Assembly (NCBI GenBank): GCA_019055375.1 | Contig: JAHQIW010005605.1 | Span: 1-64,000, forward strand | Direction: 5' to 3' | Length of the DNA stretch: 64,000 nt | From: Parelaphostrongylus tenuis | Lineage: Eukaryota; Nematoda; Chromadorea; Rhabditida; Metastrongylidae | Translations under genes and position numbers: made by a program | In this document: in pieces, positions 1-64,000 of the stretch | How positions within the stretch are numbered: position 1 is the first letter of the stretch | How the letters are laid out: every line of letters begins with the position of its first letter | Notes under the pieces: model-generated | What the model saw: only the letters and a program-made list of their open reading frames with translations | Told to the model about the DNA's origin: nothing | Database searches by the model: none

Positions 1-474
1 TAGAAAGGTAAGCACGGTATTTAATGTTCGCTATCTGGTTGGTGGCTGTTTTGAGAAGCTCAAATGCGTCCTCTACAGCTCTCCATCTTCTGTCTGGTAC
101 TTTTTCAATAGTTTTCCAAATTCATTGAACTTAAGATGTGAGTGCGAGGTAACTCCAAAATAAACAACATTGAAATCATTTTGTTTACCTTTCTACAGTG
201 GATTCTTTATAAACTAGGTTTCGATCATGATTATGAGGAATCCAATCTATCCCGCTTCATTGACTTTACTGAGCATTGTCCCTGCCTCAGTGGTGCCTTC
301 AGAAAGGGTGATAATATCATTCGCAGAACGAGGTTTTAATAGAATTTTCCATCTACGCTTACGCCCTCTTCGTCGTCTGTTAACACGATGTTTTCACAGG
401 CCATAAACAAATCAGAGATCTTAATAATTTTGCCACCATCAATGCTGCGAAGATTCAAGTCTGGTTGCTAAAAT
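1..474. other. Unassigned flank
   Basis: No supported gene. A 65-codon frame at 142-339 on the plus strand begins with GTG and has no recognisable domain or splice context. The stretch ends where the GGTGATACAGGTGA-type tail of the first RTE copy begins, seen here as its complement. Confidence 0.5.
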
Positions 475-1321
475 GTTCACCTGTATCACCTGTCACCCCG
501 CTGATCCTCGAGTGACTCGAGCAGGCACCAGCAACACTTCCATATTTCCCTATCCCACGCAAGAGTAGGTCAGTGGGCTCTCCTTGCCCTAGGAACTCGT
601 TGAGCATCATATCTTTCTTCTATGCTTTATATGAAGAAACCGAACCATCGCTTCGGTGGTCTTCCTGTGGAGCGCTTGATATTCCGAGGAATCCAGTCGG
701 CAACCATCCTCGTCCATCGTTTGCCGTTAAAGCGCATCACGTGTTCGGCTCACTTTATTTCCGATATCGTGGGCTGCCAACCGGAGTCCTTGATCTTCGA
801 TCGTTGACGGAAGTCGGAGCTCCAGATACGATTGCTTTTTTGCGAAATATGGGATACTTCAAGCATCGACCTTTCGACTGCGCGCTCAACAACGCCAAAT
901 ACTTTTCCATCCTGCTTACGTAGCGATCAGGTTTGTGCTGCATATGCTGGGTCAAGATTAATCGCCGAGTCAAAAGGTGGGCACGCAGTCGGAGTTCTTA
1001 GTCTTCTTCACTACATTCCTGATGCTCTTGAGCGCCTCCCAAGTCCCTCGTTTCCTTCTGCTCAACTCTGGAACTAGCTCGTTCATCATGTTGACTTCAC
1101 GACCTAGATAGACATAACTGGAGCATTCGGAGATAGTCGTTTCGCTGGGTGTGAATTTGGCATTAAAAGCCCACTTGTTCCTCATGAACACCGTTCTCGT
1201 TGGATTTAGTTAAAGGTCAGTCTCTCTACTGATCAAATTAAATTGCATTTAACCATTTTTTTGCGGTGGTATGATGTTATAGATATTACCCAGTGTTATA
1301 GAGTGATGTGCAAAACTTTAG

Positions 1322-1393
1322 CGCCAGGCGGGACTGCAACCCGCATCTCAATCTTTCCGGGAATGCGTGCTCTATCCATTACACTACTGACAC
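1322..1393 (-). repeat. tRNA-like module, type A (antisense)
   Basis: Read on the minus strand, GGTGTCAGTAGTGTAATGG leads into GATAGAGCACGC and then GGGTTGCAGTCCCGCC. The first part resembles a pol III A box and the last a degenerate B box (GGTTCGANTCC). The ends GGTGTCA and TGGCGCC could form an imperfect acceptor stem. It is a tRNA-derived SINE-like module, not a functional tRNA: I see no proper anticodon arm. Confidence 0.6.
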
Positions 1394-1647
1394 CAATTTT
1401 GCACAACGTTCTTTCTGCGCTAGAGCGCACAGATTCCACATTGCTCTATAACACTGAGTACACATCTATAACAGCATACCTCCGCAAAAAAGCGGTTAAA
1501 TAATGACAATTTATTTGATCTATATTACCCACTATCTGTCAGCATGATTGGGTTCAATGTCAAGATCGACCACCCGGGCAAGGCCGTTGGCATCTGGCTG
1601 CTGACAGATCGGTGCGCTTTAGCGTAGAAAGAGCCTTGTGCAAAAAG

Positions 1648-1720
1648 GGCGTCAGTAGTGAAACGGATAGAGCACGCTTTTCGCAAAGAGTCAGGTGCCG
1701 GTTCTAGTTCCGCCGACGCT
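1648..1720 (+). repeat. tRNA-like module, type A (sense)
   Basis: GGCGTCAGTAGTGAAACGG followed by GATAGAGCACGC, GGTTCTAGTTCCGCC and GACGC: the same module as at 1322-1393 in the opposite orientation. The terminal GGCGTC and GACGC can pair as an acceptor stem. The B box is degenerate. Confidence 0.6.
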
Positions 1721-3902
1721 AAAGTTTCGCACATTACTCTATAAGACTTTCCACTGATGTTGTCAAAATCAATTAACTTTCTCTCTGTTTTTCAATGCTT
1801 AACGTTATTAGGACGTATCATCAGTAAAGCGAAGATGGCTCAATCGTCGACCGTCAATTTCCACTCCTATATCGTCCCATTCTAATGTTCGTATGACATT
1901 TTGGAAGGGCAGCAGTGAATAATTTTGGCGAAATTGTATCGCCTTGTCAAGTCACTCCTCCAGCGTCAGTGGTTATAGAATGAAGATACTTTGGTCATGA
2001 AATCTTTATATAGTTCACAAAGAATCATTATGCACCGAGTGGAGACTCCCTGATTATCAGAGTCTCTATAACCGCTTCTGTTCTCACTAAATCAAAGGCT
2101 TTTTTAAAATTGATGAAAATGAGAAGAGCGGCAGTTTGTGCTATCTGGAAACTTCAGTAAGTCCTATGATCGTAGATGTTGTCTGTGGTACAAAATCTTT
2201 TCGGAGCCCTGTTTGTTCTGGTGGCTGTCCTTCATCCAGTAAACTGTCAATCCTGTTTGGGATGACTCGAGTGCAGAGTTCATAGACAGCGGACATTAAG
2301 CTGAATGGGCGATAATTGGCGATGTTATGAAGGTTTTCCAATGATCGGAGACCTTGTACTCTGACATATACTGGGTGGAGAGCCGAGCGTGGGTGTTGAT
2401 GAGAACTGGCATTACGTTCTCAGATGTTCTGATCTAATTCTGTCTGGACCGGGTGTTGTTCTATTCTTCAAAGACGATATAGCATGTCGGATTTCGGAAG
2501 AGAGGACCGGTGGACCGACAGATTCATCCTCTTTTAATTTACATGTCCGTAAGAGGACATGGCCGATTGAAAAAATACGAATAGTAACCGTGGGCAGTTA
2601 CCTCCATTGCCCCTCCGGAGGCTGTGAGTGTCCCTTCAGGACGCGGAGCGCAATCATCTTGGTCCTGTAATGGGCGAAGCTTCGCTAGGCATAGCGAATG
2701 CCTTTCCCATCTTTTGCAGCTTTTGCCATAACTGCTTCTTGTCTCTCTCTGACATCTTCTTCTACCACTTCCCTGCAGCATTTAGAAAACTCGGATGTGA
2801 GATTCCGGTTGCCTGTAACCTTTACAATTCCACGCAGCTTGACTGTTTGCGGAAAAAAGCGTCTTTTCGTGATTTTAGGACTCTTGACTTTCATAACGCT
2901 AACGGTGAGTTATTCTACGAACCAGCTGTACTATACATCGATGTTCTCTACAACGGTATCTTTCCATCAATCGACTAGTGATTATAATACATCTTAGTTT
3001 ATGGTAGTTCCGATACTTCCGTTGTTTGAGTTTAGCACTTGCGCTCCATTCTGCAAAAAACGGAGCGTTGCTCGAAAGAAGCGATGGTCTAATCCCATGT
3101 ATAGTTCGAGAGCAACAGCGGCATCGATCAGGCAAAACTTTCGATTCATTGCTATGTGGTCTGTTTCATTATAATACCCTTGTATATGAGACTCCCACGT
3201 TTACCATGTTAGAGTGGGGCTTTTGAAATTGTTAGTTACCATGGACGATTTGGGTCGACACGATAACAGATAGACTCCTCACACTGTTCATTCCATTCTA
3301 GTCCGTAGGTCCCAATGTGACGCTCTTTAGACGTTTTTCCAGGTTCAATTTTCGCCTCAAAATCTGCAGCAATGACCTTGAAGAATGTGTGATCTTCTCT
3401 GAAGAATTTGTCGAAGTCCATATAGAACGCTTCGACTCCGTCTTCGTCATTACTTGATGTTGATGCTTAGGCAACGAAGATGTTCAGAGCCGGCAATTAA
3501 TCACACCGCTTTAATCGTAATAGTCCGATGCGAGTTGTTGGTTGTTCAAGAATCGATGTTCACGGCCAAATTCGACTTGACCATGACGCCAACAACGCCG
3601 CACCTCTGCTATCGCATGTTCAAAGAAGCAGTTTTTCTCCTTTGCTCACAAACAGCGTGAAAGGATAGCATCTTGTCGTCTCACTAATCCCAATGACGTT
3701 GTACCGTATCCTTGATTCTTGAATCAATAGATCTTCTACAGCGGATTCGTGAGAGAGTGTTCGTGCATTATCGTTACACGTCGTCATTGTAGCCTGTTTC
3801 GATTTTGGTAGCCTAGCTTGGCTCCAAGATTTTTGCAGCCTCTGTACTAGTCCTACACGACGCTACCGTATCGGGGGTTCTTTCTGGCTTAGGGGAATGA
3901 CC

Positions 3903-4300
3903 ATGGACCTCTTTCTTTGAGGATCCCTCTCTGTTCGTTGGCAGAGCACGTGGTGTGTGCTTAGGAAGTGAATAAGAAAATCTAATCTATCGCTAACCAA
4001 AAAAAACCGTGGCTTTTTAGAGGCTCAGGTGGATTCAAGGTTAAAACTCCTTGCTTTTGCGGTGACGATTTAACAAAACTTTATTTCTACGAGTCAAATC
4101 GACCAAAATCCTGCAATCAAACAGCTGGGAAGTACATGGGAGGCAGTTAGGAATCGCCTCCAACAGGTAAGCTCATACCGGTCCTCCGTCACAGACAGGC
4201 AAGCTACTCGTGAGTACCCAGCCTCTACGTTTAGACTCTAGCTAGCTACATGTTGGGTATCAAAATGCTAAAAATAGCAATAAATTTTGCCTCATTCTCC
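3903..4300 (+). other. Inverted 5' segment of RTE copy 1 (twin-priming signature)
   Basis: From about 3903 the RTE leader reads on the plus strand. The segment GAGTACCCAGCC at 4214, GTTGGGTATCAAAATGC at 4253 and CTCATTCTCC at 4291 match the leader that reads on the minus strand in the copies at 11-14 and 35-39 kb. In element coordinates the inverted piece ends at the same point where the minus-strand part stops, near 3903. That is the expected product of twin-primed reverse transcription. Confidence 0.85.
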
Positions 4301-7300
4301 TCTACAATGCTGGTCTTCGTGATTACCGCGGCGAGTCGGATGTGATGTTTTACCCCACGAAAGAACTAAAATTTTTCGTTAGCTCAGTTACACAACAGGA
4401 TTATTTTCATTGTCCTCCTGTTCCAACCCCTCGGAAAAAACCCACTTTTTTTAGTCTCTTTCAAGTTTCAATCGCCATTAGATAGCTCAGATCTAAAGAT
4501 CAGTATGTTTTGTGTTATCCTCAAAACGGATCTAGTATTGTGTTGTATAAGCAAAAAATGAAAAATTATGCCACTTATCCTTTTGCGGATAATGAGAGTC
4601 ATTACGACCCTTAGTTGGGCTCGCCATTTAGACGGCTACGAAAAGTGGTGGGTGCTCCAATACAAATTCGCATTGATTAGATTCTCAAAGACAAGTTATT
4701 ATTAAAAACAATAAATATCTTTGATGAAACTCTTATGTTAGTGACTTTAGTAAGATTAAAGCTAATGCTTCCCAAAATCTTGTATTTTTCAAAGGTAAAA
4801 CCACATCTTTGCAAGAGAGAAGTGTAGTTTCAACTGTTGTGCAACAAATTTTTCTAAACTCTTGGTGATCTTGTAGACAGCGGATAGCTTGGAAAGTTCT
4901 GATCCTAGTACTATGACTGTTGTTTAAAATAGTCCCGCAGTCCGTCTCTAATAATAATTGAGAGATGATGTTTTGCAATCCAATTTTTTTAATTCATAGT
5001 GGATTTCTTGATCCCACATAGCTAGATTTCAGCTCTTATGGACTTTTCTTGACGAAAAAAGAAAAAGTCAAATTATTATTGATAGAACTTTTGTAAACGT
5101 CTCTCAAAAAAAGGCCCAACTGTCTTGAAAATCCTTACACTTGATAGCAAATTCTACAACATGCGATCGCGTTTTAGGGATTGCGCTCATGAGCTCTTGG
5201 TTATTTCTAGAAAAGACCTTTTCTACTAGATCATTAGTATCTATTCGATACCTGAAATCAAATGAATGTGAACAATATTTTATGTTTCCTAGATAGCTTG
5301 TTTTTTGCTCTGTAACAGCCGAAAAAAATCTTGTTCCACGTTCAAAGATTTCTTGTCGGATAACGTTTTTTTTATGAACAGTTAAAAACCATTCGATACA
5401 ATCTCAGCGATCTTAATAACATACATTGTTTTCAGAGAGGCCTCCTTAGAGAGCTGTGGCAATCAAAAGGAAATTGGGTTTCGCACTCTAAAGGGTAGGA
5501 TTTCTTGACCTGTATCCCAATTTACCGTGCCATTATCAGCACATCAACTTACTGCAAAACGTAATGTTCTTTTGACTGCTACAGTTCAATAAGAAGTTTT
5601 TCTAAGAACAGGGTTATTATGAAAGTCTTTGGAATTTAAACTATCGAAAAAGTGTTAAAAGTCCAGGAAACGAGCTTTCTTCATTACAAAAAGCCTTGAT
5701 GTGAAAGATGTTTCAATGTTAATTGTTAGAGCGCATCAAGAAAGCCAATTTAGAAATTAAGCACACCAACAAAATTATTGACTTTACAAATATCGAATGG
5801 CTGTCATATCTCTGTGAAAAATCAGAAAAATCGCTTCTCCCAAGGGGTTATAACAGGAAGCGGACATCGCAAATGATCCAAATTTGCGAAATCTAATATT
5901 CTCTTCAGTGATACAGCACAATGAGAAGGCTCTTTCAAAACCAAGTACATAGTTGGAATTGCTTTGATTCTCTCTGTCTAGGTTATTAATTGCTTATGAG
6001 AAAAGCTTAATCCTGTGAGAAATACTTAAATGTCCACAAAATTTTTTTCGAAGCTACTGCGAAGAAGACAGGCCAATTGAGAAAAGAAATACTTTCTCCA
6101 GATTAACTTTATTTTCGCTACCGAATGATTGCCAAAGCGCTTTGATAGGTCGGGGAAAGGTTCTGAGAAAATGTTTTTGAAACACTTATTTGTGCACCTA
6201 CTACACCCGAACAAAGACAAAACGTCCGCAAAGACTTATTCAAACTATTCTAGCTGAATAAAGCTTTTTCTTTAGACCTTTTCTGATCATTCGGATCTTA
6301 AATTCCGGCGATTTCCATGATGCATTTGTTATGAAAAGTGACTCTTATTAAGCTGGAACAGCAAAAGGAAGATTAGGTCCGCAAATGGATCATTTCGTTC
6401 TCCACACCTTTTATTCAATGCCTTCATCCAGACTCGCCTTCCAATTTTTCTTCAGAATTCTGACAGTCATCTAATGAATTAAATCTCAGGGATCTTAATA
6501 TTGTATTTGCTTTTAAAAAGGCTTTACTATTGTGTTGTAACGACAAAGATTGTATCTTCTTCCTCATTCAAACATTTCTCGTGCAACAAGGTTTTTGTTT
6601 TCTACTTTTAGTAACCATTCCATAGTATAAATCTCCGCAATTCCTGTGATTTTCCTGGTTTTAAAAACACTTTCAGTGCGCTGCTGCAGCTAAAAAATGT
6701 CAAATTGCGCGCAGCGCGACGCTGGCGCCGAACCATCGCTCGTTGATAGTATATGGATACAATTCGAAAACTTGCCACCAAGCCATCGCGCTTTTTCCGG
6801 TTCCAAACTTGCAAAACTCAATCTTCTTTTGGTTGTTACAGCGCACTAAGTCTTTTTCAAAAGCCAAATACCTTATTAGAATGACATCTTTCATTTCGAG
6901 TGTTTTCTTAAACCACTGCTCAAATTTTAATATGCCTGATAATCACTATAGCCAAGGAGTGTCAGTCCACTGGGTAATGAGTTGATTATCCGTTCTGTAG
7001 AAACTTCTTTGAAACTACGCCAATTTAATTGCATTGATATTATCGTAATATTCCATACTTCATTCAACTACTTGATTGATATTTTCTACGCCTCATACAA
7101 TTTTTATTAAAAAAGTCGTCTGAAGAGCACTTGTGAAAAGTACGGTGTTTAACTTTTAAACGAGAATAAAGTCACTTCAGTGTTATTCACATATAATTCA
7201 CAGTGAACCCACCTTAGATCGCAAACCAACCAGACATAAGGCGCCATATCACGTGTTATAACCAGGCACTCTCTTTTTGTATTAGTCCTCGAATTTTTGA

Positions 7301-7470
7301 GATGTATCTACATTCCTCGAAACTTTTGCGTTCTATTTCTCTTTCAATTTACTCTCTAGGACTGTGAATACCTTCTTAAAATCGGCAACGTTCTGCCTTT
7401 TTTGCTCTATATGTATCTGAGAAATACTCCGTCGAAATCCAAACTTCTTATCTAGATGTCCTTTTATGGT
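4301..7470. other. Unassigned, with scattered decayed short repeats
   Basis: No supported gene. A diffuse repeat motif recurs on both strands: a block like 'accattcgatagcacaaatct', then a gap, then a block ending near 'gcgctgtaacagcc' and a run of A. It can be seen near 5300-5460, 6430-6620 and 6600-6880. The same motif occurs near 8970-9240, 9300-9520, 18970-19080 and 56290-56400. These look like old non-autonomous elements too degraded to bound. Confidence 0.4.
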
Positions 7471-8310
7471 TTTACGAAGTGGTGCATTCATTTGGCAAGC
7501 GCATTTCACCATCGGTCTTGCTTGTGATCTGGTATGCCATGGTTGCGCACATGCTGGTTCATTCTTTTTGTGTCACTGTAAGCATAAAATGCTACTCTAT
7601 TATATCCAGACGATCATATGACCATTCCGAAGCTAACTCAAATGGAGGTCTCATAACGACGCCACCCTCGCGAATACTCAGAATTATGTTTGGAAATATT
7701 ATATGCCGGAAAAGCAGGAACCACTGCTGTGAGAATGACGGACCACAGAATATTTGCACCACATGCTTTAGCAATTCCTTCATATACGTTAACCCGTACG
7801 GGAGGGTGTGTATCCATGCTGGCACACGAATATCCTAAGGCCTTTCACGTCAGGCAGAGATTTTCTCTCGGTTTTTTAGTTGTTGCTTGAAAGCTCGTAT
7901 CTCGACGCGATTTTAGTATGTGCTACCGTCGATATACTGTCGAGGAGATGTTTATCGGTATTTCCAGTAAGAAGAGCCCATCCTTCTAATCAGTGCGTAT
8001 TGCTCAGTAGGAAAACGATATCCTTTGAGAATGAATACATTTCCAGCTCTTACCGCGTGTTTTTGGCACTTCTCTTGCAAAGGAAGACCATCTTTTTTAA
8101 TTATCCTCCAACCGATGGCGGGAGATATGTCTGATCCCCAGTCAGCTCTTAGATATTGCGTATTTACAGTTCGCGGAAGTCAGTTGGTTTTCAGTCCTAA
8201 GATTTACGCTTCTCTGTACACCCTCCGTCGTCTTAAAACGCAGTGTAGGACTTTGAGTGCCGACTCCTTTGACCACTTACAAATTATCTCTTCATCGGTG
8301 TTCTCTTAAT
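7471..8310. other. Overlapping open frames, no recognised gene
   Basis: Open frames overlap on both strands: plus 7479-7838 (119 codons), plus 8025-8309 (94 codons) and minus 7825-7592 (77 codons). In a second minus frame a stretch of about 55 codons around 7800-7640 reads NVYEGIAKACGANILW and is protein-like in composition. I recognise no family. No convincing start, splice site pair or duplicate is visible, so this is a lead for homology search and not a gene call. Confidence 0.2.
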
Positions 8311-9642
8311 GGATTAGACATAATGCAATGCTCGCTAAATTTTTGAGCGCTTTCTATTTTTTGAAGCTTGAGTATCAAAATGACTGGCAGTTTCAAAACC
8401 GCGATTTCCTCAGTCTTCCAGTCTTGAGGGCATCTCTTCGATGACAGTGAATGGCTGGTGAGAATAGTGAACGAGCGAGAAATGTGCAGTATTTACTACT
8501 TTTCCCGAAAAAAGACGTTGCTTTTTTCACTGAACACTTTCGAAGCACAGGAGCGTTAGACTCTTCCGCGTATATATGAACTGCAAATAAGCCGTAGAGA
8601 ACAGCAAAGTTTTAAATGTCCAGAAGGTGATTATGGAGTGGGAGACCCTTGAGAAACAAATGGGAGGACCAGGACTGTGGTTTATTGGTGGAGGGCCACA
8701 AACACTTGCGCGTGATATGTTGAAGGTATTTGATGAGCTGAATTTTCACTGAGCAGAGTAATTTATTTTGTGCACGATCAATCAAATAGTCTTTTACTCA
8801 ATTCGTGCCCATATTGAAACAAAGGTGTTTTTTCTCTTTCTGGACATTTTCAAAGTCATTTGATAGCTTTGATTTGAAATCGGACGGTGTTTTTATTTCT
8901 GATTTCTGAAGTAGAAATAATCTTCATCTCACATTCAAGCCTTCTTTGTTGAGCATAATATTACCTTAAAAAATGAGCTAATTATTGATAGCACAAATTT
9001 CGACAATTTTCAATATGGTTTTGGTTTTTCAGGAAAGATTTCTAATGCGCTGAGCACTGCATTAAAAATTGCATTTTTACCAGGCGCGCGTACCTTGCAG
9101 TGGCAGGTAGACAGATTTCTCAATATTCGCATCAAGCAATCGCATTTCTGTAGCCAGTCGATAGCCAGATTTGGAGAACTTCCATGCTTTGCATGCTTTT
9201 TGAAAAAAAATTCTTAGCGCGCTGTAGCAGTGAATATAAAATTGTGTTTCACATTTGATCACATTTTTCTGAACACAGGCTTTTCTTCCGACTTATAATA
9301 GCCATTTGATAGCACAAATCTTACTAATTTCAGTCATGTGCTTGATCATTGAAAAAAACTTCTTAGTACTTTGTCACACCTACAAGAATATTAACCTTCG
9401 CACTCAGCGCGCAACCTTCGCTCCGGTGTCTATTTGGGTTCGCAACATTGGCATCAAGCCATCGCGTTTAGAGATTATTGCAAATTCCAATGTTCTTTTT
9501 TCTGTAACGACGCACTGAGAAGTTTTTTTCGAAAACCAAACACACTCTTTGTTTGAAATGTCAACTCAAAACCACGCTCAAAGTAAATATATCTCGTAAT
9601 TCCTATTTGAATCAACATGTCATGTGTTCTGTTATGCGCTTT
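8311..9642. other. Unassigned, decayed short repeats
   Basis: No supported gene. Two direct copies of the 'gatagcacaaatctt...gcgctgtagcag' repeat lie near 8970-9240 and 9300-9520, each followed by a 'catcaagcaatcgc/catcaagccatcgcg' block. Short open frames here are not supported. Confidence 0.4.
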
Positions 9643-9900
9643 TCTACAGCCCGATACAATGTTTCGTCATTGCAGCTTCGTCATTCGAGCAGATCTTTCG
9701 TCTTTACTCAATTTTCTCGGTTGCCCCTACATCCACCTGTAATGAGTAGGCGACGACGAACGATGCACATCATCGCCGTCAAGTGAAAAAACACCATGTC
9801 GGCAATTTTTGACACTAGATTACCCTGAAAACAGGCTAAGGGCGAAGGACTTGTCCTATGACGAGGCTGCACGGCCGGAACACGTGTATCGGGCTGTACA
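9643..9900. mobile_element. Small foldback element, family D, copy 1
   Basis: The left end reads ACAGCCCGATACAATGTTTCG followed by CTTCGTCAT. The right end is its complement, ATGACGAGGCTGCACGG then AACACGTGTATCGGGCTGT. The core GTAGGCGACGACGAACGAT with TCACTTGACGGCG nearby recurs in the copy at 45481-45856. No coding content is visible. It resembles a MITE or foldback element with arms of roughly 50-100 bp. Confidence 0.6.
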
Positions 9901-11128
9901 AAGGTCCAAACGTAGCACTGAAATCGTTGATGTTTGTGCTATGGACTCCTTATTAGAAGTGTGAGTGAAAACTGTGTTCGGCAAAAGATAGTTGAGCGTG
10001 GAATGAAATTTTTTAACTGTAAAGCATGAAATAAAGAGCATTTTGAAAATAAAGTACAGTTCAAATCTTCGACATTCAAACCATCGAATAATTACTAAAG
10101 CTTCAAGAATAAAAGGCAAGTTTTTCAAATATGGGTGCGGATAGGAAAAGCTACCAACTAAAATTAGGTAGAGCACGCAAGACAATGGTTTTTTTTCTCG
10201 TGTAAATGGATATATAGCAAACAATCACTCCTGAAGCGATAAAAGAAAAGCTCCTCCATTCATCCTGTAGGTCCCAAATCTCCAACTGCGCTAAGGATCC
10301 AAAAATATTGAGAGCACTGATGAACTGGTAATTGCTTGCAGTTTGCACCATCATTCTTAAGCTACAATTCATTATTTACCATTTCTCAATAAAAAAGTTT
10401 GCTTTGTAGTATTACATGTGATGGAAAATATTGAACTCTGAAATTTTTTGCTTTGTAGTATTGCATGTGATGGAAAAATTAAACTCTGAAATTTTATGTT
10501 GTTATACACTTTGTACAGCATAACACAATTGACTGAATGCCGAAAATACTATGTTTGGGTAAAGAACTATCTTTATTCACTTGCAAAAGCTACATGTTCA
10601 AAAAGTGTGCGAGCATATGGAATAAATCGTGAAGTATGAGAGTAAATCGAAAACCCCAAATTTCTCCTGAACGGAGAAAAGTCCTGATTATGAACGAAAT
10701 CGCGCGACGCCTGGAAATTAGATCCTCGCGATTTCCGTTGCCGTCCCAAGCAGGTTACTTTTTGGTGTTCTCGGAGAGAAAATCGTGTTTTCAAAAATCC
10801 TCTATTAAGAAAATCAATACAGCTCAGCAACGCTTTACGGATCCTGTCTGTTTCAAAGTCCGTTATCAAGTCTGTTCGCAGATTCCATCAAAACTGACTT
10901 GTAAACATTCACTTGCTACTGGTCACGGATTCTAATTGACTCAATTGCATAAGAGACCTTCTTAGCATTTTTTAAAGATTTACAAGTTTTCGGACTCTTT
11001 GCTCGAATGCGTCTTTTCGAATCTTTGTGAAAAAGTTCATTCAATTTTGAGTGTCTTAGTGAGCTTCACGAGCAGAAGTTTGATACAACTTGTGAAATTG
11101 TGATCTTTGGCAAGCAATAGTGAGTTTA
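9901..11128. other. Unassigned stretch
   Basis: No supported gene. It holds the 48-bp tandem duplication described separately, and two overlapping open frames (minus 10869-10573, plus 10636-10935) in one AT-rich stretch with no recognisable product. Confidence 0.4.
10398..10493 (+). repeat. Tandem duplication, two units of 47-49 bp
   Basis: TTTGCTTTGTAGTATTACA followed by TGTGATGGAAAATATTGAACTCTGAAATT is repeated immediately with a G for A change and a 2-base loss. The units are about 10398-10446 and 10447-10493. Confidence 0.9.
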
Positions 11129-14100
11129 GGTATTACCTGTCACCTGCACACCCGTAGTCCCTTTAATCGTCCAGTGATTTGAGCGTGTACCAGCAACACT
11201 TACGTTTTTCCCTATCGCGGAAAGAGTAGCACAGTGGGTCCTCCTCGCTCTAGGGATTCGCTGAGCATAATACCTTTCTTCTGTAGCTTTTGTTAAGAAA
11301 TCGGATCAACGGGTCGGTGGTCTTCCTCTAGAGCGCTTGACGTCCCGAGGAATCCAGTCGGCAACGGCTCTCGTCCATCGGTTGTCGTTGAAACGCATCA
11401 CTTGTCCGGCCCACCTTATTTTCGATATCCTGGCGTGTAGAACGGCGTCTCTGATTTTCGATCGTTGAAGTAGGTCGGAACTTCGGATTCTTCCTCTATT
11501 TGTGAGACACGGGATACTCTTAGCATCGACATTTCGACTGCGCGCTCGTTAACGCCTTATGATCTTTCATCCTGCTTGCGTAGCGACCAGGCTTCTGCTG
11601 CATACGTTAGGCCAGGGATAATCGTCGAGTCGAAAACGTGGGCAAGAGTCCGATGTTCTTTGTTCTCCTCACTACATCTGTGATGCTCGTAGACGTTCCC
11701 CAAGCCGCTCGTTTCCTCGTGCTCAACTTTGGAGCTAGGTCGTTCATCATGTTGATCTCACGACCAGATAAACATTCGGAGATTGTCGTTGTCGTGCCGT
11801 TGGGCGTGAATGAGACATTCAAAACCCATCCGTTCCTCATGAACATCGTTTTCGCTAGATTTAGTGGAAGACCAACATTTCCACAGGCGTTATCGAAATC
11901 GGTTAACATTCGTTCCGCTTCGCTGATGGTTGGTGTTATGAGAACGATATCATCAGCAAAGCGGAGATGGTTGAATTGTCGACCGTCAATTTTCACTCCC
12001 ATGTCGCCTCACTCTAATGTTAGCATGACGTTTTGTAGGGTGGCAGTGAATAATTTTGGCGGAATTGTATCGCCTTGTCGAACCCCTCTTCTTGCGTAAA
12101 TGGTGATACTGTTGTAAAATGGAATATTTTGAATGCGAAATCTTTATATAGCTCACGAAGGATCATTATATACGAGTAGGAGCACCCTGATTATCCAAGG
12201 CCGCTATAACCGTTTCTGTTTCCACTGAATCAGGCTTTGCTCTCATCGATGGAAGTGAGACAGAGTGGTTGTTTGTATTCTCGTGAAGCTTCAGTGAGTC
12301 TTGTAATCGTGTGGATGTGGTCCATGCTACTAAATCCTCTTCGGAAACCTGCTTGTTCGCATGAGTGCTCTGCGTCCAGTGTTCTGTCAATCCTGCTTAG
12401 GATGACTCGAGTAAAGAGTTCATGGACAACGGACAGCAAGCAGATCGGGCGATATTTGCCTATGTCGTAAAGGCCTCCCTTTTTAGACAGCAATACTGTC
12501 TTGCCGGTTTCCATTGAATGGAGACTCTTGCATTTTGACAGGTAGCGAGTGAAGAACCGAGCCAGGGGGTTGATGAGAACTGGCGGCAGGTTCTTCAGGT
12601 GCTCTGGTCTGATCCTGTCTGGACCGGGTGTTGTTCTGTTCTTCACCGACGATATAGCATGTCGGATTTTGGAAGGGAGGATCGGTGGAACGACATATTC
12701 ATCCTCTTTCGATTTATATGACAGTAAGGTGACATGCTAGCGAAGAGATCCGAGTAGTATTGGTGGATGACTTTCTCCATAGCCCTTCTCGAAGCTGTAA
12801 GTGTCCCGTCAGGGTATCGGAGCGCAATCATCTTGGTCTTATAGTTGATGAAGCCTCGCGGCTCTGCAAATGCTCTTCCCAGCTTCTGCAACTTCTGCCA
12901 TAACTGCTGCTCTTCCCTATTTGAGGTCTTCCTTTATCTCTTCTCTGCAGCGTTTCGCCAGATAGGACGCAAGGTTTTGGTTGACTGTTACTCGTGCGAT
13001 TCCACGTTGGCGTATCAGCTCGAGTGTCTGCGGAGGCAAGCATCTCTTCGTGACCTTAGGACTCTCGGCTTTCCTAACGCTAACGTGAAGATATTTAACG
13101 AGCCGATCCTATTCTTCGTCGATGTTCTCTACAACGGTATTGTTCTAAGAGCCGGTTAATGATTTGAATACGTCCCAGTTTATGGTAGTTCTGGGGCTTT
13201 GTTGTTTGGATTTAGCGGCCTTCGCTCCTCACTGCGAAAAGCGGAACGTTGAGCGGAGGGGGCGATGGTCTGATCCCGAGTAGAACTTAGGAACAACAGC
13301 GACATCGGTCAGGCAAGACCTTCGATTTACTAAGATGTGGTCTATATCTTTTTGTACTCTCCTTTGAGACTCCCACGTCTATCGCTGAGAATGAGGCTTT
13401 TGGAATTGTGAGTTACCATGGATGATTGTATCGTCGTGGTTAACGCAGAAAGCCTCTCAACCTGTTCATTTCATTCTAGTCCGTGGGACCCAATGTGATG
13501 TTTTTGAGGCGTTCTTCTAAGTCCAATTTTTGCATTAAAATCCCCGACAATGGCATTGAGAATGTATGATCTTCTCTGGAGAACTTTTCGTGATCCACAT
13601 AGAACGCCTCGACTTCGTCTTCGTCATAGCTTGATGTTGGTGCGTAAGCAACGAAGATGGTCAAAGCCGGCATAGAATCACATCGTTTCAATAGTGATCG
13701 TCCGATACGGGTTCTTAGTTGTTCAAGCGAACAGATGTCCAAGGTCAAATTCGATTTGACTAGGACGCCAACGCCGCCGACACCTTTGCTATCGCATGTT
13801 TCAAGGAACAGCTCATCACCGGCGTCATAAACAGCGTGAAAAGGATAGTGTCTTCTTTCTCAGCCAGGCCGATAACGTCGTACCTTATGCTTCTTCTTTG
13901 AATGCAGTAGATCTTCTACAGTGGATTCGTGAGCAAGAGTTTTTGCACTGCAGGTATAAATCGTCATTTTAGTCCATCTCGATCTTGGCAGCCTAGTTTG
14001 GCTCTGAGATTTCAGTAGCCTCTCCGTACTCGTCCTACCTGGCGCTGCCGTACCATGGGCCTCTTTCGGGGTCAGGGAGTGAGGCCCATATTTCTTGCTG

Positions 14101-14460
14101 TTTTTGGCATTTTGATACCCAACGTGTAGCTTGCCAGGCTCCAAACGTGAGGGCTGGGTACTCACAAGTGGCTCACCAGTCTCTCTCGGAGAAGCGGGTG
14201 GAGCTTATTTGTTGGAGGCGACTCCTAACCGCCTCCCATGTACTTCTCAGCCGTTTGATTGCAGGCTCTGGCCGACTTGACTTGTAGAAAGAGCGTTTTG
14301 TCAAGTCGGCGCTGCACAAGCAGGGACCTCATCACCCGAATCCGCCTGCATCTCTGGGAAGCACACGGTCGCTTTTGGTCTCGCGTTTATTCCCTATCCA
14401 CCACCTGGGAACGTGCCACGTGCCTCGCCTACGGCGAGATTCGTTAGCGGAGGTTGCGGA
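11129..14460 (-). mobile_element. RTE retrotransposon copy 2, full length but broken
   Basis: Minus-strand RTE with its 3' tail at 11129 and its 5' end near 14457. It keeps every segment in order: leader, endonuclease, linker, RT and C-terminal region. The 5' end is set by comparison with the inverted copies at 3.9 and 34.0 kb, where the element also begins. The 5' leader is about 300 bp upstream of the first ORF methionine near 14165. The whole element plus about 1.9 kb beyond its 5' end recurs at 35.6-40.8 kb. Confidence 0.92.
11170..14165 (-). pseudogene. RTE endonuclease-reverse transcriptase, pseudogene (copy 2)
   Basis: Coding remnant broken by frameshifts and stops into pieces. Minus 14165-13860 holds the N-terminus (MSTQPSRLEPGKL). 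Minus 13748-13476 holds the middle of the apurinic-endonuclease-like domain (FVAYAPTSSYDEDEVEAFY). Minus 12891-12643 is the linker, 12646-12230 the RT fingers (NRTTPGPDRIRPEHL), and 12002-11607 the palm with FADDIVLI. The last is the catalytic YxDD-type motif with F in first place. The product would nick target DNA and copy element RNA in the nucleus, but this copy cannot make it. Confidence 0.9.
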
Positions 14461-15463
14461 TCGCTGTGTTTTTGTGGTAGATACGGCGTAGTTGCGTCTC
14501 TTTACCGATGAGCTAAGAAGTGTTCTGATATCACACATTTTATAGTCGTTAACGGCCGTTTTTATGCTCAGCGGTTCTCACATTCTCTATCTGATATACA
14601 TTGAAATTTTTCTCGCTAATCTCGTTGATTCGACTTTACTCAATTAATCAATTATTAACGCTCATTCGGTAGCTTTAAAAATGCTAGTTTCAATCTTAAG
14701 TTCTCTAATTACCAGGAGACCTTCGAATTACGTTCTGCTAACAGAGAAAAATTAGCGTCTTTCTATCGGAGTGGTTGTTCCCATTTCACATATTGTATAG
14801 TAAAGTTTTGATCCAGCATGTTTTACTGTACGAAGAGGTACAGTGATACTTCGAGCACTTTTATAAATGTTTTTTGAAAAATTGGCTCCTATTTGCTTCA
14901 GAAATGAACTTTTCATCATTGAATCCGTGAGATACAGTCACACTGTGTGGAGCATGCTTGTGTTCCATGCTGTTTACCGAACCAAACCTTGTTTCTAGAC
15001 TATTCGTAATCATCTAATATTTCGAAAAATGCTAACCTTCCACTGACCTTTGTCTTTAAGACTGCATACTCATACTAACAACAAAAGAATTTCAAGTTTT
15101 CGTTTTGGGATAATTAGCCAGTTGCTCCAACTTCGTAGGGCATTTGATGGCACTTATATACTGAAGTATTGATTTGGAGGAAGGTTTATCGGTATGAAAA
15201 GATGAATTAATAGTCGAGGAATCTCTTCAAGCGTGTAAAAAAAGCCTGGTATTGTGAAAATCCTTACTTCTCTCTCACGAAAGCTACATATCTGGAAGCA
15301 ACGCATCCTTCCGTTCTGCTCTCCAAACTCTCCGAGACCGATCACTCGTTCAGTTGTGATGCATAAAGAGAGGAGTATCCGCAACGTTCTTTGACGCTTT
15401 GCTATACTGTGAAATCAGATGCATATAATGTCATTAAGCATATAATTTTACGGTTCTCATCGA
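14461..15463. repeat. Duplicated flank beyond the RTE 5' end (copy 1 of 2)
   Basis: About 1 kb of non-RTE sequence closely matching 38940-39945, including GTCGTTAACGGCCGTTTTT, ACGCTCATTCGGTAGCTTT and TTACCAGGAGACCTTCG. I see no gene in it. The minus-strand frame at 15384-15154 has no recognisable product. Confidence 0.8.
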
Positions 15464-16330
15464 TTATGAGGCGATACATGAAAGACCAATCTCATTCGTT
15501 GGGCAAGAAGTTTGCATAGGAATGTTGGTAATCAATCGAAAGCTTAGATATCTAGATAGATCCTACGCAGTGGGTTTATCAAAGCACCTTCCTATGACGC
15601 TATAGCATTCAGAACAAATATTGTTTATCAAACCCGCCGTGCACCTTCATTTTTATCACGCTTATATTTCTCTGAAAGCACAAAAGGTATACAAACGTGT
15701 AGAGAACCTTTCGTAGTCAGTTAGTGAATCGTTTCATCTGTAGCTTTTTGCAAAGCAGAGAAAAAAATTTACGATTGAATAACAAGTCGCATCTCACATA
15801 TCCAACTACCAGAGCATTTATCAGCTGGCCTCGCCTAACGACCTCAAGAACCACTCGATAAACAAGCTCAATAGAAATATAAAACCCAGTCTTATTTTTC
15901 CTGGTACCGATATTTTCAGAAATTGAGCACGGCGCTGGTAACGCGAAAACTTACTTCATCGAACGATTGTTATCAGTATAAAGAATGCGCTTTGTCCGGC
16001 GAGGTGTTAAGCATAAATGTTTTCTTTCTCTTACAACGCTATCAAAAGAGCTTTCGAACACATTTTTGAGTTTTTCGAGACTTGTGCTATCGAATGAGTA
16101 CTTGGGATCGAGTTTGAGAGACTGGAATGAGATTGAGTCCAAGGAAGGCTTTTGTCTGAAGAGAGGTAAGCGAGATATGAAAAAAGTAAATAGCCTTGTA
16201 AAACATAATTTTATTTTCAGAACTTACAGCGTTATAAAAGAGTGTTTTGGAAAACAACCACGTAGACATCTAGTTAGGTGTTTAAGCTTTCGAATAACGA
16301 TCAGCACTTCAGCACGACACTGAAACGACC
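15464..16330. mobile_element. Palindromic element, family P, copy P1
   Basis: The left arm begins ATTATGAGGCGATACATGAA then TCTCATTCGTTGGGCAAGAA and AAGCTTAGATATCT. The right arm reads inversely: GTTATAAAAGAGTGTTTTGG, then TTTAAGCTTTCGAATAACG. Only the last bases of the right terminus (GCCTCATAAT in other copies) are missing. No enzyme is encoded. Short frames such as plus 15985-16323 run across the arms and are incidental. It lies inside the segmental duplication and its partner is at 39946-40780. Confidence 0.8.
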
Positions 16331-18037
16331 GTAAGAGTTCTCTTCGGGACAACCTCCTCTTCCGAACCTGCAACAATCCTTCATGGTTATCGTGGCAAAT
16401 TATTTGTATCTATCGAGACTCGTCGCAGAGCAATCGGTTTCACATTCGCGATTACAGTCATCACACATGAGAAGGTTTAAACCATTCATTAGGAGACTGG
16501 CTTAAGAGCCAATTTTTCGCAAAAGATGATCAGGTCAGAATTTGTGGATAACCTCCTTTTCCATGTCAACTGTTTCGTGGATCCATAGGCGCGAATACAG
16601 AATAATGTCCATCTTGTGTTCTAGTTTTTCAAAAAAATAGTATTTATGGCACTATCTTGCACTAGATATGAAGTTTACCTGTTGTAAGCCGTCCCAATCT
16701 GCCTTAAATTTCGCTTGTTGCAACCTTTCAAAGTGGCACACATGCGAATTTCCCTTTGCATGCGTGCTAGCAACTCCGTGTCAGTGTGTCCGTATCACTT
16801 CTTGTAGATGAATCCATTCGAGAGGAACAACTTTCGAATACGCTAGTAATTGCATTGGCACTTGACACTATTGCGTAGTGAACAATATTGTTCTAGCGCG
16901 GTGAACTGAATCTCGAGAGCTCCGTCTATTCTTCGATTCATACATTGAGTAAAATACCTAGAGCGCTTCACGAGCTTCAAACAGGAGTTTTCGAGATCCT
17001 ATAAAAAAAACTACATTTGTCAAAATCAGCATGATTCTTCTTCAAAATCGAAGATTTTTGCTCACTCTGGATGCCACAATGTCTATGGGCGATCAAATAT
17101 CCCTCAAAATGCTCCAAGTGATCTACATTTTTTATACTTTAGCCTTCAAGAATGAAGCGAAATGTTATCGATATTCGCATAAGCCAGCTCTCTACTAATC
17201 TCGATTTTTTTTATTAAGTGCTCAATTCTTGAGCAGACACGGGGCTGTTAGTAATCATAATGAGCGATAAATTATGTCCGGTGCGCTTAGCATCGATTGA
17301 GAAGCCATATCATTGTGCATTCATTTCAGTTTGTAATTTTCGCAAGACATAGATGATAGGGCAGTGAACTACCCTGCTCAGGAAGATTCCGTTGTTTATT
17401 TCTGGGAACTGAGCAACGGAACCGTCGTAGGTGCTGCAATTTTCGTGTTAAACAAAAGCAATAGAACGTGAAACGTTGCCTACCATTCAGAGCCAGCTCT
17501 CGCCCTGTACCGTCTTAATCTTACCGCATATCGACATAAGCTTCAGTTTACTACAGTTACCTTAGACCGAATTGGTCCAAGCTTCCTTTTCAACCTCCTT
17601 AGTCCCACGCTATTGAAATTCGGACACAGGATTTATAAATCATACCTTTCAAGAAACAGTCCTCAAAGCTCCCTAAGCTTTCCAAATATTCTTTGATCCT
17701 CTTATTAGACAATAGAATGATGACCCCAAAATCCAGTTCACATTGTTTCCACTAAGTATTTGTTTTCTCAAATTAGTGTTAATTTCAATGTCATATTGTG
17801 ATTTATTAGATCAAAATGTAAAATTGATAAGCTTCAGCATTTCTTTTTCGAACCTACCCATTGTATACATACACCTATAAGAATTTCTAAGAATCTATAG
17901 AAGAAGTAAGCGCTAATGGAATCTTAGCTCTAATGTGAACATCTGAAATATTATCATGATTTTGAATTGCAACCAACTAAATTCAGCAGGAAATCATTAG
18001 ATGACTGTTTTGCTTACTTTCGCTTTCAAATCACCTA
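16331..18037. other. Unassigned stretch
   Basis: Homology with the 40.8-kb region ends by about 16350. I see no gene, RNA or repeat that I can support in the remaining 1.7 kb. Confidence 0.4.
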
Positions 18038-18040
18038 TTA

Positions 18041-18598
18041 GGTTGGAAAAAAATGTTTCAGGAAAGTTGTGAAAATCGAAACTTTATGCATGAAATTCCA
18101 AATAAATCTAGCGGTAACTATATCTCAAAATAAAGGTTATCGCTTTTCACGACTCTGTGCCATCACTCAGCAGAGTTTCAATTGGGGCCAAAGTTCCATT
18201 CCTTTGACATCAAACAAAGAGCTCTTGACATGCTCCGTAAGCTTTACTGGAATTCTTGAACGAGACCTGTCTTCGAAGTCAACATCTCCGACATTAAAGC
18301 GTTGAAACCAGCGTCCAGCAGAAGATCTGCTTGCTGTGCCTTCGCCTCTAAGTTCGCTGATTTTATTGACTGCAGCTGGCTGTGAAAGACCATTCTTTAA
18401 GATCTAGTCAACAAAATGCGAACTTCGAAAGTATTGTTAGACACTTTGGAGGCTTGTAACAAAATGAAAATAAAGACGAACAGTATCTCGGCCTTCAATG
18501 GGGAAATTCCGCATAAGAAACTGTAACTTTCAAATGTTATGCATGGAAATTATCTTATGCTCTTTCTACTCTAAATTTCTAAAACTTCTTCTCCAACC
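18041..18598 (-). mobile_element. Mariner remnant, internally deleted
   Basis: The termini are GGTTGGAAAAAAATGTTT at 18041 and the complement of GGTTGGAGAAGAAGTTTT at 18598, with a TA just outside the left end. That is a mariner-style inverted repeat of about 18 bp. On the minus strand a start MRNFPIEGRDTVRLYF at 18514 is followed, with frame breaks, by QPAAVNKISELRGEGTASRS and GRWFQRFNVGDVDFEDRSRS. The last has the WFxxFxxGDxxxED signature of the second helix-turn-helix of mariner transposases. At 558 bp it is under half a complete mariner (about 1.3 kb), and the DD34D catalytic region is gone. Confidence 0.75.
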
Positions 18599-19496
18599 GG
18601 AGTAGTTTCATTTTTTAAGAAAGCATTACTTTCTTGCACTCCATGAATGTATTCTTCTAACTATACGAGCTTCCGCGTCGCCTTCTGGCTATCGGCTAAT
18701 CATCAACTCGTATAGATTCTTCTCGCATGAGAAGTCGAGTAAATACAAGTGCTAAACATAGTATATACCTCGATTGTGAAACATAAACTGCTACTCGTTG
18801 CGCTTTTCCAAACAGCAACAATAGGATCACAATACCTGTTTCACCAAACTAAAACTGGAAGTCTGGTGAAAAAGCAGTGAAAAACCAGTAAACTCAAAAG
18901 GGCACCACACTGTGCTTAAGGGGTTAAATTTCTCGGACCAGGATTACCAGAGCTAGTAGCACAGATTTTTTTGCCAGATCTCTGTTGGCCATTCGATAGC
19001 CGAAAAAATTGTGATTCTAATTATGGCCTTTGTTTCTGAAAAGGAATTTGTGGCGCGCCGTAGCAGCCAAGAGAATATCATGTATCACCTTCTTCGTTCA
19101 CTACTTGGCCTTTCACCACTTTCTTAGGATGGACACCACCATTTGCAATACAGACAAGATATTCCATCGACCTGGCGAATATCTTCGTGTTGGTAACGCC
19201 AAAGTGGGATTGCCTGTGCAGCAGGTAACTAGCAGCTGCGCCCGAATTCGTATAACGCTGTAGATAGAGGGATAGAACATTGGAGAAAGACTGCAGAAGC
19301 AGAGCAATCTGGCATGCTGTTTTGCCGAAGGAGAGTAAAACTGTTAAGTCTACAACTAGGTTTCCGAACTTGGTCCTGAAAATAAAAATTTTTTTACAAA
19401 AGCATATTTCGCTTTTACCCCTCTTTTGCAGATTCTTCTTGCGCATCGTTTGGTATATTTTCGCGCATACATGCCCAACAGTCGAGCCGTCACGAG
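18599..19496. other. Unassigned, one short inverted repeat and a decayed repeat
   Basis: No supported gene. CTATACGAG near 18661 is repeated inversely as CTCGTATAG near 18705, leaving a loop of about 40 bases. A decayed 'ccattcgatagc...gcgccgtagcagcc' repeat lies near 18985-19075. The overlapping frames at 19078-19509 (minus) and 19280-19711 (plus) are not supported before the mariner match begins. Confidence 0.4.
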
Positions 19497-19803
19497 AAGT
19501 CATTTGCAACTTACTGCGTTATGATTTTCATTTAGGGCACAATTTTCGAACTGCATCTGATAATACCAATTGTACAAAAGGCCGCCATGTTATGGTGAGA
19601 ACTGCGGCATTTGACTGGCTTACAAAGTTTCGCAATGAAGATACTGATTTGGACGATCAACCAGAATCCGGAAGACCGCGTGAAATTGATCGGAAATCAT
19701 CAGTGAAGTAATTGAAGAAGATCCGACTGTGTCAACCAGTGATTTGGCCGATGATTTCCAATGTTCAAATGAGAAGATCTGGAAGATTCTGAAGGATGAA
19801 GGC
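19497..19803 (+). pseudogene. Mariner transposase N-terminal fragment
   Basis: The plus frame reads VICNLLRYDFHLGHNF, a divergent stretch, then FDWLTKFRNEDTDLDDQPES and GRPREID. After a frameshift near 19705 it continues EVIEEDPTVSTSDLADDF with CSNEKIWKILKDEG. These are the two helix-turn-helix DNA-binding units of a mariner transposase joined by the GRPR-type linker. The catalytic domain should follow and does not. I see no terminal inverted repeats, so the fragment's limits are those of recognisable protein. It is non-functional. Confidence 0.75.
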
Positions 19804-20329
19804 AACGTTATCTCAAATTAACCTTATATAAACTCTATGTGATAGTTTCGAATACTTGGTGAAATAGTTTGTTGAACTTTTGGATCAAGTTTGGAAACTA
19901 AGTTGACGATCTAATACATTCGGTTCAGGCAGAAACAAAACCTAAACACTTGAATAAGTTCCTGCCAATTCTCATCAAAACATTGACTTTGCTCTGTACA
20001 CTTTATTTGTCATACTAAGCTCCAGTCAATGAGAAACCAGCAGGACCAGATTGGAAAAGAATAGAGCTCTCGGCACTGGTCTTTTTCTAAAGAGTAGTTC
20101 GTATATTCGACTTCATCTAGCATCGCCTGCAATAATCAAATGCATATCCTCTTTTTACAATGGCTCGAGGTGACAACCAATGCAACAAATAAGTCCTGTC
20201 GTTCTCCCAGATAAGTCTGGCTCCAAATCGTCGATTTCAGATGGATTAAAGATTTGCTGAGTCTTAGGCGTGAATTAGGCCTGTGAGCCATTGATTGAAT
20301 GACTTTCTGTATCTCGAAGAGCACTTTTA
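19804..20329. other. Unassigned stretch
   Basis: No supported gene. The sequence between the mariner fragment and the RTE fragment shows no catalytic mariner motif that I can follow. Confidence 0.4.
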
Positions 20330-21285
20330 GCTACCGCGCAGACTGCTCCTTCAAGGCTATGCTGTTGTTTGGAAGGCGAGACCTTTCCGATATCGAAAAA
20401 CGTCGTCCATTTGCTTGATTTCAGTCGCCTATAAAGTATTTCCTCGTGCCATTGTAGACAGGATTTATAAGACACTAGACGAAAAACAACCGTGTGAACA
20501 TAGTCTTTTTTTAGAGCAAACTTCAGCACTACAGCCCATCTTCACACGACAAGGTTGAGTGAAGGTATCACTGAAGTCCGCGCGAAAGCTTAAGAGACCG
20601 CGTTTTCTCATGTTTATTGATTCGAGGAAGGCCGTTGCATTGCTTGAAGTATGAACAGCAATGTAGGATCCAAATAGACATCGTTTCCCTACTCAGTAAA
20701 TAGAGATCCTTCATGAGGTACACAAGGATTTTTTCAACAAGAGGTCCTCATGCTATAGCAATATTGTCATTGATGTTAAACATAGAATCAATAGAACACT
20801 GTCCTCTCTCTAAAATTAACCGCTATGATCCCTCTTTAACGTTATGTGAATCTTGTGATGGGAGTAAAAATTCTCCACTGCTTTGTTGACGGCCTCGCTC
20901 ACATAACGCTATATCTGAACTGTGTATCAAATGTTGACCGATCTCGACACCGCTTGTGGGAGGATTGGTCTGCGACTCGTTCTAAGATCAACTGCCTATA
21001 ATGATCGGTTTGGCTATGAACTTAATCGCACTCAATCGCATGAACACATCCGACTGCTATATACACGTTTCGTTAGGACGGGAAGATGAGCTGCTGAGCA
21101 TCTCAGCCTCACAGTTAAGTGATAGGAAGCGGACGGCTTTAAGAGGGTTTAAGATCACTGACGATGTTCTGAAGAGACATGAACACTTGTCTCGGTGTCC
21201 ACCTTTCGACACTTGATGGCCTAACTTATGCATTACGATCTCATTACGTAGGTAAGGAGCAAGTGATTGTTTACCGCATAAGTTC
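20330..21285 (+). mobile_element. Decayed RTE fragment, plus strand
   Basis: It parallels the intact element from the RT fingers to past the palm, on the opposite strand to all the other copies. Examples are TTTATTGATTCGAGGAAGGC (motif A, FIDLKKAFD in the intact copy), GAGATCCTTCATGAGGTACA (ILRELY region), CTCGACACCGCTTGTGGGAG (DFDNACGK region) and CACCTTTCGACACTTGATGG (LFDSTI region). It has many stops and indels and neither end of the element. Judged by divergence it is the oldest RTE piece in the window. Confidence 0.8.
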
Positions 21286-22379
21286 CTTGCATTATCATCT
21301 TATTCAGTTTTTTTTTTCATTTAAACTGATCATTACTGAGGATGAGCCCTTTATCTATTACGAATCAACACGCGCTACGCTTACTGACTGCTTTGTGGAG
21401 GACACGCTAGCTCATTCGAAACCCAAGTTGCATGCACAAGAGATCATGTTCTAGTGCTCTAAGATTGGCAGCACATGTTGATTAGAGATCTGTCTAACAG
21501 GAAGCAAACAATCAATGCCGTCGTGGACGGTAAACAACTCCGGGCTGGCAGCTGAAGTGCGAGAGAAACGTTTGGAACGACTCATCGTCCCCTCTCTCCG
21601 CGATCTTTACGTTGCATAGTAAATCAACCTTGCACATGACAAATTGGATGTAGCACTATACCATATCCATATTATAATGTGATATCGGTTTATTCGAAGA
21701 CAATTTTTTCTGCTTCCTATAGAGGCATCTGTTAGAGGAAAAGTTTTAAGATTGCAGCCAAATCAAAGCTCGCCTCACTGTTCTCGTTCACCGTCAGCCT
21801 AATTTTTTCAGGGAATAAAGTATTCAATATTAGCCCAGTAAATTGTTGTGTGCCATTGATTGTAATGATGACTAGATAATCGGTTGATCTCTCCAAATAA
21901 GGAACAATGTAATTGCTGGAAGAGTCGCATTGCAAAGGAAGCCACGGGACTTCCTAATTGAATCATTTAATACTATTGAACACATTAATTCTGTGAATGT
22001 ACTCTATCATGAAAATGAGGGGGAAGCAAAGCAGTTGATTTACGTTATCATTCGGTCTTTCAAGAAGTCATTTCCATGCCATTTTGTCAATAAAAAGGTG
22101 TAACTGAAGCATGATTCGTTTTGAACGCAAACAATAGAGAAGAGCTTTTACCGGCTCTATTGATCGAGATATCGGTAAGTACAACGGAGAGACTCCGATC
22201 GCATCATTCTAAGCAGTAAAAACGATTAGAACGTATGACAATCATGTTCTACCTACCAGGAGTATTCGAGGAGAGAACACTGCCCGTTGGGTGATTTTTT
22301 CACTTTGAGGAAGGTGTGAATATTTCAGCGTCGGCTCTATGTAGGTGATGTCTTTCTACGGAGCTGGCTGAATCGGAAA
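21286..22379. other. Unassigned stretch
   Basis: No supported gene. A plus-frame run around 21450-21560 reads DWQHMLIRDLSNRKQ, which might be another decayed retroelement piece, but I cannot place it. Confidence 0.3.
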
Positions 22380-23790
22380 GCATCGTGCGGCATGCATTCG
22401 GCCACACTGCAACGCAATGCAGTGAGTCGAGAAACACTGAATGGCCTTGAAAACATGCTGGCTAAACTGCACGCAAAGTGGGTTTATTTACGCAAAATTT
22501 CTAACCTACTTCGTTTGTTTGATACCGCAGATATTACACGGAAAACAAATGTTCCTTTCTAATTAGCTGCCTCTGAGAGTCCCGAATAATTATCTAGTCT
22601 TCTCATAAGTATCGGCAGCAAAGCAACAAAGGCCAAATACGAACCGAGACACAGTGCATAAGTTGACTTCGAGAACTGTGCAAAGGCTTCAGGAATTGCG
22701 TCACAGCGATTAGTGTTTTAGTTCTTTGCTACGCTTCTGATTTAAATTCTTGGTTTTAGACTAACCAGTTCCTCAATATCTATTGTATCAACATGTTAGT
22801 ATGCGGCATCCTGATAAGACAGAAATTTTGATTTCTGGTGACTCATCTGTAGTCCCTCGGAAGCCTGCCTAGATGATCAATGATTATCATTACCAATCAT
22901 TATCTACTCGTTTCTTTATTCTACATTGCGCTCTCTCTCTCCTCCTCTCCTAATAAATTCCTTGTTTCCATTCCTTTCTTCATGAATAAGTTCGTTTTTT
23001 CATCGATGTTCTCAAATTCGTCTTTTTCACGTTTGAAAACACCACCACAATACAGTTTTCTAATGTCTATTAACAAACTTTCCATCTGCTTTTTTTTTTG
23101 GAGTAATACAATAATTCTCCTTCATTACTTTTTTTATGAGGATCACTGCTATTTCTGGCGTGATTTTCATCACAAAGTCAGTTTTGATTCATCTGGCGCC
23201 TTTTTGGATAAATTGTTAGAAGGCATCGAGTTACTGCTCATAATCTGTGCAAAGTATTCAAACGATTTTTAGTAACTAAATACACGATACACTGATGTTA
23301 CAAGTGGGTTGTAGAAACTACCGTGTTCACTCATTCCAGTACACTTCTCGCCTGCTTTTCTCCAAGATTTCTTCATATAAGTGTTCAAGCTAGCTCCAAA
23401 TCTTATTGTGAAATGATCTCTCGGATTGATCCGTGGAAAAGTCTCATTCACACTCTCTTTAAAATCGACTCATTTTGAATGAGATTCTGAATGATCACTC
23501 AGTAGGGCGAAAGATAGGACATAGCTCCAAAAAGTGAAAAACTCATTAAAATCTACTATATTAGCATTAGTGCTCACTCCATCAGCCTCCCTTCGCAGCC
23601 GCCTGAACAGCACATCACCCAAAAATCGCCGTCCTTCTCGAGGAGATAAGATGATAAGACTTTGGATTTGCGCGATTTCCATTTGCCGTCACCTCGGACA
23701 GCATAATAACGAGAGGCTTCCGGACAGAACTATATGGATTTCTGCAATCCAGAAAACAATAGCAGTGGATTCTTGAGGTATGATTCATCA
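22380..23790. repeat. Diverged duplication, block A
   Basis: Matches 28995-29545 and 31475-32525 in the same order and orientation. Shared blocks include TTCGAGAACTGTGCAAAGGC (22671), the ATTCTCCTTCATTACTTTTT region (23113), ACCGTGTTCACTCATTCCAG (23321) and CGTCACCTCGGACAGCATAA (23689). On the minus strand 23682-23269 is open except for one TGA and includes GRRFLGDVLFRRLRREADG and EKCTGMSEHGSFYNP. I recognise no product. It may be a duplicated gene fragment or an unknown transposon. Confidence 0.6.
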
Positions 23791-25479
23791 AAAAATGATA
23801 AAATTCTCAGCATCCACCAAAAACGTCAAGCTCACTGAGTGCCGTCTTCGCTTCCTTGGCATCTTTATAAAAAGTTTGACGTATTCGCAGGAGCACAAGA
23901 ATTTAAGGAATCGTCTATCACTATACTTTCACTCCTATTTGATAATCTATTGCAGTAATGCATTAAATTCCCATCGTTGAAGTTGTGAAGTAATTATGTA
24001 TTTTTGGCGAGATGCGATTTTTGGCTAACGATTTGTTCGGAAGGCTAGAAGAGAAGCTGGAGGGGTGACCTCCAGTGCCGAAATTGCAGGTGAAGGAATA
24101 TTGGAATATGGGCACATTTTGTCGCAAAAGAGCTAAGTCACTTCTGTTTTCAGAATCAGCCGTCTGGATCTAGATGTGTAGAAATGTTTTGATGCACAAA
24201 CAGTATTTCGATCTAACTGATGTATCGCAAATGCAACTGTTTCCATCAAAGTTATATAGGGGCTCAGTCGAAATCTACCGTCATGATTTCCTCTTCAATT
24301 TTCCAGTTGTCGATGGTGGTGCTGTTCAACGAAGAAAGGCGCCAATACGTTCGCCTTCTACAATATCATGTGGAAGCTGTTTTTCTACATTTCTTAGCCT
24401 ACAGCTTGGCAATTTCTTCCAAGGACGATTTTCTATTGGCGGATCTCATGAGGTTTGAGTTGAGGACTTCTGAGAGCCCTTTTCTTTTCATCGGCTTAAT
24501 TCTGAATAAATGCCACGATTGCATCCAGGAGATTCCAGAACTAGTTGGAAGTCATTTTGGTGATGTGATCAGCTAGTTAGAGGTTAGTGTGTGATTGTTA
24601 TCAACAATTTAACACTTTTCAAAAATGAGATTATTATCTCTTTTTGCGCCCAATTATCTATCTTCTTTTTCACGTTCTGAAGAAGCATTCATGCTATATT
24701 GGCAAATTCATTGTATAAGATATGAGCGCGAAGACCTATGTAAAGCTCATGTAAATACTAAAGAATGGCGAAATCATCCTGTTTGAAGCGAAGATCTCAA
24801 GAACCTAACTGATTTTCCAAAGCAAGATCAACTATGCCATTTCTTCTGAGATTTTTCTGCCATGAACTCATTTTCTGTGTTCTAGCAACACATATTTGCG
24901 AATTTTCCTTGATGAGCATTTTTACGTTGTGTACTAACGTTATTGTGGCTTTGATTACTCAATTAGGATAATCCTAGCAAGCTTACTCGATATCTTCAAG
25001 CCTGTACCATTTTCCCGATATTTTGGCAGATTTCACTTGGCGATTTGAAAGGGTTTTATTGAAATGCTGCAGAACTCACCAAGGAATTTCGCTTGACTAT
25101 TTACCTAAATTCGGCTACTACGTGCTTGTACATGAAGTAATCAATGTGTCTGCTTATGTAAAATCAATCTAGAATGGAGGTTGACTCACACGTGAACAAT
25201 GTGCACTCACTTATTCAACTCATCTTAGAAGTTCTGTTAGGTTGCCTGGTATTTCTAGTTAAGTGTGATTATATAATACATTATTTCAATCGTAAATCTA
25301 AACCCTCTACGATTACAATTTTAATGAACAGAATGATGCATTTCAGACAGACATGTTTTTTACAATGACCTCACCTCGTATATGTCGTTTTCAATTTCAA
25401 CGCTTACTTTTGCTTGGAAATGATGCACATAAATTCCAAGGGTGTATAATCGGTTCTTCTCTGTTTTCCGAGCGCAAAT
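23791..25479. other. Unassigned stretch
   Basis: The best open frame is plus 24220-24576 (118 codons), which overlaps another in a second frame. No family is recognised and no splice structure is convincing. A short motif near 24050 (GAAGCTGGAGGGGTGACCTC) recurs near 27123 (GAAGCTGAAGGGGTGAGCTC). Confidence 0.3.
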
Positions 25480-25660
25480 GAAAAAGCGATCCCTCCTGCT
25501 GGACAAGAAATTTTCATGAAAGTGTTAGTAACTGTTCCAGGACTTGAGTCTTTGACTACTATGCTACATAGCCGTTTTTGGAAAGCTTTTTTATAACGCT
25601 GTAGCACAAAGAAAACATTTGAATTTACACATGCATTTTTCTCGCACGAGAGAATTGGTA
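25480..25660. repeat. Solo arm of palindromic family P
   Basis: The run GCGATCCCTCCTGCTGGACA, GTTAGTAACTGTTCCAGGAC and TTTTTATAACGCTGTAGCAC follows the left arm of the P elements (for example 50020-50170) in order. I could not find the opposite arm nearby. Confidence 0.55.
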
Positions 25661-26929
25661 CTGGAATTATGAGTAACTAGGCGACATCGTAAGTTTCCAC
25701 GATTACAGTGCTGTGCTTATTTTTTGAGAGAGGCGTTTCACCGCAGTGTAGTAGGGAAAGCGAATTCAAGCTACGCATACGCGGTGGATATGTTTGTCAG
25801 CTAATGTGTGCATTGGGGGCGAAGAAGGGCTGGCCGTAGATTCCATGTAACGATCAACCAATCGCGTCGGCACGGATCACACGTAAAATGCAATCTTTGT
25901 TATCAAATTTGAAATTTTTTCTCTATTTTGAAGAAACTTCAGGCAGAACGTATGCTTTAGTACCACGATTTGCTCTACACGTTCGTATGCTTTTTGTGCT
26001 GAATTTAGTTTCACAGCTTTATAATTGGGTATACAGCTTCATATCAGGGTGTTTTAGAAGAATGGCTGCGTAAAGCAGTAGCCGAATATTTGAGCCTTTT
26101 GTGAATCACTTAAAGTGCAATGTAGAATTCTTGCCCAGCGAGGGGTGTCGTTTCTTCATTTTTACCCCGTTAACAGGAGAGAAGTGATGATAGCCGTTAC
26201 AAAATTTATCTACATTTTTCCACGAAAGAAGGCTTTCAAATGTCGACATAAAACCGCACACTGTAGAAGCATCACCGTTAATTTACTCGTAAGTGAAGTG
26301 GCCTTCATTAACCGTATAAAATTTTTTGATGACCTCAACAGTGCGAGTACGAGGATTGGGTACATGTCTTGGAGTGAGTAGTTGCCCAGCTGCAAAATAA
26401 CCAAATATCAGCAGCGGATGTATTCAGTGATTGCTTAGGCAAGATCTGGTGGAATATTTGCCAGTGCAGAGCGGACAATTTTCTGCGACCTCCTGTCTGC
26501 TCACTGGTGATACCCGTATCCGCATCAGTGTATTCTAAACATCTAAAAAATTACCAGACATGTTATTGAATCCGACATCTTCATTATTACAGCTTTACGT
26601 CGATGCACTGCACAAAAATAAAGCGAATAAATGGAGGGTGCTATGAGGTCTTCCACAATTATCTAGGAAAGGCGGTAGGTCGTTATCATTCTGTTAGATG
26701 ACTGAATATTGTGTTCGTTGTCCCTTTTTGGCTAGTCAACTACTCGTCTGTTTGAGACTCACTGGTTCAATATTAGCGAGTTTAATCAAACTCAGTCAAA
26801 GTAATTCCATATGCACCTAACTAAAATGTCCTTCTATTCTACATTTTATCAACTATTGATAAGGTGTGAAATGCTCAGTGACAATTATTGGGTATTAGAT
26901 GGTTGAACAGAGCGGCTTTTTTTATTTAT
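25661..26929. other. Unassigned stretch
   Basis: No gene or repeat that I can support. Open frames at 25888-26073 and 26115-26381 have no recognisable product. Confidence 0.4.
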
Positions 26930-27110
26930 TTAACGCTTCTAGAGGTGGTGTGACGTTATAGTATACCCAATGGTGTGGAGTGATGTGCAAAGCATCTGCT
27001 TCAAGTGGGACTTGAAATCGCATCTCATCAGTTCGGAGATGCGTGTTACATCCCTTACTCCACCTACGCCTGCTTTGACACCACTCCTTCCACGCAACAA
27101 CACATTTGGG
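26930..27110 (-). repeat. Remnant of tRNA-like foldback family C
   Basis: ACGCTTCTAGAGGTGGTGTG starts the typical end. ACGTTATAGTATACCCAATG and GTGATGTGCAAAGC follow, then an antisense type A module (AAGTGGGACTTGAAATCGC is a degenerate B box). Only one arm is recognisable. Confidence 0.6.
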
Positions 27111-28994
27111 CGATCGAAAAGGAAGCTGAAGGGGTGAGCTCCGATGCTGATATATAGGTTTCTAATGAGATCTATATTATCTTCGTCAACTAATCGTGTG
27201 TGATTAACAGAAAATGCTTAAATTTATTAGATGAGGCAAAGGTGAGGTCATTCGTAGTAGAGAAGACGCTTCCTTCATAACTCCTTTCTGAAGAGAAAAA
27301 TCAGGCATTTACGAATAGGCTAGTTATATGTCTTTTGTCAGACATTTCCATGCTATTCACTTGTATTCTTCACATTTCGATAACAATTCTTTTTTTTTCT
27401 TATGCAAGAATATTGCACTTTATCACACTCTGAATACACAGAGTAGACGATATTCGTTGTAGTAATTGATCAATACAAAGCAATGAATGCTAAGTCAATA
27501 ATGGTACTGCTTATTGCATGCCACGCCCTCCGTCCAATTCTTAATAATATTGCTATTATTAGTGAATTAGGGACTTCCATCAAATGATGGCAGAAATTTG
27601 GTATGCCGTTATTTCGGTGCTAACATTCTATTATCCGTTTATCCAACACGATAATATTTTTTCCGTGGCTATTTTGACACTGGACATGACGCAGCAGATT
27701 TACATGCTTTATGCGGTTTCTTCAAGTCAATATCGGCGCTGTGATATCCTGATCTTCGGCTAACTGTCACTTCTCAGATAAACCAAGTAAGACCTTATTC
27801 ACCCAGTTATAGCCATCTATAAAAAGGTCAGAGCACTCCGGGTCAGTCACCTCTCTGCGATGCATTTTATTCTCTACTAATTTCACTGAATATAAGTAAT
27901 TTTCTGGAACTGCATGTAAATGAAATTCAATAGTCAACGTCTACACCATCTTCGCCTTACTTGTGACATCGCCTTTGTAACAACAAACATCAGTTAGGCA
28001 AAATGACTGTTGGTTGATCCACAACTTAATTCACGAGGAAGGGAATGACCATAAATGCCTCATTTTTCCTCAACAGAATTGACCTCTCGAGTTTTGAATA
28101 CGTCTATCGAAGTAGGGAAGCCAGTATGCTAAGCTATCTAAATTGATCCAGAGATGAAAAGAAGGAAGCTGGTAGCTTAGAAAACATTCGAGGGCCGTTC
28201 GAGATGTGGTGAACAGAACAAGGAACATTCAGGTCGCGTGTCCACATTTTTGACTAAACGAGTCTCTTGTCTTAATTTGTGCGCACATTATGGCTACTTA
28301 GGAGGAATGTGCGAAATTCGATACCATTGATTTGACAGTTCGATTTCTTCAGAAGTGCCTTGAGCAAAAATTACTTCAGAAATCCCTAAAGCGAAGATGG
28401 TTCACTGGGTAACTCTTTTATTTAATAGGCAAAAGAAGAAGTTTAACTCTTGCTCGCTCGAGTCGTTTACCCTTCATTATAAAGGGTGAATATCTAGCAA
28501 AAGATGCGGAGTCGTGAATGCTGAGAAAGCATTTTCAAAGGAATTTGTGAGCTTAAAAACCGAGGTTGTAATAATCAGAAAATTGTGAGTCGCTATTCTA
28601 TTGTGAAACATTCATTAGTAAGTAAACGCATTCAAATATTCAAATCCTGAAAGATTCACAAAAGGAGCGAGTCAACAGCATCACTTCATTCACCTCAGCT
28701 GCGTTGGCAAAGATCACCTAGAAAATCGAAGACTTATCCAAATCCTTCACCTGTTCTGACGAGCTCAAACCTTTATCTGTAATTATTGACGGCTTCATTC
28801 GATCCTTTATCAAGTAATCTTAACTGGTAGCACATGTTATATCTTCTTTGGTTATCACTTATTCTTCTGTCAGCATAAAGTATCGGTGTAGTTCGTTTAT
28901 GAATATAGGCTGCTAAGGTAAGGTGCTGACCGCATGTAAGTTTACAATGTTTTTTTTCTTGTTATCGCTTTCGCAGGAGTATTTATAAACAAAA
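27111..28994. other. Unassigned, one intron-like interval
   Basis: No supported gene. The interval 28918-28976 (59 bp) starts GTAAGG after AAG and ends TTTCGCAG before GAG, which fits a nematode intron. The bases after the acceptor (GAGTATT) also follow CTACCAG near 22259 in block A. No coding frame across it is convincing. Confidence 0.3.
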
Positions 28995-29545
28995 TTTTTT
29001 TTAGGGAACAATCGTTCAGAGTCACGTGCGGTTACTCTGCAAGCTAATGCAGTGCTTCAAGGAAGCCTGAGTACTGCCAAAAATATGGTCGCTAAGCCGA
29101 TCACAAAAGTGAGCTTGTTGGCACAAAGTTTCTGAAATACTCTGCTTGCCTAATGTCGTACATACTGCACGGAAGATAAACGTTCCCTTCTAAATTATTT
29201 TCTCTGATACTCGACATTGACTATATAGTTTTCTCGTGAACAATAGGCATTAAATTAATTCACCAGAAGTAATGACAATTTCTCTACAACATTATTCAAA
29301 GCATGCGCAATCAGACTAGCACATTTCTCCCGTTTCCGACGCAAGAAATTAATATCGCTTTGTGCAAAATTTTCCCAACTTTCTTTTGGTACCAAATTTG
29401 TCCATACCTGGTGCGGCTGCTGTCATACGAATAGGACTGGGGACGCGATGCACAGGCCGCCTTCGAGAACTGTGCCAAGGCTCAAGGAACTATGTCCAAG
29501 CGAATAGAGTGTCAGTTCCGTGCTGTGTTTTGCTCCTGCAGCACT
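28995..29545. repeat. Diverged duplication, block B, first part
   Basis: Corresponds to 22380-22740 of block A. A plus frame near 29450-29608 reads AFENCAKAQGTMSKR and then CQFRAVFCSCSTSIISDAQ before a stop. Block A keeps FENCAKA and a serine-arginine pair in the same frame but then stops. This could be a cysteine-rich exon in the better-kept copy. I recognise no family. Confidence 0.5.
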
Positions 29546-30565
29546 AGTATAATCTCAGACGCTCAGTGCAATGCAGGGCAGCTTGTCGCCAAACGACTTG
29601 TCATCGTCTGACTATCACGTTTTCCGTCAGTGGAGCACTTCCTGAGCAAAAAGAAGTTTCGAGACCTCAGTCATTTGTTCTAAAGGTTGGCAACTTCTTA
29701 AATTTCAAAGATGACGAGTTTAATAAACGTTTTACTGATGGCTATGTGAGAAATGGCAGAAATGAATTCAGGCGGATGGGCGCATATTTTGAATAGTGTG
29801 CTTTAGTAATTTTACAACTTCTCGTTAATAAATTTGGTGATCATTGCTTTTCATGCCTAGGCCTATGAAAACACCAAAAGCTAACACGGATAACCATAGT
29901 TGGATTGAGAGCTCACCTAATTTTTGAGCATTTTGATCGAAAATACTACCACAGCGATAAATCTCTGGCATTGTGTGCTAGGAGAGGGCGAGAGCACAAG
30001 TCGTTGATAAGTTCGAATTCTTTCACTGTGCGCATTCACATGAGACTCTACTACACCTACAATCAATTTCAAATAACTATACTGAGATCAGTTTAGTCTC
30101 ACTTAATTGGTTTTGGCGACTGGACAATATTATAGCTACAACTACCTATATTCTAAGACGCAAACGGATGTTAAACGTCAATTTTGAACTGTGTCTTGCT
30201 ATTTTGAAAATCCCGAAGCGGAAGATTCACCTGTCGCGAGGTAGATAATGATGTTTTTCAGGTCCTTAAGTAAGAGTGGAAAGTGGATTTAAGATCCTTG
30301 TCGAGGACTAAAGTTACTCGTATTTCTAAGCATTCGCGGATATCTCAGCTATCGACTTTGAGCTGTTGCAGTGTAGGACAATGTCTACTTCCTTTAAAAT
30401 TACGGATTTATGTATTTTGTCTACCAGTCGCTTCGGCTCGAAGGTCCATTGCTTTTCATTGCGAGCATGTTAATGCTATGGGGCCAGTTGTGAGCGGAAA
30501 AAGTATTGCTACGAATGACTTCAGCGTGGCAGTAGGAATTGCTAAAGGTGCTCATCAGTTTTGAA
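29546..30565. other. Unassigned insert within block B
   Basis: Sequence with no counterpart in block A that I can see. Open frames at 29566-29796 and 30283-30564 are unsupported. Confidence 0.35.
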
Positions 30566-31436
30566 GCGGCCAGAAAAAGCCCGACCTCATTCGCTGGACA
30601 GGCATTTTTCATAGGAGTGTTAGTAATTGTTCAAAAGCTTAGATTTCTGGCTACAGCTCCATGTCGCTGCTTTTCATAAAGATCCTGCTATAAACCTGTA
30701 GCATCCAGAGTAAAAAGTATGTTCATAGCCGCCGTTCGCCATCATTTTTATCAGGCGTATAATTCGTTGCAAGCTCGGAAATTAATCAACATGTAGAGGA
30801 ACTTTCGTAATATCTGAGTCAATCGTTTTATCCGGAGTTTCTTTCAAAACGCAAAAGAAAGCTTCCAGTTTGATAATAAGTTGCATCCCACATATTCAAC
30901 GCCCAAGGCATCTATCAATGAGCCCCGTTTCGATCCCACGTAATAGCCGATAAACAAGCTTGCCGAAAATGTGAAACTCGATCTTGTTTTTGCCGCTAAA
31001 GATAATTCCAAAAAAAAAGCGCGGCAATGGATTCATCAAAACTTACGCTATCAAATGATTATTGATAGTCTAGAAAAAGAGCTGTGTTCGGCAAGTCGTG
31101 AAGCACAAATCTCTTCATTCTCCTACAGCGCTGTGATAACAGCTTTTCCAAAAGCAAACACATTTTCTGAATTCTTAAAACCTGCTCTATCGAATGACCG
31201 CTACCACTGCAAGGAAAAGGCTTTCTCCAGCGAAATATACGCGAGATATGGAAAAAAGCCGTGATTGTGTGAAATATGATTTCATTTTGGATTTAACAGC
31301 GTTATAAAATGATGTTTTGAAACAGGTTAGGTGGGGCCGTAGCCAGAAATAGATGCTTTTGATTGATAACAAATACTGCTGCGAACAGTTCTTGTAAAGC
31401 GTGTGAGATGGGCTTTTCATTTTTCGCCTCATAATG
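30566..31436. mobile_element. Palindromic element, family P, copy P2
   Basis: The left arm carries GACCTCATTCGCTGGACAGG and AAAAGCTTAGATTTCTGGC. The right arm carries CAGCGTTATAAAATGATG and ends TTCGCCTCATAATGG. It interrupts the diverged duplication, so it is younger than that event. No enzyme encoded. Confidence 0.8.
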
Positions 31437-31474
31437 GGCAACGCGTTAAATAGTTCATGCTTGTGATTTCAATA

Positions 31475-32525
31475 CTTGGACCTAGACTCAGCACTCCTCA
31501 GTGTCTCTATCGTTAGCTTATTAGTATCCGACATTCCTGATATCACCAAAAATTCAGTTTCCTGTAAGCTCATCTATAGCCTCTAGCAAGAATGTCTATA
31601 AGACAAATGATTATTCTACCAATCCAAAACCCAACTCGGTTTCTTATTTTACATTATCGTGTCTCTCTTCACTAGATTCTTCGTTTCTATCTCTTTCTTC
31701 ACTAGTGAGCTTGCATTTTCATCAACTCAAATTCACTCCTTGAAATTCGAGAACATTCGGCCACAATTACGGATTGCCTAACCTCTATATGTACACGTTC
31801 CTTCAAATTTTTTGAAACGATGCACTAATTCTCCATCATTACTTTTTTCGTTAGAATCACTCCTATTTCTCCTGTGGTTTTGGTCACAAAATAATCTGCA
31901 CTTCACCTTACTCCTTTTTGGATGAATCGTCCGACGATATCAAAGTTGGTGCCCATAATTTGAGAAGGGTATTCAATGGTTGTTGATAATTAAGTACATG
32001 CATACACTTACGGTATACGCTGGTGTATAGAAAGGACCGTGTTCACTCGTTCAAACACACTACCGACCACTTTTTCAAAGATTTCTATTGCAAAAGTATC
32101 ATCGAGCTGGTTCCTTAGCTGTGGTGCAAAGATCTTACGAATTGATTCGTGAAAAATTCTCATCCACACTCAACGAATTCAGAAGTCGAATAATTTTGGA
32201 CGAATTTCTCAGTTATCAATGAGTGGGGCAAGAAATCAGATACAGTTCCAGAAAAGTGGAAAACTTTCCAAAAAAGCTATTACAATAGTATTAGATCGCA
32301 CGGCTTGAGCCCCTCTTCGTGGCCGTTTGAACAGCCCGTCACCCGAAAATGGCCGCCCTCCTCAAAGGGTTACGATGACAAGACTTAGCATTGCAACGTT
32401 TCTAATTGTCGTCACCTCAGACAGCATACAAACGATGGAGCTCTTGAATAAAACCATTTCAATGAATTTTCTGCAAGCTGCAAGCATTAGGAGAAAGCTC
32501 TTGAGGTATACTTTATCACAGCGTG
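31475..32525. repeat. Diverged duplication, block B, second part
   Basis: Corresponds to 22740-23790 of block A, for example ACCGTGTTCACTCGTTC near 32036 and CGTCACCTCAGACAGCATAC near 32409. On the minus strand an acceptor-like GCTTGCAG near 32469 lies where block A has GGATTGCAG. Compared with block A, the minus-strand frame carries more stops, so B looks more decayed here. Confidence 0.6.
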
Positions 32526-33187
32526 GTAAACTGTCGACATGACCATAGGCCCTCTAAATGACGATGAAACTTTGATCATTACGAAGCCACAATATAGTCA
32601 TGACAACTCGCTCCATCTGCAGGTCGATCACGCCGACAACCGCCACGAGAACTTGACACATGCAGCTACCCATCACCGGGGCTCTCGAAGCGTCAGCAAC
32701 CTCGTCTATGTCCATCAAGCAATGGGGTATCCCTTCACCGGATACGCAAGTTATAAGGTCGGCTCATGTATACTTTATTCTGAGCCTGTTAACTTTCTAG
32801 TTAGTTTCACCTAATTCTCTAGTCATGTTTTATTTGAAGTTGCATGCTCAGGCGTAAATCTCAGATGTGTTATTACGGCTAAAATTAGCATCGATATTGA
32901 ATTGCCGTAGTATTATGACTATGTCTTCTGGGAGGATACTGATGAGGTAAAGGCAAAGTTTTCGTAGGGGCTAAGATGATACATTCTATTCGGCTATATA
33001 TTACCTAACCAATGTCGAAAATTTCTAGCTCAAGCAATGTAATAACTTGGAAGACATTTTTGCCTCTTTTTACTACACTCTAATTGAAACAAAATATGTT
33101 TTGCAATCCTGTGGTATTTTCAAAATTAAAGTGTTCTTTAGAAAGGTGGTTCAAAAGAGGGACCTTGAAGTGCAGTAGTTAATAGGC
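32526..33187. other. Unassigned stretch
   Basis: A 91-codon plus frame at 32539-32814 (MTIGPLNDDETLIITKP...) has no recognisable domain. Nothing else is supported. Confidence 0.3.
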
Positions 33188-35605
33188 ATCAGCTGTATCA
33201 CCCAACATCCTTCAAAGTCGAGTGACTCAAACGCACGCCAAAAACACTTATATTATTTCACCACAAGCATGGGTGATCTCGTAGATTTTCTCGCTTCAGG
33301 AATTCACTGAGGATTATAACTCTCACCAAAACATTCGTGAAGAAGTCAGCCCATCGGCTCAGCGGATTCATCCTGTGAAGCGCATGACATCCCGTGATGA
33401 CCTGCATCCACAGGTTGTCGTTAAAGCGCGTCACGTCTGACCCACCTTAGCATCGATAGCCTGGCATGGTAGAGCCGCATTTTCGATCTTTGATCGCTTG
33501 CGTGAGTCGGAACTTGGGTCCTTACTCTGAATTGCTGAATTGCGAGAAACGGAGAGTACTAGCTTCCGTCCTTTGACTGAGCGTTTAGTAGCGCCGGCTG
33601 GTGTTCGATCCTACTAATGTAGCGACCAGGTTTCTCCTGTATACGTTAGAGATTGATAACCGTTGAGTCACAAGCATGGACAGGTAATCAGGCGTTCATA
33701 GTCTTCTTCATTACGTTCCTCAATCCTGGAGCAAGGGCGCTCATCTTGTTAGCTTCGCGGCATAGGTAGACGTAATTGAAGCAATCGGAGACAGTTGTTT
33801 CGTTGAGCTTGAATAGGGATACTTACATCCAGTCTGCTCCTCATGAACATCGCATTCGTTCAGATTAGCCGGAGAGAAATCTTTCCACAGAAGATGCATA
33901 AAGCGATAAATATTCCCTCCACCTGGTCGATGCATGATGTTATAAAAACGATATCATAAGCAAAGCGAAGAAGGTTTAATTTTCGACAGTCAACTTTTAC
34001 TCTCAAATCATCTTATACCACGGATCTCCCTCTTTGAGGGATCCCGCGCGGTTAGTCGCGAAGGCAAGTGGTACGTCCGCAGCGGGTGGTAAGGAAAATA
34101 AACGCAAACCAAAAGCGGTCGCACGCTTCCCTGAGACACAGGTGGATTTGGGGAGTGAGCCCCCTACTCCAGCAGCGCCGATATGATAAATCTCTACTTC
34201 TACGAGTTCAAGTCGGATAAAAGCCTGCATTCAAGCGGCTGGGTAGTGCATATGAGGATGTTGGGGGTAGCCTCCATCAAATGAGCTCTTTTCGCTCCTT
34301 TGAGAGAGGCTGGTAAGGCACTCGTGAGTACCCAGCCCACACGTGTAAAGCATAGCAATCAATACCTTGGGTATCAACATGCTAAAGACAGCAAAATGGG
34401 CCTCATTCTCCTGAACCTGAATAGCACGGTACGGCTGCGCCGAGTAGGACGAGTGCGGAGATGCAGGTAAGATCACAGAACAAATTAAGCTGCCAAAATC
34501 TAAAAGCACTAAGATGGCGATCTGTACCTATAATCCAAGAGCGCTTGCTCACGAATCTGCTGAAAAGATCCATCAATTTAGGCAAGAAGGATCAGGTACG
34601 CCATTGGTCTGACTGAAAGAAAGAATATTCAATCTTTTCACGCTGTTTATTCCAAAGGAAAAGAACTGTTTCTAGAATGTGCGATAACAGGGATATCGGC
34701 GGCATTGGCGTCCTCGTCAGATCGAATTTGACAACGTCGATTCATTCGAACAGCTAACAACGCGTATTGGACGACTGTGGTTGCAATGATGTTAATCAAT
34801 GCCGACTACAACCATCTTGTTGCTTACGCACGAACATCAAGCTATGACGAAGACAAAGTTGAAGCCTTCTATAAGGACCTCGAAAACTTCTTCAGAGAAA
34901 ACCATGCATCCTTTTAGGTCATTGTTGGAGATATCATCGTGGAAACTCAACCTAGAAGAACGTCACATTGAAACCCGCAGACTAGACTGGAATGAGCAGA
35001 GCGAGAGGCTATTAGAGTTTACCATGACGACCATAACTATCCATGGTATCTCACAATTCCAAAGACCTCACTATCAACGATGACCATGGAGCGTCCCAAT
35101 GAAAAGCACCATAACGAAATAGATTACATCTTAGTAAATCCAAGACTGCCTGATCGATGTTGATGTAATTCATAAGTTCTTCATGAAATCATGTCATCGC
35201 CTCTTACACGGAACGTTCCGTTTTCGCGGAAAGGAGAAAAAGCCGCTAATTTTGAATAAGTCTCAGAAACACCATGAACTGAAATGTACTTAAACGTTAG
35301 TCGGCTCTTAGGAAGATACCGTTGTCTACAACATTGACGAAGAATATGACCGGCTCGCAGAGTATCTTTACGTTAGATCTATAAAAGCCGAGAGTCCTAA
35401 GGTCAAGAAGAGACGCCTGTCTCCACAGACACTCGAGCTGATGCGTCAGTGGAATCGCGCAAACTAGAAGCAACCAAACCTTCACGTGCGAGCTCACGAA
35501 ACGCTGCAAAGAAACGATTAAATAAGATCTCAAAGAGAGACGAACAGCAGTGATGACAGAAACTGGAAAAAGCATCCACAAGCCCAGCAAGGCTCCGTGA
35601 ATTAT
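33188..35605 (-). mobile_element. RTE retrotransposon copy 4, 5'-inverted and internally deleted
   Basis: 33188-34014 is the 3' part on the minus strand, from the tail through the RT C-terminal region to the palm. At about 34015 the sequence switches to the plus strand, starting at the element's 5' leader and running through the endonuclease into the linker, ending near 35605. About 0.9 kb between linker and palm is missing. The element's 5' end sits at the internal junction and the break point sits at the outer flank, which is the arrangement expected of twin priming. Confidence 0.88.
34015..35605 (+). pseudogene. Inverted leader and endonuclease part of RTE copy 4
   Basis: Plus-strand leader from about 34015: GATCTCCCTCTTTGAGGGAT, then GCGGTTAGTCGCGAAGGC. 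The endonuclease frame follows with stops, for example EAFYKDLENFFRENHASF at 34863-34917, then a stop. The linker near 35390-35560 includes the TPETLELM-like CAGACACTCGAGCTGATGCG. It ends against the 3' tail of copy 3 with no unrelated DNA between. No protein is expected. Confidence 0.8.
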
Positions 35606-38600
35606 CAAGTGTATCACCAGTCATCCTGTTGATTGTCGAGTGATTCGAGCGGGTACCAGCAATACTTTCACTCTTCCCTATCGCATGCAAGAGTATCCCA
35701 GTGGGTCCTCCTTACTCTAGAAACTCTCTGAAAATCATATCTATCTTCTATAGCTTTCGTGAATAAATCGGACAAATCGTTCGGTGGTCTTCCTGTAGAG
35801 CGCTGATGTCCCGAAGTAAACAGTGGGTAACGGTTCCCGTCAATCGGTTGCCGCTGAAGCGCATCACGTGTTCAGTCAACCTTATTTTCGATATCCTAAC
35901 GTGTAGAACGGCGTCTCTGATTTTCCATCGTAGACATAGGTTAGAACTTCGGATCCTTGCTCTCATTTGTGAGATACGGGATATTCCTAGCATCGACCTT
36001 TTGACTGCGCGCTCGTTAACGCCAGATGATCTTTCATCCTGCTTACGTAGCGACCAGGCTTCTGTTGCATTTGTTGGGCCAGATATAATCGTCTAGTCGA
36101 AAAGGTGGGCACGGAGTCGGATGTTCTTTGTCCTGTTCACTACATCTTCGATGCTCTTAAGCGTTCCCCAAGCCGCTCGTTTCCTCCTGCTCAACTCTGG
36201 GGCTAGGTCGTTCATCATGTTGATTTCACGACCTTGATAAGCGTAGCTGGAACATTCGGAGATTGTCGTTCCATTGGGCGTGAATGAGACATTCAAAATC
36301 CATCCGTTCCTCATGAACATCGTTTTCGCTAGATTTAGTGGAAGACCAACATTTTCACAGGCGTTATCGAAATCAGTTAACGTTCGTTCCGCTTGGCTGA
36401 TGTTTGGTGTTATGAGGACGATATCGTCAGCAAATTGGAGATGGTTGAATTGTCGACCGTCAATTTTCACTCCCATATCGTCCCATTCTAATATTCGCAT
36501 GGTATTTTGTAGAGTGGCAGTGAACAGTTCTGGCGAAATTATATCGCCTTGCCTAACCCTTGTTCTTACGTCAACTGTAATATTGTTGAGGAATAGAGAT
36601 ATTTCGGTCGTGAAATCTTCATATAGCTCACGAAGGATCACTATGTATCGAGTAGGGACGCCCTGGTTATCCAGGGCCGCTATAACCGTTTCTGTTTCCG
36701 CTGAATCAGGCTTTGCTCTCATCGATGAAAGTGGGACACAGTGGTTGCTTCCACTTTCGTGAAACTTCAATGGGTCTTGTAATAGTGTGGATGTGGTCGA
36801 AGGTACTAAATCATCTTCGGAGCCCTGCTTGTTCGCATAGCTGTCCTTTGTCCAGTGTTCTGTCAATCCTGTTTAGAATGACTCGAGTAAAGAGTTTATA
36901 GACATTGGACAGCAATCATATTTGGCGATAATTGCCTATGTTGTGAAGGTCCCTTTTTTGGACAACAATGCGCTCTTGATGGCTTTCCATTGACTGGGGA
37001 TCTTGCATTCCGACAGGTAGCGAGTGAAGAGCCGAGCCAGGGTGATTGATGAGAACTAGTGGCATGTTCTTCAGGTGTTCTGGTCTAATCCTGTCTGCAC
37101 CGGGTGTTATTCTGTTCTTCACCGACGATATGGTATCTCGGATTTAGGAAAGGAAGACCATTGGAGCAACATATTCATCCTCTTCCAATTTCTGTAACGG
37201 TAAGATGACATGGCTAGCGAAGAGATCCGAGTAGTATTGGTGGATGATTTGCCCAATGCCGCTTGTTTAAGCTGTGAGTATCCTTTCAGGGCATCGGAGT
37301 GCAGTCATCTTGGTCTTATAACTGGGGAAGCCTCGCTGAAAATAGCAAATGCTCTTTTCAGCTTTTACCATAATTGCTGTTAGTCTCTCTTTAAGATCTT
37401 CTTTTATCTCTAATCTGCAGCGTTTGGCCAGTTCGGACGCAAGATTTTGGTAGCCTGTTACTCGTGTTATTCCACGTTGGCGCATCAGCTCGAGTGTCTG
37501 CGGAGGCAAGCGTCTCTTCGTGTCCTTAGGGCTCTCGGCTTTTATAGCGCTAACATGGAGATGTTCAACGAGCCGATCGTATTCTTCGTTGAAGTTGCCG
37601 ACAACAGTATCTTCCCAAGAGCCGACTAATGATTTGAACACATCCCAGTTTATGGTAGTTCTGGGACTTCGTTATTTGAATTAAAAGGCCTTCTCTCGTC
37701 ACTTCGAAAAACGGAACATTGAGCGGAGGAGGCAATGGTCTGATCCGAAGTAGAACTTAGAAACAACAGCGACATCGGTCAGACAAAGCCTTTGATTTAG
37801 TAAGATGTGCTCTATTTGCTTATGGTACTCTCTATTGGAAGACTCCCACTTCCATCGCCGAGAGTGAGGCTCTTGGAATTGTGAGTCACTATGGATGGTT
37901 TGTGTCGTCATAGTCAACTCAGATAGCCTCTCACCCTGTTTATCTCATTTTAGTCCGTGGTTCCCAATGTGACGTTTTTCAGGCTTTCTTCTTAGTCCGA
38001 TTATTGCATTAAAATTTCCGACAATGACCTTGAAAAATGTATGATCTTCTCTGGAGAACCTTTCGTGATCCACATAGAACGCTTCGACTTCGTCTTCGTC
38101 ATAGCTTAATGTTGGTGTGTAAGCAACGAAGATGGTCAAAGCCGGCATAGAATCACATCGTTTCCATTGTAATTGTCCGATACGGGTTCTTAGTTGTTCA
38201 AGCGAACAGATGTCCAGAGTCAAATTCGATTTGACGAGGACGCCAACGCCGCCGACAGCTCTGCTATCGCATGTTTCAAGGAATTGCTCGTCACCGGTGT
38301 CATAAACAGCGTGAAAAGGATAGTGTCTTCCTCAGCCAGGCCAATAACGTTGTACCTTATGCTTCTTCTTTGCGTCAGTAGATCTTCCACAAAGAATTCG
38401 TGAGCATGAGTTCTTGCACTGCAGGTATACATTGTCATTTTAGTCCATCTCGATTTTGGCAGCCTAGTTTGGCTCTGAGATTTCAGCAGCCTCTCCGTAC
38501 TCGTCCTATCTGGCGCTGCCGTACCAGGGCCTCTTTCAGGGTCAGGGGAGTAAGGCCCATTTTCCTTGCTGTTTTTGGCATTTTGATACCCAATGTATAG

Positions 38601-38939
38601 CTTGCCAGGCTCCAAACGTGAGGGCTGGGTGCTCACAATAGCTCACCAGTCTCTCTCGGAGGAGCGGGTGGAGCTTCTTTGTAGGAGGCGACTCCTAACC
38701 GCCTCCCATGTACTTCCCAGCCGTTTGATTGCAGGCTTTGGCCGACTTGACTTGTAGAAAGAGCGTTTTGTCAAGTCGGCGCTGCACAAGCAGGGACCTC
38801 ATCACCCGAATCGGCCTGCATCTCTGGGAAGCACACGGTTCTTTTTGGTTCGCGTTTATTCCCCTATCCACCACCTGGGGCGTGCCACATGCCCTCGCGA
38901 CTAACCGGGCGAGATTTCTTAACGAGGGAGGTTCGTGGA
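35601..38939 (-). mobile_element. RTE retrotransposon copy 3, full length but broken
   Basis: Minus-strand RTE with its 3' tail at 35601 and its 5' end near 38936. It shares several variants with copy 2 that the intact copy lacks, for example GCGCTCGTTAACGCC for GCGTTCGATAACGGC and ACCAGGCTTCTG for ACCAGGTTTCTG. That supports a common origin by duplication of the two. Confidence 0.92.
35640..38636 (-). pseudogene. RTE endonuclease-reverse transcriptase, pseudogene (copy 3)
   Basis: Broken polyprotein. Minus 38636-38220 holds the N-terminus with IGLAEEDTILF, where the catalytic glutamate of the endonuclease is expected in IGLAE. 38223-37945 is the endonuclease core, 37641-37267 the linker, 37122-36916 the RT start, and 36866-36093 (257 codons) the palm and thumb. 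The palm has GVPTRYIVILRELYEDF, VRQGDIISPELF and FADDIVLITPNISQAER. Motif A (FIDLKKAFD) is destroyed by a deletion near 36720, so this copy is inactive. Confidence 0.9.
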
Positions 38940-39945
38940 TCGCTAGTTGTTTTTGTGGTGGATACGGTGTAGTTGCGTCTCTTTACCGATGAGCTAAGAA
39001 GTGCTCCTGTATCACATCTTTTATACTCGTTAACGGCCGTTTTGTTATGTTCAGCGGCTCTCACATTCTATATCTGTTATACATTGAAATTTTTCGCGCT
39101 AATCTCGTTGATGCGATTTTACTTAATTTATCGATTATTAACGCTCATTCGGTAGCTTTAGAAATGTTAGTTTCAATCTTGGGTTCTCCGATTACCAGGA
39201 GACCTTCGTATTACGTTCTGCTAACAGAGAAAAAGTAGCGTCTTTCTATCGGAGTGGTTGTCCCATTTCACATATTGTATAGTAAAGTTTTGATCCAGCA
39301 TGTTTTACAGCACGAAGAGGTACAGTGATACTTTGAGCACTTTTATAAACATTTTTTTAAAAATTGGCGCGTATTTGCTTCAGAAATGAACTTTTCATTA
39401 TTAATTCCGTGAGATACAGTCACATTGTGTGGAGCATGCTTGTGTTCCAAGCCGTTTACCGAACCAAACTTTGTTTCTAGACTATTCGTAACCATCTAAT
39501 ATTTCGAAAAATGCTAGCCTCCCACTGACCTTTGTCTTTAAGGAGCTTCACACCTCATCCTAACAACAAGAAGAATTTCAAGTTTTCGTTTTGGGATGAT
39601 TAGCCGGTTGCTCCAGCTTCATAGGGCATTTGATGGCACTTATATACTGAAGTACTGATTTGGAGGTGGTTTGTTGGTATGAAAAGATGAATTGATAGTC
39701 GAGGAGCGTCTTCAAGCGTGTAAAAAAAGCCTGGTTAATGTGAAAATTCTTACTTCTCTCCACGAAAGCTACATATCTGGGAAGCAGTGCAATCTTCCGT
39801 TCTGCTCTCCAAACTCTCCGAGACCAATCACTCGTTCAAGTGTGATGCATAAAGAGAGGAGTATCCGCAACGTTCTTTAACGTTTTGCAGTAGTGTGAAA
39901 TCAAATGCATATAATATCATAGTGCATATAATTTTACAATTCTTA
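38940..39945. repeat. Duplicated flank beyond the RTE 5' end (copy 2 of 2)
   Basis: Partner of 14461-15463, with matching blocks in the same order (GTTAACGGCCGTTTTG at 39031, ACGCTCATTCGGTAGCTTT at 39140). No gene seen. Confidence 0.8.
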
Positions 39946-40780
39946 TCGATTTCGAGGCGATACATAAAGAACCGATCTCATTTGCTGGACAAGAAGTTTG
40001 CATAGGAGTGTTGGTAATCATTCCAAACCTTAGGTTTTTTATTGGAGCCTACGCAGCGGGTTTCTTGAAACACTTTCCTATATCGCTCTAGCATTGAGAA
40101 CAAATGCTGCGTAACACATCCGCCCTGCGCCTTCATTTTTATCACGCTTATATTCCTATGAAACCACAAAAGGTATGCAAACGTGTGGAGAACCTTTCGT
40201 AATGTGTTAGTGAATCGTTTCATCTGTAGTTTTTCTCAAAGCAGAAAGAATTCCAGATTGAATAACAAGTTGCATTCCACATATACAACGACCAGGGCAT
40301 TTATAAGTTGACCCCGATCACCGACCCTTGGATCAGTCGATAAACAAGCTCGATAGAAATGTAAAACCCGATCTTGTTTTCCCTGCTAAAGGTATTTCTA
40401 GAAAATGAGCACGGCGTTGGGAACACGAAAACTTACTCTATAGATCGATTGCTATCAGTATAAATAATGCGCTTTGCTCCGGCTAAGTGTAAAGCATAAA
40501 TCTTTAATATCTCTTACAACGCTATCAAAAGAGCTTATAAACACATTTTTGAGTTCTTCGAGACTTGTGCTATCGAATGAATACTTGCACTCTAAGAAAG
40601 GGCTTTTGTCTAGCGAGATGTGAGTGATATATGAAAAAAATCGTCGTGTACAACATAATTTTATTTCTGGACCTTACAGCGTTATAAAAGAGTGTTTTGG
40701 AAAACTGACACGCAGACATCTAATTAGGTATTTAAGCTTTCGAATAATGGTTAACACTTCTGCCCGACACTGAAGCGAGC
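39946..40780. mobile_element. Palindromic element, family P, copy P3
   Basis: Partner of P1. The left arm has GAGGCGATACATAAAGAACC then TCTCATTTGCTGGACAAGA. The right arm has CAGCGTTATAAAAGAGTG then TAAGCTTTCGAATAATGG. As in P1 the extreme right terminus is missing, consistent with copying as part of the larger block. Confidence 0.8.
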
Positions 40781-43480
40781 AGAAGTTCTCTTCAAAACAA
40801 CCTTGTAATTTCTTCAATAATTAGATCCTAAATGAAGAATTAGTTATACCAGTCCACGAAAACGTTGCTTACTTGATTACAAAACTCGAAGTCTTATACA
40901 AAATACTGTATACAATTTACTAGATACTTGGTCACTTTACCGAAACTTACTTCCTCAGAACATCTCAAAAACATATTTCTTGCACCTCATCACTGTAGTT
41001 TTCAAAAATTTCACCTCCGTCATAACATTTTAGCTCAAAACATCTATTCTACTTTTACTAAATTGGACGATCATTACAATCAACATCGACCATCAACCAT
41101 CCACACTAAAACTTCAATAACGACTAGCAGTTTGCGATTTATAGCAATTTCATCTCCTTGTTTACAGTAATTGACAGTAAATGTGCAAATGATAAAGTCG
41201 ATGAAGCTTGCACGCAAGCCCAAAACGTTCATGGTAGTTTACAATTACTGTTAACGATTGTGACAATGAACATTTGGAAAATTATCTTACTAACTAGTGG
41301 GTCTAGGTCAAGGGCATTTTGAATAAATTTTACTCATTTTCAGGCCACTTGAGTAGATCCTATCAGTGGATGAGCAAGCTCCCTTGACATCAGAAATGTG
41401 GGTGGAGAAACAGAAATACCATTTCAAGAAGGTCGGTGGAAATATTGAGTCGTTGGCTGCTTGCTGAGTTTACTGAGATTACTATGTAAACATTATAATA
41501 TTCCGCTTCTCTCAAATAGCTACTCTTCTTTTATGAGTGTCATTCTAAGGTTCTATGGGCATGTGAAATGTCCTTGATCAATAACATCAATTTCTAATGG
41601 TTGCCTATCCAGTGATGTTTTCTAATGATCAGATTCCATATGATACTTCCTCACTAGTCTCAAAAGTAACATTCGTTCTCTGCCTCTTCAATTTACTATT
41701 AATAAAGCTGTGACCTGCAATGTGCCTTACTGATCATTCCATCCCTATGAAATTAGACCATTACGCTGATGATTTCGCTCAAGAAACCAGATGTATTGCG
41801 GCGCTAAAAGCTAACAGCATGCATCACAATTTAACAGTGAAAATTTTGGCACTTGACTGCCAAAACTGGAAGCCTTTAGTGAAAACCGTCGAACTCTAAA
41901 ATGATTATTATCTACAACTTGTTCCCCAACCATACTCTGATTAGTCTAAGTCTGAGTGATAGCTGTGCTTTTTTGCTAAATCGCTCATTGTAACATGTTC
42001 CAGCCTAGCCGACACCCGTCAAGCAGTCAATCGTGCACGCTCTCATCTATCTTCAAAGCGTTGGGGTGCTGTTCTTATATATTTCTACAGCTGAGGCGAA
42101 ATATTATGCTCTCAGTAACTTTCTCTACTTTAGATATTCTTCTCTTCCGTCGTCCCAAAGCAGTCGTCGCCTCACTTACTTACTGGATTAAGAAGTGGTC
42201 GGTACGGTTCGAACACAGCAGTTCCACCGTCCTGCCCACTATCGCCAGGACCAACAACTGTTTACAATCTGCCGCCACTATTAAGTAGCACTCTATTGCC
42301 ATGCAACTACTTCACATGAAGTATGCTTATGTTTCAAAAGATCTCATGGCTCATAAGTTTTTATGCACACACGATTCCTAGCATATCTGACGTGATATGA
42401 GTTACTTGTGAAAAGTATAGTCAGAAATGCTTCATTCATTTCATGATGAAAAACGTCGTTGTATTCGTTGTGGCAGTGACCTAAAATTGAAAGATTCATG
42501 CCTCAGTTTATGGCTGCAGAATTGCGAGATGGTAATGTAACCAGTTATCTGACAATATCCGTTCATTTCGTATGGTAATTCATGTTGAAACAGGATATGA
42601 ATGGTAGATATGATTAAATACAAAGAAGGTTGTATCAAGAATATCCAAGAAAATATGACCTTCTGAAGAATGTTTGACATGCCCCTTTAACAACGCGAGG
42701 TTTTGAAGGAAGCCCTGGCATTGTTTTTCCGCGACAGCTTTAGTGAATTCCTTTCTATCATATCTCATGATATAATGGAGATAGATCCTTTCTTGATGAG
42801 GAAGAGAACTTGAGTTCAATTATGAAACTACAACAAATTGGGTGATGACAACGCGTCCGAATTAGTTGCCGAAACAACAGTTCCAACTTTTATTCGTCGC
42901 CAGATGGTTTTCCATCACAAAATGTGTAGTGCATCCTCAATTACCAAAGAGACAAGCAATACTCAAAACTTTAGTTGGATTTGGCGTAATTACCCCTTTG
43001 CACGTTTCGCGTGCACCCACTACAACAACTAAGGCCGTGAATTGTTTATCTAAAATGTAAACATGACAGAAAAGCGAAGCAAGGTGGCCTTTTATGCAGA
43101 TGTAGATGATTCAAATCAGATGTTGATTAAGATATCACTTGAGGATTATCACTGAAGAAATAAGCCATTCTTATCAAGCGTGACCTTATGTGGAAGTCCA
43201 CTCTAATCGATAATGGCATAAAAGTGCTTGTCTACATAGGTACTTGATTGCTCGTCCTAACAAATCGGATACGGGTACTATTACTTCGTTTGTTTCGTCG
43301 TCTTCCGTTCGCCTCCTGGGCGTAAGTGGGATGCGGTCATGGATTCAGCTGCGGCTTGGCAACTTTTGATCAGTAATTATTTCTTATCTCTCTGTATTGA
43401 CTTTTCTTGCTGATTCTTAGTGATTTCTTTGTGGTTGCTATTGGTGAAATGCTGAACACTCCTCAAGCGTATATTTCTCG
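40781..43480. other. Unassigned, possible decayed coding remnants
   Basis: No gene I can support. Around 41740-41880 a plus frame reads MKLDHYADDFAQETRC and then ALDCQNWKPLVKT. That has the YADD tetrad and spacing reminiscent of a non-RTE reverse transcriptase palm, but the flanking motifs are not convincing. Minus frames at 42819-42580 and 42680-42441 and plus frames at 42838-43060 overlap each other and have no recognisable product. Confidence 0.25.
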
Positions 43481-43486
43481 TATCGC

Positions 43487-43779
43487 ATGGAAACAGTTCT
43501 AGAATGTGCGCAACCCTCCAGCACAGTCAGCGGTGAAGTTCGCGTGCTTGCAAGTTTGATACATTGTAACTCAGATTCTTCCAGGTCGGAAGCGATGACG
43601 TTATGATAGCAGCATGTGATGGAGTGGTAGATGAAGTGTGGTCGGCCTGGAAGAACAAATTCACAGCAGGCAATAATAAAGGAAGTAAGATTGTTTAAGT
43701 GAATGCAACTGGTTTTTGCTGTTGATTATGTGCAGACCATAAGATTCTTCGCTTTTACTGCTCTTTAGCGGTGGTGTAA
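43487..43779 (+). CDS. Possible small spliced gene fragment, three exons
   Basis: Unrecognised. Exon 43487-43537 starts METVLECAQPSS. An intron 43538-43584 (47 bp) begins GTTCGC and ends TTCTTCCAG. Exon 43585-43684 reads VGSDDVMIAACDGVVDEVWS. An intron 43685-43735 (51 bp) begins GTAAGATTG and ends TATGTGCAG. Exon 43736-43779 ends ILRFYCSLAVV and a stop. The frame stays open across both joins, giving 65 codons, and the intron sizes are nematode-like. The last codons and the stop lie inside the end motif of a tRNA-like element, so an insertion may have truncated the gene. The first donor is weak, and further exons could lie upstream. Confidence 0.3.
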
Positions 43780-43890
43780 TGATCCAAATATACATTTGAG
43801 AACGTTGAGTGGTATGCAAACATTTAACCCCAGATTTCGAGTGCTACCACTGCTCCATCGCTCCTTGTTGTCACTGCTGAAAATAAGTGA
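43762..43890 (-). repeat. Remnant of tRNA-like foldback family C
   Basis: CTGCTCTTTAGCGGTGGTGT matches the family end. A degenerate antisense module follows (TTAACCCCAGATTTCGAG, then GCTACCACTGCTCCATCGC). One arm only. Confidence 0.5.
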
Positions 43891-44490
43891 AATAAGCAGT
43901 TCATTTGATTATACATATCCAATAACTGTCAGCGTATCTGGAGTTTGATGCCAACATCTGTTCACCAGTCACAACACTTGACCATTGGCTGTTATCAGTA
44001 TGAAAACCTTGTCATACAAGAATTGTGATAGCAGTGCAGAGGCTCTGCTTCGACGTTGGTTGTCTCATGTCGCCGTAAAGGAGGAAACACGGTTTCGACT
44101 TCCATCGAAGATTCAAACTCTCTGTATTTCTCAGCACCTCAAAATATGTAGCTGCCACATCTCCTTTTTTTTTAGAAGAAAATTACATATTTGAGCAAAT
44201 GTTGGTCAAGTCTATGGCCATAGACTGTATTGAAAATTTCCGATTATAGTTCGCGTTTTTTACAGAGCGAAGAAACGATCGACAAAAGATTAGCTGACGG
44301 CTCATCAACATAATAACAATCTCTGGCTCACTCAAGTCTAAGAGTTTTGTGAGGTCTATGGTAATATTTACGTTGTGCTTTTGCTATGTACGCTGTAATG
44401 ACGTCATTGTCGAGTCAGCAAAAGCTGCAGCGGCTGCTTAAACTATTACTGTACATTCCACTCAAAAATTCTCTACTCTCGCATTATGGG
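43891..44490. other. Unassigned stretch
   Basis: A 69-codon plus frame at 43985-44194 is unsupported. Nothing else is recognised. Confidence 0.35.
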
Positions 44491-44580
44491 TTTCAATCGG
44501 ATATGTCATTGAAGTGCTTTACAATTGTTTTTCGTGACTGAATCTTGAATACTGCCCTTTTAGCTGACAAGAGATAGATA

Positions 44581-44862
44581 TCAATTGTTATCACTGTTGT
44601 TATAGTTGCTGCCTTGTTGCTGTAGATCGATGGTTGACCTTTCAGCGATTTTTCCTTCATTAAAAAGTAAAGGCGTATATGTAGCATTACTCGTTTGTGT
44701 TGGTGGTTTTTTACTAATAAAAGTCTTTTTATCAGTGAACGTAATTTTATTTACGAGAATCTTTTCTTGTGAAATTACATCAAATCCGCCATAAGTTCGA
44801 AAGATCAGGCAAAATAGTAGTATCATATTTATGATAACATTACACTCGTCTTTGCGCATCAT
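44581..44862 (-). CDS. Possible exon with signal peptide, unknown product
   Basis: A 93-codon frame starting MMRKDECNVI, then a run of hydrophobic residues (NMILLFCLIFRTYG) that fits a signal peptide, then GFDVISQEKILVNK and a polar C-terminus rich in N, Q and T. I recognise no family. It starts 3 bases after the stop of the frame at 45161-44865 on the same strand, which is not typical of nematode gene spacing. One of the two is therefore probably chance, or splicing joins parts of them. Support is composition only. Confidence 0.25.
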   Translation of the reverse strand: MMRKDECNVIINMILLFCLIFRTYGGFDVISQEKILVNKITFTDKKTFISKKPPTQTSNATYTPLLFNEGKIAERSTIDLQQQGSNYNNSDNN

Positions 44863-44864
44863 TT

Positions 44865-45161
44865 TTAACTTTTGGGCGTTATCCGAAACAAATCAGAAGT
44901 CCTAATATCTGATGTTTTCGACTCTTGTGCCACAGATCGTGAAAGTCGTCTCAAATCACCAACAATGTGGAATTGGTGTGACCTATATGGAGGCCTCGGA
45001 GCGTCATAGAGATAATTACTAAAATATGGAAAATGTTGTTGAATAAACGCGATCTGGGCACCAGGTTGTTCAAATGGGAACTGGGCGCCATCACACGTCG
45101 CATATAATCGAAAGGGAGCGAGCTCTTCAAAGAGGGTCAATGGACTTGTCTGAGAGTTCAC
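44865..45161 (-). CDS. Possible terminal exon, unknown product
   Basis: An open frame of 98 codons beginning at a GTG, with an in-frame stop two codons before it. An acceptor-like CTCTCAG lies at its start, giving a possible exon beginning TSPLTLFEELAPFRLYATC and running through QPGAQIAFIQQHFPYF, APRPPYRSHQFHIVG and RITPKS to a stop. The aromatic and proline-rich composition is protein-like and unlike the neighbouring repeats. No family recognised and no upstream exon found. Confidence 0.25.
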   Translation of the reverse strand: MNSQTSPLTLFEELAPFRLYATCDGAQFPFEQPGAQIAFIQQHFPYFSNYLYDAPRPPYRSHQFHIVGDLRRLSRSVAQESKTSDIRTSDLFRITPKS

Positions 45162-45480
45162 TTCTCATTCGCCTTCATTAGCACCGTAAAGTATGATGCC
45201 TCTTTCTTGTTCGTGTCAGAATGTTCGATTTGGAAGCACGAGGACGAACCATAGAGTAATAAGCAATACATATGTAATGAAATGTGAAGTTTTGTCAAAT
45301 CAACATACATAGGAGCATAATTCAAATGATTAGCCACTTATTGACAAAAGGGCTTCCATAACACCACTTGATGTTAGGTATATTTTGCCTAAGGTATAGG
45401 TTCCGAGTGTTCTTCCAAGACCCGCTCTCGAAATTCAATGTATCTGATGATTATTTTTGAGCCAACTTGTCATATCGTCT
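45162..45480. other. Unassigned stretch
   Basis: No supported feature. Confidence 0.4.
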
Positions 45481-45856
45481 TTTATGGGCAACATATGATA
45501 CACATGTTTCACCCTTGACAGCCTCATCAGTAGGACAATACCCTTTGTCTCAGCCAATTTCTTTGAGCTCCTACATCTCCCTACAGAGAGTAGGCGACAC
45601 AAACGATCTACACGTGCCGTCAGTGAAAAAAATCACAAGGTCGACAATGCTTCACGCTCGATTCCTCTTGCCTAATACTTTCGAAATATCATACCGGAAT
45701 TCGGGATTTATATCATTTGACGATACGTGTTAATCGTTTGATGTCGCCCATTCTATGTAGGGGGATATATAGGCTTGGTAAGACGAAGGGTGCTGCCCGA
45801 CTGATTGAGGTGGCAAGAGCGAAACACGTGTATCGGGCTCTATAATTTGCCCATAA
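45481..45856. mobile_element. Small foldback element, family D, copy 2
   Basis: The left end TTTATGGGCAACATATGATA then CACATGTTTCACCCTTGACA matches the complement of the right end (CACGTGTATCGGGCTC... TTTGCCCATAAA). The arms run about 170 bp each and carry GAGTAGGCGACACAAACGAT on one side and the complement of GAATGGGCGACATCAAACGA on the other. Same family as 9643-9900. Frames across it are incidental. Confidence 0.75.
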
Positions 45857-47599
45857 AAAATTTACATTATATGTCGGCTCAAAAATGATTATCAAATTAA
45901 AGGTATTTACGTAGCAGCTGACGACGTACGGTGAAAGGTGGGAGGTTGTTAACTGCTGCAGAACTGTCAAGACCACTGTGCCATAGATATGTTTATATAG
46001 CGCTGATTATTTCATTCCGTAAAAGAAGGTCTTGTTTTGACGTGAGAAGTTGTTTTCGCGCATGCCTTAATCTTTGTATCAGTCCTAGTGGTTGGTATGT
46101 TGAAGCCATTAGAAATGGTTATACTTCGTATAATAATGCTTTAAGATTGTACTTGAATATGTGCTTAACATTCAGAATTAAGTTGAGTAATCTGGCTGCA
46201 TAGTCAAAATTCGTCAAAATCATCCGAATCTCTCCGTTGTGGACAGATTGTAACTTTCTCTCCAGCTCTGAGATATTGCGCTCAGTGCCTTATGTGCATA
46301 TAGTGAGGTTTCGTCAGTGTGTTGTTCCACTTTCTGTCGTCGATCAAACTTCGTCTACCCTACTTCACGATCAGGTGAAATTTTGCCATCGTTCCTGGTG
46401 TTTTCTTTCCTTCAAGTGGAGAGAATGTTCAGAGGGCTGCTATCCTTTTTCCTTTGGTACATTGTTCGGACATAATTAGAAGGAGCTCACATGCACGACT
46501 AAGCTTCGTTATTTACTCTTTATCTTTTTTTCTTGATCAAGTTTATGAATACTATATGACCTCCTATGAATCACGGTTATGTATACTTGATTGCATATTG
46601 TCAGCAGCACTAATTTTACTCGACTTACTTGCGCTAAATTCACATGGTCTTGAAGGACACCAACAGTACAATAGTGATTTCCTGGTCCGCTCAGCTGCTT
46701 GCAATGAGTGCCCTAGTCTATTTCAGCAATACTTTTATGAAAGAAGCCTCAAATCCTCATATACTTTTGTCAGGCTATCAACCGTAGAAGTTGTGAGATG
46801 AAGTTTGCCTATATAACTATAATGAGCTATGAATTCCGTGATACTTGCACATGATGACTAACAGCGCTTGTTGATTTCTTTCCGAAAAAGCGATGGCAAT
46901 GAGGTCGGTGACGTTGCGATGACATTATTGAAAAGAAATTATTCGTCACAGATTTTGATCGATAAAGGACAACGTAGTTGAAAAGATGAAAGACGATCGA
47001 TGAGTGTTCAGGCAAAGTGCTGTCGCTTAAGACTCCATCTTTTGTTGTGCAACTAGAAGCTACCGATCTTACACCAGTGCACAATTAGAAAGAACGACGT
47101 GCGCGGTGTAGGCAGAACACTCTCACCAACTTTGGAAAGATGTACAATGAGATTGTGCTCTCTCTTCAAAGCGCATTCTACACTGCTCAATAATTGGTCC
47201 TTCGACCCCACCGTTTTCGGATGTTCGCCTACAGACGTGGTCATCACAAAAGATGTCGTGACCGAGGAGAGTTCATCCAATTCTTTAATGACGGAGCAAT
47301 GTGCTCGAGACGACGTAGCGCTCAGATGCAAGAAATCAATCGGTTTCGACGAAATGTAGTTGCCCAATATTCGGAAAATGATTGTAGAGCAGGAGCAGTA
47401 AAATGTGACTGGAATTCGTACACAAGTTGATTTTACGGCGCTCTTCTTGTCCTTCAACTAAAGATACTTGAGGCTTTCATTAGTTACATATCGGAAAAAA
47501 ATGTTGGTTTTACTCTTGAAATAATCTTCAGTCCATTCCATTGGATAAGGAACTTTGAAAAATAATTGCTAAGCTAGCACAACGAGCGCTGATATGCTA
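45857..47599. other. Unassigned, several overlapping open frames
   Basis: Open frames lie on both strands at 46237-46801 and 46827-47457 (for example minus 47457-47053, plus 47099-47359 and 47194-47430), mutually overlapping. One reads RFRMFAYRRGHHKRCRDRGE, an Arg-rich stretch. I recognise no family and see no consistent exon structure. Confidence 0.25.
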
Positions 47600-47840
47600 C
47601 TGTATTAACATAGGCATATCGTCAACTAATACTTCATCTGCAGATAGCGACACGTTGCAGCCACTCAAACTTACTTGCAATTTTGTGTGTAATCCGTCGA
47701 CTTTTTTTACTTGCTGCTTACTGCCTTCAAGATTCTGCTGATTGTCGCATGACCACAGTCAAAATCGTCGTCCAATTTTGCGATAGTCGAAGACGGAACC
47801 TTCTCAACTGCTTCGATGATGGCATCTCAATCAAAGTTTG
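47600..47840 (-). pseudogene. Mariner transposase fragment
   Basis: The minus strand reads IIEAVEKVPSSTIAKLDDDF then CGHATISRILKAVS, the second DNA-binding unit of mariner. After a one-base shift it reads QVKKVDGLHTKLQVSL, matching the short KVKKLD...L linker that follows it in mariner. No catalytic domain and no terminal repeats seen. Confidence 0.7.
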
Positions 47841-48671
47841 ATCCGGTTAATAAACTTGGTGTTTATTGCTTTAGTGATAATACTCATGAGGAAACTTAAT
47901 GCTTTCTTAGTAAATAATTTAACTGAATAAATTTCCACTTTTCCATTGCACATGTGTCAGTGTAAATTGTCCTCCGCTGTACGGCGCACGGTACTGCGAC
48001 AATGGCGCGCTCGACGAGCCGTCGTATGGGGAAATATTTCATAGATTGTGGTTCTGAAGAAACAATATCGTGATTAGGTAATCAAAAATTACAGATTAGA
48101 CTTCTACTTAAGTTTTCATGTTATATGATCTCAAAAGGCGTCTATACGTCAGGCATTATCACCGAAAAAAGATCATTTTCTCTGAGATTCATGCAGGCAG
48201 TGCTAAGAAGTTGGATGCTGTGAAGTTATCAAGAACATATCTGAGTGTTTGCAAAGATGCTGAGTATACCCGCTACTAAAATAGGTTAGCAAAAATAAAA
48301 TGAGATACGTTGCACCTTAAGAATTGGCGACCGCCTCTTAGAGCCGCCGCTCTTCTCATGAATGATTTCTGTGGATCGAGGATCGAGTTAATATTTTGCC
48401 TAACACACGACGCTGTCGCCGGTTGGCGGGAGCGCGCAAAAAACACTATGGTAGTGGAATAAGCTCACCATTGAAGGAAAATTGATTGTGAGTAAATGAA
48501 AAAGTATGATTGAATAGACCTCAATGAGGCCAGGGTTAGCGGGAAAACGTGAAAACGTCGCTATAAAACCCTAACATATATCTTAAAAAGAAATCAACGT
48601 TTAAAGACTTGAGCCTTTCCCCAATCTATGCATTAGACTGATATATAATCAGATAGAAATCTTTTTTTATT
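47841..48671. other. Unassigned stretch
   Basis: No supported gene. A GC-richer patch with inverted-looking GTACGGCGCACGGTAC lies near 47983. Confidence 0.4.
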
Positions 48672-49015
48672 TAGCTCTTTGTAGCGGCGGTATGATGTTA
48701 TAAATATACCCATTCACCTAGAATAATGTGCAAAACTTTCGCGCCAGGTGGAACTCGAACCCGTAACTCGCTCACTTCGGCAATGCGTGCTCTAACGCGT
48801 TACACTACTGAGTTCGTTTTGACCACCACTCTTTCTACGCCGCATCTATCTGTCACCAACCAACCGATATGAGTTTAAGCCCAAGTGTTCGTTACAGAAA
48901 GGTGCAACGTGCTAGACCACGAACTCGCGGATAGGGTGAGATGCGTGTTTGAGTCTCGCCTGACGCAAAAGCTTTGCACTTCACTCTACATCATGACTAA
49001 TGTGATTTCCAACAC
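48672..49015. mobile_element. tRNA-like foldback family C, small copy
   Basis: The left end CTCTTTGTAGCGGCGGTATG leads to GTGCAAAACTTTCGCGCC and an antisense type A module with a near-canonical B box (GGTGGAACTCGAACCCG as complement). An inner stretch follows, then a sense module (CGGATAGGGTGAGATGCG, TTTGAGTCTCGCCTGACGC) and AAAGCTTTGCACTTCACTC, the complement of the left end. Confidence 0.75.
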
Positions 49016-49970
49016 AATCATAGAGTAAGGCACTGTGACCGAGAGGTTGTAATGCTCGTCGCAGCGCGCGTGGAACCACGCTTCACCCTCCTATTCTCTC
49101 CGACAGTCAACAACAACACCCCATAAAACGCCACAGCCTAGCTATCCTCGAGCTTGCAAGGAGATTGTCATTCAGTATCTACGACATTCAAGAATAGGAT
49201 AAGTAAGCGACTTAAATGCTGGAAGTACTGGGATCCATAGTGAAAAAACACCGGAAAGACGGGTTTTATAAACTGCTTCTTACATTAAAAAAGTGCATGA
49301 TGTGGAGTGATCAGAATGGGCAAGATTGACACCACTCATGAGGGAATCATATAAAACATTGGCACTTACTGAAAAGGCATTGTTATAAGCTGTGATCAAG
49401 ATATTCGTCACAAACCAAGTCGACGCACAAAACGCGAAACGGCAAAGAAACTGTGTACGACAACCTGGTAGTGCAGAAGTACATTATTTCTGGTCAAAAG
49501 AATCAAATGCCTTCACACATATAATCTGATAGGATGTTTTGAACCTTTTGAAAGATCTGGTATGGCATTGAGAAAGCTAGACATATGTCTCGACTTTCCC
49601 GTAACTCCTCACGAACACATGCTATTCTTCAGATTGTCCCTACTACTATTAGGATTCGTCGCCGAAGGTTGATCACTGAATGTCAAAGAAAAAGACCACT
49701 TAATATGGCATTCCTCCAGTGAATGATTGTCGATTGCATGGCTCACAGCTGGTAAAAACGGATACAATATCTTCTAATTGACTATTTCGAAACCTCTCTT
49801 GGAAAACTCAACATAGTCCGATAGAATGATACACATTCGGTGACGATTCCTCATGATAGTAAAGACGATCCGACGAACTTGTTGTGTGTGAGGTGGGGTT
49901 GGGTTGACAGCCTGACCATGTTGTACCCAAAGCGTTAATATTCTAGGATACATAGGTGTAACATCATAAA
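49016..49970. other. Unassigned, possible tRNA-like fragment at its start
   Basis: GGCACTGTGACCGAGAGGTT at 49027 resembles the D-arm start of a serine or leucine tRNA, but no good B box follows. The rest shows nothing I can support. Confidence 0.3.
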
Positions 49971-50830
49971 GGTGCTATGAGTTATTATCGCTACTTGTCC
50001 ACTAGGAGGCTTTAAATGAAAAACCGATCTCATTCAATGGACAGAAACTATTCATGAAAGAATTAGTAACCATTCCATAGCTTAAATTTTTGGCTAGAGC
50101 CCCACGAGGCCGTTTTTCGAAAAAGCCTTTTCTGACGTTAATAGAGAAGGAAATTCATTCCGTTTCAAACGTGCATATTTCTTGCCGAACAAAGCTTTTT
50201 CTTTGGACTATTAGCAGCCATTCAAAGGCGTAATGGTTAATGATTCCAGCACTGTGTTTTTTTTAGAAAGACCGTTTTCATCAACGCAAAAAGGAAAATA
50301 AGTTGAACTCACATACGCGAGCAAAGGGGTCTTTGGCCAATTCACTTGCCGTTGGTTAAGGCGGCACAGACGGTGACGCGACGATCATCGATTTTCAGGC
50401 ATATGAACGTCTAGAGAAATCGCGTCAGCAGTTCACGTGGCCACCTCACCCACCGGCACGTGAACTATCCAAAGACCCGTTTGCCCGATGTGAGTTCAAC
50501 TTACTTCATCTGTTGCATTGTCGAGAAGCGGTCTTTCCTGAAAATAAGCACAGTGTTGTTGTCAGCAAACATTACGCTATCGAACGATTACTAATAGTCA
50601 AAAGAAAGAGCTCTGTCCAGCGAGAAATGCCCACGTCTGTAAAGCATTGAATTTTTTTCGCGAGAACGTAAAAAAAATTTTTCGAAAACCGGTCACGTGA
50701 AGCCCTAACCAAAAATCTAAGCTTTCGAAGGATCAATATCACTAATATGAAAAGTTGCGGTCCAGCAAATGATTTGCACGTTTTCTTCGTCGGTTTCTCA
50801 TTTGTCGCTTCATAATGGACAAGTAACGAA
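49971..50830. mobile_element. Palindromic element, family P, copy P4
   Basis: The left arm has CTACTTGTCCACTAGGAGGC, AAACCGATCTCATTCAATGG and TAGAGCCCCACGAGGCCG. The right arm, inverted, has CGAAAACCGGTCACGTGAAG, AAAAATCTAAGCTTTCGAAG and TTGTCGCTTCATAATGGACAA. Arms are near 350-400 bp. The middle holds TTAGTAATCATTCGATAGCG-type blocks in both orientations. No enzyme encoded. Confidence 0.85.
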
Positions 50831-51669
50831 TTATCATTAGTTTGAAGATAAACGAATACGTTATGCATGTTATGACTCACTCCGATAAATGGTCGACGGC
50901 ATAAAGCTCTATGGTGGAAGTCTTCATACAAACCTTTTTTTGTGACTTTGAGAAGATGCGCAGATGGGACACTTGTTCTGTACCTGTCTCCTGAAACCTC
51001 AGAGGCGGCTTGGAGGGCTCAGACTGGACGCTATTGCCGAACTAGGCTGATTGCCTCTACTAGATAGCAACATCACAATTGCTGCAAACCAAGAAAGGAA
51101 AAAAAAGCTACGAAAGTCAGATACCAAGGTATGGAGATTTTACTAATAAAGACATATAGAGATATTCCAAATGTCCGTATCAGAAATGATAGCCGTTTTG
51201 GTAGGTACTAGTCGCGAGGTGGTAACCTCCCTCTGACCCACAAGGGCTCTGCTACGGTGACGCCATGAAGAACCCCTGGGCAGGCTTACCTCGGGACAAC
51301 AAGGAACAATAGAGCTTAATTAAATTTCACGTGCTGGGGTTCGCACAATTCCTGAAGATCAAGCATCCAAGTAAGTAAATATTTATGAATTAACTCGGGA
51401 GTCTATCAGTTCCTTAAGTGCCGAGCAACCTCCACAAGAAACTGTTCGCCTTTGTTGCCGTCAAAGTCAAATCTTCATAGGTGAAGCACATCTAGACAAT
51501 GGTAAGCTTCGACTAGGATAGAGACCACAATACGGACGAACAACTATAATCAACTCACTCGAGTCATCGTCTCTGGAGAAGAAGACGTGACAATGTTAGC
51601 CACATAAATTACATTCATCATCGTCGTTGGTATGTGCCAAATCATTGAAGAAAGGTTTTTTTTCGCTTG
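50831..51669. other. Spacer between palindromic elements
   Basis: No gene or repeat that I can support. It contains TCACCCAT-free, AT-rich sequence and a GC-richer patch near 51210-51290. Confidence 0.4.
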
Positions 51670-52484
51670 GCAGCACAGATGAAGATACGATCGCTTTCGC
51701 TAGACAAGAAGTTTCCATAAAAGTGTTGGTAAACGCTCGAAAGCTGCGCTTTCTGGCTACAGCCTCACGTGGCCGGTTTTTCAGAACACTCTTTTATAAC
51801 GCAGTAAAATTCAAAAGAAAACTAGCCTCATACGCGCATATTTCTCGCCAGAGACACCTCTTTTTATAGACTAGTATTAATCATTGTAGCGCTATGTTAG
51901 CTCATTCCAACGCTGTGCGCTGTGCTTTGTTTTTTGGAAAGATTGTTTTTCCTCAATGCAACACGGAAAATAACTTGAACATATACACGAGCAAAAGGGC
52001 CTTTGGACAGTTCACGAGGCAATAGCTAAGGCGCCACATGAAGTGACGCTATGATCATCGATTTTCGAGGTAAATAAACGCGTGGAGAATTGTTGACGTA
52101 AGCAGTTCACGTAGCCGACTCATCCACCGGTGCGTGAATTAGCCAAAGACTTCCTTGGTCACACATGCAAATACAATTTATTTTGCCAGCTCCGTTGCAA
52201 AGAAACCGTCTTTTTAGGATATAAGCAAAGCGTTGATATTAGATAACACTACGTTATCGAATGATTACTAATAATTTAAAAAAGCAGCCCTGTCGGACGA
52301 GAGATATGCGCGTCTAAAAACTATTTTGCTTTGAATTTTACAACGTTATAAAAGAGTATTTTCGAGAACTGGCTAAGTGGGGCTTTAGCTCAAATCTAAA
52401 CTTCCGAACAATAGATAACATCAGCATGAAGAGTTCCTGCTTAGCGAATGAGATCGATTTTTCATTTGTCGCCTCATAATGGAC
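51670..52484. mobile_element. Palindromic element, family P, copy P5
   Basis: The left arm has ACGATCGCTTTCGCTAGACA, CCTCACGTGGCCGGTTTTTC and CACTCTTTTATAACGCAGT. The right arm has ACAACGTTATAAAAGAGTAT, AACTGGCTAAGTGGGGCTTT and ends TGTCGCCTCATAAT. The 80-codon plus frame at 51627-51869 lies across the left arm and is incidental. Confidence 0.85.
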
Positions 52485-53350
52485 GAGTATTGAAATCATT
52501 GTAAACTAGTAATGTTCGAGACAATTCATGCTAAGCTAGTCTTCTCAATACCAATAACTCTAGCATAACTTGCACGATCACTAGAAAACTCCTACCTGTG
52601 TGAAAAAGTGGAGAATTCCGTCGGTTCAGACATAAATCGGAAACCGCGTCCTCTGACATAACCTACTGAAACAGCAAAACCATTGAGTACCAAGAGCAAC
52701 TAATGGATGCTTTTACAAAAACTTCTATGGCCAACAGAAGCCGATGTAGCGAAGGCAGAAAATTATTAGAACACGTCCATATTCTATCTTTATCGTTGCA
52801 ATATTCAGTAAAAAAAAATAAACGGGTATCTTAAATGAAGTATTTGAGGAAACTAATTCCAGGAAATCATAAAAGAAACCGAAAATCGAAAAACGAGCAT
52901 CTGAAGATACGGATGAGAATCTCTCCGTTTGAACGGTCATACCTCAAAGACACTTTACTGGAAGGTTCCAGCGCCTTAGCGTCGGGGTTTACTAAGCGGC
53001 GTTTTCCATATGGCTAATGACCCTAGGCGAGGATACTCCTTGGACTCTTTAAAAATGAGAAAGATATCAGGTGTAAAATGATGTGATCGGATGATCGGAT
53101 AACTACGGATTTTCTGAACCTATTAATTCGTAAAAACACACTGTGATTTCTCGTTAACAACACCACTCACTGTTTCAATCCCTCCAAACTACCATCAGTA
53201 CTGAACTCCCTCGAACGAAGACTGGCTGATTGTCGTTCGTGTTCGCGTAGATATGCCTTTTCTTCCGTTCATACTGGGATCTTTTCCTGTGGTTCAACCT
53301 CAAAGTATTCATATTAAGTGTTTAACAGAAGAAGAAAAGGCAGCAAAGCT
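52485..53350. other. Spacer between palindromic elements
   Basis: No gene I can support. Short frames at 52725-52940 and 52835-53017 overlap and have no recognisable product. Confidence 0.4.
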
Positions 53351-53432
53351 GTGGCCTCGCTGGTCTCGTGGTAGCACGGGCCCCAGGTGTGGGTGAAACG
53401 CGGAGTTTAACCCCCGCGTGAAGTCGGATGCT
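53351..53432 (+). repeat. tRNA-like module, type B (sense)
   Basis: GGCCTCGCTGGTCTCGTGGTA then GCACGGGCCCCAGGTGTGGG and GCGGAGTTTAACCCCCGCG. It follows the type B modules at 55351 and 61531. The A box is recognisable, and the B box has lost its GTTC core. Confidence 0.55.
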
Positions 53433-53499
53433 TTCTTTTACTGTTCAGTGCTCTTAGATGTTGAATAGAATGGTTAGTTAGAGGATACTATTCGGTTAT

Positions 53500-54303
53500 A
53501 AGGAGACTAAAGAAAAACTGATCTTAATTGCTGACGAGCAATTTTCATATGTGTGTTGGTAACTAATCGAAAGCTGAGACTTGAGGCTACAGCCCCACCT
53601 CGCCGATTTTCCAGAAGCCTTTTATTGAGGCTGCCACAGAAGGAGATTTCCTGCGTTGCAGGCGTGCATACCTCTTGCAGGACAAATCGCTTTCTTTGGT
53701 CTATTAGTAACCATTCGCCGGCATTATCGCTGGTGATTTCAACGCTGTGCTTATTTTGTAGAAAAACCGTTTCTCTGCAACGCGGCAGGTAAAATAAGTC
53801 GAATCCCAATCTGCAATCAAGGGCCCCTTTGGCCAATTCACAAAAGTCTGCGTGAGGCGGCTACATCAACTGGTCGCGCAATACTTCTCTAGCGTTTTTT
53901 ACACAAAAAATCGATGGTCATCGCTTCGTCCAACTCAGCTGCCCCAGCCAGCCGCACGTGAGTTTGACAAGGACGCCACCGTCCGCGGATGGGAATACAA
54001 CTTGTTTTCCCTGCTTCGTTTCAGAGAAACCGTCTTCTCAGGATATAAGCATAGCGTGTAAAAACGATACCGCTATCGAATGATTGCTAATAGCCTAAAG
54101 AAAGAGCTCTGTCTGGAGAGAAATACGCGTGTCCGAAGTCAAGAAATTTCTTCCTGCAGCAACGTCAAACAAAGTCTTTTTCAAAAATCGACGACATGGG
54201 GCTGTAGCTTCACGTCTCTGCTTCCGAATGTTTTCTAATGCTCCCGTGAAAAGTTCCTCTTCAACGACTGAGATCGGTCTTTTAATTGTTCCCTCATAAT
54301 CAG
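53500..54303. mobile_element. Palindromic element, family P, copy P6
   Basis: The left arm has GAAAAACTGATCTTAATTGC, TACAGCCCCACCTCGCCG and TTTATTGAGGCTGCC. The right arm has CGACATGGGGCTGTAGCTTC, TGAAAAGTTCCTCTTC and ends TCCCTCATAAT. Frames at 53507-53836 and 53553-53792 are on opposite strands of the same palindromic arm and are incidental. Confidence 0.85.
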
Positions 54304-54329
54304 AATGAACCGAAAATTCTTACCTGCTG

Positions 54330-54830
54330 GTTTTATTCTTACATTTTCATAGGACTCGTCCGCCAGCAGAGCTAATGCGGCGCTACCATGTAATTGCAAA
54401 AAAGCGTCGGTGGCGGAAGGTAGCCGAGTGGGAGGATCAAACATATTTTCCGGCTGATGGCGTGCAACATCACTAATCACTCGCTATCTGCATTCACCAG
54501 TTCTTAGCCATATATGTCAGTCAAGCCAACTTTGAAGTGGTTTCTTATGAGATTTCAAAATCAGCATTTACAAAGAAGACTGGTCGATAAACGCTACCAA
54601 AAATAGACGATGACGACAGAGAAGAACAGCTTAGACAATCGATGTGGAATTCAACAAACACAGCTCTCCGTACGGAAAAGAAAGGAGGCTAATAGGAAAC
54701 GCAGAATGTTCGGTGAATCAATACGAACCGTGTAAGACTTCATTCGCGGTCAGCCTCTCCCAATGGAATCAGACGGGTGAACGGGGGAGGGTCACCTGAA
54801 TGAGTTCCTTAAGTTCTCCAGTTGTGAATG
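54330..54830. repeat. Dispersed repeat E, copy 1
   Basis: Matches 59060-59575: GCTAATGCGGCGCTACCATG, AAAAGCGTCGGTGGCGGA, TTTCTTATGAGATTTCAAAA, TTGGTGAATC-type blocks, GGTCAGCCTCTCCC and GAGTTCCTTAAGTTCTCCAG. The tRNA-like segment near 54410-54480 is more decayed than in the second copy. No coding content. Confidence 0.7.
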
Positions 54831-54867
54831 TACCCAATCATGTACAGTGATGCGCAAAACAAAACCG

Positions 54868-54939
54868 TTAGGCGGGAACCGAACCCGCATTTCACTCTAT
54901 CCGGGGTCGCGCGCTCTAACGCGTTGCACTACCGGCACC
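54868..54939 (-). repeat. tRNA-like module, type A (antisense)
   Basis: The minus strand reads GGTGCCGGTAGTGCAACGCG, GGATAGAGTGAAATGCGG and GTTCGGTTCCCGCC. The B box is close to the pol III consensus GGTTCGANTCC. No anticodon arm of normal shape. Confidence 0.65.
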
Positions 54940-55125
54940 TGTTTTGCCACCATTCTTTCCAAACCAACCGCTTCACTCTGTCAGCAGTCAACCGTCAACA
55001 GCTTGGCCCACGAAGGCGCCACCAACACTGAACCCAGTCACGCCGACCAACTGGTATTGGTATTGGTTGACCATATACAATTCTTCATATACACTAACGA
55101 GAACTGAGTGGTGAGCAAAAACTCG

Positions 55126-55197
55126 ACGTCAGGCAAGGGTCGAACCCACGTTTCACCCACAATGAGGGCGCGTGCTATCATCACACCACCGGGGCGC
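55126..55197 (-). repeat. tRNA-like module, type B (antisense)
   Basis: The minus strand reads GCCCCGGTGGTGTGATGATA, GCACGCGCCCTCATTGTGGG and GTGGGTTCGACCCTTGCC. The A- and B-box positions match the sense module at 55351. It resembles a glycine-type tRNA in the first half. Confidence 0.65.
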
Positions 55198-55350
55198 TGC
55201 TCTACCCTCACTTATTCTTCAGTATACCTCTTTCATAGCATCAGCTACCAACATATAACTGGCTTGGTCGGGCAAATAAAATCGCTATAAACGTAAAAAT
55301 TGAGTGGTGAGCAAATATGAGGGACTGAAGAATAAGTGGTGGTGAAACGG

Positions 55351-55422
55351 TGCCTCTGTGGTGTAGTGGTAGCACGCGCCATCGGTATGGGTGAAACGCG
55401 GGTTCAATTCGAGCTAGAGGTT
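55351..55422 (+). repeat. tRNA-like module, type B (sense)
   Basis: GCCTCTGTGGTGTAGTGGTA followed by GCACGCGCC, ATGGGTGAAACGCGGGTTCA and ATTCGAGCTAGAGGT. The seven bases GCCTCTG and the final TAGAGGT can pair fully (two G-T), like an acceptor stem. The A box TGGTGTAGTGG is canonical. The T-stem is damaged on its 3' side. Confidence 0.7.
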
Positions 55423-55606
55423 GGATTTTTGCTCACTACACAATTTTCTTGGGTGTATCAAAAAGAATTCTCTTTCATCGCCCAAAACCCAATATTTGTC
55501 AGCGTGACTGGGCTCAGTGTCGATATCGACTGACTGGGCCAAACCGCCGGCGGCTGGCTCTTGAAAGACTGATACGTTGTAGAGTCGAAACAGTGGTGAC
55601 AAAACA

Positions 55607-55680
55607 GGCGTCGACCATTCAACGGGTAAGACGACGCGCCCCGCGATAGGGTGGAATGCGGGTTCAAGTCCCGAAGGTGT
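55607..55680 (+). repeat. tRNA-like module, type A (sense)
   Basis: GGCGTCGACCATTCAACGGG, TAAGACGACGCGCC, and a B box GCGGGTTCAAGTCCCG that is intact with its stem. AAAGCTTTGCACATCG follows, the same 3' adjunct seen after type A modules elsewhere. Confidence 0.65.
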
Positions 55681-57282
55681 TAAAGCTTTGCACATCGTTT
55701 TGCATGATTGGGCATATTCATTACATCTTCCCATCGCTAAAAGCGGTTATATAAAAAAGAATTCTCTCTGATACTCTATTGCTGTACTTTGCTTTCCATC
55801 TGACTGACAAGCCATCAAGCATAGACGGCGTCACGGAAGGCAGTTAGATTTGCTTCGATGGTCCGCCTAAAATTTACCAGAGAGGCCTCCTCGCAAGCAT
55901 AACAGAGCAACCAGTAGAAAACGAAGAGAGTTCGCCTCATCAGTAATCCCAAACAAAACCCTCTTTTCTTTCTTTTTTTCTCTTCTTTTTAGTCGAATAA
56001 TAGAGTGGCGACTCATCAGATTTTGCTGACAGTAACCTCATGCTTGCTGAGTAGAAATTACTGGAATTACTGCCGACTGATTTTCGGAAGTGGTGCATTT
56101 GAGTTGTTGGATTGCTGAGCTTAACTCTTCGCAGGCGTCGTGCATTTCACAGAATGCACGCCCACTTGCATTTTTCGCTGAGCAGAGATTTTCTTTGAAT
56201 TTTTGCTAGTTAGTAGGTAACATTAGAGACGACGATTTTATTCTGTTTGTTTTCAGAAGAGATCATCTCAGTTCACTGTAGCAGTAGAAAAAAAATTATA
56301 TTACACCTTTAGCGACCATTTCTTGCTTGACTGGTCGCCTGTGCTTGGCCTGTTATTAGACTTTTACTGCTCATTCAATAGCATAAATCTTGATGATTTG
56401 GAAACAAGGCTAGGTTTATGGAAAAGTTATATCCCATATTTACAACTGGAGAACTCGAGCTGTTCATTCAGGTGACCCCCGGTCATCCGCCACTCACTCC
56501 AATGAGAGAGCCTGACACCGACTGGAGGCTTTTCTATTCGCCCTGCGAGCGCTTTTCGGCCGGTTGGTTGGTCTCTATGTGGAGGCACCGTTATCGGAAG
56601 GAACACTCTCTGAGTCGATTATTATATAAGAGAAATTGCATTGATAACAAATCGACTGATAAACCTGGGACTTGTTCGTCTTCTTATTGGGTTTGCAAAG
56701 GTGATAAGGGTTACCTGAGGGGAGGGGAGTTTCAGTAGTTCAGATGAACCGCCTAAGCACTGACGGAAGCGAATTTCGCGCCGAAATAAACTTTGTCAGA
56801 AATGAAACCGGTCTTTTTCTGTTATCGGGAAGGGTTATTTGAAGGGACGTTTTCTGTTGTACAAGATCTTTCTACTGGACTTCTAGTAGTTATTCTAAAG
56901 TTTAAATCTCGAAGATTTTAAAAGTATACTTGTTTTATAAAAAAGCCTTCTTACAACGCTGCAGCACTAAAAATAAAATTTCGTTCTACATTCGGTGCAT
57001 TTCCACGTAAATTTGTGCTATCTAACTGGAAATCTTTTCTCCCTGTCGTAGAAATTTTTGCCGTTTTGTATTGTAAATGCAGAACAAACCTTGCTCTATT
57101 GTTCTGTAAGTTTCGGCTTGAACGTCGAGGAGCGTCTAAATATCGACTTTCCCACAAGGTTTTATTAAAACCATCCTGAGAGCGTCATTGGGGACGAAAG
57201 CTCTTCAGGTACTTAATCTTAATAAGAATTTAGGAAGCAGGATTATTCCATATCATTCTAAGACTTGAATACCTCTAACCGC

Positions 57283-57915
57283 TTTTAGCGGCAGTATGAT
57301 GGTACTATTATGTCGTTCCCCAAGTTTAGACACTACCACATTAAGCACATAATTCATGCAGCAGAAACAGTTAAACTGCCCGACTCTGACGATCAATTGC
57401 GCATTCCTTTGCGAACATTTCTGTACACAAATTGCCTAAACTTGCTTTATAATCGAGCTGTGCTGGGAACAAATTCGCTTGCTACTCATGCACGAATGGC
57501 GCCTTGAGGTAAATGCTAATGAAGATGCGCGTAAGATGAATGGAGCTAAAGGCGATGATGCGGTTGCAGAAAGGACAACTGAAAGTGATTCGCGAAGTCC
57601 AAAGCTAAAGAGTACAATTTGGAGAATCAATCGGACTCTACCGTCCATAGAAAGCTCCCTAAATCCAGTGTGCCGCTTCACTAGCATTTACCTCTACGTG
57701 CCATTCTTGAATGAGAAGCAAGCGAATTTGTTCCCACGGCAGCTTCATTTTTAAGCAGGTACGGAAAATTTTATATCAAATTATTCGCGACAAAATGCGC
57801 AACTAAACAATACCAAAACAGTTAAGTATGCTTCATAATTTAATGTTTAATGCTCTAGTGCCAAAACTCATGAAACGACCTAATAGCAACATCACACCAC
57901 CTCTAAAAGCGATTA
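57283..57915. repeat. Central part of the giant palindrome with family C-type ends
   Basis: Begins CTCTAACCGCTTTTAGCGGC and ends with the complement of CTCTAATCGCTTTTAGAGGT, the terminus also used by the tRNA-like foldback elements. It contains no tRNA-like module. Inside, GGGAACAAATTCGCTTGCTA near 57468 is mirrored by AGCAAGCGAATTTGTTCCCA near 57718, so the mirror symmetry runs almost to the centre. The overlapping frames at 57479-57754 (plus) and 57687-57436 (minus) lie across it and are not supported. Confidence 0.7.
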
Positions 57916-59059
57916 GAGATAAAATTATGGCCTTAAAAAGATATCGAAGAATCCCTCTTTCCAAATTTCTACTGAAGTTAAGTACCTAAAGAGTTTACTT
58001 TCACAATGACGCTCTCAAGATGGGTCCTCATGAAGCCTTGTCGGAGAGTTGATGTTTAGACGTTCTTCGCCGTTCAAGCCTAAGCTCATAGAACGACAGA
58101 GCAAAACTTGTTCTGCAATCACTGTGCAGAAAATTCCAAAAATCTCAACAAAAGAGAGACAAGGTTCTGCAAATAGATAACACAATCCGCGTGAAAACTA
58201 ACTGAGTGTGAAAGGGAATTTTATTTTTGGAGTCGCAGCGGGGTAAGAACACTTTTCCAGAAAACATGCATACTCTACCATTTTCCCAGATTTGAGCTCC
58301 CAAATAATTACTAATAGCATAGTAAAAGAAAGTTCCCATAGAGCAAAAAATGACCCTCGAAAAAATCCTCACCAATAACAAAAAAGAACCGGTTTCACTT
58401 ACAACAAAGTTAGTTTTGACGCGGATTTCGCTTCCTTCAAGCGTAGACGGATCAAGTTGACTATTTGAACCCACCGAGGTAACCCATGCCACCACTTTAA
58501 ACCAATAAGAAGACGAACAAGTCCCAAATTCATCAGTTGAGTTGTGAAAAATGCAATTTCCTTTGCATACTCATTGCTTTCGACAGGGTTCCTTCAGATA
58601 ACGATGCTTTTACGTAGAGATCCATCACCAGCGAAAGAGCGCTCTCGAAACGAATGAACAGGGTGGGTATCGCTCTCTCTCTCTCTCACAGGCAATTATA
58701 CCATTCGGATATATGGTGTGAGGGCATATAAGTCACAGTGTTAGAGGTTTTCTGCGACACACATATGTGGTCGATGGCTCTATCCTGCAGCCATGGCTCA
58801 TCAATTCTTCCATCCCTTCGGGTTCGGTGGATTGATTGCAGACTTCTCCGGAAGGACAGCAGCACTGATCAAATACTTCGGCAGGCCACCACAAATCACG
58901 GCTGAGGTCAAACATGGATTCGATCACATCAAACCATGCTAGATGTGGAAAAATGCTTGATGCATCTTTCTAAGACATTGATCAGCTTCAAAAGTTTTGC
59001 CTATTTATTATTTCATTGTGTGAGCCCACTCGTGATCACCGATAACTCCTCCATACTGG

Positions 59060-59575
59060 CCCTGTCTTCACATTTCCATATGCTTCGTCAGTCAACCGAG
59101 CTAATGCGGCGTTTCAACGTGACTACAAAAGAGCGTCGGGCGACGGAGGGCGGCACGGCGCGGAGGAGAAGAGGAATCGAACCACACTTTCCTCTTGGAG
59201 GCCTCCAACATCATTAACCAATCGGCTATTTGCTCGCACCACTTGTTGCCGATATACGTAAATCGGTTCAACTATAATTCAATTTTTTATGAGATTCCAG
59301 AATGACAAACAGACAGAATCGGCATTTGCGAAGAAGACTGAATGATGAAAGCCACTACGAATAGACGACGACAAGGTCAGAGAAGAAGAATTTTGATAGT
59401 CAAGATGGTACGATTAGCGATATGTAAAGAGGGCAACAGTTTGCGCGAAGAGTTTGTTTGGTGAATTGAACCCTACAAACCTCCATTCAGGGTCAGCCTC
59501 TATCACCAGAGTTAGAGGGAGAAACAGGGCTCATCCGGATGAACTACTCAAGTTCTCCATCCAGTTGTAAACATA
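59060..59575. repeat. Dispersed repeat E, copy 2, inside the right arm
   Basis: Matches 54330-54830. Its last 100 bases also appear inverted in the left arm of the giant palindrome (56418-56540), which shows that repeat E belongs to the arm and that the left arm has lost the rest. Confidence 0.7.
59156..59240 (-). repeat. tRNA-like module, long variable arm type
   Basis: The minus strand reads GGTGCGAGCAAATAGCCGAT, TGGTTAATGATGTTGGAGGC, then TGTGGTTCGATTCCTCTTCT. It has a serine/leucine-style D arm (AGCCGATTGGTTAA) and a canonical B box GGTTCGATTCC. The ends GGTGCGA and TCCGCGCC pair poorly, so I read it as a tRNA-derived module and not a working tRNA. Confidence 0.6.
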
Positions 59576-60018
59576 TAATATGACCTTTCCAAAAACTTAA
59601 TTTACTTTCCAAATCATCAAGATTCTTGCTATCGAATGAGCAGTAAAAGTTTAGTGAAAAGCCAAGCACTGACGGCCCAGTCAAGCAAAGAATGCCAGCC
59701 AAAGATGTAATATAATTTTCTTCTCGCTGCTACAGTGCATTGAGGTCTTTTCAGGAAGCAAACACAGAATGAAATCGCCATTTCGGAAGTTATCGACGGA
59801 CTACCGAAAGTCCGACGAAAATCTCTGTCCAGAGAATAATGCAAGAAGGCGTGCATTCTATGAAATGCACGACGTGTTCGAAGAGTTAAGCTCAACAATC
59901 GAACAACTCAACAGGACGATTTGCGAAAACTTACGGGACAGTGATTTCAGGTCTTTTTCTTGGGCAAGCATGAGGTTGCCAGAAGCAAAATCTGATGAGT
60001 CGTCATCAATTTTCTTGA

Positions 60019-60125
60019 ATAAAAAGAAAACAAAAAGAAGAAGAAGGAAAAAGAAGAGAAAAAGCAGAAAAAAGACAAGAGAAAAGGTGACAAATAGAAA
60101 AAAAAACAGAAGAAAAAGAAGATTA
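60019..60125 (+). repeat. Purine-rich low-complexity tract
   Basis: About 105 bases of almost only A and G. In the 122-codon plus frame at 59769-60137 it gives a Lys/Arg-rich tail. The left arm has a shorter pyrimidine counterpart near 55955-55995. Confidence 0.8.
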
Positions 60126-60620
60126 CAAAGTCTTTGATCGACGCGCGCTTTAATACGACAATATCGATTTCGACGAATCTTCAGACAAATGCAACACTTT
60201 GCACTAATTACAAAACATAAACAACAGCGTAAACAACAGCATCGACATCAAAATAAACAAGAACTGAAAACTCACTCTGGTAATCCATAATTGTCCACCA
60301 CCACCTGTCGTTTGTCAAGCGCCCTCCAATACAACCACGGTTGACGAAATGCTTTGAAGCATCAGTCGTCTCGAACGGAGCGCGTTATACGAGAGAAGCT
60401 CTTAATGATTTTGAAACGACAGATGTCGATTGCTTCTATCACGTGAAAAGCTTCTCCATTGATAGGCGACAGTGTCGAGCATATCTGAATTGAACTCGTG
60501 GCGAATCGCTTCGTGTCCGTCTGAATCACCCATGGTAGAGCAGTATCGAATAATTTGATCTTAGAAGTTAGACGAAATCTAATTAGAGTAGGCCTTCCCA
60601 ATGAAACCTTACTAACCCCA

Positions 60621-60766
60621 TTGACAGAGCCCGAACTCCCTTGACCCCCGTGAAAGAGCTCGAACCCTACGGAACCTCTTGAGAGAGCCTGAGCCTCACT
60701 GACCGTAGTGAGGAAGCCCGAACACCACTTACCTTAGTGATAAAGTCCGAACCATGAATGGGGCTC
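60621..60766 (+). repeat. Minisatellite, five degenerate units of 29-30 bp
   Basis: Units start at 60621, 60651, 60680, 60709 and 60738. Each has a form like TGANAGAGCCCGAACYCC followed by a TTGACC-like block and ending TAG or CCG. It has no counterpart in the left arm of the palindrome. Confidence 0.8.
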
Positions 60767-61037
60767 ATAAGGGGTTATTGATAAAGCGAATTTTCTGCGT
60801 TTCCTAGTGGTTCCTTTCCTCTCTTTGCGAGGAGCTTTGTCTGGCAAATTTCGGAGGAACCATCGAAGTCCTTTCCACCAGTGCTTGCCGCCTTCGTTGG
60901 CGTCATTCATGCTTGATGGGTTGCCAGTCAGATGGATCGCAAAGCACAAGTATGGAGTAGCAAAGAGAATTCTTTTTATTTCATCGCTTTTAGAGATGGG
61001 AACGGTGTTATCAATATAAACAATAATGTGCAAAGCT

Positions 61038-61118
61038 TCTGCATCGGGATGGACTCGAACTCACATCTCACCATATCCGAGTGCGCGCGCTCTCTAATTT
61101 ATTGCACTACCGACGCCT
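61038..61118 (-). repeat. tRNA-like module, type A (antisense)
   Basis: The minus strand reads GGCGTCGGTAGTGCAATAAA, GAGAGCGCGCGCACTCGG and GTGAGTTCGAGTCCATCCC. The B box GAGTTCGAGTCC differs from consensus by one base. Duplicated GCGC has lengthened the middle. Confidence 0.65.
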
Positions 61119-61301
61119 GTTTTGCCACCATTCTTTTCAAACTGTGACGCATCAGTCCACCAGCAACCAACCGTCAACCGCTTGGCCCAGATAATCGATA
61201 TCGACATTGAACCCAGCCACGCTGACAGATATTGTGTATTCGATGATCAAACAGAGGTCTCTTTAATAAACTTGAAAGAATTGAGTGGTGAGTAAAAAAT
61301 T

Positions 61302-61374
61302 GGCCTTGAGACTGAGCTGAACCCATGTCTCACCCACACTAAGGGCGCGTGCTACCATTGCACAATCGAGGCGC
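61302..61374 (-). repeat. tRNA-like module, type B (antisense)
   Basis: The minus strand reads GCGCCTCGATTGTGCAATGG, TAGCACGCGCCCTTAGTGTG and GGTTCAGCTCAGTCTC. Mirror partner of 61531-61604 about a centre near 61453. Confidence 0.6.
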
Positions 61375-61530
61375 CGCTCCATCACCACTTATTCTTCTAT
61401 ATCCCTCTATCATAGCTATCAAACATCAACCTATAACAGGTTTGATAGGGTAAGCCATATTGCAATGCATCTAATAGAACTGAGTGGCGAGGAAATATGA
61501 GAGACACTGAAAAACAGCGGTGGTGAACAA

Positions 61531-61604
61531 AGCGCATCGATGGTGTAGTGGTAGCGTGCGCCCCAGTATGGGTGACACGTGGGTTCAAGTCCCGGCTAAG
61601 GTCG
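61531..61604 (+). repeat. tRNA-like module, type B (sense)
   Basis: GCGCATCGATGGTGTAGTGG, TAGCGTGCGCCCCAGTATGG, then GTGGGTTCAAGTCCCGGC. The A box is canonical, and the B box with the TTCAAGT loop is well kept. It is the best-preserved type B copy. Confidence 0.7.
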
Positions 61605-61647
61605 AATTTTTGCTTACCACTCACTTTTCTCGGGTTTATTGGAAGCA

Positions 61648-64000
61648 TCATCACCTGTATCACCTGTCGTCCCGCTGATCGTCGAGTGACTCGAGCGGGT
61701 ACCAGCAACTCTTCCATTTTTCCCTATCGCGTGCAAGAGTATCCCAGTGGGTCCTCCTTGCTCTAGGAATTCGCTGAGCATCATATCTTTCTTCCATCGC
61801 TTTCGTGAAGAAATCGGACCAACGGGTCAGTGGTCTTCCTTTAGAGCGCTTGACGTCCCGAGGAATCCAGTCGGTAACGGCTCTCGTCCATCGGTTGTCG
61901 TTGAAGCGCATCACGTGTCCGGCCCACCTTATTTTCGATATCCTGGCGTGTAGAACGGCGTCTCTGATTTTCGATCGTTGACGTAGGTCGGAAGATCGGA
62001 TCCTTTGTCTCATTTGCGAAATACGAGACACTCCTAGCATCGACCTTTCGACTGCGCGTTCGATAACGGCAAGTGATCTTTCATCCTGCTTACGTAGCGA
62101 CCAGGTTTCTGCTGCATACGTTAGGGCAGGGATAATTGTCGAGTCGAAAAGGTGGGCACGGAGTCGGATGTTCTTTGTCCTCTTCACTACATCTTCGATG
62201 CTCTTAAACGTTCCCCAAGCCGCTCGTTTCCTCCTGCTCAACCCTGGGGCTAGGTCGTTCATCATGTTGATTTCACGACCTAGATAGATGTAACTGGAGC
62301 ATTCGGAAATTGTCGTTCCGTTGAGCGTGAATGGGGCATTAGAAACCCATCCGTTCCTCATGAACATTGTTTTCGTTAGATTCAGTTGAAGACCGATCTT
62401 TCCACAGGCGTTATCGAAATCAGTCAACATTCGTTCCGCTTGGCTGATGTTTGGTGTTATGAGAACGATATCGTCAGCAAAGCGAAGATGGTTTAATTGT
62501 CGACCGTCAATTTTCACTCCCATTTCGTCCCATTCTAATGTTCGCATGACGTTTTGTAGGGTGGCAGTGAATAGTTTTGGCGATATTGTATCGCCTTGTC
62601 GAACCCCTCTTCTTACGTCAATTGTGATATTGTTGTAAAATGGAAATATTTTGGTCGTGAAATCTTTATAAAGCTCACGAAGGATCATTATGTACCGAGT
62701 AGGGACGCCCTGGTTATCCAGAGCCTCTATAACCGCTTCTGTTTCCACTGAATCAAAGGCTTTTTTCAGATCGATGAAAGTGAGACAGAGTGGTTGTTTG
62801 TACTCTCGCGAAACTCCAATGAGTCTTGTGATCGTGTGGATGTGGTCCATGGTACTAAATCCTTTTCTGAACCCTGCTTGTTCGCATGGCTGTCCTTCGT
62901 CCAGTGTTCTGTCAATCCTGTTCAGGATGACTCGAGTAAAGGGTTTATAGACAACGGACAGCAAGCAGATTGGGCGATAATTGCCTATGTCGTGAAGGTC
63001 TATCTTTTTGAACAGCAATACGGTCTTGCTGGTTTTCCATTGAATAGGGACCTTGCATTCTGACAGGTAGCGAGTGAAGAGCCGAGCCAGGGTGTTGATG
63101 AGAACTGGCGGCAGGTTCTTCAGGTGTTCTGGTCTAATCCTGTCTGGACCGGGTGTTGTTCTGTTTTTCACCGACGATATAGCATGTCGGATTTCGGAAG
63201 GAAGGACCGGTGGAACAACATATTCGTCCTCTTTCAATTTATATGACGGTAAGAGAACATGGCTAGCGAAGAGATCCGAGTAGTACTGGTGGATGATTTT
63301 CTCCATAGCCCTTCTCGATGCTGTAAGTGCCCCGTCAGGGTATCGGAGTGCAATCATCTTGGTCTTATAGTTGGCGAAGCCTCGCTGGGCTTTGCGAATG
63401 CTCTTCCCAGCTTCTGCAGCTTCTGCCATAACTGCTGCTCTTCTCTCTTTAAGGTCTTCTTTTATCGCTTCTCTGCATCGTTTCGCAAGTTCGGACGTAA
63501 GGTTTCGGTTGCCTGCGGCTCGTGCGATTCCACGTTGACGTATCAGCTCGAGTGTCTGCGGAGACAAGCGTCTCTTCGTGACCTTAGGACTTTCGGCTTT
63601 TTTAGCGCCAGCGTGAAGATATTCAACGAGTCGATCGTATTCTTCGTCGATGTTGTCGACAACGGTATCTTCCCAAGAGCCGACTAATGATTTGAGTACA
63701 TCCCAGTTTATGGTAGTTCTGGGACTTCGTTGTTTGAATTTAGCGGCTTTCTCTCCTCTCCTCGAAAATCGGAACGTTGCGCGAAGGAGGCGATGGTCTG
63801 ATCCCGTGTAGAACTTGGGAACAACAGCGACGTCGGTCAGGCAAAACCTTCGATTTACTATGATGTGATCTATTTCGTTATGGTACTCTCCATTGGGAGA
63901 CTCCCACGTCCATCGCTGAGAGAGAGGCTTTTGGAATTGCGAGTTACCATGGATGGTTTGGGTCGTCATGATAAACTCGGATAGCCTCTCACCCTGTTCA
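61648..64000 (-). mobile_element. RTE retrotransposon copy 5, intact where visible
   Basis: The 3' tail CAGGTGATACAGGTGATGATG on the minus strand starts at about 61668 and ends near 61648, directly against the foldback element. The element continues off the right edge, so the endonuclease N-terminus and leader are outside the window. Unlike the other copies it has no stop or frameshift in 2.3 kb. Confidence 0.95.
61660..64000 (-). CDS. RTE endonuclease-reverse transcriptase (partial, open at window edge)
   Basis: The frame stays open from its stop at 61660 to the window edge. The codons before the internal methionine at 63969 read EQGERLSEFI, so the true start lies outside. From the N-side it has the end of the apurinic-endonuclease domain (RWTWESPNGEYHNEIDHI, then GSDHRLLRA with the catalytic SDH) and a basic linker. 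The reverse transcriptase follows with NYRPICLLS, FIDLKKAFDSV (first catalytic Asp), GVRQGDTISP and FADDIVLI (catalytic Asp pair), then the RTE-type C-terminal region with KIRWAGHVMRFNDNRW. Such proteins nick chromosomal DNA and copy the element RNA at the nick. About 780 codons are visible; the N-terminal couple of hundred are missing. It is the only copy here that could be active. Confidence 0.95.
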   Translation of the reverse strand, partial: EQGERLSEFIMTTQTIHGNSQFQKPLSQRWTWESPNGEYHNEIDHIIVNRRFCLTDVAVVPKFYTGSDHRLLRATFRFSRRGEKAAKFKQRSPRTTINWDVLKSLVGSWEDTVVDNIDEEYDRLVEYLHAGAKKAESPKVTKRRLSPQTLELIRQRGIARAAGNRNLTSELAKRCREAIKEDLKERRAAVMAEAAEAGKSIRKAQRGFANYKTKMIALRYPDGALTASRRAMEKIIHQYYSDLFASHVLLPSYKLKEDEYVVPPVLPSEIRHAISSVKNRTTPGPDRIRPEHLKNLPPVLINTLARLFTRYLSECKVPIQWKTSKTVLLFKKIDLHDIGNYRPICLLSVVYKPFTRVILNRIDRTLDEGQPCEQAGFRKGFSTMDHIHTITRLIGVSREYKQPLCLTFIDLKKAFDSVETEAVIEALDNQGVPTRYIMILRELYKDFTTKIFPFYNNITIDVRRGVRQGDTISPKLFTATLQNVMRTLEWDEMGVKIDGRQLNHLRFADDIVLITPNISQAERMLTDFDNACGKIGLQLNLTKTMFMRNGWVSNAPFTLNGTTISECSSYIYLGREINMMNDLAPGLSRRKRAAWGTFKSIEDVVKRTKNIRLRAHLFDSTIIPALTYAAETWSLRKQDERSLAVIERAVERSMLGVSRISQMRQRIRSSDLRQRSKIRDAVLHARISKIRWAGHVMRFNDNRWTRAVTDWIPRDVKRSKGRPLTRWSDFFTKAMEERYDAQRIPRARRTHWDTLARDREKWKSCWYPLESLDDQRDDR

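What the first reader, a model, noticed from the sequence alone, without database searches (positions are those of the whole stretch)
55736..60994. A 5.3-kb imperfect palindrome of unknown family
Five pairs of inverted blocks in strict mirror order converge on a centre near 57605, with symmetry running almost to the centre. No recognised enzyme or known foldback family is visible. The right arm keeps about 1.5 kb the left arm lacks, so the asymmetry records later deletions or insertions. If transcribed it would form very long double-stranded RNA, a natural trigger for nematode small-RNA silencing.
Basis: partly seen in the sequence, partly recalled or inferred. Interest (0 to 1): 0.8.

Follow-up and report, generated by a model that had tools for sequence, protein, structure and literature searches.

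The report
Mirror-image array between palindromic repeats
The palindrome is real, but it looks like one stretch of an old local duplication in a worm genome, copied alternately forwards and backwards with its turning points at small hairpin-shaped repeats, rather than a new mobile element.

Summary
The palindrome is real: arms 76.6% identical over 2,109 aligned columns, in strict mirror order, against 0 of 100 shuffles. Mirror axes lie on palindromic repeats that also occur elsewhere: C (57308-57883), a 576-bp TA-flanked mariner-type MITE with a decayed Mos1/SETMAR-like HTH, and T, about 900 bp with tRNA-like segments. Near-full-length arm module W was scored only on C3710, C1364 and C1363; elsewhere only short pieces of the arms match. 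C3710 stays colinear with C1363 well past the array. This favours local inverted amplification plus segmental duplication over a transposon. The best mechanism is template switching at palindromic repeats, as in ODIRA. Four arms are about equally divergent (68-72%), suggesting an old burst. The 1.5-kb asymmetry is left-arm deletion. No coding signal was found. A hairpin could still form (z = -21), but transcription is untested. Whether C seeded the mirror or landed in it is open: the window's C does not group with the C at the neighbouring node.

The parts
54337..54829 (-).
   Evidence: direct match to 59065-59387 and inverted match to 56438-56531
54825..55720 (.). left T node: self-palindrome (67%), axis 55272.5; two tRNA-like segments per arm, read by eye from the alignment
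   Evidence: one segment passes Rfam
55352..55422 (+). tRNA-like segment in T
   Evidence: Rfam tRNA 31 bits, gathering 29
55754..55950 (+). U module, left arm
55964..56531 (+). V module, left arm (75% to 59477-60051)
56533..57305 (+). W module, left arm; positions 271-580 of the query 56540-57270 hold a dispersed repeat
57263..57305 (+). T-type end motif directly abutting C, left side
57308..57883 (.). C node: 576-bp palindromic mariner-type MITE with TA at both ends; axis of the big palindrome
57452..57607 (+). decayed Mos1/SETMAR-like helix-turn-helix codons
   Evidence: HTH_48 E=2e-4, 21.9 bits, below the 24.1 cut-off; SETMAR chain 7s03_A E=0.17
57886..58660 (-). W module, right arm; its inner edge (about 57886-57928) is the mirrored T-type end motif
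58660..59476 (-). Y and X modules, right arm; mostly lost from the left arm
59477..60051 (-). V module, right arm; about 59582-59869 is a dispersed repeat
60052..60770 (-). E module, lost from the left arm, kept in part in L021 and L024
60771..60990 (-). U module, right arm
60991..61651 (.). right T node, axis 61452.5, interrupted by a LINE insertion
61652..64000 (-). LINE insertion (label RTE recalled) splitting the right T node; runs to contig 65016; 11-bp TSD GGAAGCATCAT

Best explanation
An old, local, alternating inverted amplification of about 4 kb of mostly low-copy DNA. Shown: the array order is X(inverted) |T| U V W |C| W' Y' X' V' E' U' |T| U E V X Y W |C| W' Y', and its axes fall on repeats that are themselves palindromes. 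Shown: the copies on C1364 and C1363 are colinear with the second half of the array, and C1363 well past it. Inferred: when the repeats were young they were near-perfect interrupted inverted repeats, and a fork or broken end switched template within them and copied the neighbouring DNA backwards, as in the ODIRA or fold-back models. A seed at each end of the unit gives a forward-backward-forward array. Later steps: deletion of E and most of Y/X from the window's left arm, a LINE insertion into the right T node, segmental duplication to C1364/C1363, and drift to about 70-76% identity. It most likely has no present function.
For: Mirrored flanks begin 3 and 0 bp from the probe-defined ends of C and run 763 bp at 70.9%. 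The right T node mirrors U about its own axis, allowing for the LINE insertion. Near-full-length W was scored only on C3710, C1364 and C1363 (11 of 40 scored matches; the other 29 are short pieces). In the X-V-E-U search 18 of 46 matches lie on those contigs; the other 28 are pieces under 250 bp. C3710:66680-77000 is colinear with C1363:4401-14784 at 80-85%, and C3710:65343-72304 with C1364:4324-11299 at 80-84%. W arms of window-left, window-right, L021-left and L021-right are 68-72% alike, close to a star. End branches of the 12 C half-arms from the window and dispersed copies are 0.12-0.35, those of the window W arms 0.18-0.20. Mismatches are nearly even by codon phase, and 4 of 70 gaps are multiples of 3. 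PMC10766183 (abstract, passages and junction section read): yeast inverted junctions lie at pre-existing interrupted inverted repeats. The best arm pairs inside the nodes are 100-158 bp apart.
Against: In L021 and L024 the mirrored end motif on the right is not next to a C end: the node is 929-995 bp in L021, L024 and L025, with other sequence in between, so the mirror meets both ends of C only in the window copy. The window's C is only 63% like the C at those nodes and does not group with it; its left half joins a dispersed copy, L026 (92/95), which speaks for conversion or a separate insertion. Mirrored flanks are not general for C: 8 of 9 copies with both ends found have none (two of the 8 are duplicates of each other); L031, seen apart, has a 143-bp mirrored flank. 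Mirror hits at any distance are common in these loci (59 of 300 random anchors), so only abutting mirrors inform. Yeast junctions used repeats of 2-14 bp with 40-80 bp spacing preferred, smaller than here. No origin or recent event was examined. T copy number genome-wide did not complete.
Confidence: 0.55

Rival explanations
1. The inverted duplication arose some other way (breakage-fusion, or switching at a T-type palindrome whose ends still flank C), and MITE C later landed at its centre.
For: T-type end motifs flank C on both sides in the window and occur on both sides of the node in L021 and L024, so the centre may once have been a T palindrome. The window's C does not group with the C at the L021/L024/L025 nodes. 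In L031 a C copy also sits between mirrored flanks, as if inserted at a palindrome centre.
Against: It needs C to land at the exact mirror point, with nothing of the old centre left in the window copy, and at the same place in the motif in the window, L021, L024 and L025.
Confidence: 0.28
2. A large foldback transposon of about 8 kb (T...C...T) that moved as a unit.
For: Long inverted arms, palindromic termini, several copies.
Against: Few copies; C1363 shares flanks with C3710 far beyond the array; the arms are mosaics of low-copy DNA and small dispersed repeats; no target-site duplication around the whole was identified.
Confidence: 0.1
3. A functional hairpin RNA locus feeding small-RNA silencing.
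For: The centre folds far better than shuffles (z = -21.1). T carries tRNA-like segments, one above the Rfam threshold at this locus.
Against: The arms have drifted to 76.6% with one perfect run of 21 bp or more; no transcription data were available.
Confidence: 0.05
4. Assembly artefact.
For: The contig itself is a giant inverted repeat that may be a false fold.
Against: A false fold gives near-identical arms; these are 70-76% identical, and divergent copies stand on separate contigs.
Confidence: 0.02

Closest known systems
ODIRA inverted triplication (yeast SUL1; PMC10766183, abstract, passages and junction section read)
   Same: forward-inverted-forward copies with junctions on pre-existing interrupted inverted repeats
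   Different: unit about 4 kb; seeds are transposon-like palindromes hundreds of bp long; old and fixed in an assembly; no origin shown
Fold-back inverted duplications in humans (PMC3907307, title and start of abstract seen in a listing)
   Same: large inverted duplication formed by fold-back
   Different: more than one axis and a small unit here
Mariner-type MITEs with TA target sites (class recalled; Tc4/Tc6-type foldback elements of C. elegans and Hsmar1-like termini also recalled)
   Same: C: TA flank, inverted termini, HTH_48 remnant, dispersed
   Different: applies to the 576-bp node C only, not to the 5-8 kb palindrome
tRNA-derived SINEs (class recalled)
   Same: T carries tRNA-like segments and is dispersed
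   Different: arranged as a palindrome with two such segments per arm; no parent LINE identified

Membership tests
Foldback/large TIR transposon (whole palindrome) | copies at unrelated sites with independent flanks | tested here: not met
   among scored candidates, long arm matches lie only on C3710, C1364, C1363; C1363 shares long flanks with C3710. Only the best 40 candidates per search were scored
Foldback/large TIR transposon (whole palindrome) | target-site duplication at the outer ends | not tested
   the ends lie in T nodes that continue into the next unit; no outer boundary was defined
Mariner-type MITE (C only) | inverted termini with TA on both sides | tested here: met
   window copy, TA at 57306-57307 and 57884-57885; dispersed ends look alike but were not counted
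Mariner-type MITE (C only) | dispersed copies with different flanks | tested here: met
   25 of 41 matches listed are to C only; flanks differ
Mariner-type MITE (C only) | transposase relationship | tested here: inconclusive
   HTH_48 below its cut-off on the left side only; the mirrored right-side piece did not match it
Mariner-type MITE (C only) | an autonomous mariner with matching ends in the genome | not tested
   PF01359 search not answered; longer copies in L026 and L027 showed no transposase match in Pfam
ODIRA-type inverted amplification | alternating orientation of one segment | tested here: met
ODIRA-type inverted amplification | junctions at pre-existing interrupted inverted repeats | tested here: inconclusive
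   axes lie on C and T, which also occur alone elsewhere; that they were there before the mirror is inferred
ODIRA-type inverted amplification | replication origin in the unit | not testable with these tools
   no replication data
dsRNA/siRNA hairpin locus | transcription and small RNAs | not testable with these tools
   no RNA data; folding only

The most novel reading that the evidence does not exclude
Freshly inserted palindromic transposons, here a mariner MITE and a tRNA-bearing palindrome, act in the nematode germline as seeds for inverted amplification: each copy is a potential mirror point, and one such burst made this array at about the time the MITE family itself was spreading.
Probability: 0.28. 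Interest if true: 0.6.

Novelty: new member of a known kind. Interest (0 to 1): 0.36.

Why it matters
If the axes sit on palindromic repeats because those repeats caused the mirroring, the many small palindromes of this genome are mutagens that reshape neighbouring unique DNA, and other mirror arrays should be findable at them. It also shows how a striking palindrome can arise without being a mobile element or an RNA gene.

Tried and rejected
Protein content: six frames of about 53300-61702 against Pfam, with X at stops, gave one hit, HTH_48 at E=0.052. Four ORFs of the array gave nothing near a cut-off; a 140-aa ORF had no homologue at E<=0.001; the HTH region found none at E<=10. Rfam snoRNA-like matches (22.5 and 18.4 bits, gathering 41 and 50) were dropped as chance, and the tRNA-like match at 61302-61372 is below gathering (22.1 against 29). 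Other C copies with mirrored flanks were sought: 1 of 9, the window itself. The nodes in L021, L024 and L025 were not paired by that script, and L031 was missed by it and seen apart. Papers: five listings on foldback or palindromic repeats and MITEs and one on nematode tRNA-derived SINEs showed, by titles and abstract starts, no account of this structure; that is not proof that none exists.
Full report
Setting. The window is the first 64 kb of contig C3710 (279,948 bp) of a 481.5-Mb genome in 5,105 contigs. The reverse transcriptase at 36093-36869 (Pfam RVT_1) has its best matches in Parelaphostrongylus tenuis (80-83% identity), then Ancylostoma, Necator, Angiostrongylus and Haemonchus, so this is a strongylid nematode. 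P. tenuis or a close relative is likely: its published assembly is 491 Mb, though in 7,285 scaffolds (PMC10940269, part 1 of 3 read). No call names the species.

Observation. The mirror blocks are there, in order, and far beyond chance. Arms are 76.1% (W and the inner part of C), 78.9% (V) and 75.5% (U-T) identical over aligned columns, 76.6% overall; BLAST, counting gaps, gives 70-75%. The symmetry extends outwards to 55327 and 61397, inside two further palindromes, 54825-55720 and 61026-61640. The right arm's extra 1.55 kb is two blocks, 58644-59477 and 60051-60771. Sequence from both blocks occurs in left-arm orientation in L021 (next door on the same contig) and L024 (C1364), about 165 bp of the second block, so the window's left arm lost them.

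Nodes. The centre is a 576-bp element, C (57308-57883), flanked by TA on both sides. Ends like its own recur at dispersed copies with different flanks. 25 of the 41 matches listed are to C alone. C contains a decayed helix-turn-helix of the Mos1/SETMAR type (HTH_48, E=2e-4, 21.9 bits against a 24.1 cut-off; SETMAR chain 7s03_A, E=0.17); the mirrored right-side piece did not match HTH_48. It is thus most simply a mariner-derived MITE. The outer palindromes, T, carry tRNA-like segments: Rfam tRNA at 55352-55422 (31 bits), in L021 at 1256-1330 (29.8) and L031 at 437-513 (43.5). A related copy near 1.3 kb was called tRNA-Ser by ARAGORN. A T-type end motif also lies directly against C on both sides in the window.

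Array. A LINE (61652-65016, 11-bp target duplication GGAAGCATCAT) interrupts the right T node. Beyond it the array resumes: T, U, E, V, X, Y, W, C, W', Y', then V and another C, V being in the left-arm orientation (L021). On the left, an inverted piece of X lies beyond the left T node (54337-54829). L041 (72001-77000) holds only weak matches to the array, so it ends near 71 kb. The mirror axes at about 55272, 57595 and 61453 are the axes of the T, C and T palindromes; a fourth, near contig 68.3 kb, also holds C.

Copy number. Near-full-length W was scored only on C3710, C1364 and C1363 (11 of 40 matches); the other 29 are short pieces of a dispersed repeat in mid-W. In the X-V-E-U search 18 of 46 matches lie on those three contigs; the other 28 are under 250 bp, 25 of them from mid-V and one of 178 bp from E. 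X was seen on C3710 and C1364, with a short piece on C1363, and U on C3710 and C1364. The searches score only the best candidates, so counts are lower bounds, and the folded contig doubles those on C3710. In 184,212 bases outside the array (16 loci, 11 of them picked because they hold C, plus window 1-53000), X, U, V, X-right and E had 0 places, W 3 partial, Y 8 partial, T 14, C 20 and P 11.

History. In a tree of eight W arms, L021-left groups with L024-left and L025-left, and the right arms likewise (100% support), so these are duplicates of one finished palindrome. Window-left and window-right (joined at 86/88) sit near the base of a star, 67-73% identical to the rest. V behaves much the same. 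C3710:65343-72304 is colinear with C1364 and C3710:66680-77000 with C1363, at 80-85%; C1364 and C1363 match each other at 89-92%. That is segmental duplication, not transposition. C half-arms from the window and dispersed copies form a star with end branches of 0.12-0.35, against 0.18-0.20 for the window W arms, so C was probably a near-perfect palindrome when the array formed; this is inference.

Mechanism. Template switching or fold-back at interrupted inverted repeats is known to make alternating inverted copies. In yeast the inverted junctions fell on pre-existing interrupted inverted repeats of 2-14 bp, longer ones used more often, with 40-80 bp spacing preferred (PMC10766183). Here the best arm pairs within the nodes are 105 bp (C), 100 bp (left T) and 158 bp (right T) apart. 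This fits in kind, but the repeats are much longer than in yeast, and the order of events is not shown. Against C as the seed: in L021, L024 and L025 the node is longer and the right end of C is not next to the mirrored motif; the window's C does not group with the C there; and 8 of 9 C copies tested have no mirrored flanks (L031 is an exception). C may instead have landed at the centre of a T-type palindrome.

Function. No coding signal: mismatches are nearly even across phases (the least even block, U-T, has 0.28/0.21/0.25) and 4 of 70 gaps are multiples of three. The centre folds as a long hairpin (-399.9 kcal/mol, z = -21.1), yet nothing here shows transcription. I therefore read it as an old structural scar. 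Verdict: real, extended, explained in outline as a mirror array; moderate interest.

Noticed in passing
contig C3710, 279,948 bp (window = 1-64000): The contig is itself a giant inverted repeat: 99.99% identical near the window's array, 98.4% at 100 kb, 97.7% at 125 kb (1 kb sampled at each), with no near-identical mirror found within 134-144 kb. Probably an assembly or haplotype fold; it doubles C3710 copies in the genome searches.
   Followed up: partly
window 50030-50772, 51696-52489, 53513-54282: Three copies of another palindromic repeat (P, about 750 bp), also found in other loci.
   Followed up: partly
window 1231-1748, 48648-48994, 26944-27092: Further pieces of T-type repeats. The P. 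tenuis paper lists 9,623 tRNA genes and only 7.17% repeats; T-type repeats may account for many of those tRNA calls (inference).
   Followed up: partly
L031 942-984 (-): Hammerhead ribozyme type I match, 36.2 bits, above gathering.
   Followed up: no
window from 477, 11140, 35601 and 61652: LINE copies (label RTE recalled) beginning at the same end, 79-88% alike.
   Followed up: no
window 34018-35575 / 37349-38938: A second large inverted pair, 72% over 1.6 kb, on either side of the reverse-transcriptase stretch near 36 kb.
   Followed up: no
L031 3385-4251: A dispersed C copy between mirrored flanks (143 bp) of another sequence.
   Followed up: partly
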